Source: a virus. Taken from it: a stretch of 32,408 bases of DNA. How positions within the stretch are numbered: the first letter of the stretch is position 1; each line of letters starts with the position of its first letter. The notes beneath the pieces were generated by a model. The model was not told the origin of the DNA. It saw only the letters and a list, made by a program, of their open reading frames with translations, and did no database searches. This document shows, in pieces, positions 1 to 32,408 of the stretch. Where the stretch lies: positions 1 through 32,408 of IMG/VR virus record IMGVR_UViG_3300024901_000015; one strand, 5' to 3'. The position numbers and the translations under genes were made by a program.

Positions 1-573
1 TTATTTTTCCACTCCAAGCCTACCCTGCTCACTCTTCACATACTTATAGCAACTATTGTAATCAGCCGCGCATATTGCCCCGGCTTCCTTCAATGTTTTA
101 ATGTGCTCTCTTTGTCCGAGGTAGGCTGATCGGTAGAAGTCTGCTGATTCTTCGCCGATTCTAATAGTGGCTCCGTTGCTGTTTTCTCCGGCAGATTGTC
201 CGGCATCATCTTGGCGCACTCTACTGCTATCATCTGCGGCGAGCTGGTTGCGCAACTGCTTAATAACAGCATTGCGGTAAGTAATAGCATTCTGGTCATT
301 GTTGATCACCTTTCCGTATTGTTTGCCTATGTGCTGAATATCTGCCAGGTGCTGCGCCTTCTGGACGGCCATGTTGCGCTTGCCTTCGTCTATCTGCTGG
401 GCGTGCTTGGATTCAGCCTTGGCGGCAGCAATCTTGCGTTCATTGCGCTCAGTTGTCAGTTGGTTAAAGTAGTCATCTCGCTCTGATGAAATGCTGTAGA
501 ACTGCCAGCCAATGATGGCAATGAGTATGGCTAGGAGGATTGCTGACCAGTTCAAATTCAATAGCTTTGACAT
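1..573 (-). CDS. Rz: Rz-like inner-membrane spanin (i-spanin)
   Basis: 190 residues. A single N-terminal membrane segment (about residues 9-28, WSAILLAILIAIIGWQFYSI) is followed by a long charged, Ala/Gln/Lys-rich stretch (about 30-110) likely to form a periplasmic coiled coil. This is the usual i-spanin layout; spanins join and fuse inner and outer membranes in the last step of lysis of Gram-negative hosts. A second lipoprotein gene is nested inside it in another frame, the classic Rz/Rz1 arrangement. It starts directly after the stop codon of the upstream gene (948-574) and is the last gene of the lysis cassette. The stop codon is at the very edge of the window, so the gene is complete. The function rests on architecture and position, not on sequence motifs. 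Confidence 0.88.
   Translation of the reverse strand: MSKLLNLNWSAILLAILIAIIGWQFYSISSERDDYFNQLTTERNERKIAAAKAESKHAQQIDEGKRNMAVQKAQHLADIQHIGKQYGKVINNDQNAITYRNAVIKQLRNQLAADDSSRVRQDDAGQSAGENSNGATIRIGEESADFYRSAYLGQREHIKTLKEAGAICAADYNSCYKYVKSEQGRLGVEK
90..299 (-). CDS. Rz1: Rz1-like outer-membrane spanin lipoprotein, nested in Rz
   Basis: 69 residues encoded entirely inside Rz in a different frame on the same strand. It has a short signal peptide (MTRMLLLTAMLLLSSC) ending in a lipobox LSSC with the acceptor Cys at residue 16, so the mature protein would be a small outer-membrane lipoprotein. The mature part is polar with several prolines, as in o-spanins. The lipobox, the embedded position and the neighbouring lysis genes together identify it. 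It would partner with the C-terminus of Rz across the periplasm. Confidence 0.87.
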   Translation of the reverse strand: MTRMLLLTAMLLLSSCATSSPQMIAVECAKMMPDNLPEKTATEPLLESAKNQQTSTDQPTSDKESTLKH

Positions 574-948
574 TCAATCCTCCCCATATGGATATGCTGG
601 CAACGGAACCGTTTGATTAGCTAGGTCATGTGTGCAGTCACCGAGAAATTGAATCTGGCCATCTGTCACAAATGAATGACACTGAAAACACTTAAAGTCC
701 TGTACTTCATCTGAATGCTCTTTGTAATAAGCACACCAGCAATGCTCGCCATCATAATTTGGAGAATAGTGACCACATCTTGCAAGCACTGAAGGCTGGA
801 ATGTTGGCTTTACTGGATCATTGTTGTATGTCCATTCTGGACGACCTCTGCCATTTTCAATGGTGATTTCGTGAGATTGATTGCAACCAGGACACCAGAA
901 TTTAACTTGGCCACCCTGTGTAAACTTTAATACTGCATCGCCAGACAT
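574..948 (-). CDS. DUF6527-like Cys/His-rich phage protein
   Basis: 124 residues, rich in cysteine and histidine: CPGCNQSH near residue 19, CWCAYYKEH near 70, CFQCHSF near 87, and DCTHDLANQTV near 104. I recognise this as a small phage family often left as hypothetical or labelled ammonia monooxygenase; I believe it is DUF6527, but that is from memory. The paired cysteines suggest metal binding (inference). It overlaps the end of the endolysin gene by 22 bp and abuts Rz, so it is translated as part of the lysis cassette. Its role in lysis, if any, is unknown. Confidence 0.7.
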   Translation of the reverse strand: MSGDAVLKFTQGGQVKFWCPGCNQSHEITIENGRGRPEWTYNNDPVKPTFQPSVLARCGHYSPNYDGEHCWCAYYKEHSDEVQDFKCFQCHSFVTDGQIQFLGDCTHDLANQTVPLPAYPYGED

Positions 949-1439
949 TTGCTATTCCTTTTCTGTTGCCGTGTCCACACGCCCGCACAGCGCTTGTTGC
1001 CAGGCGTTGAACAGTCATAGCCGCCTGAATACCGATACATCAGCAAGGCATTACAGGCGCCAACATAATCAGCGTCCTGTAGCCTTCGCCGCATACTAGA
1101 CCTTACCCATGCACCTGTTCCGTACTGATATACCCAATCCATGTAGAGGTCATATTCACCTTGATATAAACTCACCCCGGGCAAGCTGTCACGGAACAGA
1201 ACCTCTTCTTTGGAGATATGGGCCTGAGCAGTAATCAGAGCGCGCACGGGCGTGGTTTTTTCACCCAACTTTACCGCGCTACCGTCAGCATTGAATGTGC
1301 TGCCAAAACCATTAGTAGGCCTGTCATTCTTTGTGGGGATAGTTGCAGTTTCAACGTAATTTTCATCAACTACGATGCCAATGAATCCGGCCGCTGATAA
1401 AGCCAGTGAAGCAACTAGGATGCGAACGCCGCTATTCAC
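927..1439 (-). CDS. SAR-type endolysin (phage lysozyme, GH24-like)
   Basis: 170 residues from a GTG start at 1439, which overlaps the holin stop by 8 bp; a longer upstream reading to 1568 would lie wholly in the holin gene and is less likely. The N-terminus holds a weakly hydrophobic Ala/Ser/Gly-rich segment (ILVASLALSAAGFIGIVV), as in signal-anchor-release endolysins that reach the periplasm without a holin hole. A lysozyme-like active-site region follows (ENYVET...NDRPTNGFGST), with the Glu and the Asp/Thr cluster expected of phage muramidases. The C-terminal CSTPGNKRCAGVWTRQ region is typical of a family of phage lysozymes in proteobacteria. It would cleave peptidoglycan glycan strands. 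Confidence 0.85.
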   Translation of the reverse strand: MNSGVRILVASLALSAAGFIGIVVDENYVETATIPTKNDRPTNGFGSTFNADGSAVKLGEKTTPVRALITAQAHISKEEVLFRDSLPGVSLYQGEYDLYMDWVYQYGTGAWVRSSMRRRLQDADYVGACNALLMYRYSGGYDCSTPGNKRCAGVWTRQQKRNSKCLAMQY

Positions 1440-1686
1440 GCCAAATCTGCCCCGTACCAGCACGCAATGCAGCAATGCGGGCTTCACTCTCAACCTGCTC
1501 ACGCTTATCACGACGATGTTGGAAGTAAACGTTGGCGGCAAACCCACAAACAGCAACGGCCGCACCAATTAGACCGATCCAGTTAAATGATGCAAGCCAT
1601 CCGACAAGGCCAGTTGCAGCGCCGCCTATAGTCGTTTTAGTTGATATAGCTTCAGCAAGAGTCTGGTGGTGCTCTTCTAATGGCAT
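1432..1686 (-). CDS. holin (pinholin-like)
   Basis: 84 residues. A polar N-terminus (MPLEEHHQTLAEA) is followed by two hydrophobic stretches (about 18-33 and 36-53) rich in Gly and Ala, then a highly charged tail (QHRRDKREQVESEARIAALRAG). This is the layout of class II holins. It directly precedes and overlaps a SAR-type endolysin, a pairing known from phage 21-like lysis systems in which the holin depolarises the membrane and so releases the endolysin. A good ribosome site (AAGGGAA) sits just upstream. It is the first gene of the lysis cassette, just after a terminator hairpin. Confidence 0.82.
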   Translation of the reverse strand: MPLEEHHQTLAEAISTKTTIGGAATGLVGWLASFNWIGLIGAAVAVCGFAANVYFQHRRDKREQVESEARIAALRAGTGQIWRE

Positions 1687-1712
1687 GGGTTCCCTTTCTT
1701 ATTATTGGACGT

Positions 1713-1735
1713 AAAAAAACCGCCCGGTGGCGGTT
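1713..1735 (-). terminator. rho-independent terminator upstream of lysis genes
   Basis: On the - strand, AACCGCC-ACCG-GGCGGTT forms a 7-bp stem with a 4-base loop, followed by a run of T. It lies between the fibre-assembly-like gene and the holin. Confidence 0.75.
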
Positions 1736-1748
1736 GGTTAATTTTTTA

Positions 1749-2126
1749 TTATGAATTCAGGTAAATCTGCCCGGCAGCCTGGATTGATAACGTTAGCGCC
1801 TCTTTTAATTCACCTACATCAACAGTCGCAATCGAGTTATCAGCAAGCTTCCATTCTGAAGTGGATTGATTCACAACCTCAGCCGCCATGATTGCGCTCA
1901 TCATGTTATTGCGTGCCGTTTCATTGCCATCGAATGTTTTACCTGCTTGAGTGGTGACAGTAATTGAATTTAATAGCTGCGCTTTCGTTAATGAAGGCAC
2001 AGATGCATCAATATGAACCGCCACCTCATCATCGGTCATTTTTACCGCACCGGGAGGTATAAATTCATCTTGCGATCCATCACCTTCAAATGCATAAACA
2101 AAACCATCAAGTTTGTAATATTTCAT
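1749..2126 (-). CDS. tail-fibre-associated protein, DUF4376-like
   Basis: 125 residues from ATG at 2126, two bases after the fibre stop codon; an alternative start at 2153 lies inside the fibre gene. The N-terminus (MKYYKLDGFVYAFEGDGSQDEFIPPGAVKMTDDE) resembles the start of many phage tail-fibre assembly proteins and DUF4376 proteins, which begin by restating a fibre-like module. The C-terminal part (about 45-120) is Ala-rich and probably helical. Position directly after the fibre gene supports a role in fibre assembly or attachment, but no catalytic or binding motif is visible. Confidence 0.6.
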   Translation of the reverse strand: MKYYKLDGFVYAFEGDGSQDEFIPPGAVKMTDDEVAVHIDASVPSLTKAQLLNSITVTTQAGKTFDGNETARNNMMSAIMAAEVVNQSTSEWKLADNSIATVDVGELKEALTLSIQAAGQIYLNS

Positions 2127-2128
2127 AT

Positions 2129-3262
2129 CTAAACCGCCGTTCTTTCTACCCAAGAGGCAAAGCCTGCATCAAAATAATATTTCTTTTGCGGATCTACTCT
2201 TGCGCTTGCAGTTGAGCCGCCTGACTCTGTTGATGTTGGGTCAACTTTAGACACTCCAACATATACGCCAGGCGTATTGCTTTCTACAAACAATGTACCC
2301 GTAGGACTCGCATTATTTCTATAAATAAATACATCTCTGGGCGCATCCTCTGTGTTTGTATAAATCGTTGAAGTCGCACGTGAGGATGTTTTATCTACAT
2401 ATTGATAGCTGGCCCCTATTTTTTTATTTATTAAAGCCAAAACCCAATCGTCAGCAACAGGATTGCCAGACGTTGCCGTCAAACCAGAATCATTTAACGA
2501 TGTTTTAAGCTTGATAGGATTGCTAGCGCTTGGTGTTATTGAAATATGAATGTTACCGTCACCATCTTTTTTAAGTTCCAGCCAATCACCAACAGTACAC
2601 GTATAGTCCGCCCCACCTTGAACCTTAAACGACGATGAATTAACCAATGGGGTAGCATCGGCAGCCCTACCCTTAATAACAGCACTTTGAGGCATAGTTG
2701 CGCCTGTAACTGGCACAACACCGGTTAACTTAAACTGATTACTGCCCGCCGAGGTTAAATCAATCGTAGTTGCGCTGGCGATCGTTACCTCGTTAGCAAG
2801 CGTTTGCAGACCAGTGAACTTGTTTGATATTAGTGAAGCAAAACTACCACTCGCAGCAATAATACTGATTGACCAGTTAGCATACGTTCCACTGCCGGAC
2901 GTCGTTTGCCTAGCGAACACCATCGCACCAGTACTACCGTCATAAGCCTTAACTATGCCATCAACATATTTTGTGGGATCTGTTACATAAGCTGCGCGGA
3001 TAGATGTTCCAGGTACAAAACTGCGGCCGGTGCCTATTGTGATAGAAACATCCCCAGTTGTAATTGCAAATGAATCCGCGCTTGCGGATGTAAATGCGCC
3101 GGTGACAGCATTGCGAATTAAATTGACCACCTCAATAATGGCGGGGCCGAGCTTTTCTCGCATCCACTTATACATGGAGTAGGTCTTTTTATGGAATTCC
3201 TCATTCCCCTCTGAAATTTCAGGCTGTGGCGGGATGGGTAGTAAATCATCTGATGCGCTCAT
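2129..3262 (-). CDS. putative tail fibre protein
   Basis: 377 residues. A short polar N-terminus (PIPPQPEISEGNEEFHKKTYSMYKWMREKL) is followed by Ser/Thr/Gly/Ala-rich sequence with the short repetitive beta pattern typical of trimeric phage fibres; the C-terminal third (VDPTSTESGGSTASARVDPQKKYYFDAGFASWVERTAV) probably forms the tip. It is the last large gene of the tail module and is followed by a fibre-assembly-like gene. It is probably the receptor-binding protein. It carries no variable repeat: no copy of the TR found at 31481-31577 is visible in it, so the DGR does not diversify this fibre. Confidence 0.65.
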   Translation of the reverse strand: MSASDDLLPIPPQPEISEGNEEFHKKTYSMYKWMREKLGPAIIEVVNLIRNAVTGAFTSASADSFAITTGDVSITIGTGRSFVPGTSIRAAYVTDPTKYVDGIVKAYDGSTGAMVFARQTTSGSGTYANWSISIIAASGSFASLISNKFTGLQTLANEVTIASATTIDLTSAGSNQFKLTGVVPVTGATMPQSAVIKGRAADATPLVNSSSFKVQGGADYTCTVGDWLELKKDGDGNIHISITPSASNPIKLKTSLNDSGLTATSGNPVADDWVLALINKKIGASYQYVDKTSSRATSTIYTNTEDAPRDVFIYRNNASPTGTLFVESNTPGVYVGVSKVDPTSTESGGSTASARVDPQKKYYFDAGFASWVERTAV

Positions 3263-3273
3263 GTGGCTTTTCC

Positions 3274-4197
3274 TTAAAACAAACTCTCAACTTTTAAACG
3301 ACAACGGCCCTCAGTCGCCGAACTCAAACTATTTGGCGCTCCCTGAATCACTCCATATTGAGTCAGGGTTTCATAGCTACTATTACCAATCACCAGAGTG
3401 GGAATGCCAGCCTGTTGCTTAACCAGGTTATTCAACAGGTCAAATTTATTGTCATCAAAATAAAACTCCATCTCACCCAAGATGACGGTTACGCCTTTTT
3501 CAAACACAAACACGCCTGGGGTTAATTCAGTTTTAAGTGAATAGTCTTTTTGATCGACAGAGCTTTCGCGCGTGATGCTGCCAAACTGGTAGCCATAGGC
3601 TGGTAACACAGCACCAATGCCAACCTGACCGGCACCGGTGACTGTGACGGTAAAGCGGGCGTTGTAATACGGCGGGATGTTTTCAAACACCACAAATGTG
3701 GCCACTAGAAATGGGGTAAACAACCAATCATAAAAACCGTTAAAACTTGAGTAGCTGATCAAATCGCGGGTTTCGGTGCTGATAAATGTATTATCCTCAT
3801 CGCGAATTTCGAGCGTGATGCTCTGGCCAGACAGACCAAACAAAGCAAACGTATTAACCTGCCCTAACCCGCCCAGCGTGAAGACGATTGAGCCATCAGC
3901 CACGGTTTGTGTGCTGATGTATTCATCGAACATTTTGTATTTATTGGTTGCGCCCACAAATGCCCAGTAAACAGGGCTGTTGATGTCAGCCTCTTCAAGC
4001 GGATCATGTCCAGCATTGCCAGCAATCACCGAGCGAAATACCTTGTGAATATCAACATCAACGACCATGACATAATCACCAAGACCATAAGTGGTGCCTA
4101 CAACCCATAATGGGTAATCGGCCTCGGCAACGCTATTGGCTAAAATATTGGCATCAGTGATAGTCGCTGGAATAGCGATTGTGAAAAGGCTGGTCAT
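3274..4197 (-). CDS. minor tail / tail-tip protein
   Basis: 307 residues, start codon overlapping the tape-measure stop by 4 bp (ATGA). Residues about 27-90 (YPLWVVGTTYGLGDYVMVVDVDIHKVFRSV...NSPVYWAFVGATNKYKMFD) form a module I recognise from phage tail-tip proteins; it looks like a small carbohydrate-binding fold, with the pattern W-x-x-G-x-x-Y-x-x-G-D and then T-N-K-Y-x-M-F-D. The rest is beta-rich and ends in EGRCRLKVESLF. Its place directly after the tape measure fits a distal tail or baseplate component. The exact role (distal tail protein, hub or adhesin) cannot be told. Confidence 0.6.
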   Translation of the reverse strand: MTSLFTIAIPATITDANILANSVAEADYPLWVVGTTYGLGDYVMVVDVDIHKVFRSVIAGNAGHDPLEEADINSPVYWAFVGATNKYKMFDEYISTQTVADGSIVFTLGGLGQVNTFALFGLSGQSITLEIRDEDNTFISTETRDLISYSSFNGFYDWLFTPFLVATFVVFENIPPYYNARFTVTVTGAGQVGIGAVLPAYGYQFGSITRESSVDQKDYSLKTELTPGVFVFEKGVTVILGEMEFYFDDNKFDLLNNLVKQQAGIPTLVIGNSSYETLTQYGVIQGAPNSLSSATEGRCRLKVESLF

Positions 4198-7100
4198 GTT
4201 GTTTTTAACCCTCTCGCCTGGATATACTCAAGCGCTGCTTGAGTCGCTCGCTGAGTCAATAAAGCCTGTTTACTGGTATCACGCAACTCAGCCAGCAACT
4301 GCTTAAGGTCTGCAATGCTTTCACCGTTTAACGTGGTCTGGCCTTGCGCATTACTGCCCAGCAGGTTGCTCACACCGGCATAGCTGTTTGCATATGCGTT
4401 GCCATAGTTATTCGCCACGCCCTTATAAAAGCGATAATCAGCCAGGCTGGTAAAGCCACTCATTTCACGCAGTGCATTGGTGGTGCTGTTTGCAGCATCC
4501 TCAATGCTTTGGAAGGCATCCACCAGGGCAGGCACTGCCATGGCGGCTTTTAAGCCAGCCTCGGTGGTTAAATCAAGGCCATTGACCCATTTGACTAACT
4601 CATCGCGGCTGCCAGGCACTTCGGCATTCACATCTGCAAATGCATCTGCCAGTTTTTTCTGGCTGATGGCCATTTGCTCGCTTTGACTAAGCAGTCCAAA
4701 TATTGAGTTATCACGTGCGGTGGTGATTGCATCAAAAGCAGACGTGATGGAAGAAACACGGTCGCGCGCTGCAAACATATCAGAAAATTTTTTTTGCCCA
4801 TCAGCCGTGGTGGTATTGATGGATTTTAGCCACTCATCAAACGCTTTAAGCGTAGTTGGCGCGGTGCCGGTTAACTCTGTCAAATCGGCACGCTCTTTAA
4901 GCAACACAGCTGCTGCGCTCTGCTGACTTAATGATGCATTAACCAGGGAGCCAACAAAGGCAGCTAAACTATCTCCAGCAAGGCCACTCGCATTAGCTAC
5001 AGCGGCTGCACCTTCAGCAGTCAGATTGTAGGTTTCAATCAGCGAATCTTGTGCAGTATTCAAACTAATTGCCGCAGCAATCATGTTTTGAACTTGCGTT
5101 TTATCTGAGAGTCCATCAAACAAGTCCTTAATTGAATCCGGCAGCGATGAAGCATTAATTGCCTTTACCATCCCAGGACCAAATGCCTGATCAACCAAAG
5201 CCTGATAAATCTCTTTAATACTACCCTCTTGCATCACATTTGCGATCCGGCCACCCATACCAGAAACAGCAAGAAATCCACCCGCTTTCGTCCGGCGTTG
5301 ATATAGGGCGCTGTTTACATTTAGATCAGAGTCAATATCAAATGACTCAAGCAGCGACCCCAATTTTTTGGTAAACGATTCATTTAAGCTAGTTAGTGCA
5401 GATTTAGTACCATCCAATGGCTTATCGTAAATAATGCCTGTTTTTGTGTTTTTATAATCTCCATCTGAATAAGAGCCGAAAACATTAGTCCCATATCGGT
5501 CGTAACTTTTGCTGCCTCCAAAAAAACTGCCAATGGCACTACCAATCGCCCCACCAATCGGGCCGCCAAAGTATGTACCGGCCGCAGTTAATGCAGCCCC
5601 GGCGACGTTACCCTGGCTAAGCATATAAGCTGCACCGAGGTAGCCGATGCCGTTGGCAATCTGGTTGCTGTATTGGCCTAAAAAGCCGCCAATATCTTTA
5701 ACCATACCAACATTTGATTCCGCTAAATATGCCCCCAGCTTTTCAATACTGCCTGTGAAGTTGGTATTTAGTGATTTAAAGCCATCCGCAATACGATCAA
5801 TAATTGACCCACTGCCCTGCATGCTTGGGTCAACCAATGCGCCAGTAACAGAACTACCAACGCTAGTGCTGGCCACCACGTTCACAAAGAACTTTTTAAT
5901 GGTGATCTGATACAGCAAATCAAGAATTGAGGCTTTGATTGCCTTGCCAACCGCCTGGGCCGCATTTTCACCCCCATTGGCAAACACAGTCCACACTACA
6001 TGTGAAGCCTGCTCCATGCTGCCAAACATATCAGCCAATTCTTGTTTTGACTTATTGACAGCCTCAGCTTTACCAACCGTGCCGCGCAAGGTTTCAAGAG
6101 CATCAATTTGGCGTTGGATCAGCTCAATTTCATTTTCACGATCAGGTTGGCTTTGCAGGTAGGCTTTTTGAGTTTCAAGCACACCAATCTGCTCGTTATA
6201 GCGTGCCACATTGAGCGCATCCAGCTGCTCTTTGGTCATGCTCAGCTGGTCGATTTCCTCAACCTTGGCACGCGCCAATTCCTCAAGCGCGACAGTCTCA
6301 TCCTGAATGTCGGTGTAAATCTGATCGCGTGCGGCTGTGGTTTGCTCGACGATGGTTAAATAGTCTTGCTCAGCCTTTACGCGGATCGCAGAAACTTCAG
6401 CATTTTGGATTTCAGCTTGCCAGGTGGTTAGCAGGCTATTCACATATTTATACTGACCATCAGTAAGCTTTAATTGGCCATCAGCACGCTTGGCATCAAT
6501 ATCGATGCGCATTTTATCTGCCTCTGACAAAGTGCCATCAATAGAGTATTCAGCACGTTTGACTTCGATTTGTTTCTCGATGCTGGCTGTTAAAGAGTCA
6601 TAGGCCTTTTTGGCTTGATCGGCGGCAGTTGCAGCAGCCTTAGAATCAGTTGCGTTTTTGGCGTCCAATCCTGAAACATAGCCAGTTGATTGTTTGCTGG
6701 CATTACTAGCAGACGGTACTGGGCTGCCATAATTGCCTGGTCGGTCTGCCATGCGTTTACGCAATGCCTGCTCATACTCATCACGGGGTCTATTTACCAA
6801 ATCCGCATAGGCGGCATTAGCCTCACCCAATATACGAGCTTTATAACTTTCGGCTTCTTTCAGGTTTTTATTCGGGTCTCCAAAAACATAGCTATATGGG
6901 TTGACCGTGTTAATTTGAGCCTTAGCTACATTTAAATCTGCGTATACAACTTGAAAGCTTTTACCAATGGCATAAATTTCGTTTTTTAAATTAACAACAG
7001 TGTCATACAAAGGGGCGATAGTTAACGCTAAGTTATCCGCCCAATTGACTATTGACTTGTCATTAGAGAGCTTATTGCTGTTGCTTTGCACATCCAAAAA

Positions 7101-7850
7101 TGCGCCTGCCAGATCAGTAATAGCTGGCAATACATCAATGGTCAACTGCTGCTGAAATTCATCAAAGCGTTGTTTTTGCGCGTTGATGCTGTCTTGCAAA
7201 GACGCACCATTGGCCGCAGCTTGGGCACTTACACTGCTAAACTTATCTACGTTTTCAGCTGCATCGTTTAAAAACGGCAACAGCTCAGCACCTGACTTAC
7301 CAAACAAGTCAGTGACCAAAGCAGCCTTGCTGGCATCATCACGATAGTTTTGCAGCGCTTTAGCCACATCAATGGTGATCTGAGCAGAGTCACGCAGCTG
7401 GCCATTGCTATCACGCGCTGAGATACCAAGCGCTTTTAAAGCTGCGTTAGCTTTGTTTGAAGGGTCGTCCAGACCGGCGATGCCGCGCGCAAGCTTGGTT
7501 ATGGCAGGCTCAATCTTTCCGCCAAAATCCTCACCAAAGGCCACGGCTGTTTTTTGGAGCTTACTTAATACCTCAACCGCAGCACCTGTTTTTTGTGCAG
7601 CGTCATCTAGCTGAGCCAGGGCATCAACCTGTTTATTGAAAGATGAGAAAATATTGGTGACAGATAAATAAGCCGCACCAATGCCAGCCACTTTGCCGAT
7701 ATATGAATTGACTGAGCGCTCCATTTTATCCATGGCGTCTTGCGTATTTTTGGCAAAACGCAATGTGTCCTGGTCGCTTTTATTCAACCCTTTTGTATAG
7801 GTTGCATATTCAAGCGACAGCGCAACAACCAGGTTACCCAGTGCAGACAT
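4194..7850 (-). CDS. tail tape measure protein
   Basis: About 1,218 residues from ATG at 7850; a TTG two codons earlier overlaps the upstream stop. This is by far the longest gene. It has long Ala/Gln/Lys/Asp-rich helical stretches, an N-terminal region with alternating helices (KDFGG, AITKLARGIAG, LFGKSGAELLPFL) typical of tape measures, a coiled-coil section around 400-600 (EEIDQLSMTKEQL, ENEIELIQRQIDALE), and glycine/alanine hydrophobic segments around 740-800 (GGPIGGAIGSAIGSFFGG) like those inserted in the host membrane. It would set tail length (very roughly 1.5 angstrom per residue gives about 180 nm) and be ejected with the DNA. It lies directly after the chaperone genes, the conserved siphovirus order. 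Confidence 0.93.
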   Translation of the reverse strand: MSALGNLVVALSLEYATYTKGLNKSDQDTLRFAKNTQDAMDKMERSVNSYIGKVAGIGAAYLSVTNIFSSFNKQVDALAQLDDAAQKTGAAVEVLSKLQKTAVAFGEDFGGKIEPAITKLARGIAGLDDPSNKANAALKALGISARDSNGQLRDSAQITIDVAKALQNYRDDASKAALVTDLFGKSGAELLPFLNDAAENVDKFSSVSAQAAANGASLQDSINAQKQRFDEFQQQLTIDVLPAITDLAGAFLDVQSNSNKLSNDKSIVNWADNLALTIAPLYDTVVNLKNEIYAIGKSFQVVYADLNVAKAQINTVNPYSYVFGDPNKNLKEAESYKARILGEANAAYADLVNRPRDEYEQALRKRMADRPGNYGSPVPSASNASKQSTGYVSGLDAKNATDSKAAATAADQAKKAYDSLTASIEKQIEVKRAEYSIDGTLSEADKMRIDIDAKRADGQLKLTDGQYKYVNSLLTTWQAEIQNAEVSAIRVKAEQDYLTIVEQTTAARDQIYTDIQDETVALEELARAKVEEIDQLSMTKEQLDALNVARYNEQIGVLETQKAYLQSQPDRENEIELIQRQIDALETLRGTVGKAEAVNKSKQELADMFGSMEQASHVVWTVFANGGENAAQAVGKAIKASILDLLYQITIKKFFVNVVASTSVGSSVTGALVDPSMQGSGSIIDRIADGFKSLNTNFTGSIEKLGAYLAESNVGMVKDIGGFLGQYSNQIANGIGYLGAAYMLSQGNVAGAALTAAGTYFGGPIGGAIGSAIGSFFGGSKSYDRYGTNVFGSYSDGDYKNTKTGIIYDKPLDGTKSALTSLNESFTKKLGSLLESFDIDSDLNVNSALYQRRTKAGGFLAVSGMGGRIANVMQEGSIKEIYQALVDQAFGPGMVKAINASSLPDSIKDLFDGLSDKTQVQNMIAAAISLNTAQDSLIETYNLTAEGAAAVANASGLAGDSLAAFVGSLVNASLSQQSAAAVLLKERADLTELTGTAPTTLKAFDEWLKSINTTTADGQKKFSDMFAARDRVSSITSAFDAITTARDNSIFGLLSQSEQMAISQKKLADAFADVNAEVPGSRDELVKWVNGLDLTTEAGLKAAMAVPALVDAFQSIEDAANSTTNALREMSGFTSLADYRFYKGVANNYGNAYANSYAGVSNLLGSNAQGQTTLNGESIADLKQLLAELRDTSKQALLTQRATQAALEYIQARGLKTT

Positions 7851-7852
7851 AA

Positions 7853-8284
7853 TCAACTTTCAGCATTATTAAAAACCGCCAATGCCGATGCCTCCATTAA
7901 CTGGATGTCATCGAGCATTTGCATGCGGCTTTCCGGGGGGATTGATAAAAGATTGAACAAAGACTCAATGCGCGGCAGTGGGATGCCAACACGGATAACG
8001 CCAGCAAACCCGGCTGCTATTTCCCACTGACTTGCCAGGCGCTGGGTGAATAACATGAACACTTGCCAGTTATCCTCATGCACCTCAAAGTCTGGCGGCG
8101 GGGGCGTGCGGGCCGCTTCCCATTCCGCAATCACTTCAGGCGGTGCGCCGCTGGCTTTAATGCTTGCAATCATGTCGTCATCCACCGTTACCAGTGAAGT
8201 CTGAACATGGTCAGGCTTGCCGCCAGCCCACAGGCGCGCCGCCTCGGCTAGTTTTTTTGTTTTGCCGAGTACTGAGTCAGCCAA
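7853..8284 (-). CDS. tail assembly chaperone, T part of the G/GT pair (DUF1799-like)
   Basis: The frame is open from a TTG at 8284, but it is probably expressed mainly as a -1 frameshift extension of the upstream G-like gene: slippage at 8251-8257 joins 121 residues of G to 132 residues of this frame, a fusion of about 253. Sequence such as DNWQVFMLFTQRLASQWEIAAGFAGVIRVGIPLPRIESLF matches my memory of the DUF1799 family (tail assembly chaperones). GT fusions bind the tape measure during tail assembly and are absent from the virion. Lack of an ATG and the slippery site in the 37-bp overlap both favour frameshifting over independent initiation. Confidence 0.75.
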   Translation of the reverse strand: MADSVLGKTKKLAEAARLWAGGKPDHVQTSLVTVDDDMIASIKASGAPPEVIAEWEAARTPPPPDFEVHEDNWQVFMLFTQRLASQWEIAAGFAGVIRVGIPLPRIESLFNLLSIPPESRMQMLDDIQLMEASALAVFNNAES

Positions 8285-8613
8285 AACGCCTCATACAAGG
8301 CCTTGAGCGCTTGAGGGATAGAAATGACGATTTCTAAGTTTTCTGGTGTAAATTCAAGCTTTTCACCATCGTCATTTTCGAGTCCATCCCAGCCCGCAAT
8401 GGCTTTACGCATCACGTCAGCTTGCTGCATCGCTTTTAATGGCGGCTTGTCTGAAAGCTGAGATAAATCAGGATTGGCGCCTTCAAGCTCTACGACCGTA
8501 AAGCGCTTAAAAACAACATTGAAATCAGAGGATGTATTGCCGCCCTGATCGTTTGGGATAACCACTGTCACCTTGGTTTTATAGGTAGGGGTTTGCGCGA
8601 CTTTGAAAGCCAT
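8248..8613 (-). CDS. tail assembly chaperone G-like protein
   Basis: 121 residues, acidic. It lies between the tail tube gene and the tape measure, the standard place for lambda gpG analogues. Residues 1-55 look like a beta-rich phage chaperone N-terminus (VVIPNDQGGNTSSDFNVVFKRFTVVELEGANPDLSQL); residues 85-121 are helical. The last sense codons (CAA AAA AAC then TAG) contain the slippery heptamer A-AAA-AAC, so a fraction of ribosomes should shift -1 and continue into the 7853-8284 frame. A terminator hairpin lies just before it (8637-8654). Confidence 0.78.
   Translation of the reverse strand: MAFKVAQTPTYKTKVTVVIPNDQGGNTSSDFNVVFKRFTVVELEGANPDLSQLSDKPPLKAMQQADVMRKAIAGWDGLENDDGEKLEFTPENLEIVISIPQALKALYEAFWLTQYSAKQKN
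8251..8257 (-). other. programmed -1 frameshift slippery site
   Basis: On the - strand the heptamer is A AAA AAC, in frame with the G-like gene, with the TAG stop directly after it (8250-8248). Shifting back one base puts ribosomes into CTA GCC GAG..., the frame of the DUF1799-like extension. X-XXY-YYZ heptamers of this kind are the usual signal for G/GT frameshifting in siphoviruses. Confidence 0.78.
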
Positions 8614-8636
8614 AATGAATGCCTTAAAAATGAGAA

Positions 8637-8654
8637 AACCCGCCGAAGCGGGTT
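8637..8654 (-). terminator. intergenic terminator-like hairpin
   Basis: AACCCGC-TTCG-GCGGGTT on the - strand, a 7-bp stem with a UUCG tetraloop, followed by a short T-rich stretch (TTTTC). It sits between the tail tube gene and the G-like chaperone gene. The T-run is short, so it may terminate weakly or protect the 3' end of the tube message. Confidence 0.6.
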
Positions 8655-8663
8655 GAAGGTTGA

Positions 8664-9599
8664 TTATTTAACGGTCAGGATCAATTCATCATTGCCAGCA
8701 TTAGGCTGGAAGATGAGACCCAGGGGAATCATGGCAATGCCAGTGTCATCTTGCAGGCCCTGCGTAGTGATTTGCACTTTAGGTGCGGCCAGCTCAATGA
8801 TATTGCCCGCCACAGTGCCATGCGCAAAAGCCAGCGCACCCAGCGTGCCAAGGTTTGAAATACTCCACCAGTTTTTTATAGCCATGGCGTCATACTCAAT
8901 CAGGCAGTTACCAGCTGGCTTGCGGTCGGTAAAGGCCACATCTTCAGCGCCGATGTAATTGCGGTAATTGATAACGTTGGCCATGTCGACGGTCAACTCT
9001 TTAGCTTTCACGCTGGCGCCATGCAAGGTGAATGTAGGCGTATTGACCTTGTTAACAGCCAATGGTGGTTTAAAGCCGCTGTAATCGGTGCCGGTTGGGT
9101 TGGTGGCGTCAGTGATAATGGCGGTATAACCAGTGAAGGTAAATTGCATTACCGGGATGCCAGCTGCGTTCAGCGTGAAGTTAACATTGCCCTTGCAGCC
9201 AACCATGGCATGCTTAACACCATCCAAAAAGCAATAAATAGTCACTGACTTTTGGTTATTGGTCAGTGGTGCATAATCAACCTTGGTGGCGGCAGTAATG
9301 GTTTCAGAAAAACCGCATGCCTGAATTAATGGCCCCCACTTTGGCGCAGTGCCAGCAGCGCCAGCGCCTGCCAACTCTACCTCAAACTGAATCGTTGAAT
9401 AACCCTGCACTTGCACCTGGCCAGTGTGCCCAAAGTATGGCTGAATCAAGTTGCGGTCAGCGAACTCGGCGTTAACGGGGGTTGGTGCAATACCACGCGC
9501 CAAAATATCGTTGGTGCCTGCTACTGGCACAGAGTCTGTGCCGGCAGTTGTTTCCAACTTTGCTAGCAGCAGCATGTTGCGCATTACTTTACCTGTCAT
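8664..9599 (-). CDS. major tail (tube) protein
   Basis: 311 residues from the ATG at 9599, which has AGAGG about 9 bases upstream; the longer GTG reading to 9632 runs through a terminator hairpin and is rejected. The sequence is beta-rich, with a start (MRNMLLLAKLETTAGTDSVPVAGTNDILARG) I recognise from siphovirus tail-tube proteins, and repeated beta-sandwich-like stretches (NVNFTLNAAGIPVMQFTFTGYTA). It has its own terminators on both sides, which fits a highly expressed structural gene. Position between head-tail completion genes and the tail chaperones supports the call. Confidence 0.85.
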   Translation of the reverse strand: MTGKVMRNMLLLAKLETTAGTDSVPVAGTNDILARGIAPTPVNAEFADRNLIQPYFGHTGQVQVQGYSTIQFEVELAGAGAAGTAPKWGPLIQACGFSETITAATKVDYAPLTNNQKSVTIYCFLDGVKHAMVGCKGNVNFTLNAAGIPVMQFTFTGYTAIITDATNPTGTDYSGFKPPLAVNKVNTPTFTLHGASVKAKELTVDMANVINYRNYIGAEDVAFTDRKPAGNCLIEYDAMAIKNWWSISNLGTLGALAFAHGTVAGNIIELAAPKVQITTQGLQDDTGIAMIPLGLIFQPNAGNDELILTVK

Positions 9600-9621
9600 G
9601 ATGTTTATCCTCTCGGGCAAT

Positions 9622-9643
9622 AAAAAAGCCACCCGAGGGTGGC
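9622..9643 (-). terminator. rho-independent terminator before the tail tube gene
   Basis: GCCACC-CTCG-GGTGGC stem on the - strand followed by TTTTTTATT. It lies between the 56-residue gene and the tail tube gene. Confidence 0.72.
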
Positions 9644-9663
9644 TTGAAGGTTGGTATTAAATG

Positions 9664-9834
9664 TTATTCAGTCGGCTCGGGCGCTGGAGTGCGCTTGCCT
9701 GTGGCGGGATCATAAATATATGTTCCGCCCTTGCCCGCATACTCATCATGGGCAATTGCGTGATGCACTGGGTCTGGCGTCACATCTTGCTGATCAACAG
9801 CATCGCTTGATTCCTGCTTTAAGGCTTTAACCAT
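9664..9834 (-). CDS. small hypothetical tail-region protein (56 aa)
   Basis: 56 residues, starting MVKALKQESSDAVDQQDVTP and ending PATGKRTPAPEPTE. A ribosome site (TGGAG) lies about 7 bases before the ATG. The middle reads HHAIAHDEYAGKGGTYIYDPATGKR. It fills the space between the tail-completion gene and a terminator in front of the tube gene. It is acidic, has no membrane segment or catalytic motif, and I do not recognise a family with certainty. Its start, RBS and location in an otherwise fully coding late operon support it as real. Confidence 0.62.
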   Translation of the reverse strand: MVKALKQESSDAVDQQDVTPDPVHHAIAHDEYAGKGGTYIYDPATGKRTPAPEPTE

Positions 9835-9846
9835 GTTGTGGCTCCA

Positions 9847-10197
9847 TTAAAAATTTGGCGTGCGCAGCACGTGGGTTGCATAGTAAGAAAACACCTCTGG
9901 AATATCCTCAAAATCACCATCACCAGATTCACCGCTGTTTAAATATTGCGGCAACAGCATCAATGCATCATGCACGGCCTTAACCATCTCTTTGAGTGCA
10001 ACCCGGCTTTCAGAGAAAAAGTAAACAGTGACCGTGTGTTGATCATAGCCACCACCTTGCACCCAAGTTTCTTCAGCGACTGATTCAATATCGTAAACAA
10101 TCGCCGGAAAGGTTGGGTTATCTGGCAGATCAGACGCCCACACATTGGATTGAATCGGCTCGATGGCCGTTAAAATCAATTCATCAATATCCATCAT
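9847..10197 (-). CDS. tail completion / tail terminator-like protein
   Basis: 116 residues, starting MMDIDELILTAIEPIQSNVWASDLPDNPTFPAIVYDI. Short acidic proteins with the pattern L-P-x-x-P-x-x-P-A-I-V-Y, located between an HK97 gp10-like protein and the tail tube, are tail terminator or tail completion proteins in many siphoviruses (DUF3168-like). It overlaps the preceding gene by 4 bp (ATGA). It would cap the tube or join tail to head. The family assignment is by pattern and position. Confidence 0.68.
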   Translation of the reverse strand: MMDIDELILTAIEPIQSNVWASDLPDNPTFPAIVYDIESVAEETWVQGGGYDQHTVTVYFFSESRVALKEMVKAVHDALMLLPQYLNSGESGDGDFEDIPEVFSYYATHVLRTPNF

Positions 10198-10700
10198 CCG
10201 ACCTTTTGCAATTCATTATCCAGAACACTACCCATTTTATCGATGGCTGCCTGATGCTTATTATCTAAAGCCGGGGCCAGAAATGGGTCTGCTGGCACCT
10301 CTCGCGCACTAGGCGATCTTGTCTTGTGCTTAAATTCAATAAAGCGCCAATAGAATGGGTCATTTTTTCTCATCTTGACGATGCGGCCATTTTTACGGCG
10401 TAAAACTACAGTGCTGTTTTGCTTTTGCTTGCGCGTTAAGTTGCGACCATGACGCACGCCAACATTGTATTGAATCGTATTAGGTGCAGGCTTAGTCTCT
10501 CTCTTAACTACAATGTTGTTATATAAAGCCTTAGTGCGAATAAGGCCTTTAGTCATCACGATACGCTTTGACTCGTTACGAATAACACCAGCACCTGAAG
10601 CGACCATACGACGACCGGTTTTATTTTGCACATCGCTATTCAATTGTTTGAATTTTTTGGTTAAGTCACCAACCCCAATCACCGAATCAACCATTTGCAT
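10194..10700 (-). CDS. HK97 gp10-like neck/tail-joining protein
   Basis: 168 residues, strongly basic (many Lys and Arg between residues 40 and 115). The start (GVGDLTKKFKQLNSDVQNKTGRRMVASGAGVIRNESKRI) matches the HK97 gp10 family of minor tail or neck proteins: a short helix, then an Ala/Gly helix with conserved R and E. The C-terminal part (FYWRFIEFKHKTRSPSAREVPADPFLAPALD) has the 'ADPFLxPAL' pattern usual in this family. It overlaps the head-closure gene by 14 bp; an in-frame ATG two codons in (10694) is an alternative start. Confidence 0.8.
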   Translation of the reverse strand: MQMVDSVIGVGDLTKKFKQLNSDVQNKTGRRMVASGAGVIRNESKRIVMTKGLIRTKALYNNIVVKRETKPAPNTIQYNVGVRHGRNLTRKQKQNSTVVLRRKNGRIVKMRKNDPFYWRFIEFKHKTRSPSAREVPADPFLAPALDNKHQAAIDKMGSVLDNELQKVG

Positions 10701-11031
10701 TACCTGTATCGCAGGTGATTACCAGCCAGCGGCTTTCCTCTTTGAAATTATTAATGTGCCTGATGTTATAAGTCACACCTTTAAAAACAATTTCATGGCT
10801 TGTTGTTAAGCCTGGGCGAAAGCGGATGGTAAAGACAGTGCGTGCAACACCCGTGTTACCACCCTGCCCAGTCGCTTTTTTTTCATCACCCGAAAAGTTT
10901 TGAACCTTGGCAGATACCAAGTTATTAATCCATGGCGTGATTTGCTTAATCTTGCCGCCCTTGGCATCTTTGTCAAAGGTGACCATATTGATAGTAATAC
11001 GCTTGTTTAACTCCCCTGCTCCCGGCTCCAT
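10687..11031 (-). CDS. head-tail adaptor / head closure protein
   Basis: 114 residues, starting MEPGAGELNKRITINMVTFDKDAKGGKIKQITPWINNLVSAKV. 'AGxLNKRItI' at the N-terminus, 'W...vsAkV' and a late 'RWLVITC' strand are typical of SPP1 gp16-like head closure proteins. These small beta-barrel proteins close the connector after DNA packaging. It lies 10 bp after the connector gene and overlaps the gp10-like gene, the usual order. Confidence 0.78.
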   Translation of the reverse strand: MEPGAGELNKRITINMVTFDKDAKGGKIKQITPWINNLVSAKVQNFSGDEKKATGQGGNTGVARTVFTIRFRPGLTTSHEIVFKGVTYNIRHINNFKEESRWLVITCDTGNANG

Positions 11032-11041
11032 AATCTACCCC

Positions 11042-11620
11042 TTACAACACCGGCACGCGCACCGCATCGAGCAGGCGGTCAACATACGGCATTTCAACAA
11101 AGCCAGATTCGGCATACGCTTCACGATTACGATACGCCCATGAAATGCGCAGCAGCATCCAGTTTTTAATCACTTGCGGCACGCTGGCCGCATCGGCATA
11201 ACCGCAGGTATAGCGGATTTTGATCGGGTTAACCGTATCACTGGCAATGCTGGGCCAGCTTTGGCCTGATTTAAGCTGCAAGCCATGTACCAGGCCATAA
11301 TCATCCAGCGTGTAAGCTGATGCGCTCAAAGTCTGCTCAGTGCCAGCACTATCGATGTATTTCACCGACACAACACCGATCAAGTTAGGCATAGGCAGCG
11401 CAATTCTGTTTGCGCATGGCCATGTATCCAATGCCACCTCCCAAGTCTGCGGCAAAAATGCGCGCTGACACATATGCTCGGCATGCTCCCTGGCTGACGC
11501 TATCAACGCTATCAGCAACGTATCATCGTCGGTAATATCAACATCAAGGCCGCATTGCTTGCGCGCCTCTGGCAGCGTTACCGGCTCAACCGTGGGAGCT
11601 ATGATCAGTTTTGTTTTCAT
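11042..11620 (-). CDS. head-tail connector protein (gp6-like)
   Basis: 192 residues from ATG at 11620 (MKTKLIIAPTVEPVTLPEARKQCGLD...); a longer reading to 11674 runs through a terminator hairpin. 'PVTLPEARKQCGLDVDITDDDTLLIALIASAREHAEHMCQRAF' is the hallmark start of the phage gp6-like head-tail connector family: two or three N-terminal helices, then a beta region, then a final helix (VPQVIKNWMLLRISWAYRNRE). It forms the ring joining the portal to the neck. Confidence 0.85.
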   Translation of the reverse strand: MKTKLIIAPTVEPVTLPEARKQCGLDVDITDDDTLLIALIASAREHAEHMCQRAFLPQTWEVALDTWPCANRIALPMPNLIGVVSVKYIDSAGTEQTLSASAYTLDDYGLVHGLQLKSGQSWPSIASDTVNPIKIRYTCGYADAASVPQVIKNWMLLRISWAYRNREAYAESGFVEMPYVDRLLDAVRVPVL

Positions 11621-11634
11621 AATGTATGGGCAAT

Positions 11635-11655
11635 AAAAAACCCGCCGAAGCGGGT
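11635..11655 (-). terminator. rho-independent terminator before connector gene
   Basis: ACCCGC-TTCG-GCGGGT on the - strand followed by TTTTTTATT. The stem-loop is the same as that at 8637-8654. Confidence 0.72.
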
Positions 11656-11741
11656 ATGGTGAATTGGTAAACAAGACCAGTGCTCAGAGCCAGAAATGAA
11701 AAAATATCAAAAATAGTCGCATACATTTTAAGTTTCTTAGA

Positions 11742-13106
11742 TCAAATCAAAGGTGAAAATGATACATTTCCAACTTTTGTATACCCACTATATGCGTCCA
11801 TGCCGTAGTTATATATGTTTGCCCCACCGTCAGTTGCAAACATATATGTTGCCGTTCCTGGCAAAACTTCAACTTCATAGTTGTAAATCTTCGCAGTATC
11901 TCCAGCCTGAAAGCTATTACCTGCAAGGTCTGTTCGTCTTGATGGCCCGACTTTTCCACCAAAGTTCATACAAACTGAAGTACCAATGTACGCAACTACA
12001 CGACCATCTGAATCTGAGAAGTCGCAGTTAACATTAAGGGTTATCGTATCCTCATGTCCTGTACTGATATTTGCAATTGCAGGTGACGCAATATTAAAAC
12101 CAGTCCTTTTACCCTTGGCGTTAATGTTAACCATTCGGCATTGACCGCTTGTGTTGCTATGAGTGTTGTAAAGGTCTTGACTGTTTAAGCCCCCTTCGCA
12201 ATCAAAAGCTATAACGTCATACGCCCCAGTGATACCCATGCCGTTTGCGTTTCTCAAGCTGCCGTAAAAGCCGCACTTACTAAATACGATCTTCATTCTA
12301 GGAGCACCTGAATTACCAAGGTGTGTTGCTATGCATGGAGCAGCGCCGCCGACCAAGATTAGGTTTCCAGCCCACATTGTTCTGGAAGTTGTTTCAGTGA
12401 CAAGTGCATTTAGAGACAAGTTACCCCCGGTAGCTGGAACCGTCATATATGCATCGCCTATCAAATTGCGGTCATCTGGCGCGCGGACATAGACAACCCC
12501 TGCGGTTGTGTCGTGATAAAAGCTGCCTAGTGTGGCAGTAACTGTTGCCAAGTCAGCAACTGGTGTCAACAATGCAAAATCAAGTCCTGAAACAAGCCTT
12601 GGTCGCAAGTCAATTACACCGTCTGTGTTGCTTACCCCTGTAGGAGCAGCCGCTTGATATACGTTTGCGTAGGTTGCATTTAAAGTCCAGGTCGGCTTGA
12701 TGCTTTTGACAACATATGCAGGTAGGCCATCAATGGTATTCAAAATAACATTCTTGGTAGGGGACAAACCGCCTGTGCCTCGAGCACCCCAAAAAATTCT
12801 ATCAGCAGGTGGTTTTGCAATAACGTTGATAATATCCGCGTCAGCTTTGGTTATTGCAGTGCTGATATTAAGCAATGCATTAGCCTCATTCGCACCGGAG
12901 TTTGAGTTGTTTCCAGAAACAGCGTCTGTGTAATATGTTTTTACAGTACCGACTGTCGGCTTTAGGCTCTCGGCGGTAATATCTACACTGTATTGCCCAA
13001 CTCCTGTGCGTAAAACATTGAAGCCAGGATTCCAGCCAGATACTGACAAGTCCATTATTTTCTGTCCACCCATGATTGATGACATCAGAGTATGAAACCA
13101 GCCCAT
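11742..13106 (-). CDS. predicted beta-helix virion protein in the head module
   Basis: 454 residues from ATG at 13106, one base after the previous stop; a longer reading to 13199 lies in the upstream gene. After a short helical start, the sequence TYYTDAVSGNNSNSGANEANALLNISTAITKADADIINVIAKP resembles the first turns of right-handed parallel beta-helix (pectate-lyase-like) proteins. Asn/Gly/Ser/Val-rich strands continue to the end. Such folds occur in phage tailspikes and capsule-degrading enzymes. It sits between capsid accessory genes and the connector, an unusual place for a spike. It may be a head-attached fibre or a late-added cargo gene; no catalytic residues can be named. Confidence 0.55.
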   Translation of the reverse strand: MGWFHTLMSSIMGGQKIMDLSVSGWNPGFNVLRTGVGQYSVDITAESLKPTVGTVKTYYTDAVSGNNSNSGANEANALLNISTAITKADADIINVIAKPPADRIFWGARGTGGLSPTKNVILNTIDGLPAYVVKSIKPTWTLNATYANVYQAAAPTGVSNTDGVIDLRPRLVSGLDFALLTPVADLATVTATLGSFYHDTTAGVVYVRAPDDRNLIGDAYMTVPATGGNLSLNALVTETTSRTMWAGNLILVGGAAPCIATHLGNSGAPRMKIVFSKCGFYGSLRNANGMGITGAYDVIAFDCEGGLNSQDLYNTHSNTSGQCRMVNINAKGKRTGFNIASPAIANISTGHEDTITLNVNCDFSDSDGRVVAYIGTSVCMNFGGKVGPSRRTDLAGNSFQAGDTAKIYNYEVEVLPGTATYMFATDGGANIYNYGMDAYSGYTKVGNVSFSPLI

Positions 13107-13107
13107 A

Positions 13108-13632
13108 TTAAGCCACCTTAACGATGAATGTATTGGCGATAGGCGTAGGCATGATGCTGATTGCCTGTCCAGCTGAGGACGTCGCCAGTGTTGGGCCAAT
13201 GAACGTCACCCCAGCACCAGGTGCCACAGTCACAGTTCCAGCTGAAAGCTGCTGGAAGATTGCGCCGTTTGGCAAAGTATCGGCAGCCACCGTCAGCGTG
13301 TAGTTGTTTGCGGTGTTGTTACCGGCGATAGACTGGTCGTCGCTGAGGGATGTTGGTCGAGTGGACGTGATTGCATTCTTTGAAACGCCGCCAATACTTG
13401 CATCAGAGCCATCTGGGTTTTTTAATGACTTAATCTTATTTGTGGCTTTATCCACCAATGCAATTACGCTGGTTGTGTAGGTAGAGTTATCAGGCGCAAC
13501 ATAAGCAACGCCACCCGTTAAGTCAGTGGTCGCAACCTTAGCGCTGACAAGCGCACTTTCCTCAGATGTTGTGAGCGTAACGGTATTGTTGAGCTTATAA
13601 GGGCCGTAATCGCACAAAAATTTAATAGTCAT
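13108..13632 (-). CDS. head accessory / decoration-like protein
   Basis: 174 residues from ATG at 13632 (MTIKFLCDYGPYKLNNTVTLTTSEESALVSAKVAT); an earlier start at 13683 runs through a terminator. The opening 'F-L-x-D-Y-G-x-Y-K...T-V-T-L...E-x-A-L-V' is one I recognise from small phage proteins near the capsid gene that may act as head fibres or decorations. The second half (SLSDDQSIAGNNTANNYTLTVAADTLPNGAIFQQ) is Ser/Thr/Gly-rich beta sequence like a capsid surface domain. It is coupled to the beta-helix gene by one base, which suggests the two act together on the capsid surface (inference). Confidence 0.55.
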   Translation of the reverse strand: MTIKFLCDYGPYKLNNTVTLTTSEESALVSAKVATTDLTGGVAYVAPDNSTYTTSVIALVDKATNKIKSLKNPDGSDASIGGVSKNAITSTRPTSLSDDQSIAGNNTANNYTLTVAADTLPNGAIFQQLSAGTVTVAPGAGVTFIGPTLATSSAGQAISIMPTPIANTFIVKVA

Positions 13633-13670
13633 GTTGGTTTGCTCCAATATAGGGGTCAGCACACAAACAC

Positions 13671-13695
13671 AAAAAGCCCGCATAACGGGCTTTTT
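13671..13695 (-). terminator. bidirectional rho-independent terminator
   Basis: A 10-bp stem AAAAAGCCCG/CGGGCTTTTT with a 5-base loop, carrying T-runs on both strands. It lies between the 183-residue head gene and the decoration-like gene. Confidence 0.78.
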
Positions 13696-13713
13696 TAATT
13701 TGCATACTAGGTC

Positions 13714-14265
13714 TTAGTTAGCTGTAGCTGGCACGGCATTGATGCGCGCTTTGCGATCATCATCAGCCAAGTTTAACCAGTCATCCAGAGTTAAACCAGA
13801 TTGCTCGAATGCCACTTTTTCAGCATCAATAAAAGCCGCAATCTTTTCTGCATCATCAAGCGATTTTTGAGCAGCAGCCACCAGAGAAATAATTTCGATA
13901 GGCTCTTGCGCAAACCAAGCATCAATATCGAGGCCTGAATCATCAAAAGCTTTTTTCTCTGCCGCGCTCATCTTGCCAATTGCTGCCGTGGCTTGTTTTT
14001 CTGTTAACTTTTTAACTTCTTTGATTTTGTCTTTGTTTTCATCAATGCGTGATTGCACTGATTGATCAAACTGGCCACCACTAAGGTCGAATGATTCACC
14101 GCCTTGCGACTGAGCGTAAGACACAGCATCAGCATTTGAATCAACTAAGCCAGCCGTTTCAAGGGCCGCAATAGTTTTCTCAGCTGCCAACACAATACAA
14201 CCCACCGGCAGGGTTTTATCGCCATCTGGGAAAGATGCAAGCACGCGTGCTTTAATTTTTGACAT
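13714..14265 (-). CDS. hypothetical head-region protein (183 aa)
   Basis: 183 residues, acidic, Ala/Lys/Asp-rich and mostly helical. The start MSKIKARVLASFPDGDKTLPVGCIVLAAEKTIAALETAGLVD looks like a small phage domain found next to capsid genes ('L-P-V-G' turn then 'A-L-x-x-A-G-L-V-D'). Two near-repeats occur at the end: AAEKKAFDDSGLDIDAWFAQ (residues about 102-121) and AEKVAFEQSGLTLDDWLNL (about 149-167), which suggests an internal duplication of a short helical unit. It directly follows the capsid gene. Function unknown; a capsid accessory role is likely from position. Confidence 0.6.
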   Translation of the reverse strand: MSKIKARVLASFPDGDKTLPVGCIVLAAEKTIAALETAGLVDSNADAVSYAQSQGGESFDLSGGQFDQSVQSRIDENKDKIKEVKKLTEKQATAAIGKMSAAEKKAFDDSGLDIDAWFAQEPIEIISLVAAAQKSLDDAEKIAAFIDAEKVAFEQSGLTLDDWLNLADDDRKARINAVPATAN

Positions 14266-14287
14266 GATTTGTCTCCGATTAAATTGA

Positions 14288-14312
14288 GAATCGGGGCACC
14301 TGGCCCCGATTC
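14288..14312. repeat. strong hairpin after the capsid gene
   Basis: GAATCGGGG and CCCCGATTC form a 9-bp inverted repeat with a 7-base loop just after the capsid stop. Neither side has a clear T-run, so it is not a classical terminator; it may stabilise the 3' end of the capsid message. Confidence 0.55.
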
Positions 14313-14317
14313 ATCAA

Positions 14318-15544
14318 TTATGTTGCAGAATGTTGATACACCTTGAATGCGCTTGCATCTGGCATATTGCCGCCAGCACGTGCCCAAGCCAGAAAACCGA
14401 TCTGGCCTTTTTTGATGAAGGCAGAATCTTCAAACTTGAATAAGGTGATATCCATTGCGTCGCGGATGATGTATTTGCTGATGTCGCCGAAGCCGATTGA
14501 TTTGTTGTTTGCACCAGGGGATGCCATGTTGTTGTTGAGTTCCAACTCATAACCCAACAGCAAATCTGGCGTACGGGCCGACATGCCCAAGTCATAAGAT
14601 GGCGTCCAAATTGGGCGGCCAGCGGTGTCTTTGATTTTTCGCACAACGCGGCGGGTAGTTTGGTTCAGCATGAATTTCAACATTGCGCCAGAATCCAGGT
14701 AAGCAGTGTCGATGCTATCAACCATATCAACCAGGTCGTCATACAAGACAGTAACAGTCTGGCCAGTTGCACCTGCCTTGCCAACACTTGAGGCTGTCAC
14801 AATGCCATTTGGCTGGCCAGAGCCTGTGCCCACTGTAAACAAACGGTTTTGAATGCGGCCAATACGGTCACGCACGCGGTTATTTACCAAAGCCAGCACA
14901 TCAACAACAGAATCCTGCAACAATTCAATTGGGATCGTGATCACTTTTGAGCCAAACTTATAGGCATTGAGCGAAACAGTGCCAAATGTGATATCAGCAT
15001 CGTTTGAGTTGGTATTTTCCGCAACCAATTCACCCTCTTCAGTGGTGCCATCTGATGTTGGGTATGACAGTGGGCGGCCATCTGATGTAACCAATGGCGT
15101 AGCGTTACGACGCATTGCGCCATAGTCTTTCAAAGAATCGATCACATTTGTGGCAATTTCACCAGGCACGGTGTAACCACCCTCTGAGCCGGTGGTGGTG
15201 GACATGGTATTGCGAATCAGCTCCATATCCTCAACGCTGATGTGGCGTGTTTGGTTGCGTAAAAAGATATTCATGGCGCGAACTGCATCGCTCACTTTTT
15301 TGGCTGCTGGCTTTTGAACGCGATGCTCATCTGCATCCGCAAAGTTTTCTTCTGCAGTCTGATCAAGCATTTTTTGATGTGCGTCGATTTGCGCATCCAG
15401 CAAGCTGATTTCATCAGCCAGGGCATCAAATTGGGTTTGATCTTCTTTAGCCCATCGTTGATCACCTTTTTCAGCCAGCAATGCATTGGCTTTGCGCGAA
15501 GCTTCCAGTTTCTGCTCCCGCAGCGCTTTGAGGTTTTTGCTCAT
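14318..15544 (-). CDS. major capsid protein, HK97 fold
   Basis: 408 residues from ATG at 15544, with AAAGGA 6 bases upstream; an ATG five codons earlier is less well placed. Residues about 1-100 form a coiled-coil scaffold-like delta domain (LKALREQKLEASRKANALLAE...EISLLDAQIDAHQKMLDQ). The HK97 capsid core follows: NTMSTTTGSEGGYTVPGEIATNVIDSLKDYGAMRRNATPLVTSDGRPLSYPTSDG, then the E-loop and P-domain regions (IPIELLQDSVVDVLALVNNRVRDRIGRIQNRLFTVGTGSGQPNGI). The delta domain is probably removed by the ClpP-like protease encoded just upstream. Terminator-like hairpins on both sides fit strong expression. Confidence 0.93.
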   Translation of the reverse strand: MSKNLKALREQKLEASRKANALLAEKGDQRWAKEDQTQFDALADEISLLDAQIDAHQKMLDQTAEENFADADEHRVQKPAAKKVSDAVRAMNIFLRNQTRHISVEDMELIRNTMSTTTGSEGGYTVPGEIATNVIDSLKDYGAMRRNATPLVTSDGRPLSYPTSDGTTEEGELVAENTNSNDADITFGTVSLNAYKFGSKVITIPIELLQDSVVDVLALVNNRVRDRIGRIQNRLFTVGTGSGQPNGIVTASSVGKAGATGQTVTVLYDDLVDMVDSIDTAYLDSGAMLKFMLNQTTRRVVRKIKDTAGRPIWTPSYDLGMSARTPDLLLGYELELNNNMASPGANNKSIGFGDISKYIIRDAMDITLFKFEDSAFIKKGQIGFLAWARAGGNMPDASAFKVYQHSAT

Positions 15545-15572
15545 GTTGATTCCTTTCATTAAGAGCGGACAT

Positions 15573-15597
15573 AAAAAAACCCGCCAGTGGCGGGTTT
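15573..15597 (-). terminator. rho-independent terminator before the capsid gene
   Basis: AAACCCGCC-ACT-GGCGGGTTT stem on the - strand followed by a run of T (complement of 15573-15579). It lies between the protease and capsid genes. Confidence 0.76.
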
Positions 15598-15617
15598 GTC
15601 ACAAAACGCAGGAGCGT

Positions 15618-16352
15618 TTATGCGAGTTCTAGCAGGCGCAGACGATTGGCATTAACTTGCCGCTGCGCACTTTGTTGCTGCAAAATTTCATCCATGCTTG
15701 ATGCTTTAGGCTCGGGCATTTTAGGGGCGTTATTAAATGCGCCCAGGTTCCAGTTTTTAGCTTTTGCATTTGTAGTATCAGGCTCTGTGCTGGCAATGCT
15801 GTCAACAAAACCATTATCCACGGCCTCTTGTGCGTTAAACCATGTTTCGGCGTTCATCCAGTCAATAATCTGGCTGGCATCTTTTCCGGTTTTGCGAGCG
15901 TAATCAGCAATGATGGTGTCATCAACCTTTTGAAGCAGCTCGGCTGTTTGGCGAAGCTCATCTTTATTACCATAAGCGAATGTCCAGGCATTGTGGATCA
16001 TGTAAAACCCGCTCGGGGCGATTTCAACTGATTTAGCAGCACTTGCCACGCGAGTGGCAGCGCTGGCGGCGTAACCATCAATATGAGCCAGCACATTGCC
16101 ATGCTCACGAATGGCGGTGGCCATAGCTTCAGCTGCAAATACATCGCCACCAGGGGAGTTAATACGCAGATGAACAGTTTTACCAAGTAAAGCCATCAGC
16201 TCTTTGCTGAATTCTTGCGCGCTCACCCCATAGTAATCATCAATGATGTCATACAGGTAAATGGTTGGCTCAGTCGAGTCTGCATTGACAATGGTCAGCT
16301 TGCCATTGACTTGCTGAAGGTTGTCTTTAATTAGTTGCAGCAGTTTTTTCAT
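15618..16352 (-). CDS. ClpP-like prohead maturation protease (S14/S49-type)
   Basis: 244 residues. ClpP-fold motifs appear in order: SPGGD (about 66-70), the nucleophile Ser97 in GYAASAA, His120 in MIHNAW, and the late AETWFNAQEAVDNGFVD. The catalytic Asp cannot be assigned by eye. Phage prohead proteases of this family cut the capsid delta domain during head maturation, and the gene sits between portal and capsid as expected. It overlaps the 3' end of the portal gene by 26 bp. Confidence 0.92.
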   Translation of the reverse strand: MKKLLQLIKDNLQQVNGKLTIVNADSTEPTIYLYDIIDDYYGVSAQEFSKELMALLGKTVHLRINSPGGDVFAAEAMATAIREHGNVLAHIDGYAASAATRVASAAKSVEIAPSGFYMIHNAWTFAYGNKDELRQTAELLQKVDDTIIADYARKTGKDASQIIDWMNAETWFNAQEAVDNGFVDSIASTEPDTTNAKAKNWNLGAFNNAPKMPEPKASSMDEILQQQSAQRQVNANRLRLLELA

Positions 16353-17619
16353 TGGTCACACCTTTCGGTATATAGAGAACATCACCGCCAGCAATTGCGG
16401 GTAAGTTTTTGGTTTTACGAACTTCATTAATAGTCATCCAGCCGGGCCCATTAGAACCACCAATTGCCTGGCGTAATGCCTCGTTTTCTTCTTTGGTGTT
16501 TCCGCGCAGGAAACCGGCAAACTGAAACTCTAAAAATTCATTCTTTGAGTAAACCAGTTTGCGGTTGATTTCTTGCTCCCACATGGTTGCTTTTGGCTCA
16601 AGCGTAAAGGTAACAAAGCCTTGCTTAATCTCGCTGACACCAGAACCCCAGCTGCTTGTGGTTTCTTGGGCACCAATGAGAATTGGCGGCACACCAAAAG
16701 CCCGCGCGGTGTCAATCACCGTATATTTAAGGGTTTCAAGCAGCTGAGCATCTACACTGCTAATGCTCATTTCACGCATCTTGATGCCCTCAGTCAGAAC
16801 CATTGGCCGCCCTGCATTAGCTGGACCGCTGTAGCGAGAGTCATACAGCTCACGAAACTGATCAATTTGAGTCTCGCCCATTTGCTTTTCAGTTTCAAAA
16901 ATGTGTTTTGGACTAGCCCCGTTCTCGAAAAACTTTTTACCATAACGGCTGATTGCCAATCCCAGGCCAATACCATGAAATGCATCATGCATGATAATGC
17001 TGCGACTACGCACACCATCAAAACCGCGACCAGTCAGATGCAGCACATCGTCGGCATAAGCATTAAAAGGCGGGCTGCCATCTGGCGGGTAAAAACGGTA
17101 AATCAACTGGCCTTTTACCTTACCCCATACCACATCATCAGTGTGATAAGGATCTAGCCCGATGGGGTTACCCATGCGGTCACGTAAAATGTAGCTGATA
17201 GCGTCGCCACGGTAGGCAATGCATTGCTCCCAAAACTGGATCATGGCGGCACTGGTAAAGTTTGCTACAGGGCTTGAGTTGAAAATGGTTTCAAGGGCGC
17301 TAGCAATAACGCGTTTCCTGCCATTTTCCGCATCTTTTTCATAGTGATGCAGGGGCAAAGTAGACATCGCGCCACCCAATAAACCTACACAAGCTGTAAC
17401 AGCTGACAAACGCGAGGCCGTTTGGGGGGTGACCGCAACGCCGCCAGCCTCAATGTTGAACATATTTAAAACAGTTGCACTGTCTCCAGACCGCACATTA
17501 ATTACATCTGTTGCGTTGTTAACTGCTAACGCAGACCGCGCAGCTTCGCGCTCAGCCTTCCACTTGGTCAAAACAACACTATGCTTTTGTGCCACCATTT
17601 GCTCGTTGTAGAAAGTCAT
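16327..17619 (-). CDS. portal protein, HK97/lambda-like family
   Basis: 430 residues. Typical family features: AVTACVGLLGGAMSTLPLHHYEKDAENGRKRV near residues 67-100, FWEQCIAYRGDAISYILRDRMGNPIGLDPYHTDDV near 128-165, and YGKKFFENGASPKHIFETEKQMGETQIDQFRELYDSRYSGPANAGRPMVLTEG near 225-280. It forms the dodecameric ring through which DNA enters. The start at 17619 overlaps the large-terminase stop by 4 bp; the N-terminal 60 residues are variable, so a later start cannot be excluded. Confidence 0.93.
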   Translation of the reverse strand: MTFYNEQMVAQKHSVVLTKWKAEREAARSALAVNNATDVINVRSGDSATVLNMFNIEAGGVAVTPQTASRLSAVTACVGLLGGAMSTLPLHHYEKDAENGRKRVIASALETIFNSSPVANFTSAAMIQFWEQCIAYRGDAISYILRDRMGNPIGLDPYHTDDVVWGKVKGQLIYRFYPPDGSPPFNAYADDVLHLTGRGFDGVRSRSIIMHDAFHGIGLGLAISRYGKKFFENGASPKHIFETEKQMGETQIDQFRELYDSRYSGPANAGRPMVLTEGIKMREMSISSVDAQLLETLKYTVIDTARAFGVPPILIGAQETTSSWGSGVSEIKQGFVTFTLEPKATMWEQEINRKLVYSKNEFLEFQFAGFLRGNTKEENEALRQAIGGSNGPGWMTINEVRKTKNLPAIAGGDVLYIPKGVTNEKTAATN

Positions 17620-19295
17620 AGCGCCACAAATCCCTGTTCAATGTTGTTTGATTCACCTTCACCATCCAGCGCACGCCCGACAGCCATCATCATGGCAACG
17701 GGGCCATCAATCTTGTTTTCTTTTTTCTCTTTTGTCGGGTGGCGCAAACCGCTAAATTTTGATTCACGCATCACCACGTTGCTGACCATCCAAGTCATGA
17801 CCGGGTTACCGTCATGCACCAGATCACCAGTTAACACCAAGTTTTCAATCTCGATCACTGGCAAAGTGAAGTTGCTTGATGTTTGGTTGATCTCAACCAT
17901 TGGCAAGCCATCCTCTAGCAGCTTATTGGCAAAATATGCCGCAAATTTGCGGTCGTAACCGATGGCCTGCATGTCAAACCTGCCAGCGTATTCGCGCATA
18001 TCGGCTGCAATAATGTCGAAGTCGGTGGCGTTACCCTCGTTCACTTGCAGATAATCTTGATGGCCCCAGTTATAAAGATGCCGATTCTCTGGCATGTTTA
18101 CTTGGTATTCATTCAGGTAGAACCTAAAAAACACGTAATACTTAGCGCCCCGCTTGAAAACCAGCACCAAAGCGGCAATGTCCGATTTTTCCGCAAGGTC
18201 GAGACCAGCCCAACATTGCTCACCGGCAAAGTCATCGAGATTCAAAGACTCATTGCCGCAGCGCTTCCAGTCATCGACTGAAAGCCATTTTTCACCAGCA
18301 GCCAGCCAGATATTGAGCCGCTTTGTTTTAAAGTTTGGCAGCTCGCTTTGCTGGCGCTTGGCTTTATCAGCCATTGTCTTGAGGCTATCCAGGTAAACAG
18401 ACACACCCAAGTTTGGGTTGGCCTTGGCCCACTCTGTTTCGTCATCCCATTTTTCTGGATCATCTACCGTGTAAATGATGACTAGCAGCTCATCGTCATC
18501 AAACACACCATCAAGCACTTTTTCAGCATATTGATGCTGCGCAAAACCGAAGCTGGCAAGGTCAAAACCCGCCGTTGTAATCTGCCACAGCAACCATTGC
18601 TTACGAGCGCCGGTGCCAGATTTGATGACGTCATAAATCTCGCTATTGGGATGGGCGTGAACCTCATCCAAAATCGCGCCATGCGGGTTTAAACCATCAA
18701 GGCTTTTACTATCGCGCCCCAGCGGCTTAAATGTATCTGCGCGGCCAGGCTCTGGGTTAAACAGCTCATCACGGCGGATGCCAACGCTGTTACGCAAAGC
18801 CGGGCTGGCTTGCACCATGCGGATGGCCTCAGCATGGGTGATGCGCGCCTGCTCCATCTTTGTGGCAGCCGTGTAAATCTCGGCACCACCCTCGCCATCA
18901 AACAGGTACAAATACAACCCGATGCCAGAAAGCTTGGTGCTTTTGCCGTTTTTGCGCGGCACCTCTTCCCAAACCTCACGAAAGCGGCGGGTGCCATCTG
19001 CGCGCATCCATCCAAAAGCAAGTGCAATCCAGAATTGCTGCCAGGGCGCCAGCTCGAATTGCTGGCCAGCCCACTCGCCTTTGGAGTGACGATAAAACAG
19101 GAATGACTCAAGGGCATGCTGCGCATGCGCCTCAGAAAAATAAAGGCCACGTAAGTGGCCTGTTTTCATGTCTTTGTAATGTCTCTCAACTGCTTGCCGG
19201 GTTCGGTGGCAAACGATCTGCTTGCCGGATACTACATCTACCCCGTATTGATTCCAGTCAAAGCTTAAAACTGGATCACCGCTAGTGGTTGCCAT
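17616..19295 (-). CDS. terL: terminase large subunit
   Basis: 559 residues. The ATPase Walker A is PRKNGKST (residues 113-120), Walker B GAILDE (206-211), and a C-terminal RNase H-like nuclease starts at CWAGLDLAEKSD with a likely metal-binding Asp366. 'FREVWEEVPRKNGKS' and 'AGLDLAEKSDIAAL' place it in the Terminase_1/HK97-like group that often cuts at cos sites. It pumps DNA into the prohead together with the small subunit. It overlaps both neighbours (14 bp with the small subunit, 4 bp with the portal). Confidence 0.95.
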   Translation of the reverse strand: MATTSGDPVLSFDWNQYGVDVVSGKQIVCHRTRQAVERHYKDMKTGHLRGLYFSEAHAQHALESFLFYRHSKGEWAGQQFELAPWQQFWIALAFGWMRADGTRRFREVWEEVPRKNGKSTKLSGIGLYLYLFDGEGGAEIYTAATKMEQARITHAEAIRMVQASPALRNSVGIRRDELFNPEPGRADTFKPLGRDSKSLDGLNPHGAILDEVHAHPNSEIYDVIKSGTGARKQWLLWQITTAGFDLASFGFAQHQYAEKVLDGVFDDDELLVIIYTVDDPEKWDDETEWAKANPNLGVSVYLDSLKTMADKAKRQQSELPNFKTKRLNIWLAAGEKWLSVDDWKRCGNESLNLDDFAGEQCWAGLDLAEKSDIAALVLVFKRGAKYYVFFRFYLNEYQVNMPENRHLYNWGHQDYLQVNEGNATDFDIIAADMREYAGRFDMQAIGYDRKFAAYFANKLLEDGLPMVEINQTSSNFTLPVIEIENLVLTGDLVHDGNPVMTWMVSNVVMRESKFSGLRHPTKEKKENKIDGPVAMMMAVGRALDGEGESNNIEQGFVAL

Positions 19296-19806
19296 TCAAG
19301 GGAACCACTCGCATTCCAGCTTGCGCCTTGCGACTACGATGCTCGGCAACCGGATCACTAAACAACGAACCCTGGGCTGGCGCAGCGCGCTCACCGACCA
19401 CTTTATGAAAGCTTGGGATGGTAAGCGCCGCTTCCGGCAGCCAGTCCAGTAATTCCTTTTTAAGATTACGAGCCACATAAAACGACTGATGCGGCTGCTG
19501 GTAACCGTTTGGCGATGTAGCCATCCAGCTGCCATCGTTTGAGTCCATGTAATCTTGCAATAAAGTCTCAGCTTTTACCCAGTTTGAAAAAGTCTTGCAG
19601 ATGATATGCATCATCATGGCGTCGGTCTTATGGATTAAACCAACCTCATGCAGCGCATTAGTCACGTGTGCCCAAATTTTCTTTTCCTCTTTGGATAACT
19701 TCGCCAAAGCATCGGGGATTTCAGACGGAATTGTGGCGCCACCCGCTGATTTTTTCAGCCCTTGGGCCGTAAAGTCATCAGTTACTGGAAGCGCGCTCAT
19801 ATTCAA
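19282..19806 (-). CDS. terS: terminase small subunit (P27-like)
   Basis: 174 residues. A helical core (LSKEEKKIWAHVTNALHEVGLIHKTDAMMMHIICKTFSNWVKAETLLQDY) is followed by NGYQQPHQSFYVARNLKKELLDWLPEAALTIPSFHKV, the conserved pattern of P27-family small terminases ('N-G-x-x-x-x-x-P...L-x-x-x-E-x-G-L-x-P-S-x-R'). It recognises the packaging site on phage DNA. It precedes and overlaps the large subunit. An in-frame ATG two codons in is an alternative start. Confidence 0.87.
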   Translation of the reverse strand: MNMSALPVTDDFTAQGLKKSAGGATIPSEIPDALAKLSKEEKKIWAHVTNALHEVGLIHKTDAMMMHIICKTFSNWVKAETLLQDYMDSNDGSWMATSPNGYQQPHQSFYVARNLKKELLDWLPEAALTIPSFHKVVGERAAPAQGSLFSDPVAEHRSRKAQAGMRVVPLNGNH

Positions 19807-19938
19807 TCGGGAATGTCATTTTTAATCATCAATACCGATCAACTTTGACACCCCCCCCCCTATCTAAAAAAATCATTCACGGAAAATTTCATGAAGCAGA
19901 CGGTCTAGAGTCAAAAGGCCGTAGACTTTTGATACCCC
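19807..19938. other. intergenic region between HNH nuclease and terminase genes, with a C10 tract
   Basis: This 132-bp non-coding stretch includes ten consecutive C at 19851-19860 flanked by AT-rich sequence. It lies upstream of the small terminase gene, where cos sites are found in many phages with an HNH nuclease next to the terminase. I see no clear cos symmetry, so this is a location, not an identified site. Confidence 0.4.
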
Positions 19939-20313
19939 CTACCGTCGACCAAAGCCGCCATCCTCACGCGCGGTTTTCTTGTCGTGGCATTGCTTGCTCA
20001 TCGCCTGCCAGTTATCACGATCCCAAAACAATTTCATATCGCCTTCGTGTGGAATCTTATGGTCAACAACTTCAGCCGGTAGCAATCTAATTGCACCCTC
20101 TTGGCAATCCTCGCACTGACAAAGCGGATGCGCTTTTAAAAATCCTTGGCTAGTTTTCTGCCATCTGTAGCCATAGCCGCGCTGCGTCGAATTACCGCGC
20201 TGCTCATCAGCTTGCTTTCGCTTTGCCTTTTGATGTGCTTCACAGTAGCTGGCGTTATGCACCAACTTGCCACAGCCAGGGTGATTGCAAGGTCTCGGTG
20301 CGGCTTTGGGCAT
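19939..20313 (-). CDS. HNH endonuclease
   Basis: 124 residues from ATG at 20313; a TTG two codons earlier is less likely. A zinc-binding start (CNHPGCGKLV...YCEAHQ) leads into a basic linker, then the HNH core: CQCEDCQ...EVVDHKIPHEGD...WDRDNWQAMSKQCHDKKTARE, with the DH pair, the central Asn and the final CHxxKTxxE. HNH proteins next to terminase genes are required for efficient genome cutting at cos in HK97-like phages. A terminator hairpin lies directly upstream. Confidence 0.9.
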   Translation of the reverse strand: MPKAAPRPCNHPGCGKLVHNASYCEAHQKAKRKQADEQRGNSTQRGYGYRWQKTSQGFLKAHPLCQCEDCQEGAIRLLPAEVVDHKIPHEGDMKLFWDRDNWQAMSKQCHDKKTAREDGGFGRR

Positions 20314-20330
20314 ATTCAATGGGCAACAAA

Positions 20331-20359
20331 AAACCCGCTCGACTTAACGTAGCGGGTTT
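20331..20359 (-). terminator. rho-independent terminator upstream of the HNH gene
   Basis: AAACCCGCT/AGCGGGTTT 9-bp stem with an 11-base loop, followed on the - strand by a T-run. It separates the early Q-like gene from the packaging genes, a place where a Q-type antiterminator would act. Confidence 0.7.
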
Positions 20360-20416
20360 GTTTGACGCAATTACCAACAGATTAGCGAAAACTATACAAA
20401 ACCTCGGAATGGGCTG

Positions 20417-20818
20417 TCAAGCAATTTTTTTAATATTTATTTTCGGCAACTCAATATCAGCTTCCAAATCATTCAAGAAACCAAGTAAACGCTGGTGCGC
20501 AATACCTATCCATGAGCTAACAGTTTTATCACTACAACCAACTTGCTTAGATATCTGCACGTTGCTCATGGTCTGAAACTTATAACGCAACTCAACCACT
20601 TGAGCCAGGTGCGGCTCAGTCGCACGCAACGCAACAATGCAGGCTTCCATCTTTTCAGCATCCTCATTCATCTCAGGGGTAAATGAACCATGCGCACCAT
20701 GGGTTTGCACCAGCTTTGTGTAGCTACATTCCCTTGGGTAACCAAGCCCACCGCTGCTTTTCTTACATGCCCACTCAGCCCAAACCATCAGCTTGTCATT
20801 GATAAAATAAATCATCAC
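20417..20818 (-). CDS. putative late-gene regulator (Q-like/sigma-region-4-like)
   Basis: 133 residues. The N-terminal third reads AEWACKKSSGGLGYPRECSYTKLVQTHGAHG, like the N-termini of phage Q-type antiterminators ('W...G-G-x-G-Y-P'). The C-terminal half contains an HTH resembling sigma factor region 4: HLAQVVELRYKFQTMSNVQISKQVGCSDKTVSSWIGIAHQRLLGFL (about residues 74-120). It is the last early gene before a terminator and the packaging/late genes, exactly where lambda-type phages place Q. It overlaps the O-like gene by 4 bp. The assignment rests on position and HTH. Confidence 0.65.
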   Translation of the reverse strand: MMIYFINDKLMVWAEWACKKSSGGLGYPRECSYTKLVQTHGAHGSFTPEMNEDAEKMEACIVALRATEPHLAQVVELRYKFQTMSNVQISKQVGCSDKTVSSWIGIAHQRLLGFLNDLEADIELPKINIKKIA

Positions 20819-21771
20819 TCACCCTTTCGCTTAACCGCATCACTCACACGAGACTTGAAACCATCCATGCTCTCGCCAATCTTTGCCACAACACCCAACT
20901 CTTTGCCCTTTGCTATCCAGCCTGCATCGGTCATCTTCCAACTGTTATCGACCTTCGGCTTTTCTCGCTCTGCAAGTTGCGACCTGATCACAGCATCGAG
21001 ATAACCTAGCGATATCACTTCAGGCAAAGGCTTCTGCATTCGAGCAATAGCAACGCACTGCTCGATGAACTCAATGGGGATTTGATCATCTAGCCATTTC
21101 AACAGCGTAGGATGAATGCTTGTGGCTTTGACTTTCAGATTAAGCAATCGAATCGATAACGATCCTTGAGGCGTCAGACCAGGTCTTTTATTTTCAGGAT
21201 TACTCTCGCGCGCAGATTTGATGGTTGTATTGATGGTTAATGATGGTTGGGGTGACATAGCTGTGTCACCTACAATTGGTGAATTTGTCACCCAATGTTC
21301 AGATTTGTCACCTATAACATCTGAATTATTAGGTGACAGTTTGTCACCTAAAGATTGATCAATTAAGGGTGACAAACTGTCACCCTTTTCAGCCTCATAA
21401 TCGCCATCTATTACAACATTTACAGCCTCATCATCGCTTGATAAGGATGACAAATTGACACCCTTATCTGAAGGCGCTGCGGTTAAATCTTTACCTACAA
21501 TCCAATCAGGTGAAATACGATAAACAGAAGCCATCCCGCGCCTTGAATCTGCATTCCTAGTCTTTATTAACCAACCAATTTCAACAAACTTCTGCAAGAG
21601 ACGGATAACAGTACGTTTACTCATACGCGTCTTATCTGCTAACCGTTCATTACCGGGGAAAATGTTTGTACCATCGTCATGCGCATGGTCAGCCAGCGCC
21701 AATGCCAGCACCATATCATTGCCAGGCAGTGGGAACCGCTCAAAAACCAAATGCATCATTTTTACAGACAT
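20815..21771 (-). CDS. phage replication protein, lambda O-like
   Basis: 318 residues. The N-terminus (about 1-95) is a winged-helix domain: MVLALALADHAHDDGTNIFPGNERLADKTRMSKRTVIRLLQKFVEIGWLIKTR, as in replication initiators that bind iterons. The middle (about 100-190) is low-complexity and encoded by the repeat cluster at 21251-21465, giving repeated GD-x-L-SP peptides. The C-terminal part (about 205-318) is helical and may contact DnaB helicase, encoded two genes upstream. In lambda, gene O carries the origin inside its own coding sequence; the same arrangement appears here. Confidence 0.75.
   Translation of the reverse strand: MSVKMMHLVFERFPLPGNDMVLALALADHAHDDGTNIFPGNERLADKTRMSKRTVIRLLQKFVEIGWLIKTRNADSRRGMASVYRISPDWIVGKDLTAAPSDKGVNLSSLSSDDEAVNVVIDGDYEAEKGDSLSPLIDQSLGDKLSPNNSDVIGDKSEHWVTNSPIVGDTAMSPQPSLTINTTIKSARESNPENKRPGLTPQGSLSIRLLNLKVKATSIHPTLLKWLDDQIPIEFIEQCVAIARMQKPLPEVISLGYLDAVIRSQLAEREKPKVDNSWKMTDAGWIAKGKELGVVAKIGESMDGFKSRVSDAVKRKGE
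21251..21465. repeat. iteron-like repeats, candidate replication origin inside the O-like gene
   Basis: At least six copies of a GGTGACA/TGTCACC element occur in about 215 bp, several as inverted pairs: 21251-21270, 21278-21293, 21304-21313, 21331-21350, 21366-21386 and 21443-21465 (degenerate). This matches the lambda pattern of iterons within gene O. The local sequence is AT-rich between copies. Confidence 0.7.
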
Positions 21772-21811
21772 AACACTACCTCAAAAAAATCGCGGAATTT
21801 TCTCGCGCTTC

Positions 21812-22657
21812 TCATGCGAACAATCCCTCTTGAACAACTTCCCTCTGAAGAGAATCTTTACAGGCAGCATTGATCCATATAACCTCTATTCGCTCCCTTG
21901 CACCATCAGCAAATGCTGGGCGCTCATATCGATGCCAATCAGAAAACAATTCCTTGTCATAAAGCTCACATGCATACCCACTTAGCACAACACTCCCTGC
22001 TAAATCTTTAAGAGCTGCTGCGAGTTCTGCGTGCTGGCCATTGTTCATTTCATGCCGGTAAGCATGAACATCAGCACGTGTTCTGGTCGTATGCACATAT
22101 GGAGGATCAACATAATGCAAAGTTGTTGGCGAGTCGTGACACTTCATCACATCTATAGCAGCTCGGTTATCAATCACAACCCCGCGCAAACGTTTAACGA
22201 TTGCAGCAAATTGATCAGGGTAATTCGCCCAATCATGCGCAGGCGTAGTGCCAGAGCGATTACTATTGGAGCGAAAACCTGTTTTATATTTACCAAAAAG
22301 AGAGTCACTGCCAAAACCCATGAAACTACGTATTAAGGTACGGCGCGCCTGCTCCATAGAGTCATCAGAAGGGATAAAACTTAGATCAAATTCATCTCTT
22401 GCGAACGGGGTATGTAGAATTAACTTTTGTAGCTGATCACCGCAGTCTCTGGCCACTCTGAATAAATTTACTATTTCACAGTCCATGTCGTTATATATTT
22501 CGGCATAACTTCTCTCTTTACGAAGCAATACAGATCCACCACCGCCGAAAGGCTCAACATAAACCCGATGCTCAGGAAAAAAAGAAATAATCCAAGGTGC
22601 CAGTTTCCATTTGCCACCGTAATATCTAACTAATGGACGCGTTAGATCATGCTGCAT
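21812..22657 (-). CDS. DNA adenine methylase (D12 class, Dam-like)
   Basis: 281 residues from ATG at 22657, preceded by GGAGGGT; the longer reading to 22702 lies in the helicase gene. Motifs: RYYGGKWKLAPWI (11-23) and VEPFGGGGSVLL (34-45) for AdoMet binding, NDMDCEIVNLFR (56-67), and the catalytic DPPY (184-187). This is the class D12/MethyltransfD12 layout of N6-adenine methylases, often GATC-specific. It may protect phage DNA from restriction or time replication. The start overlaps the DnaB stop by 11 bp. Confidence 0.92.
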   Translation of the reverse strand: MQHDLTRPLVRYYGGKWKLAPWIISFFPEHRVYVEPFGGGGSVLLRKERSYAEIYNDMDCEIVNLFRVARDCGDQLQKLILHTPFARDEFDLSFIPSDDSMEQARRTLIRSFMGFGSDSLFGKYKTGFRSNSNRSGTTPAHDWANYPDQFAAIVKRLRGVVIDNRAAIDVMKCHDSPTTLHYVDPPYVHTTRTRADVHAYRHEMNNGQHAELAAALKDLAGSVVLSGYACELYDKELFSDWHRYERPAFADGARERIEVIWINAACKDSLQREVVQEGLFA

Positions 22658-24041
22658 ATCGCTCACCCTCCCCATCACCGCCCTGCAAATCCAAATCCTC
22701 AAACCTGGTCAAATGCTTCACAAATTTGGTGCGCACATTGCCAATTGGGCCGTTTCGCTGCTTGGCAATCATGATCTCAGCCTCGCCCTTATACTGGCTG
22801 TCATCGTTGTAATACTCATCGCGATACACAAAAGCAATCACGTCTGCATCCTGCTCAATACCGCCACTTTCACGCAGGTCACTCATCACAGGGTGTTTGT
22901 CTGGGCGCTGCTCAACACCTCGGTTAAGCTGGCTCAGCACAATCACTGGCAATTTCAACTCTTTAGCAAGGCTCTTTAATTCGCGGGTGATCTCGGCAAT
23001 CTCATTTGCTCGGTTATTTGCGCCGCCAGTCGTGGCAATCAGTTGCAGGTAATCAATCACAATCAGGTGCAGACCATCAGGCAATTGGCGGTGTAATCGG
23101 CGGGCGCGCACCTTCAGGTCACTCACGGTCATTCCTGCACCGTCATCCATGTAGATGCCCACATCGTTAAGCTTGCCCAATGCGGTCGTTAAACCAGACC
23201 AGTCAGCGTCATATAACCTGCCTGTGCGCAAACGCTCACTGTGAATGCCAGACAAATCAGAAACAAAGCGGTTAACCAACTGATCGTTGATCATCTCAAG
23301 GCTAAACACACACACGTTTTTTCGTAAAGCTACGCCTGCATGGCGGGCAATGTTCAAACTCAAGGCGGTTTTACCCATGCTAGGCCGCCCAGCAATCACA
23401 ATCAGGTCGCCCGGCTGCATTCCAGCAGTTAATTTGTCTAGGTCGCGTAGGCCGGTGGCCAGGCCAGTTACATCATCAACAGTTTCACGGCTATAAAGCT
23501 CATCAATTTTTTCAGCCACACGCGGTAAAACCTCATTCATGCTTTGCATTGTGGTGGCGCGCTTTGCTACGCCCTCACCCACAGACATAAACCGCCCCTG
23601 CGCAAAGTCCAGCAACTCTTTTGCACTGGCGCCATTCGGGTTCATAACCCGCTTTTGCACCTCATCAGCAATTTGAGCCATGGTGCGCATCAAGGCCTTA
23701 TCGTGGACAATATCTGCATAACGCTCAATATTGGCGGCGCTCGGCGTGCTTTGCACCAGGCTGCCAATGTAAAAAACACCGCCAACATCATCGAGCTGCT
23801 TGCGCACATCCAAATGTTCAGCCAGCGTGACCACATCAAGCGGCTTGTGCATGTTCAAAATCTCAGCCGCAGCACGGTAAATCATGCGATGGTCACGCGT
23901 GAAAAAGTCGTTTTCACTCAACTTGTCAGCGATTCGGTCATATGCTGAGTTATCAAGCAACAATGCGCCAATCACCGCCTGCTCACTCTCAATGTGGTGT
24001 GGCGGCTCTGGCAAAAATTCGTCGGGCTGTTCACGCATCAT
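22647..24041 (-). CDS. dnaB: replicative DNA helicase, DnaB family
   Basis: 464 residues. The N-terminal DnaB domain (about 13-125: HIESEQAVIGALLLDNSAYDRIADKLSENDFFTRDHRMIYRAAAEI) is followed by the RecA-like helicase domain with Walker A GRPSMGKT (218-225), Walker B LIVIDYLQLI, and VIVLSQLNRGVEQRPDKHPVMSDLRESGGIEQDADV. It unwinds DNA at the phage fork, replacing lambda P's recruitment of the host helicase. It overlaps the CII-like gene by 4 bp and the methylase by 11 bp, so the replication genes form one transcript. Confidence 0.96.
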   Translation of the reverse strand: MMREQPDEFLPEPPHHIESEQAVIGALLLDNSAYDRIADKLSENDFFTRDHRMIYRAAAEILNMHKPLDVVTLAEHLDVRKQLDDVGGVFYIGSLVQSTPSAANIERYADIVHDKALMRTMAQIADEVQKRVMNPNGASAKELLDFAQGRFMSVGEGVAKRATTMQSMNEVLPRVAEKIDELYSRETVDDVTGLATGLRDLDKLTAGMQPGDLIVIAGRPSMGKTALSLNIARHAGVALRKNVCVFSLEMINDQLVNRFVSDLSGIHSERLRTGRLYDADWSGLTTALGKLNDVGIYMDDGAGMTVSDLKVRARRLHRQLPDGLHLIVIDYLQLIATTGGANNRANEIAEITRELKSLAKELKLPVIVLSQLNRGVEQRPDKHPVMSDLRESGGIEQDADVIAFVYRDEYYNDDSQYKGEAEIMIAKQRNGPIGNVRTKFVKHLTRFEDLDLQGGDGEGERYAA

Positions 24042-24484
24042 TCATCAACCGCAATTTCTGAGACTTCAAGGCTTAAATTCAAAGCCGTGGTAAGCAACTC
24101 AACTATCTGGGCGTCAAACTCTTTTGCTTCAGCCGAGGTTATCTTACGATCTTGATAAATCGCCTTCAATTTTGCGGAAACGCTGCCCAATTTATCGGAC
24201 AAATCAAGCAGGCTATCAAACAAACCATCGCCATTTGATTGGTTTAAATCTGGCTTTTTGGCGACCATATAACCCAAGTCATCAGCCATCGCCTTCAAAA
24301 TCGCGGGGCGCCCCGTAATGCGCTGGATGCGGTTGGCAGTTGCTAAACTCAAGCGATGCGAATCAACGCCAGGATCAACCTGCTTGTTTAGCACATTCGG
24401 ACTCATATCTAGCTCAGCAGCCAGCTTTTTAATGCCGTACTCATGGGCCAAATTAAACGCCGCCAGCTCAATATCGCATGCCAT
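24038..24484 (-). CDS. CII-family phage regulator
   Basis: 148 residues. 'FNLAHEYGIKKLAAELDMSPNVLNKQVDPGVDSHRLSLATANRIQRITGRPAILKAMADDLGY' is the pattern of the phage regulatory CII/CP76 family (PF06892 as I recall): an HTH-like start, 'S-P-x-V-L-x-x-K', 'H-x-L-S-L' and 'T-G-R-x-x-x-L-x-A-M-A'. The second half is Ser/Leu/Lys-rich and helical, perhaps oligomerising. It sits where lambda has cII (after cro, before replication genes). It probably acts in the lysis-lysogeny choice. Confidence 0.78.
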   Translation of the reverse strand: MACDIELAAFNLAHEYGIKKLAAELDMSPNVLNKQVDPGVDSHRLSLATANRIQRITGRPAILKAMADDLGYMVAKKPDLNQSNGDGLFDSLLDLSDKLGSVSAKLKAIYQDRKITSAEAKEFDAQIVELLTTALNLSLEVSEIAVDE

Positions 24485-24502
24485 AAAAAACCCTTAAAAA
24501 AT

Positions 24503-24573
24503 ACGGCTAAAACTTAATAATTAAGCCGTGTTTTATATTAATAAACAGTTAGATAATGAATTAACTTAATTCA
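24503..24573. promoter_or_regulatory. palindromes upstream of the CII-like gene
   Basis: Two AT-rich palindromes precede the CII-like gene: a perfect 17-bp TGAATTAA-C-TTAATTCA at 24557-24573, and CTTAAT-A-ATTAAG at 24513-24525 nested in an ACGGCT/AGCCGT inverted repeat (24503-24529). They differ from the ATAAC/GTTAT operators of the immunity region, so a different regulator may bind here. Confidence 0.4.
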
Positions 24574-24597
24574 CTTTATCAACTATGAAAAATGAGC

Positions 24598-24633
24598 AAA
24601 AAACACCCGCCAGCGCGATTAACGCCAGCGGGT
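24598..24633 (-). terminator. rho-independent terminator after the tRNA
   Basis: CCCGC...GCGGG stem (24606-24632) with an inner GCG/CGC pairing, followed on the - strand by TTTTTT (24598-24603). It would end the short leftward transcript of the Cro-like gene and tRNA before the CII-like gene. Confidence 0.65.
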
Positions 24634-24698
24634 ATAGGGAGCAAGCTTTGGAGAAGCTATTTGCACACAGGGCCGCTGCATGCACCGGTGAAACACGG

Positions 24699-24771
24699 TT
24701 GCGAGAGCAGGACTTGAACCTACAACCTCCGGGGTATGAACCCGGCGCGCTGCCAATTGCGCCATCTCGCG
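24699..24771 (-). tRNA. tRNA-Met(CAU), initiator-like
   Basis: 73 nt fold as a full cloverleaf: 7-bp acceptor, U8, 4-bp D stem with an 8-base loop holding GG, 5-bp anticodon stem, CAU anticodon, 5-base variable arm, and a T arm with loop TTCAAGT. Initiator hallmarks are visible: a C1-A72 mismatch at the acceptor end and three G-C pairs (GGG/CCC) next to the anticodon loop. Pair 11-24 is C-G, elongator-like. The gene continues as CCG, not CCA, so CCA would have to be added. It lies 6 bases after the Cro-like stop codon, so it is probably cut from that transcript. Confidence 0.88.
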
Positions 24772-24777
24772 ATTCAT

Positions 24778-25002
24778 TTATGCGGCCTCATCATCAATAT
24801 GGCGCGGCGCATATACATCATCAAATGAAACAGCCACACCCTGCTCTTTCGCATATGCAATCAGATTGCGAGCAATTTCTGGGGAAACCTCAATTTGCCC
24901 ACTCTCTATTTTTGAAACATTGGGCTGAGATACGCCGAGCTTATCCGCAATATCTTGCTGGCTAAGCTTGAGGTCTAAACGGATTCTTTGGAAATTATTC
25001 AT
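24778..25002 (-). CDS. Cro-like HTH regulator
   Basis: 74 residues from ATG at 25002 (MNNFQRIRLDLKLSQQDIADKLGVSQPNVSKIESGQIEVSPEIARNLIAYAKEQGV). An XRE-type helix-turn-helix is clear (QQDIADKLGVSQPNVSKIESG). Position equals lambda cro: divergent from the repressor gene, first in the leftward transcript, followed by a CII-like gene and replication genes. The -10 element sits only about 7 bases before the start codon, so the message may be almost leaderless. Whether it or the 25078-25491 protein maintains lysogeny is inferred from layout. Confidence 0.82.
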   Translation of the reverse strand: MNNFQRIRLDLKLSQQDIADKLGVSQPNVSKIESGQIEVSPEIARNLIAYAKEQGVAVSFDDVYAPRHIDDEAA

Positions 25003-25009
25003 GACTCGA

Positions 25010-25085
25010 ATAATAACCAATAGTTATCAAATAATCAATAACCCATAGTAATTATGCGAAAGGGTAAAATATAACTCATGGTTAT
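25010..25085. promoter_or_regulatory. oR-like operators and leftward promoter (pR-like)
   Basis: Three 15-bp palindromes with half-sites ATAAC/GTTAT and a 5-bp centre: 25013-25027 (perfect), 25038-25052 (one half degenerate, GTAAT) and 25071-25085 (perfect). A leftward promoter is seen on the - strand: -35 TTGATT at 25038-25033 and -10 TATTAT at 25015-25010, 17 bp apart. The first operator overlaps the -10 and fills the spacer; the third overlaps the start codon of the repressor gene. I could not place the rightward promoter with confidence. Confidence 0.75.
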
Positions 25086-25491
25086 AGACACTAAAATGGC
25101 GTTTGCCACGCTGTTAAAACAGCTCTGTAATGAAAAAGACCTGAAAGAACGAGGCCGCCAGGCTTTTATTGTCAGGCTGCTGAAAAGCCACGGCTTTGTG
25201 ATAAGTCAGCCAGCGGTTAAAAAATGGTTTGATGGAGAATCGTTACCTGATACCGACAAAGCATTAGTGCTTGCGAATTATTTCAAAATTAGCGTCACCG
25301 ATCTATTATCTGGCATAAATAAAACTAACGAATCAAAAAATTTTCACCAATTTAATCAGTCACCGGTTACTTACAATTGGCCATTTGGTGACAAAATTTC
25401 CCCTTCACAATACAATTCACTATCAACCAATCAAAAAGAATTGGTGATCGCTCGAATACTTACCTACCTAGACGATAACCAAATCAAGTAA
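25078..25491 (+). CDS. CI-like phage repressor, short form
   Basis: 137 residues. The HTH lies near the N-terminus (LKERGRQAFIVRLLKSHGFVISQPAVKKWFDGESLPDTDKALVLANYFKISVTDLLSG), a pattern common in phage repressors. The C-terminal part (KNFHQFNQSPVTYNWPFGDKISPSQYNSLSTNQKELVIARILTYLDDNQ) is short and shows no LexA/S24 self-cleavage motif. It is divergent from the Cro-like gene and flanked by matching operator triplets on both sides, as lambda cI is. The start codon lies inside an operator (ATAACTC-ATG-GTTAT overlap), suggesting tight self-repression. An ATG seven codons in is an alternative start. Confidence 0.75.
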   Translation: MVIDTKMAFATLLKQLCNEKDLKERGRQAFIVRLLKSHGFVISQPAVKKWFDGESLPDTDKALVLANYFKISVTDLLSGINKTNESKNFHQFNQSPVTYNWPFGDKISPSQYNSLSTNQKELVIARILTYLDDNQIK

Positions 25492-25502
25492 AAGGGGCTT
25501 TA

Positions 25503-26147
25503 ATGGCTTTGGTTGAATGCAAAGAGTGCAAACATCAGGTCAGCAGCAAGGCTAAAACATGCCCGAACTGCGGCTTTAAAATTTCAACCTCTTTTGGATT
25601 TTTGGGTTGGATTTTAATTATATTTAGTACTATGTTTGTTTTTTCTTTGCTCGGCAATAAGCCCCAAAAAAACAATGATTCGAGCGAAATTGATGCGCCA
25701 GCTCAGGACAATATAACAGCCCCCGTCATCAATTCATGGCAATACTCAGACTCAACAGATTCGATGGCCAGCGGAATAGTAAAAACCGCAACTATCAGAA
25801 GTGATAATGTAATTGAACTACATGCACCCTACTCCGGGGGAACATTTGGGAATCTGGTTATAAGAAAACATCCTCGATGGGGGTTAGATGTTATGTTCAC
25901 AATTAACCAAGGGCAGTTAATGTGTAGTTATAACGACTGCAAATTAAACATCAGGTTTGATGAACAAAAATATAGAACCTTCACAGCCACCGAGCCTGAC
26001 GATCATAGTAGCGATACACTATTTATCCGAGACAAAGAGAATTTTATTAAAAATCTGAAAAAATCAAAGAAAGTGACGATTGAAGCAACGTTTTACAGAA
26101 ACGGCTCTAACGGCTTTAAATTCAATACAGAAAATTTAGATTTTTAA
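25503..26147 (+). CDS. zinc-ribbon membrane protein, possible lysogenic conversion gene
   Basis: 214 residues. An N-terminal zinc ribbon with two CxxC knuckles (CKECKHQVSSKAKTCPNCGF, residues 6-25) is followed by one membrane segment (about 29-51, FGFLGWILIIFSTMFVFSLLG) and a polar C-terminal domain of about 160 residues. The C-terminal domain begins with an Asn/Asp/Ser-rich linker. It follows the repressor gene by 11 bp and is probably co-expressed in the lysogen. Genes in this position often block superinfection or alter the host; no specific activity is visible. Confidence 0.65.
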   Translation: MALVECKECKHQVSSKAKTCPNCGFKISTSFGFLGWILIIFSTMFVFSLLGNKPQKNNDSSEIDAPAQDNITAPVINSWQYSDSTDSMASGIVKTATIRSDNVIELHAPYSGGTFGNLVIRKHPRWGLDVMFTINQGQLMCSYNDCKLNIRFDEQKYRTFTATEPDDHSSDTLFIRDKENFIKNLKKSKKVTIEATFYRNGSNGFKFNTENLDF

Positions 26148-26159
26148 TAGGTCAGTTTA

Positions 26160-26633
26160 ATGCTTCAATTTATTGCATTTTTATTTTGCATTTTTGTGAT
26201 TTATCTTGGATTTTCAGAGATATTTAATTTCTTCGCACCAAAGAAAAAGAACGCTGTTACCGCCGATACAAGTCAAAAAACCATTTCAAAACAGCCATTT
26301 TTATGGGAAAAAAATAAATATACCCATTCAGGATTTGAGGTTGTAGGCGAATCCTACTATCAAAACAACATTGAAAAAATAAGATATAGAAATACTATCT
26401 TAGCTACATTGATCCCAGAAAAAAACAATATACACGATCCACATGCAGTAAGAGTTGATGTTGACGGTCGCACTGTTGGATATTTGAGCCGCGATTGCAA
26501 TCAACAATTTAGAGCTTTGTTGCTTAATGCAGGCCTTTCAAGTACAGAACCTACTAATTGCTTTGCATCTGTAATCGGCGGACATACCAAAAGTGGTAAT
26601 ACCACAAGTTACGGTATCGTTCTTGATTTTTAG
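26160..26633 (+). CDS. membrane-anchored HIRAN-domain protein
   Basis: 157 residues. One N-terminal membrane segment (LQFIAFLFCIFVIYLGFSEIFNFF, about 2-25), a short basic linker, then a HIRAN-like domain: YTHSGFEVVGESYYQNNIEKIRYRNTILATLIPEKNNIHDPHAVRVDVDGRTVGYLSRDCNQQFRALL. The 'G-E-S-x-Y-Q', 'N-x-H-D-P-x-A-V-R-V' and 'V-G-Y-L-S-R' motifs are typical. HIRAN domains bind DNA 3' ends or damaged DNA in several nucleases and helicases; here it would sit at the membrane. It ends the repressor operon just before a strong terminator. Confidence 0.72.
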   Translation: MLQFIAFLFCIFVIYLGFSEIFNFFAPKKKNAVTADTSQKTISKQPFLWEKNKYTHSGFEVVGESYYQNNIEKIRYRNTILATLIPEKNNIHDPHAVRVDVDGRTVGYLSRDCNQQFRALLLNAGLSSTEPTNCFASVIGGHTKSGNTTSYGIVLDF

Positions 26634-26650
26634 ATAAGCACTCTTTAAAT

Positions 26651-26672
26651 AACCCGCTACGGCGGGTTTTTT
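26651..26672 (+). terminator. rho-independent terminator ending the repressor operon
   Basis: AACCCGC-TACG-GCGGGTT with a T-run (26667-26672) right after the HIRAN gene. It separates the repressor operon from the pL-like promoter. Confidence 0.82.
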
Positions 26673-26695
26673 ATTATCTGTCTCTTTCACAAAAT

Positions 26696-26768
26696 ACAAC
26701 ACTCGGTTATTAAATTTACAAAATAATAACTATCGGTTATTGACATATTGATAACCAATAGTTATATT
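26696..26768 (+). promoter_or_regulatory. oL-like operators with pL-like promoter
   Basis: A second triplet of the same operator: 26696-26710 (ACAAC/GTTAT, one mismatch), 26726-26740 and 26751-26765 (both perfect ATAAC-N5-GTTAT; the last is identical to 25013-25027, including its centre). A sigma70 promoter is embedded: -35 TTGACA at 26740-26745, 17-bp spacer, -10 TATATT at 26763-26768. The second operator ends on the -35 box and the third fills the spacer and touches the -10, so repressor binding should block transcription of the whole rightward operon, including the DGR. Confidence 0.82.
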
Positions 26769-26800
26769 TGCATCACACAACGCAATCGGAGTGTGAATGC

Positions 26801-26992
26801 ATGGCAACAAACTCACCAGATCGAGGTTACCTACAAATGGCATTCAATCGCTGTTTGTTACGCAAACACTTCAACTCACTGGATGACGCTTTAAAAAGCC
26901 CCGCCCTCGCCCTCTGCCTGCGTCGTGTAGCCAGCAATCTGGCTAAACCTATCAAACAACCGAGCCATATGCGTGGCGCGATTAACGACTAA
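26801..26992 (+). CDS. hypothetical early protein (63 aa), first gene of the pL-like operon
   Basis: 63 residues from ATG at 26801, with GGAG about 10 bases upstream. The sequence is basic: MATNSPDRGYLQMAFNRCLL...ALALCLRRVASNLAKPIKQ. It is mostly helical with no membrane segment. It is the first gene after the promoter at 26740-26768, the place lambda-like phages use for an N-type antiterminator. It is about N-sized, but I see no N-like arginine-rich motif. No family recognised. Confidence 0.6.
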   Translation: MATNSPDRGYLQMAFNRCLLRKHFNSLDDALKSPALALCLRRVASNLAKPIKQPSHMRGAIND

Positions 26993-27002
26993 GGGGCACT
27001 AA

Positions 27003-27368
27003 ATGAGCATATCCACGAAAGTACCAGAACTGCAAGAAGGCGAAATCTATATTGGCGCCATTATCAAAAAGGACGGCACTGGTCACCACATCATCCTGTT
27101 GCCAGGTGACAAAGATGACGGCAATTGGCAATCCGCAATGGATTGGGCCAAAGAAAAAGGCGGCGACCTGCCTAACCGTGTAGAGCAATCCTTGCTGTTC
27201 GCTGACCATAAAGATGAATTCAAAGAGGATTGGTATTGGAGCAATACCACGCACGCTAAAGATTCAGAGTGGGCTTGGGGCCAGCGCTTCGACCTTGGCA
27301 GCCAGAGCTACGGTCACAAGAGCTACGACGGTTGCCGCGCCCGCGCTGTCCGCAGATTAGAAATTTAG
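27003..27368 (+). CDS. DGR variable protein 1, DUF1566/C-type-lectin-like
   Basis: 121 residues, 11 bp after the previous stop. 'GEIYIGAIIKKDGTGHHIILLPGDKDDGNWQSAMDWAKEKGGDLPNRVEQSLLFADHKDEFKEDWYWSNTTHAKDSEWAW...RARAVRRLEI' is the DUF1566-like version of the C-type lectin fold used by many DGR target proteins. The C-terminal residues 87-119 are encoded by VR1, with 10 positions corresponding to AAY codons in the template. No signal peptide or membrane segment. The invariant core is near identical to variable protein 3, so the two arose by duplication. The partner that carries it to a surface is unknown. Confidence 0.86.
   Translation: MSISTKVPELQEGEIYIGAIIKKDGTGHHIILLPGDKDDGNWQSAMDWAKEKGGDLPNRVEQSLLFADHKDEFKEDWYWSNTTHAKDSEWAWGQRFDLGSQSYGHKSYDGCRARAVRRLEI
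27261..27357 (+). repeat. DGR variable repeat VR1
   Basis: 97 bp aligned without gaps to the TR at 31481-31577. There are 16 differences: 15 at TR adenines and one at a TR thymine (TR 31499 T, here 27279 G). The last 25 bases (GC-rich, encoding CRARAVR) are identical to the TR, consistent with the initiation-of-mutagenic-homing end. Confidence 0.93.
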
Positions 27369-27383
27369 TCATTTATTTATTTA
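27369..27383 (+). repeat. 15-bp element after VR1 (TCATTTA-N-TTATTTA)
   Basis: A copy of an AT-rich 15-mer that follows each of the three VRs (also 30463-30477 and 30945-30959), differing only in the middle base. It lies just past the stop codon and is absent after the TR. Confidence 0.6.
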
Positions 27384-27396
27384 AAGGGGCGTAACT

Positions 27397-27708
27397 ATGT
27401 GCGGCGATAGCGGAATTGACACCATCATCATCACCAACCCACAAAGGGTGGCACGTCAGCAACAATCTACCCTGCCAGGCGGCATCTATACGCCAAGCAT
27501 GAATGATATTGATCTGGCCGACAGTTACGTGCCATTTGATGCATCAGGCGCCGACAACATCAGCACCGAAAACATGCTTGGCAACACAGCGGCATTCATC
27601 CTGATTGTCGGCTTTATCTTTAGTCTGGTATTGCTCGGCAGCATGATCGCCACCGGCAATGCAATCCCATCAATGCAGGGGGTTAGCTATGTTCAAAAAG
27701 GCCGCTAA
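27397..27708 (+). CDS. hypothetical membrane protein (103 aa)
   Basis: 103 residues with an AAAGGGG ribosome site. A polar N-terminal part (about 1-62: TLPGGIYTPSMNDIDLADSYVPFDASGADNIST) is followed by one membrane segment (about 65-84, AAFILIVGFIFSLVLLGSMI). The cysteine at residue 2 is not preceded by a signal peptide, so it is not a lipoprotein. It overlaps the next gene by 20 bp. No family recognised; it belongs to a run of small membrane proteins between DGR targets 1 and 2. Confidence 0.6.
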   Translation: MCGDSGIDTIIITNPQRVARQQQSTLPGGIYTPSMNDIDLADSYVPFDASGADNISTENMLGNTAAFILIVGFIFSLVLLGSMIATGNAIPSMQGVSYVQKGR

Positions 27709-27895
27709 GTCATGCGTAATCCTAATCATCGGCGCATGCATTGGCGCAGCGCTAGTTCTCTCAAAAGAGCCGCAGCCGGTGCAGGTCACTACATCGTCAC
27801 AAGCAAAATGTGCCATCAAGCACGGGCAAGACACGCACATCACAAAGTGCCAAATCTTGCGCACCGACTTGGCTTACATCGAATACCAGTGGTGA
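27689..27895 (+). CDS. small membrane or secreted protein (68 aa)
   Basis: 68 residues from ATG at 27689, with a GGGGG ribosome site; a longer upstream reading overlaps the previous gene more. One N-terminal hydrophobic segment (AAKSCVILIIGACIGAALVLS, about 5-25) is followed by about 40 polar residues with two cysteines (QAKCAIKHGQDTHITKCQIL) that could form a disulfide outside the membrane. No family recognised. Confidence 0.55.
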   Translation: MFKKAAKSCVILIIGACIGAALVLSKEPQPVQVTTSSQAKCAIKHGQDTHITKCQILRTDLAYIEYQW

Positions 27896-27900
27896 TCGCC

Positions 27901-28023
27901 ATGAGACAAGAATTTAACCAGATGCGCTGGGAGACCAGAAAACACAACGCCAAAGCGGTTATCGGCCTTGCCATTGTGGTGGCGCTGTATGGCTTGGTGG
28001 GATATTTGGAGCATGCTGCATGA
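27901..28023 (+). CDS. small membrane protein (40 aa)
   Basis: 40 residues, MRQEFNQMRWETRKHNAKAV then one membrane segment (IGLAIVVALYGLVGYL). The next gene starts in its stop codon (ATGA overlap at 28020-28023), which supports it being translated. No family recognised; a longer upstream reading in this frame runs through the preceding gene and is rejected. Confidence 0.5.
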   Translation: MRQEFNQMRWETRKHNAKAVIGLAIVVALYGLVGYLEHAA

Positions 28024-28184
28024 ATTTATTTTTTGTTCTTGCAGTGGCTTATAGCTCATTAATCATCGGCTATTCAATTCATCAAATGAAATATAAACCA
28101 GCATTCAGCATAGTGGCTGCGGCTACTTTTGTTTATTTCATCATCCCATTTGGTCTGTTTTATTTTGCCGGGGTGTATGCATGA
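28020..28184 (+). CDS. small two-pass membrane protein (54 aa)
   Basis: 54 residues. Two hydrophobic segments (about 2-19, NLFFVLAVAYSSLIIGYS, and 29-53, FSIVAAATFVYFIIPFGLFYFAGV) are joined by a short basic loop (HQMKYKP). Start and stop both overlap the neighbours by 4 bp (ATGA at each end), a strong sign of translational coupling. No family recognised. Confidence 0.6.
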   Translation: MNLFFVLAVAYSSLIIGYSIHQMKYKPAFSIVAAATFVYFIIPFGLFYFAGVYA

Positions 28185-28375
28185 ACCTCGAATGCCTAGA
28201 AATAGCCAACCAGTGCAACCAGGTAGCCGCAACCCTTACTGGAACCGCAGCATTCATGCGCTCAATCGGTGACAACGCCGCCATGAGCGAATACATGCAT
28301 AGAGCCATGGACTGGACGAACCATGCCGACCTGATGATGCGTGAAGCCTTTAGTGAAGGTCTGCCAAATGGGTAA
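28181..28375 (+). CDS. hypothetical helical protein (64 aa)
   Basis: 64 residues, helical and acidic: NLECLEIANQCNQVAATLTG...DNAAMSEYMHRAMDWTNHADLMMREAF. It starts in the stop of the preceding gene and overlaps the next by 8 bp. No membrane segment or recognised family. Confidence 0.6.
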   Translation: MNLECLEIANQCNQVAATLTGTAAFMRSIGDNAAMSEYMHRAMDWTNHADLMMREAFSEGLPNG

Positions 28376-28685
28376 ACATCAAGAGATATTGCAGTTGCTA
28401 AAGGTCTGGCAAGAGCACGGCATAAAATCCAAAGCCATGTTTGAGGCACTTTGTGCCGTTTTCCCAAACTCGCAAGATTCTGCCATCCATGAGGAATATT
28501 GGCGCCTTTATACCAACTACACCGCCATGGTGGCCGCCAAAGTGGGCGATGAGTATGGATGGCTTGAGTGGTATGCATGGGAAAACAACTTTGGCAAACG
28601 TGGCCACAATGCTGGCCCTAAAAACAACAGCAAGCCGATCAAGTCATTAAAAGACCTGATCTGGCTGATCTATGTAGAGGCTTAA
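28368..28685 (+). CDS. hypothetical protein with possible DNA-binding helices (105 aa)
   Basis: 105 residues from ATG at 28368; an earlier ATG at 28341 lies deep in the preceding gene. The sequence is helical and Trp/Tyr-rich (QEILQLLKVWQEHGIKSKAMFEALCAVFPN...EEYWRLYTNYTAMV...WLEWYAWENNFGKRG), with a basic end (NAGPKNNSKPIKSLKDLIWLIYVEA). No recognised family. Confidence 0.6.
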   Translation: MGKHQEILQLLKVWQEHGIKSKAMFEALCAVFPNSQDSAIHEEYWRLYTNYTAMVAAKVGDEYGWLEWYAWENNFGKRGHNAGPKNNSKPIKSLKDLIWLIYVEA

Positions 28686-28687
28686 CC

Positions 28688-29140
28688 ATGCGTAAACAGG
28701 GCCGAAAAATCAAACACCATAGCCGCAGCGTGCCCATGATTTTGCACCGTGAAGGTGAAATGCTGGGCGTTGAGGTGATGAGCGAAGCCGCCGCCCTCAT
28801 GGCTATCAAATATGGTGTCATGCAAAAGCAGCACTTCGACAAGCTGGTCGAGTTAAACAACATTGCCAAAGTGGCCGGCCAAGTTAAGTCAGGCAGCACG
28901 ACTCACTTCCAGCTACAGCTTGAGGCCATCTTGCAAAGCGTATTTCAGCGCTATACCAAAACGGGGCGCCTTGGCGTCAATGCTGATGAGCGTAAGCAAA
29001 TCCCCATCCTGATGGCACTTAATGAAGCCTATTGGAAAGGTCAGACAACGACCTTTTATAACCAGTGCGGCGCCGAGGTGAATGCATTTTATAAAGAGAA
29101 GTTTGCATTAAAGCCATTGGCAGAGCTTGAGGCTGCATGA
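28688..29140 (+). CDS. hypothetical protein (150 aa)
   Basis: 150 residues. A basic N-terminus (MRKQGRKIKHHSRSVP) is followed by mixed helices: REGEMLGVEVMSEAAALMAIKYGVMQKQHFDKLVELNNIAKVAGQVKSGSTTHFQLQLEAILQSVFQRY...PILMALNEAYWKGQTTTFYNQCGAEVNAFYKEKF. I recall similar unannotated proteins in other phage early operons but cannot name a family. It starts two bases after the previous stop and overlaps the next gene by 4 bp. Confidence 0.6.
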   Translation: MRKQGRKIKHHSRSVPMILHREGEMLGVEVMSEAAALMAIKYGVMQKQHFDKLVELNNIAKVAGQVKSGSTTHFQLQLEAILQSVFQRYTKTGRLGVNADERKQIPILMALNEAYWKGQTTTFYNQCGAEVNAFYKEKFALKPLAELEAA

Positions 29141-29385
29141 TTGCTGGGGTCAACTATCTGATTCGCATACGCCGTGATCGTTTAAACCCGCTCACAGGTC
29201 GCCGCATGTATCGCGTAGCCGGTTGCGAGCGCAACCATTACCCAGCATTAAAACGAGTTTGGCTATACAACCAACCGCAATGGCAATTCACCATAGTGCT
29301 GACCAAGCCAGTAAAGGTTGGAATTTTTATAAATCCACGTAAAGGGATTTGGCTAAATAAAGGTGATTCAAATGCTTCAGCTTAG
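29137..29385 (+). CDS. hypothetical basic protein (82 aa)
   Basis: 82 residues, strongly basic with many Arg and Tyr: GVNYLIRIRRDRLNPLTGRRMYRVAGCERNHYPALKRVWLY. Short beta strands are likely (QWQFTIVLTKPVKVGIFINP). ATGA overlap with the previous gene. No family recognised; nucleic-acid binding is possible from charge alone. Confidence 0.58.
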   Translation: MIAGVNYLIRIRRDRLNPLTGRRMYRVAGCERNHYPALKRVWLYNQPQWQFTIVLTKPVKVGIFINPRKGIWLNKGDSNASA

Positions 29386-29647
29386 TTTTGGCGAGAGTGT
29401 AATTGAAACGGTAGTGATAACACCCAGAAAAGAAATGCCTTTTGAAGTGTTTGCTAAATGTCATGAGCTATCAACACTTATAGAGAAATTGGATCGTGTC
29501 GATGAAAACCATGTTTTGTGGGATGAAAACAAAACCTACGACTACTGCAAGCAACTTGCTGAAGTTGAATATTCAGCCCTTCAAAACGATTGGTTTGTAA
29601 TGAATATGGAATTACCAAAAGCATTAATTGAAAGCTGGATCAAATGA
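29372..29647 (+). CDS. hypothetical acidic protein (91 aa)
   Basis: 91 residues from ATG at 29372, with AAAGGTG about 8 bases upstream; a GTG three codons earlier is an alternative. Acidic and helical at the end (EMPFEVFAKCHELSTLIEKLD...TYDYCKQLAEVEYSALQNDWF). It overlaps the gene before it by 14 bp and the one after by 4 bp. No family recognised. Confidence 0.58.
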   Translation: MLQLSFGESVIETVVITPRKEMPFEVFAKCHELSTLIEKLDRVDENHVLWDENKTYDYCKQLAEVEYSALQNDWFVMNMELPKALIESWIK

Positions 29648-30090
29648 TAGAAAACAACTACACCCTATACACCCCGCTTGGCGGCATGTTTGTGTCACCA
29701 AACGTAGATGACATGAAACGCATCATCAAGACAGAAGCCGACAGACTAGAAAAGCCAGAGCGCTTGCTTTACCTGGCTGGGCCCATGTCTGGCATTGCTG
29801 AGTTTAATCACCCTGCCTTTCATGCCGCAGCCGCAAAACTACGCGCGCAGGGCTATCAGGTAGTCAACCCTGCCGAGCTCAACCCAGATACCAGCAAAAC
29901 ATGGGATCAGTGCATGCGGCGCGATCTGCAAGCACTGGCCGACTGCAACAGCCTTGCCCTGCTGCCAGGCTGGGAGCTAAGCAAAGGCGCCCGCCTTGAA
30001 TATGACGTGGCGCAGGCTCTGGGCATGACAATTATTTTTCTTGAGGCATATCCTCAACTTTTAACTACTCAGCCAGCGCAAGCGGCTTAA
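29644..30090 (+). CDS. DUF4406 protein, nucleoside deoxyribosyltransferase-like fold
   Basis: 148 residues. From about 40 on: RLLYLAGPMSGIAEFNHPAFHAAAAKLRAQGYQVVNPAELNPDTSKTWDQCMRRDLQALADCNSLALLPGWELSKGARLEYDVAQALGMTIIFL. The 'L-A-G-P-M-S-G', 'F-N-x-P-x-F-x-x-A-A', 'V-V-N-P-A' and 'L-P-G-W-x-x-S-x-G-A-x-x-E' motifs are those of DUF4406, related to nucleoside 2-deoxyribosyltransferases. It may act on modified or salvaged nucleosides in infected cells; the exact substrate is not known. It is common in phage early regions. Confidence 0.85.
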   Translation: MIENNYTLYTPLGGMFVSPNVDDMKRIIKTEADRLEKPERLLYLAGPMSGIAEFNHPAFHAAAAKLRAQGYQVVNPAELNPDTSKTWDQCMRRDLQALADCNSLALLPGWELSKGARLEYDVAQALGMTIIFLEAYPQLLTTQPAQAA

Positions 30091-30104
30091 TGAAGGAAAG
30101 AACC

Positions 30105-30470
30105 ATGCAAATTCTATTGCCGGAACTTAATGAAGGTGAAATCAACGCTGGCTTGATGATGGGTCTTGATGGAAAACCAACTCATTGGGTGATTTTATTG
30201 CCGGGCGACAAAGAAGATGGCAACTGGCAAGACGCCACCGACTGGGCGAAAGAGCAAGGCGGTGAACTGCCGACACGCAACGAGCAATCATTGCTGTTTG
30301 CTAACACCAAGCCAGAGTTTAAACGTGACTGGTATTGGAGCGGTGAAACCCATGCCGAAAATTCAGAGTGGGCTTGGTACCAGTACTTCAACGATGGCTA
30401 CCAGCTCACCAGTCGCAAGAGCCGCGGCTATTGCCGCGCCCGCGCTGTCCGCAGAATCTCAGTCATTTAA
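30105..30470 (+). CDS. DGR variable protein 2, DUF1566/C-type-lectin-like
   Basis: 121 residues from ATG at 30105 (AAGGA 8 bases upstream); an ATG at 30090 overlapping the previous stop is an alternative. It has the same layout as variable protein 1 but is more diverged: GEINAGLMMGLDGKPTHWVILLPGDKEDGNWQDATDWAKEQGGELPTRNEQSLLFANTKPEFKRDWYWSGETHAENSEWAW...CRARAVRRISVI. VR2 encodes residues 86 to about 117. Its extra C-terminal residues (ISVI) differ from the LEI ending of proteins 1 and 3. No export signal. Confidence 0.86.
   Translation: MQILLPELNEGEINAGLMMGLDGKPTHWVILLPGDKEDGNWQDATDWAKEQGGELPTRNEQSLLFANTKPEFKRDWYWSGETHAENSEWAWYQYFNDGYQLTSRKSRGYCRARAVRRISVI
30361..30455 (+). repeat. DGR variable repeat VR2
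   Basis: 95 bp aligned without gaps to TR 31482-31576. All 13 differences fall at TR adenines, including one in the His codon (CAC to CGC). The GC-rich 3' end is identical to the TR. Confidence 0.94.
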
Positions 30471-30477
30471 TTATTTA
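30463..30477 (+). repeat. 15-bp element after VR2 (TCATTTA-N-TTATTTA)
   Basis: The second copy, starting 7 bases after VR2 ends and spanning the stop codon. The protein's C-terminal codons differ from those of the other two targets, yet this element is kept. Confidence 0.6.
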
Positions 30478-30497
30478 GTCATTTAAAGGCTTAAATC

Positions 30498-30944
30498 ATG
30501 ACCACTATTGAAATCATTGAACAAAAACAGGACGAAATTAATCGCCTGATCGCCAGCCTCAAGGCTTTTAACTCAGCCTTTCCGCGCACCATTAACAAAC
30601 CAGAACTGAAAGCCGGTGAAATCTACATTGGCACGGTAATAAATGCAGATGGCACCGGCCATCACGCCATTTTATTGCCAGGCGATAAGGATGACGGAAA
30701 TTGGCAATCTGCGATGGACTGGGCTAAAGAAAAAGGCGGCGATCTGCCCAACCGCATCGAGCAGGCAATGTTATTTGCCAACCATAAGGGCGAGTTTCAA
30801 GAGGATGTTTATTGGAGCAATACAACCCACCACAAAGAGTCAGAGTGGGCTTGGTGCCAGACCTTCGACAGTGGCTACCAGAGCAGCTATCACAAGAGCG
30901 ACGACTGTTGCCGCGCCCGCGCTGTCCGCAGATTAGAAATTTAA
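30498..30944 (+). CDS. DGR variable protein 3, DUF1566/C-type-lectin-like with N-terminal helix
   Basis: 148 residues. An extra N-terminal helix, probably coiled coil (MTTIEIIEQKQDEINRLIAS, then LKAFNSAF), precedes the DUF1566-like domain (GEIYIGTVINADGTGHHAILLPGDKDDGNWQSAMDWAKEKGGDLPNRIEQAMLFANHKGEFQEDVYWSNTTHHKESEWAW). VR3 starts at residue 115. The coiled coil could allow trimerisation or docking to a partner; proteins 1 and 2 lack it. The core is near identical to protein 1. It directly precedes avd. Confidence 0.87.
   Translation: MTTIEIIEQKQDEINRLIASLKAFNSAFPRTINKPELKAGEIYIGTVINADGTGHHAILLPGDKDDGNWQSAMDWAKEKGGDLPNRIEQAMLFANHKGEFQEDVYWSNTTHHKESEWAWCQTFDSGYQSSYHKSDDCCRARAVRRLEI
30840..30933 (+). 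repeat. DGR variable repeat VR3
   Basis: 94 bp aligned without gaps to TR 31484-31577. All 12 differences fall at TR adenines. Just upstream, 30837-30839 (GAG) differs from TR GAT at a T, which marks the 5' limit of homology. Confidence 0.94.
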
Positions 30945-30959
30945 TCATTTAGTTATTTA
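30945..30959 (+). repeat. 15-bp element after VR3 (TCATTTA-N-TTATTTA)
   Basis: The third copy, 11 bases after VR3 ends, directly before the avd start codon. VR1 and VR3 also share the preceding TAGAAATTTA. Confidence 0.6.
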
Positions 30960-30961
30960 TC

Positions 30962-31312
30962 ATGGCAAATCACACCACCCTGCCCATTTACAAAGTCGCT
31001 TATGACTTGCTCAAGGCTATCGTTGAGATCAGCAAGAACATCCCGCGAGAGTTTAAGCAAAGCATAGGCGGCAAGCTGCGCGATGAATGCGTTGAAATCG
31101 TCACGCTTATTTTCAGGGCAAATGTGTCATCAGATAAAGCCAGGCATCTGGCTAACCTGATTGAACGCCTGCAGGTGTGTGAGTTGCTATTGAGATTGGC
31201 GCGCGATATGCGCCTGATCTCAACCGGGCAATACGCCAAAGCCATTCAGCTAACAGATAGCATCGGGAAACAGGCTACTGGCTGGCGCAAATCCGCATCG
31301 TCCGTTTCATAA
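30962..31312 (+). CDS. avd: DGR accessory variability determinant (Avd)
   Basis: 116 residues, a basic four-helix-bundle type protein: LPIYKVAYDLLKAIVEISKNIPREFKQSIGGKLRDECVEIVTLIFRAN, then IERLQVCELLLRLARDMRLISTGQYAKAIQLTDSIGKQATGWRKS. 'Y-K-x-x-Y-D-L-L', 'I-P-R-E-F-K-x-x-x-G' and the closing 'I-G-K-Q-x-x-G-W' are the hallmarks of Avd. Avd forms a barrel-shaped pentamer that binds the reverse transcriptase and template RNA and is needed for mutagenic homing. It lies between the third target and the RT, the common DGR order. Confidence 0.93.
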   Translation: MANHTTLPIYKVAYDLLKAIVEISKNIPREFKQSIGGKLRDECVEIVTLIFRANVSSDKARHLANLIERLQVCELLLRLARDMRLISTGQYAKAIQLTDSIGKQATGWRKSASSVS

Positions 31313-31325
31313 AGGTCACGGCCCT

Positions 31326-32408
31326 ATGACTGCACGATTAAATAATCTGGTTTTACCGCTGGCTCAAAAGGCCACCGCCATGCGCATCACAGATACCGCT
31401 GATAGCAATCAGGCAAGGTCTGGCGCAGTTTCTTTGCTGATCGGCAATAGCCTTCGGCATAGCGACGTAGATAGTAAAACGATTCAGAGTGGGCTTGGTA
31501 CCAGAACTTCAACAATGGCAACCAGAACAACAATCACAAGAGCAACAACAATTGCCGCGCCCGCGCTGTCCGCAGATCATTACAACAGCTTTACGTTTGA
31601 GCAGCTGGTACAAGCGTACCTTGATTGCAGAAAAAACAAACGCAATACTGATAGCGCTCTGGCTTTTGAGGGAAATCTAGAGCGCAATCTATTAGATCTA
31701 TATGCAGAATTGAAATCTGGCGAATACTCACCAGGCAGAAGCATCTGCTTTGTCATCACCAGGCCAAAGCCACGTGAAGTATGGGCAGCTGATTTTCGTG
31801 ATCGGATTGTGCACCACTTGTTTTACAACCATATTTCACCACGGTTTTATGCCACATTTATTGCCGACAGTTGCGCATGCATACCTGGTCGCGGCACGCT
31901 CTATGCCGCTAAGCGGCTAGAGTCAAAAATCAGTAGCACCACAGAAAACTGGTCGAAGCCTTGCCATTACCTTAAATGCGACCTTGCCAACTTCTTTGTG
32001 GCTATCAATAAAAACATACTGCATTCACAACTTGTAAAGCGCATACATGAGCCGTGGTGGCTGTCACTAGCTGAAACAATACTGTTTCATGATCCGCGCC
32101 AAAATTACGAGCTACGCGGTGATGCAGATCGTATCAGCCTAGTGCCAGACCATAAGCGGTTAAATTCGCATGACGCTATGCATGGGCTGCCTATTGGCAA
32201 TTTGAGCAGCCAATTCTTTGCAAACATCTACCTCAACGAGCTAGACCAGTTTATTAAGCATCGTATCGGCGCCAAACATTACATCAGATATGTGGATGAT
32301 TTTGTCATTCTAAATCAATCGCCACAGTGGCTAAATCAAGCTTTGGCGCAAATCAATCAATTCTTGCCAGAAAAGCTGGAAGCGAATTTAAACCCTACCA
32401 AAACAATC
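31326..32408 (+). CDS. DGR reverse transcriptase, partial (runs off the window), with the template repeat inside its ORF
   Basis: 361 codons, open to the window edge. ATG at 31326 has AAAGG about 10 bases upstream, 13 bp after avd. The RT domain begins near residue 85 (HYNSFTFEQLVQAYLDC) and shows DGR-RT motifs: RPKPREVWAADFRDRIVHH, SCACIPGRGT, KCDLANFF with catalytic Asp219, GLPIGNLSSQFFANIYL (IGNLSSQ at 290-296, the DGR form), and YVDD at 322-325 with Asp324/Asp325. Thumb and C-terminus lie beyond the window. Residues 52-84 are encoded by the TR in a different frame. No ATG, GTG or TTG occurs between the TR and TTG 31710, inside the RT domain, so translation must start upstream of or within the TR. 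Confidence 0.93.
   Translation, partial: MTARLNNLVLPLAQKATAMRITDTADSNQARSGAVSLLIGNSLRHSDVDSKTIQSGLGTRTSTMATRTTITRATTIAAPALSADHYNSFTFEQLVQAYLDCRKNKRNTDSALAFEGNLERNLLDLYAELKSGEYSPGRSICFVITRPKPREVWAADFRDRIVHHLFYNHISPRFYATFIADSCACIPGRGTLYAAKRLESKISSTTENWSKPCHYLKCDLANFFVAINKNILHSQLVKRIHEPWWLSLAETILFHDPRQNYELRGDADRISLVPDHKRLNSHDAMHGLPIGNLSSQFFANIYLNELDQFIKHRIGAKHYIRYVDDFVILNQSPQWLNQALAQINQFLPEKLEANLNPTKTI
31481..31577 (+). repeat. DGR template repeat (TR)
   Basis: 97 bp matching VR1, VR2 and VR3. Read in the VR frame it contains ten AAC/AAT codons, the classic layout that gives wide codon diversity under adenine mutagenesis; in that frame it reads on into an unrelated tail. 40 of 41 differences between the TR and the three VRs are at its adenines. 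It lies inside the open reading frame of the RT (residues 52-84), offset by one base from the VR frame, where it encodes a Thr/Ala/Arg-rich linker. Confidence 0.94.

Follow-up and report, generated by a model that had tools for sequence, protein, structure and literature searches.

The regulator genes, the one-strand arm and the DGR cassette

The window, that is, the whole stretch of DNA analysed here, comprises positions 1-32,408 of the IMG/VR record IMGVR_UViG_3300024901_000015 (32,408 nucleotides). It contains divergent genes for a Cro-like and a CI-like regulator, two further genes in the repressor operon, and a one-strand arm that leads into a DGR cassette (Table 1).

Table 1. Regulators, operators, promoters and arm features, in window positions
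Feature	Position	Strand	Evidence and remarks
Cro-like HTH protein, 74 aa	24778-25002	-	Pfam HTH_3 3.2e-11; opens pR-like arm
pR-like promoter TTGATT-17-TATTAT	25010-25038	-	9/12; mirror image of pL via inverted repeat
First operator triplet (oR-like), ATAAC-N5-GTTAT	25013-25027, 25038-25052, 25071-25085		exact, one mismatch, exact
CI-like repressor, 137 aa, HTH	25078-25491	+	PHROG 8 and PHROG 4 repressor matches
Zinc-ribbon protein, repressor operon	25503-26147	+	weak zinc-ribbon Pfam matches below cut-off
HIRAN-domain protein, repressor operon	26160-26633	+	PF08797 8.5e-08
Predicted intrinsic terminator of repressor operon	26651-26668	+	7-pair hairpin with T run; upstream of pL-like promoter
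Second operator triplet (oL-like), ATAAC-N5-GTTAT	26696-26710, 26726-26740, 26751-26765		one mismatch, exact, exact
pL-like promoter TTGACA-17-TATATT	26740-26768	+	11/12
First arm gene, 63 aa	26801-26992	+	no family match
DGR target 1, C-type-lectin-like, 121 aa, remote, near pL	27003-27368	+	VR 27258-27357
Nucleoside 2-deoxyribosyltransferase-like gene	29644-30090	+	PHROG 355 3.7e-39
DGR target 2	30105-30470	+	VR 30357-30456; ORF also readable from 30090
DGR target 3	30498-30944	+	VR 30834-30933
Avd	30962-31312	+	PF22296 bAvd 1.2e-16; PHROG 3206
RT-15 RNA, directly 5' of template repeat	31296-31486	+	RF03018, 164.2 bits vs gathering score 82
DGR reverse transcriptase, partial (record end)	31326-32408	+	PF00078 2e-14; PHROG 1423 1.9e-101
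Template repeat (TR)	31478-31577	+	repeat family D2; A-specific mismatches

The cassette has a DGR-type reverse transcriptase (RT), an Avd protein and C-type-lectin-like targets, and the mismatches between the TR and the VRs are biased to A: they fall on an A of the TR at 15 of 17 positions in target 1, 14 of 17 in target 2 and 12 of 14 in target 3, and of the seven non-A mismatches, six are no more than 6 bases away from a repeat end. The true start of the RT is uncertain because the open frame runs through the RT-15 RNA and the TR. The window stops within the RT, and the position of an integrase downstream is seen in relatives only. The predicted model of target 1 (pLDDT 94) has the C-terminal domain of Lcl as its best PDB match (Foldseek E 1.1e-4, TM 0.67); the Pfam Lcl_C scores remain under the curated cut-off. 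In an alignment, target 3 has an N-terminal extension that targets 1 and 2 lack.

The DGR of BPP-1 (mtd, avd, TR, brt) has the same Avd-TR-RT order and A-specific mutagenesis, and we take its Mtd to share the C-type-lectin fold with the variable domain here. The two RTs are 31% identical. The BPP-1 cassette sits among tail and lysis genes and has one large target, whereas here three small targets lie in a putatively repressor-controlled arm; the RF03022 RNA of BPP-1 follows its TR, whereas the RT-15 RNA precedes the TR here. The named tail and head genes of the window occupy 4194-19295 on the strand opposite to the arm, and the window has no target beside tail or fibre genes in a late region, as BPP-1 has.

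The preliminary description had placed all genes from 26801 to the RT on one strand, with overlaps or short gaps and no visible terminator. All called genes of this stretch are indeed on the plus strand. Neighbouring genes are at most 28 bp apart, except for a gap of 180 bp that follows 27708 and one of 71 bp that follows 28184; small ORFs cover both. The arm is not quite free of terminator-like matches: its only ones on the plus strand are weak hairpins of 6 pairs at 28112 and at 30041, both inside ORFs. The product of the first arm gene had no Pfam or PHROG match, and a pattern search of viral contigs found neither a relative of it nor a phage sharing the gene. Since N-like antiterminators are short and diverse, the missing match weighs little. 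The CII-type sequence TTGC-N6-TTGC (at most one mismatch) was not enriched (68 matches vs 78 expected).

The CI-like protein shows 32-41% identity to repressors from phages of Salmonella, Escherichia and Vibrio, including the 933W type, in alignments that cover 54-66% of it. Its Pfam HTH_3 match lies below the cut-off, and a PDB sequence search gave a single match (E 0.028). Pfam found no S24 peptidase domain in the protein, so RecA-dependent induction cannot be assumed. Among eight repressors of other DGR loci tested, five have an S24 domain (L004, L005, L010, L025 and L046) and three do not (L002, L031 and L083); it is also absent from the repressors of L097 and L098, two loci described below. 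Over the stretch compared, L010 is identical to L105, which comes from TND4EL3; Janthinobacterium sp. PC23-8 (L106) likewise carries a relative. The zinc-ribbon gene presumably occupies the place of rex in lambda. A defence-family search with ten window proteins returned RT matches of a general kind and weak matches of the HIRAN protein. Past the Cro-like gene, the pR-like arm continues on the minus strand with a CII-like protein (PF06892) and DnaB.

Operators and promoters at both ends of the repressor operon

Six copies of ATAAC-N5-GTTAT in two triplets, flanking the repressor operon as oR and oL do in lambda, with a strong promoter under the second triplet, had been the core of the preliminary description, and on all of these points our analysis agrees with it. 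Four copies are exact and two have one mismatch; the triplets bracket the operon (25013-25085 and 26696-26765) and overlap the flanking promoters, the arrangement that marks a lambda-type pL arm.

The clusters exceed chance. With at most one mismatch the motif has 8 matches in the window against 0.89 expected, a count that none of 100 shuffles reached; six of the eight are the two triplets and the remaining two lie at 7022 and 21001. At up to two mismatches there was no clear enrichment in the window (19 matches vs 13.4 expected; 8 of 100 shuffles reached 19). In a motif-free test of all 5-base half-sites with spacers of 3-8, scored for clustering within 2 kb, the best palindrome family of the window consisted of exactly these six sites, with a score of 10 against 8 for the best of 30 whole-window shuffles; when the AT-rich region 24500-26800 alone was shuffled, 4 of 300 shuffles reached the same score. 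Furthermore, the triplets mirror each other: 25013-25055 is an inverted repeat of 26723-26765, with 79% complementarity across 43 nt.

The -35 of the pL-like promoter arises from the right half of the operator at 26726-26740, and its -10 from the right half of that at 26751-26765. This promoter is the top promoter-like match across 24400-32408, a region in which such matches are in total not above shuffles (11 vs 15.2). The same promoter-in-operator design is visible in L002, L004, L025, L031, L036, L040, L097 and L098. Divergent Cro and CI genes, operator triplets flanking the repressor operon, promoters embedded in the operators and an arm leading to integrase are known from lambda; the immunity regions and pL operons of lambda, P22 and 933W share these traits with the window, the integrase being seen in many of its relatives. 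The window differs from them in that its repressor has no S24 domain, no N-like antiterminator was found in it, and its arm bears a DGR.

A search for relatives of the CI-like repressor, made without reference to DGRs, found two, in L097 and L098 (47-48% identity over the HTH). Both loci have a motif of the ATAAC-N5-GTTAT type before cI, at the place equivalent to the first triplet, and in both it recurs 0.7-0.8 kb downstream of the cI end, where two copies, 25-26 bp apart, enclose a TTGACA. None of the five loci recruited by the Cro-like protein, which are weak relatives (41-52% over short stretches), has the motif. The match of repressor and operator in two independent phages independently supports the lambda-like reading of the switch, and comparison with relatives largely supports the preliminary interpretation.

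Recurrence of the layout in related loci

Our starting set held 127 loci whose RT has 60% identity or more: 80 confirmed stretches (the best of 182), a further 7, 39 contributed by a later search (best 80 of 198), and the window. Removal of 5 loci of less than 6 kb and of another 5 in which no called gene covered the start of the RT gave a set of 117, which includes near-duplicates; the 122 loci with gene calls form 109 clusters. Genes were called with a codon-based caller, in close agreement with stretches of three annotated records and the window. Tiling of longest ORFs, tried as a measure of strandedness, was dropped because in GC-rich loci it called spurious ORFs on the minus strand.

The start of the arm is visible in 66 of the 117 loci. 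A plus-strand HTH gene lies at the arm start or within 2.5 kb in 45 of these 66, as judged with an HTH profile that was built from cI/Cro candidates of the same loci and is not independent of them; 21 of the 45 also have a minus-strand HTH gene opposite, and the other 21 arms have no plus-strand HTH gene near the start. An integrase lies further along the same run in 69 of the 117 loci, and downstream on the opposite strand in another 10. Where cI was detected (41 loci, window included), the locus's own cro/cI palindrome recurs downstream of cI above all controls, sampled from 20 other loci, in 14 cases; in the other 27 the second cluster failed to exceed all the controls, among them five loci (L015, L017, L028, L083 and L084) where no such cluster was found. 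The operator sequences differ between loci that share the layout.

Burkholderia phage Magia and Pseudomonas phages Haboob, phPA-G, Cruim01 and LPPA56, with RTs 62-68% identical to that of the window, likewise have a repressor gene right at the start of the arm or close to it (assigned from position and size in LPPA56, which lacks an annotation for it) and the DGR between repressor and integrase. They differ in that a second operator cluster was not found or was not distinct from controls. Targets are 162-220 aa in four of the five phages, 120-154 aa in Magia and 121-148 aa in the window.

In 28 of the 122 loci a further target lies far upstream of the cassette, usually near cI and sometimes as the first gene of the arm; this remote target is a new point of the present analysis. 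By a crude hydropathy test, which is not a signal-peptide predictor, 19 of 229 targets have a hydrophobic 19-residue stretch and one has a hydrophobic N-terminus. The loci L070 and L074 differ at 14 of 75 A-sites in the VRs, at 1 of 225 non-A VR sites and at 4 of 8633 sites elsewhere, a pattern which we read as a sign of DGR activity in the clade. It comes from 13 near-identical pairs, of which four are informative; the other nine have identical VRs and are identical or nearly so elsewhere, so that many of them may be one isolate in two collections.

Control of the cassette and role of the targets

We propose that the window probably belongs to a temperate phage with a lambda-type switch, that its DGR lies in a repressor-controlled pL arm, and that mutagenesis is timed by the switch; binding, repression and timing are what we infer from the layout and its relatives. 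The CI-like protein would bind both clusters of ATAAC-N5-GTTAT sites that flank its operon. On the left set, it would block the Cro-side promoter and adjust the output of its own; on the right set, it would block the strong pL-like promoter. That promoter starts the arm, which holds the pL-near target, the two targets beside Avd, the template RNA with RT-15, and the RT; many relatives have an integrase beyond. As long as the repressor persists, transcription of the targets, the template RNA and the RT would be low; after infection, or once repression is lost, it would extend over the entire arm. Such whole-arm control would restrict mutagenesis mainly to the lytic or establishment phase.

Compatible with this control is the reading that the targets, though produced early, serve later as parts of the virion and belong to an ordinary host-range DGR in an odd place, which we consider quite possible without expecting it. 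The authors of the Magia genome note its DGR and propose adaptation or a change of host range; its early-arm position is not among the points noted in the accessible part of that paper (PMC7883833). On the other hand, the targets are small (median 197 aa, n = 229) and sit away from tail genes in annotated relatives, and a target encoded near pL would be among the first products. Moreover, in seven of eight phages with RTs below 40% identity (the eight chosen from 98 records below 60%), the DGR lies beside baseplate, tail or fibre genes.

It is unlikely, in our judgement, that the DGR is cargo in the pL arm, largely self-expressed from a promoter unseen by a sigma-70 scan and active in the lysogen too, its position reflecting insertability. 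That the DGR is separable from the switch is indicated by L097 and L098, which have the operators and a related repressor but in whose searched DNA (15.8 of 38.8 kb, and all 10.1 kb) nothing matched the RT, Avd or the targets. Of 36 loci tabulated, 12 have terminator-like hairpins outside genes on the way from the presumed oL to the targets, and in three near relatives (L025, L046 and L083) one lies 11-30 bp before an adjacent target. The lambda-like layout proposed in the preliminary description stands and recurs in relatives with different operators, but simple read-through from pL is not universal. Hairpins so near the start codon, however, leave no room for a promoter between them and the target. 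Many Pseudomonas loci have hairpins between or after adjacent targets; these could be DGR target-site structures, as in BPP-1, rather than terminators.

The promoter scan found no site of at least 10/12 within 250 bp before the adjacent target in 104 non-redundant loci, nor in the Avd/RT-15 zone of 109. Its sensitivity is low, since at this cut-off it missed pL itself in 12 of 21 loci with a good oL cluster (found in 9), and chance alone predicts only 0.7 and 1.5 matches for the two scans; a weak, degenerate or activator-dependent internal promoter may therefore exist. Against self-expressed cargo we also count the stretch from pL to the RT in the window, with no plus-strand hairpins beyond the two weak ones inside ORFs, and the recurrence of the arm position across phages with unrelated operators.

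The Bacteroides hankyphage is also temperate with a CI-like repressor, and differs in having a Mu-like genome with the DGR RT at its right end, a tail-fibre target and some activity without induction. In the accessible part of its report, silencing the repressor raised expression of most phage genes and made DGR mutations more marked in capsid DNA; uninduced cultures, too, showed DGR activity (PMC12135933), which favours self-expression. A global DGR survey, in the part accessible, leaves undecided whether turnover differs between types because RT activity is more strongly controlled or because of selection (PMC8144416).

That the palindromes are operators of the Cro-like protein, or of both regulators, and that the CI-like protein is not the lysogenic repressor is very improbable: both proteins have an HTH, and the CI-like one is short and has no peptidase domain, but the operators accompany its relatives in 2 of 2 loci and the weak relatives of the Cro-like protein in 0 of 5, and dual binding is expected in lambda-like switches and would leave the proposed CI control unchanged.

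Phage DGRs are usually read as changers of tail fibres; the DNA here offers a readable candidate for the control that switches one of them on. The position of this DGR in a putatively dormancy-controlled early block, recurrent in relatives, suggests that scrambling is timed with waking and is not aimed at the tail as classically. We put forward, as a tentative and rather doubtful extension, that the DGR clade with the RT-15 RNA may have left the tail-fibre niche to become an early-gene device with small, probably intracellular lectin-fold products, one of them encoded, in some phages, at the beginning of the operon under repressor control or close to it. Each escape from dormancy would then make a fresh variant for early host takeover or counter-defence, and not of a receptor-binding protein. 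If the early-arm position does mean early intracellular targets, many prophages of Pseudomonas and betaproteobacteria would hypermutate such proteins, and the hypermutated protein would in some cases be the first product of the lytic programme.

Putative operators around the repressor operon

The preliminary description had placed the DGR in a lambda-like early arm under repressor control, citing six copies of ATAAC-N5-GTTAT in two triplets that flank the repressor operon. This palindrome family proved to be real: allowing up to one mismatch, the window contains eight matches where 0.89 are expected, a count that no shuffle out of 100 reached, and six of the eight are the reported sites, four of which are exact. 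An untuned search over all half-sites and spacers returned the same six sites as the top family of the window (score 10), the highest score in 30 shuffles being 8; when the AT-rich region was shuffled alone, score 10 was reached in 4 of 300 shuffles. The two triplets are mirror images. As had been proposed, the second overlaps a promoter (pL). The -35 TTGACA and the -10 TATATT of pL arise from the right halves of two successive sites, and the first triplet has the same promoter-operator design on the minus strand, serving the Cro-like gene. The third site of the first triplet spans the initiating ATG of the CI-like repressor gene. A -10-like TAAAAT immediately before this ATG would make the repressor mRNA leaderless.

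Features of the immunity region and the DGR
Feature	Position	Strand	Remark
Terminator-like hairpin	24635-24603		14 pairs, after the tRNA-Met gene
tRNA-Met gene	24697-24771	-	between Cro-like and CII-like genes
Cro-like gene	24778-25002	-	
First operator triplet (oR-like)	25013-25085		
-10-like TAAAAT	25065-25070		
CI-like repressor gene	25078-25491	+	137 aa
Zinc-ribbon and HIRAN-domain genes	25503-26633		
Second operator triplet (oL-like)	26696-26765		
pL	26740-26768	+	17-bp spacer
Target 1 (remote)	27003-27368		
Target 2 (first adjacent)	30105-30470		
Target 3 (second adjacent)	30498-30944		N-terminal extension 30498-30570
AT-rich CATTTA-type repeats	27359-27383, 30453-30485, 30935-30959		after the variable repeats (VRs)
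Avd	30962-31312		
RT-15 RNA	31296-31486		Rfam RF03018, 164 bits (gathering score 82); directly before the template
Template (TR)	31478-31577		

The 32,408-base IMG/VR virus record is linear, and its right end falls inside the DGR reverse transcriptase (RT). Tail, head, portal, terminase, replication, DnaB and CII-like genes occupy the minus strand in the left three quarters, and the gene calls from 25078 onward run in the opposite direction (+), bar one doubtful 41-codon call at 25535. The zinc-ribbon and HIRAN-domain genes follow the repressor, apparently in one operon with it; in lambda, rexA and rexB occupy the corresponding place. Their products are candidates for exclusion or defence proteins expressed in the lysogen, and a defence-family search gave weak matches of the HIRAN protein to a candidate defence family.

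Relatives of the repressor were searched without reference to the DGR. The two found, at L097 and L098 (L-numbers denote loci of relatives), are 47-48% identical over the HTH. In both loci, matches to the motif with no more than one mismatch stand ahead of cI and again, as a pair 25-26 bp apart with TTGACA between the two sites, 0.7-0.8 kb past the end of cI; L097 has one extra match elsewhere, at 12208. Thus, repressor and operator travel together. Since matches to RT, Avd and targets were not detected in the sequence searched at these loci (15.8 of 38.8 kb in one, all 10.1 kb in the other), the DGR looks like cargo separable from the switch. An ATAAC-N5-GTTAT-type site was absent from five loci found via the Cro-like protein, all of them weak relatives.

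Recurrence of the layout in relatives

Relatives of the RT comprised 80 viral-contig loci (the best 80 of 182 confirmed stretches), 7 named phages and 39 bacterial-genome loci of at least 60% identity among the best 80 of 198. With the arm taken as the one-strand run containing the RT, single opposite genes being tolerated, 117 loci were analysable, near-duplicates included. A strand switch is visible at the arm start in 66 of them; a plus-strand HTH gene lies at the switch or at most 2.5 kb away in 45 of the 66, with a minus-strand HTH gene opposite in 21 of those 45, and no plus-strand HTH gene was found near the arm start in 21 of the 66. An integrase lies farther along the same run in 69 of the 117 loci and downstream on the other strand in 10. 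Haboob is annotated in the order cro, cI, DGR, Bet, nuclease, integrase; Magia, Cruim01 and phPA-G are further annotated examples of the layout. Unlike in this clade, the DGR adjoins baseplate, tail or fibre genes in seven of eight phages with distant RTs (picked from 98 records with an RT below 60% identity, all eight being below 40%), and its neighbours are unnamed in the eighth, phiWae15. RTs 43-49% identical to that of the window also occur at L143-L154, in metagenomic bins that represent candidate phyla and other taxa, e.g. Moranbacteria, Nomurabacteria, Omnitrophota, Elusimicrobiota and Caldithrix.

The cro-cI palindrome of each locus was sought downstream of cI, with 20 other sampled loci as controls. 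Its recurrence was above all 20 controls in 14 of 41 loci, was matched by one control in 5, and was not distinguished from controls in 22, 5 of which had no candidate at all. Operator sequences differ greatly among loci and the design is alike, with two sites about 24-25 bp apart and the -35 between them; good examples are L002, L004, L025, L031, L036 and L040, of which L031 fails the cross-locus test.

A target lying upstream of the RT by more than 2.6 kb occurs in 28 of 122 loci, and none was found in the examined sequence of the other 94. In 13 of 14 non-redundant cases with cI and an adjacent target visible, the remote target lies in the half nearer to cI (the exception is L127). It is the first plus-strand gene past the operator cluster in L009, L036, L051 and L064, where only the L036 operators beat all controls and the others were matched by one. 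In L031 a promoter-operator unit stands immediately before it, and it is the second gene of the arm in the window, the third in L010 and the fifth in L025. The 229 targets of non-redundant loci are small, having a median length of 197 aa with quartiles at 158 and 203, and a hydrophobic N-terminus is missing from nearly all of them by a crude hydropathy test. The nearness of the remote target to the switch, together with these two properties, points to the targets being early, possibly intracellular products.

The DGR and its activity

The template matches three VRs, with mismatches on template adenines in 15 of 17, 14 of 17 and 12 of 14 cases. RT-15 RNA was present in all three relatives searched (L004, L005 and L025) and in none of seven control regions searched. 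Among these controls, BPP-1 has a DGR RNA of another family, which follows the template, and BalMu-1 has RT-14. The RT open frame passes through the RT-15 RNA and the template repeat (31296-31577); since no in-frame ATG, GTG or TTG was seen in the stretch from the template to where the conserved RT begins, translation of the RT may begin within or upstream of the template, or from a different start codon.

The high-confidence structure model of target 1 (pLDDT 94) has as its best PDB match, and the sole one below E 0.001, the C-terminal domain of Legionella Lcl (E 1.1e-4, TM 0.67); many of the weaker matches are C-type lectins. An N-terminal extension of some 30-40 residues, which looks like a coiled coil, distinguishes the second adjacent target from targets 1 and 2; the second adjacent targets of L002, L004, L005, L046 and L083 also have it. 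The CATTTA-type element recurs at the same place in L002, L004, L005, L010, L021, L031 and L046, and may be part of the homing signal.

Near-identical pairs show that the DGR clade is active in nature. Between L070 and L074, 14 of 75 VR adenine sites differ, against 1 of 225 other VR sites and 4 of 8,633 sites elsewhere; for L065 and L069 the counts are 32 of 82, 0 of 218 and 8 of 2,595. Nine of the 13 near-identical pairs have no VR difference, and those nine are identical or nearly so throughout.

Transcription of the arm and induction

No promoter-like site scoring at least 10/12 was found within 250 bp ahead of the first adjacent target in 104 non-redundant loci (0.7 expected by chance) or in the Avd/RT-15 zone of 109 loci (1.5 by chance). 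This absence is weak evidence, since the scan misses most pL promoters: among 21 loci whose operator cluster is good, pL itself scores at least 10 in just 9. Of 36 loci tabulated, 12 have terminator-like hairpins outside genes on the stretch from the presumed oL to the targets, which tells against simple read-through from pL. In L025 (7726-7745), L046 (8471-8490) and L083 (10469-10498), such a hairpin ends 11-30 bp short of the first adjacent target's start codon. Since too little room is left for a promoter after them, transcripts probably pass these hairpins, which may be control or attenuation points. The arm of the window has two weak hairpins only, both within ORFs. Hairpins that recur between or after adjacent targets (8633-8649 in L014, L016, L044, L052, L061 and L064; 9323-9338 in L018, L036, L040, L047 and L049) may be DGR target-site structures, not terminators.

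An S24 peptidase domain is present in five of nine DGR-locus repressors (L004, L005, L010, L025 and L046) and absent from those of the window, L002, L031 and L083; the L097 and L098 repressors also lack it. Given this distribution, SOS induction is plausible for part of the clade, and cannot be assumed for the window phage. No account of a DGR placed within a pL-type arm came up in literature searches of open-licence papers or in passages of PMC7883833, PMC8144416 and PMC12135933. The hankyphage, with another genome layout, is a precedent for repressor-linked DGR activity and has DGR activity also without induction (PMC12135933).

Taken together, both the anatomy and the comparison with relatives give good support to placing the DGR in an early arm under repressor control. 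The most likely consequence of this position would be mutagenesis that is silent in the lysogen and active during the lytic phase.

Follow-up and report, generated by a model that had tools for sequence, protein, structure and literature searches.

A temperate-phage diversity-generating retroelement with a template RNA probably scaffolded and primed from its 5′ RT-15 side

Introduction

How is cDNA synthesis started in a diversity-generating retroelement (DGR) whose reverse transcriptase (RT) frame overlaps its own template? To our knowledge, initiation of DGR cDNA is known from one system only, BPP-1, in which the spacer lies 3′ of the template. The stretch analysed here (the window: 32,408 nucleotides, the linear virus record IMGVR_UViG_3300024901_000015) carries a DGR with a structured RNA on the other side, 5′ of the template repeat (TR). 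We consider it probable that this is a temperate-phage DGR whose template RNA is scaffolded and primed from the 5′ side, by RT-15 RNA. If many DGRs have such a 5′-side scaffold, their mechanism comes in at least two layouts, the RT-15 family gains a function and a link between DGRs and retrons becomes possible.

Results and discussion

Three variable repeats are copied from one template

The TR core (31482–31576, + strand; 3′ end with the IMH*-like sequence CCGCGCCCGCGCTGTCCGCAGA) aligns without gaps to three variable repeats, VR1 (27262–27356), VR2 (30361–30455) and VR3 (30838–30932), which differ from it at 15, 13 and 12 of its 32 adenines but at only 1, 0 and 1 of its 63 other positions (Fisher p = 7e-8, 1e-7 and 4e-6, respectively). 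This is the gapless, adenine-biased arrangement of one TR and three VRs that a preliminary description had reported. Adenines account for 40 of the 42 core differences; the remaining changes are at T, as that description had it, but there are two of them rather than one (T31499G in VR1 and T31483G, at the edge of the repeat, in VR3). All three VRs share an identical, GC-rich 3′ end and stop 12–15 nt short of the stop codon of their target. Upstream of the VRs the target paralogues are only 58–74% identical, whereas the VRs agree at 61–62 of the 63 non-A sites, a homogenisation that points to recent copying from one TR.

Adenine-specific variation between related phages, named in the preliminary description as the thing to look for, is seen as well. 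Relatives with identical or near-identical TRs and orthologous targets that are 88–96% identical upstream differ mostly at A sites, with changes at 22/35 A sites versus 1/76 others between loci L106 and L123, and at 14/37 versus 1/71 between L005 and L006. Judging by this divergence between relatives, adenine-specific hypermutation is probably at work in the lineage. A search of viral contigs with the exact VR pattern for sister phages gave no match, and neither reads nor a near-identical copy of the phage were found.

The accessory and RT genes are those of a DGR. The avd gene (30962–31312, + strand) matches Pfam bAvd (1e-16) and the PHROG ‘Avd protein of DGR’ (1e-34), and scores 63.6 bits against NCBIfam DivGenRetAVD, below its cut-off of 80; matches of Avd to DARPins in the PDB look like chance. 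The RT (31515–32408, + strand) contains PIGNLSSQ and YVDDF and matches BPP-1 brt, so that both Avd and the YVDD RT with its IGNLSSQ motif hold as previously called. An RT tree, the check proposed earlier, puts it in one group with seven DGR references, with two group II intron RTs falling outside (support 0.998). Against the NCBIfam models for group II, retron and DRT enzymes it scores far under every cut-off, reaching 44.5 bits with the retron St85 model, whose cut-off is 235; it belongs with the DGR RTs, not with those of retrons. Its frame is open from 31326 across the TR, with in-frame candidate start ATGs at 31326, 31380 and 31515, and runs off the contig end at 298 aa, compared with 360–390 aa in relatives. 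As the C-terminus is therefore missing, the cassette is not complete, contrary to its first appearance. This truncation could be taken to mean that the element is a decayed or inactive relic, which we regard as very improbable: outside the adenines, each of the three VRs agrees with the TR at 62–63 of 63 positions although the flanking paralogue sequence diverges by 26–42%, and the RT frame is intact as far as the contig end.

The targets are small lectin-fold proteins of the early operon

Target 1 (27003–27368, + strand, 121 aa, VR1 at its C-terminus) and target 2 (30090–30470, + strand, 126 aa, with VR2) are Lcl_C-like by Pfam (8e-6 and 4e-6, both under the curated cut-off). Target 3 (30498–30944, + strand, 148 aa, with an N-terminal helix and VR3) had no match in a sequence search against the PDB; its AlphaFold model (pLDDT 95.8) has as best PDB match in a fold search 8q4e, the Lcl C-terminal domain (E 1e-4, TM 0.58/0.65). 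The VRs lie, as is expected of a DGR, at the C-termini of predicted C-type-lectin-fold proteins, in keeping with the earlier reading of all three as DUF1566-like.

Three targets had been thought richer than usual, a view that does not survive comparison with relatives. Of the related loci, 116 have flanks long enough for a count: two VRs occur in 76, three in 29 and four in five (three or four in 34/116), and the targets are all small Lcl_C (DUF1566-type) proteins; at least two targets are the rule in this lineage, and three are not exceptional. DGRs with multiple VRs make up 28.6% of DGRs (PMC6642488) and have also been published elsewhere (PMC3521204).

The assignment to the early operon was right, and this placement is common to annotated relatives. 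A Cro-like HTH protein (24778–25020, − strand; PHROG transcriptional repressor, 1e-9) is divergent from a CI/C2-like repressor (25078–25491, + strand; PHROG transcriptional regulator, 3e-9), as in Burkholderia phage Magia. A pattern search finds putative operators in two clusters, the first (AATAACYNATNGTTAT; 25012–25085) between cro and the repressor and the second (26726–26768, + strand) in overlap with the near-consensus promoter TTGACA-17-TATATT, with which the DGR operon begins. All nine matches in the window, where 0.46 are expected, fall within these clusters, and we infer that the repressor controls the DGR operon promoter. This early promoter would then yield one RNA comprising the targets, avd, RT-15, TR and RT.

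What the targets do is a separate matter. They are probably proteins made early for recognition and not components of the tail, but there is a real possibility, compatible with the RNA model, that they are virion receptor-binding proteins for host-range switching, like Mtd in BPP-1. Their C-type lectin fold and the tail role of Mtd suit such a function, and the Magia authors suggest a change of host range (PMC7883833). Set against this are the small size of the targets (121–148 aa), in which a hydropathy check finds no signal peptide or membrane stretch, their position in the repressor-side early operon far from the tail genes, likewise in Magia and Haboob, and the fact that each phage has three targets, whose constant parts diverge. 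Apart from the RNA question, a whole phage lineage would on our reading be diversifying small early-operon lectin-fold proteins.

RT-15 RNA abuts the template and pairs with its far end

Between avd and the TR, abutting the TR 5′ end, lies a full-length match to the Rfam family RT-15 (RF03018; 31296–31486, + strand), well over the gathering score (164.2 bits against a cut-off of 82, E = 1e-40), which we take as the putative 5′ element of the template RNA. Base pairs were counted in 40 relatives; helix P2 is formed by 31352–31357 and 31473–31478. RT-15 exceeds its cut-off in 8/8 lineage loci tested, and of the hits above threshold found without reference to the RT in 295 genomes, 13/14 adjoin a DGR TR and/or DGR RT. 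The database records examined assign RT-15 no function, the Magia paper does not mention it (PMC7883833), and the term ‘RT-15 RNA’ is absent from the literature searched, which covers key DGR papers in part, so that an earlier description of the 5′ layout is possible. This 5′ RNA element is the unusual feature of the locus and had been overlooked in the preliminary description.

The Rfam model ends at the TR start, so that it covers neither the TR nor the long-range pairing that we find. The RT-15 linker (31341–31349, + strand, ending in AUCUG) is complementary to a strand at the TR 3′ boundary (31573–31581, + strand, beginning CAGAU), and the helix appears in the unconstrained MFE fold. Compensatory double changes occur in 10 of 54 phylogenetically independent pairs (p = 1.1e-7, the top of 196 position pairs), the helix pair ranks second in covariation over the whole alignment, and the helix is paired in 94% versus 49 ± 4% when shuffled; a further shuffling test gave 0/500. 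As the AUCUG:CAGAU core is near-invariant, only two pairs are able to covary in the RT-15 lineage, 31343–31579 strongly and 31342–31580 weakly, and pair 31344–31578 is A·C in about a third of loci. Single-sequence complementarity was not significant by shuffling; as even the known BPP-1 helix fails this test, it was dropped, and only covariation across loci was used. In the distant Bacteroidetes-phage lineage, column-wise mutual information failed to pick up the helix, owing to the poor alignment of the blocks, and was replaced by partner shuffling on anchored segments, which recovers an equivalent helix with different sequences (z = 6.0, 0/5000). The comparative evidence thus supports the linker–TR pairing well. 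It counts against the helix model that the CAGAU bases double as target-coding sequence in the VRs.

With the linker helix joining the TR 3′ end and P2 holding the TR 5′ flank, folded RT-15 would serve as a 5′ scaffold on which the TR forms a loop, closed at its two ends. On this RNA, Avd and RT probably bind and assemble into an RNP. Synthesis of cDNA would then begin at the 3′ end of the TR, with priming from the side of RT-15 close to the candidate site G31349/G31350, of which G31350, the base after the 5′ strand, is invariant; random bases would be incorporated opposite template adenines, and the cDNA would replace the VRs of the three small C-type-lectin-fold proteins. The part of the helix in priming is our inference. 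In BPP-1 the cDNA primer nucleotide is an adenine, whereas in the window phage no adenine follows the helix.

The same RNA could instead be a leader of the mRNA, controlling RT translation by masking or freeing the RT start, with the TR primed from elsewhere. The RT reading frame does have the helix partner at its 5′ end, and in most loci it crosses or begins inside the TR. At locus L008, however, an inserted frame shifts the RT ∼300 nt away while RT-15 and the helix stay at the TR, and in both lineages the helix 3′ strand keeps to the end of the TR. Moreover, there is no recognised spacer RNA 3′ of the TR, where conservation looks codon-like, and we judge a leader unlikely. Even less likely, in our view, is that RT-15 is a roadblock at which the RT stops on reaching the 5′ boundary of the TR, with BPP-1-like priming hidden in the RT frame. 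RT-15 abuts this boundary, and in BPP-1 a motif at the avd 3′ end terminates cDNA synthesis (PMC12875486), but a roadblock leaves the pairing of the linker with the TR 3′ end unexplained. An Rfam scan of lineage loci gave no Phage_DGR or RT-14 match 3′ of the TR; together with the codon-like conservation there, this led us to reject a hidden 3′ spacer of the BPP-1 type. Priming from the 5′ scaffold would also account for the RTs of this lineage overlapping their own template, and would show where minimal cassettes should be cut.

Comparison with known systems

BPP-1 shares with the window the TR/VR organisation, adenine mutagenesis, Avd, a DGR RT and a strand that base-pairs to the 3′ end of the TR, but has one tail target instead of three small ones. 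In BPP-1 the structured RNA (Rfam Phage_DGR) follows the TR on its 3′ side, and the TR–RT gap measures 137–178 nt in 48 relatives; in the window the structured RNA precedes the TR on its 5′ side and, with the RT frame overlapping the TR, no structured spacer is recognised between them. As a positive control, the BPP-1 primer strand Sp46–56, located 3′ of the TR, pairs with the TR 3′ end. With the equivalent strands on the 5′ side here, the template RNA appears circularly permuted, in a retron-like order.

Retron cDNA is branched from the 2′-OH of a guanosine in the 5′ RNA. By analogy, retrons (msr-msd-RT) resemble the window in the order of priming RNA, template and RT, and in a helix between the 5′ element and the template 3′ end (PMC8867640). 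The window differs in its DGR RT, VRs, adenine mutagenesis and Avd, so that the likeness is confined to how the RNA parts are ordered. Bacteroides phage F2/F4 DGRs, as here, place an RNA element between avd and TR with a helix to the TR 3′ end; this RNA matches neither RT-15 nor another Rfam family, and these DGRs mostly have one VR. Tentatively, and as something close to an even call, we suggest that DGRs come in two RNA layouts. In the second, a 5′ scaffold (RT-15 in phages of Proteobacteria, an unnamed RNA in those of Bacteroidetes) would recruit the RT and prime cDNA with its own strand, next to the invariant G31350; DGRs and retrons would then use a single priming scheme in circularly permuted forms.

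Finally, the Magia DGR (MT701587; PMC7883833) is a published relative from another host and phage, with an RT 63% identical to that of the window. It has the same order of cro, repressor, lectin-fold target at the early-operon start, later targets, Avd, RT-15, TR, RT and integrase, and our scan finds three VRs where the Magia paper names two targets.

Template repeat, variable repeats and reverse transcriptase

The three variable repeats (VR1, 27262–27356; VR2, 30361–30455; VR3, 30838–30932) align without gaps to the template repeat (TR core, 31482–31576), all on the plus strand, and within this core 15, 13 and 12 of the 32 TR adenines, respectively, are altered, compared with 1, 0 and 1 of the 63 other bases. 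The preliminary description of a diversity-generating retroelement (DGR) with one TR, three VRs, Avd and a reverse transcriptase (RT) holds in its sequence claims, except that it counted a single T change beyond the adenines where there are two, T31499G (VR1) and T31483G (VR3). The three target paralogues are just 58–74% identical across the 231 nt upstream of their VRs but agree at 61–62 of the 63 non-adenine VR sites, which argues for recent rewriting of all three VRs from a single TR. After each VR comes a similar stretch rich in A and T (TCATTTA...TATTTA; 27357–27390, 30456–30490 and 30933–30960); these stretches lack a GC-rich stem-loop of the kind that follows the IMH in Bordetella phage BPP-1, the reference DGR.

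Between relatives, orthologous targets that share 88–96% identity ahead of the VR, and whose TRs match fully or almost fully, diverge chiefly at TR-adenine sites (22/35 adenine sites versus 1/76 others for the L106/L123 pair, and 14/37 versus 1/71 for L005/L006). The adenine-specific variation between related phages that had been proposed as a check is thus present at the level of the lineage; it does not extend to a statement on this individual phage, of which no sister phages were found.

Avd (30962–31312, plus strand) matches the Pfam bAvd and PHROG Avd families, and the RT carries the PIGNLSSQ and YVDD motifs, matches the BPP-1 RT (brt) and has as its top PDB match chain 8ub7_A, deposited as 'Reverse transcriptase'. 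In the RT tree that the preliminary description had suggested, it groups with seven DGR RTs, separated from a pair of group II intron RTs (support 0.998). The cassette had been called complete-looking, but it is incomplete in the contig since this linear virus record ends within the RT; counted from the ATG at 31515, 298 residues remain, compared with 360–390 in relatives. The RT frame is open across the TR and has ATGs both before it (31326) and within it (31515), so TR and RT overlap; a TR overlapping the RT 5′ end has been described as 'group 3' (PMC3521204).

Number of targets in the lineage

Loci with related RTs were gathered from viral contigs and bacterial genomes (160 in all), and an adenine-aware scan detected a TR and VRs in 154 records, the window included. 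Where 9 kb or more of upstream sequence was available (116 loci), two VRs were most common (76 loci), followed by three (29) and four (5), a few of these counts being inflated by split hits; more broadly, several VRs are found in 28.6% of DGRs, and multi-VR cassettes cluster in one RT clade (PMC6642488). Three targets, previously judged richer than usual, are therefore an ordinary count, and the DGR call is both secure and ordinary. The proteins read out as targets across the loci are small and carry the VR at their very C-terminal end, and even an opposite-strand target (L068) belongs to the same 129-aa family. Published relatives include the Burkholderia phage Magia (PMC7883833), Cruim01, QDWS and Haboob; in Magia (L165) our scan gives three VRs versus the two target genes named in the genome paper. 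Another locus (L074) holds one TR and five VRs in <4 kb upstream of the RT.

A structured RNA joined to the template repeat

The interval between avd and the TR is filled by a match to the Rfam RNA RT-15 (31296–31486, plus strand; 164 bits, gathering score 82, E = 1e-40), an element that the preliminary description missed. RT-15 occupies the same place in 8/8 relatives scanned, and the avd–TR gap in relatives has a median of 164 nt; in BPP-1, scanned as a control, it was instead the TR–brt interval that held a structured RNA, Rfam Phage_DGR. Searching 295 genomes with RT-15 only, the RT not being used, gave 14 matches above the cut-off, 13 of which adjoin a DGR TR and/or DGR RT, the remaining one (L180) having no such assignment. 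At one locus (L008:9690–9990) an inserted short reading frame parts the TR from the RT while RT-15 is still joined to the TR, so in nature the template RNA can be separated from the RT gene. Another (L183) has RT-15, a TR and two VRs, with no DGR RT motif detected downstream within the available sequence, and is possibly an orphan template unit or one with a broken RT. In Bacillus phage BalMu-1 (L197), Rfam RT-14 (2295–2438) sits exactly in the DGR spacer 3′ of the TR, and so looks like a DGR template RNA too.

When 109 non-redundant loci were aligned, the known RT-15 helices were prominent among the covarying pairs. Second in strength overall was a pair linking 31343, in the RT-15 linker, with 31579, immediately beyond the 3′ end of the TR (UA 57, GC 30, CG 10, AU 3). 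In the same register and without gapped alignment, pairing is 94% compared with 49 ± 4% when partners are shuffled. Double compensatory changes account for 10 of 54 phylogenetically independent pairs (Fisher p = 1.1e-7), the best value among all 196 position combinations (runner-up 9e-4), and a separate count found 94.3% of cells paired and 17 doubly changed, versus 3.2 in shuffles (0/500), with pairing of 25–50% when the strands are slid out of register. Additionally, the unconstrained minimum-free-energy fold of 31296–31600 includes this long-range helix. The AUCUG:CAGAU core of the helix hardly varies, and the GU following AUCUG is invariant in the set. Within the helix, 31344/31578 is a tolerated A.C (or A-U, G-C) in most loci, and this mismatch beside the TR end may be functional.

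A proposed permuted template RNA

The BPP-1 lineage served as a positive control (48 loci with a TR, a TR–RT gap of 137–178 nt and one VR each). There, two strands of the spacer RNA 3′ of the TR base-pair at the edges of the TR: the primer strand (Sp46–56), ending in adenine A56, the primer position, is paired to the 3′ end of the TR, and Sp61–66 to its 5′ flank. Both strands recur in RT-15 with their order kept (31341–31349, then 31352–31357), but upstream of the TR, and we read the DGR template RNA here as circularly permuted. Polarity fits, as 5′-AUCUG-3′ on CAGAU has its 3′ side directed into the TR. For BPP-1, priming from an internal spacer adenine has been described (PMC12875486). Retrons have the order RNA scaffold, template, RT (PMC8867640); by our own analogy, they share with this arrangement both that order and a helix connecting the 5′ element with the 3′ end of the template.

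Bacteroides phage F2 gave no RT-15 match; its avd–TR spacing is 124 nt and its TR–RT spacing about 30 nt. The F2 TR 3′ boundary TGCAGATAAC pairs with upstream GTTATCTGTG, and in F2 relatives these strands are replaced by TTACGGAAG paired with TTTCCGTAA. Across 25 non-redundant loci, whose 5′ helix strands are only 50% alike, the helix score is 16.6 versus 12.9 ± 0.6 with shuffled partners (z = 6.0, 0/5000), and pairing of the TR 5′ flank with the strand after the linker was read from the alignment by eye. Covariation in two lineages thus supports a permuted template RNA, the part of this system worth following up.

Predicted regulation and targets

Counting both strands, there are 9 copies of the palindrome AATAACYNATNGTTAT (0.46 expected), which is confined to two places, between cro and the repressor (25009–25085) and at 26696–26766, where the cluster overlaps a near-consensus promoter. 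Sites over this promoter predict repressor control, such that the phage repressor would keep the DGR operon silent in the lysogen and the operon would open early on induction or infection. Lying on either side of the repressor unit, the two operator clusters resemble lambda OR/OL.

The predicted structure of target 3 (pLDDT 95.8) has the Legionella Lcl C-terminal domain as its top PDB match. A hydropathy check found no signal peptide or membrane stretch in the targets, and their genes are positioned away from the tail genes. Between early-made recognition proteins and a part of the virion the balance is nearly even, and we lean slightly to the former. Finally, a terminator-like hairpin (26651–26668) lies between the repressor unit and the DGR operon, and a HIRAN-domain protein (26160–26633) and a zinc-ribbon protein (25503–26147) are encoded beside the repressor.
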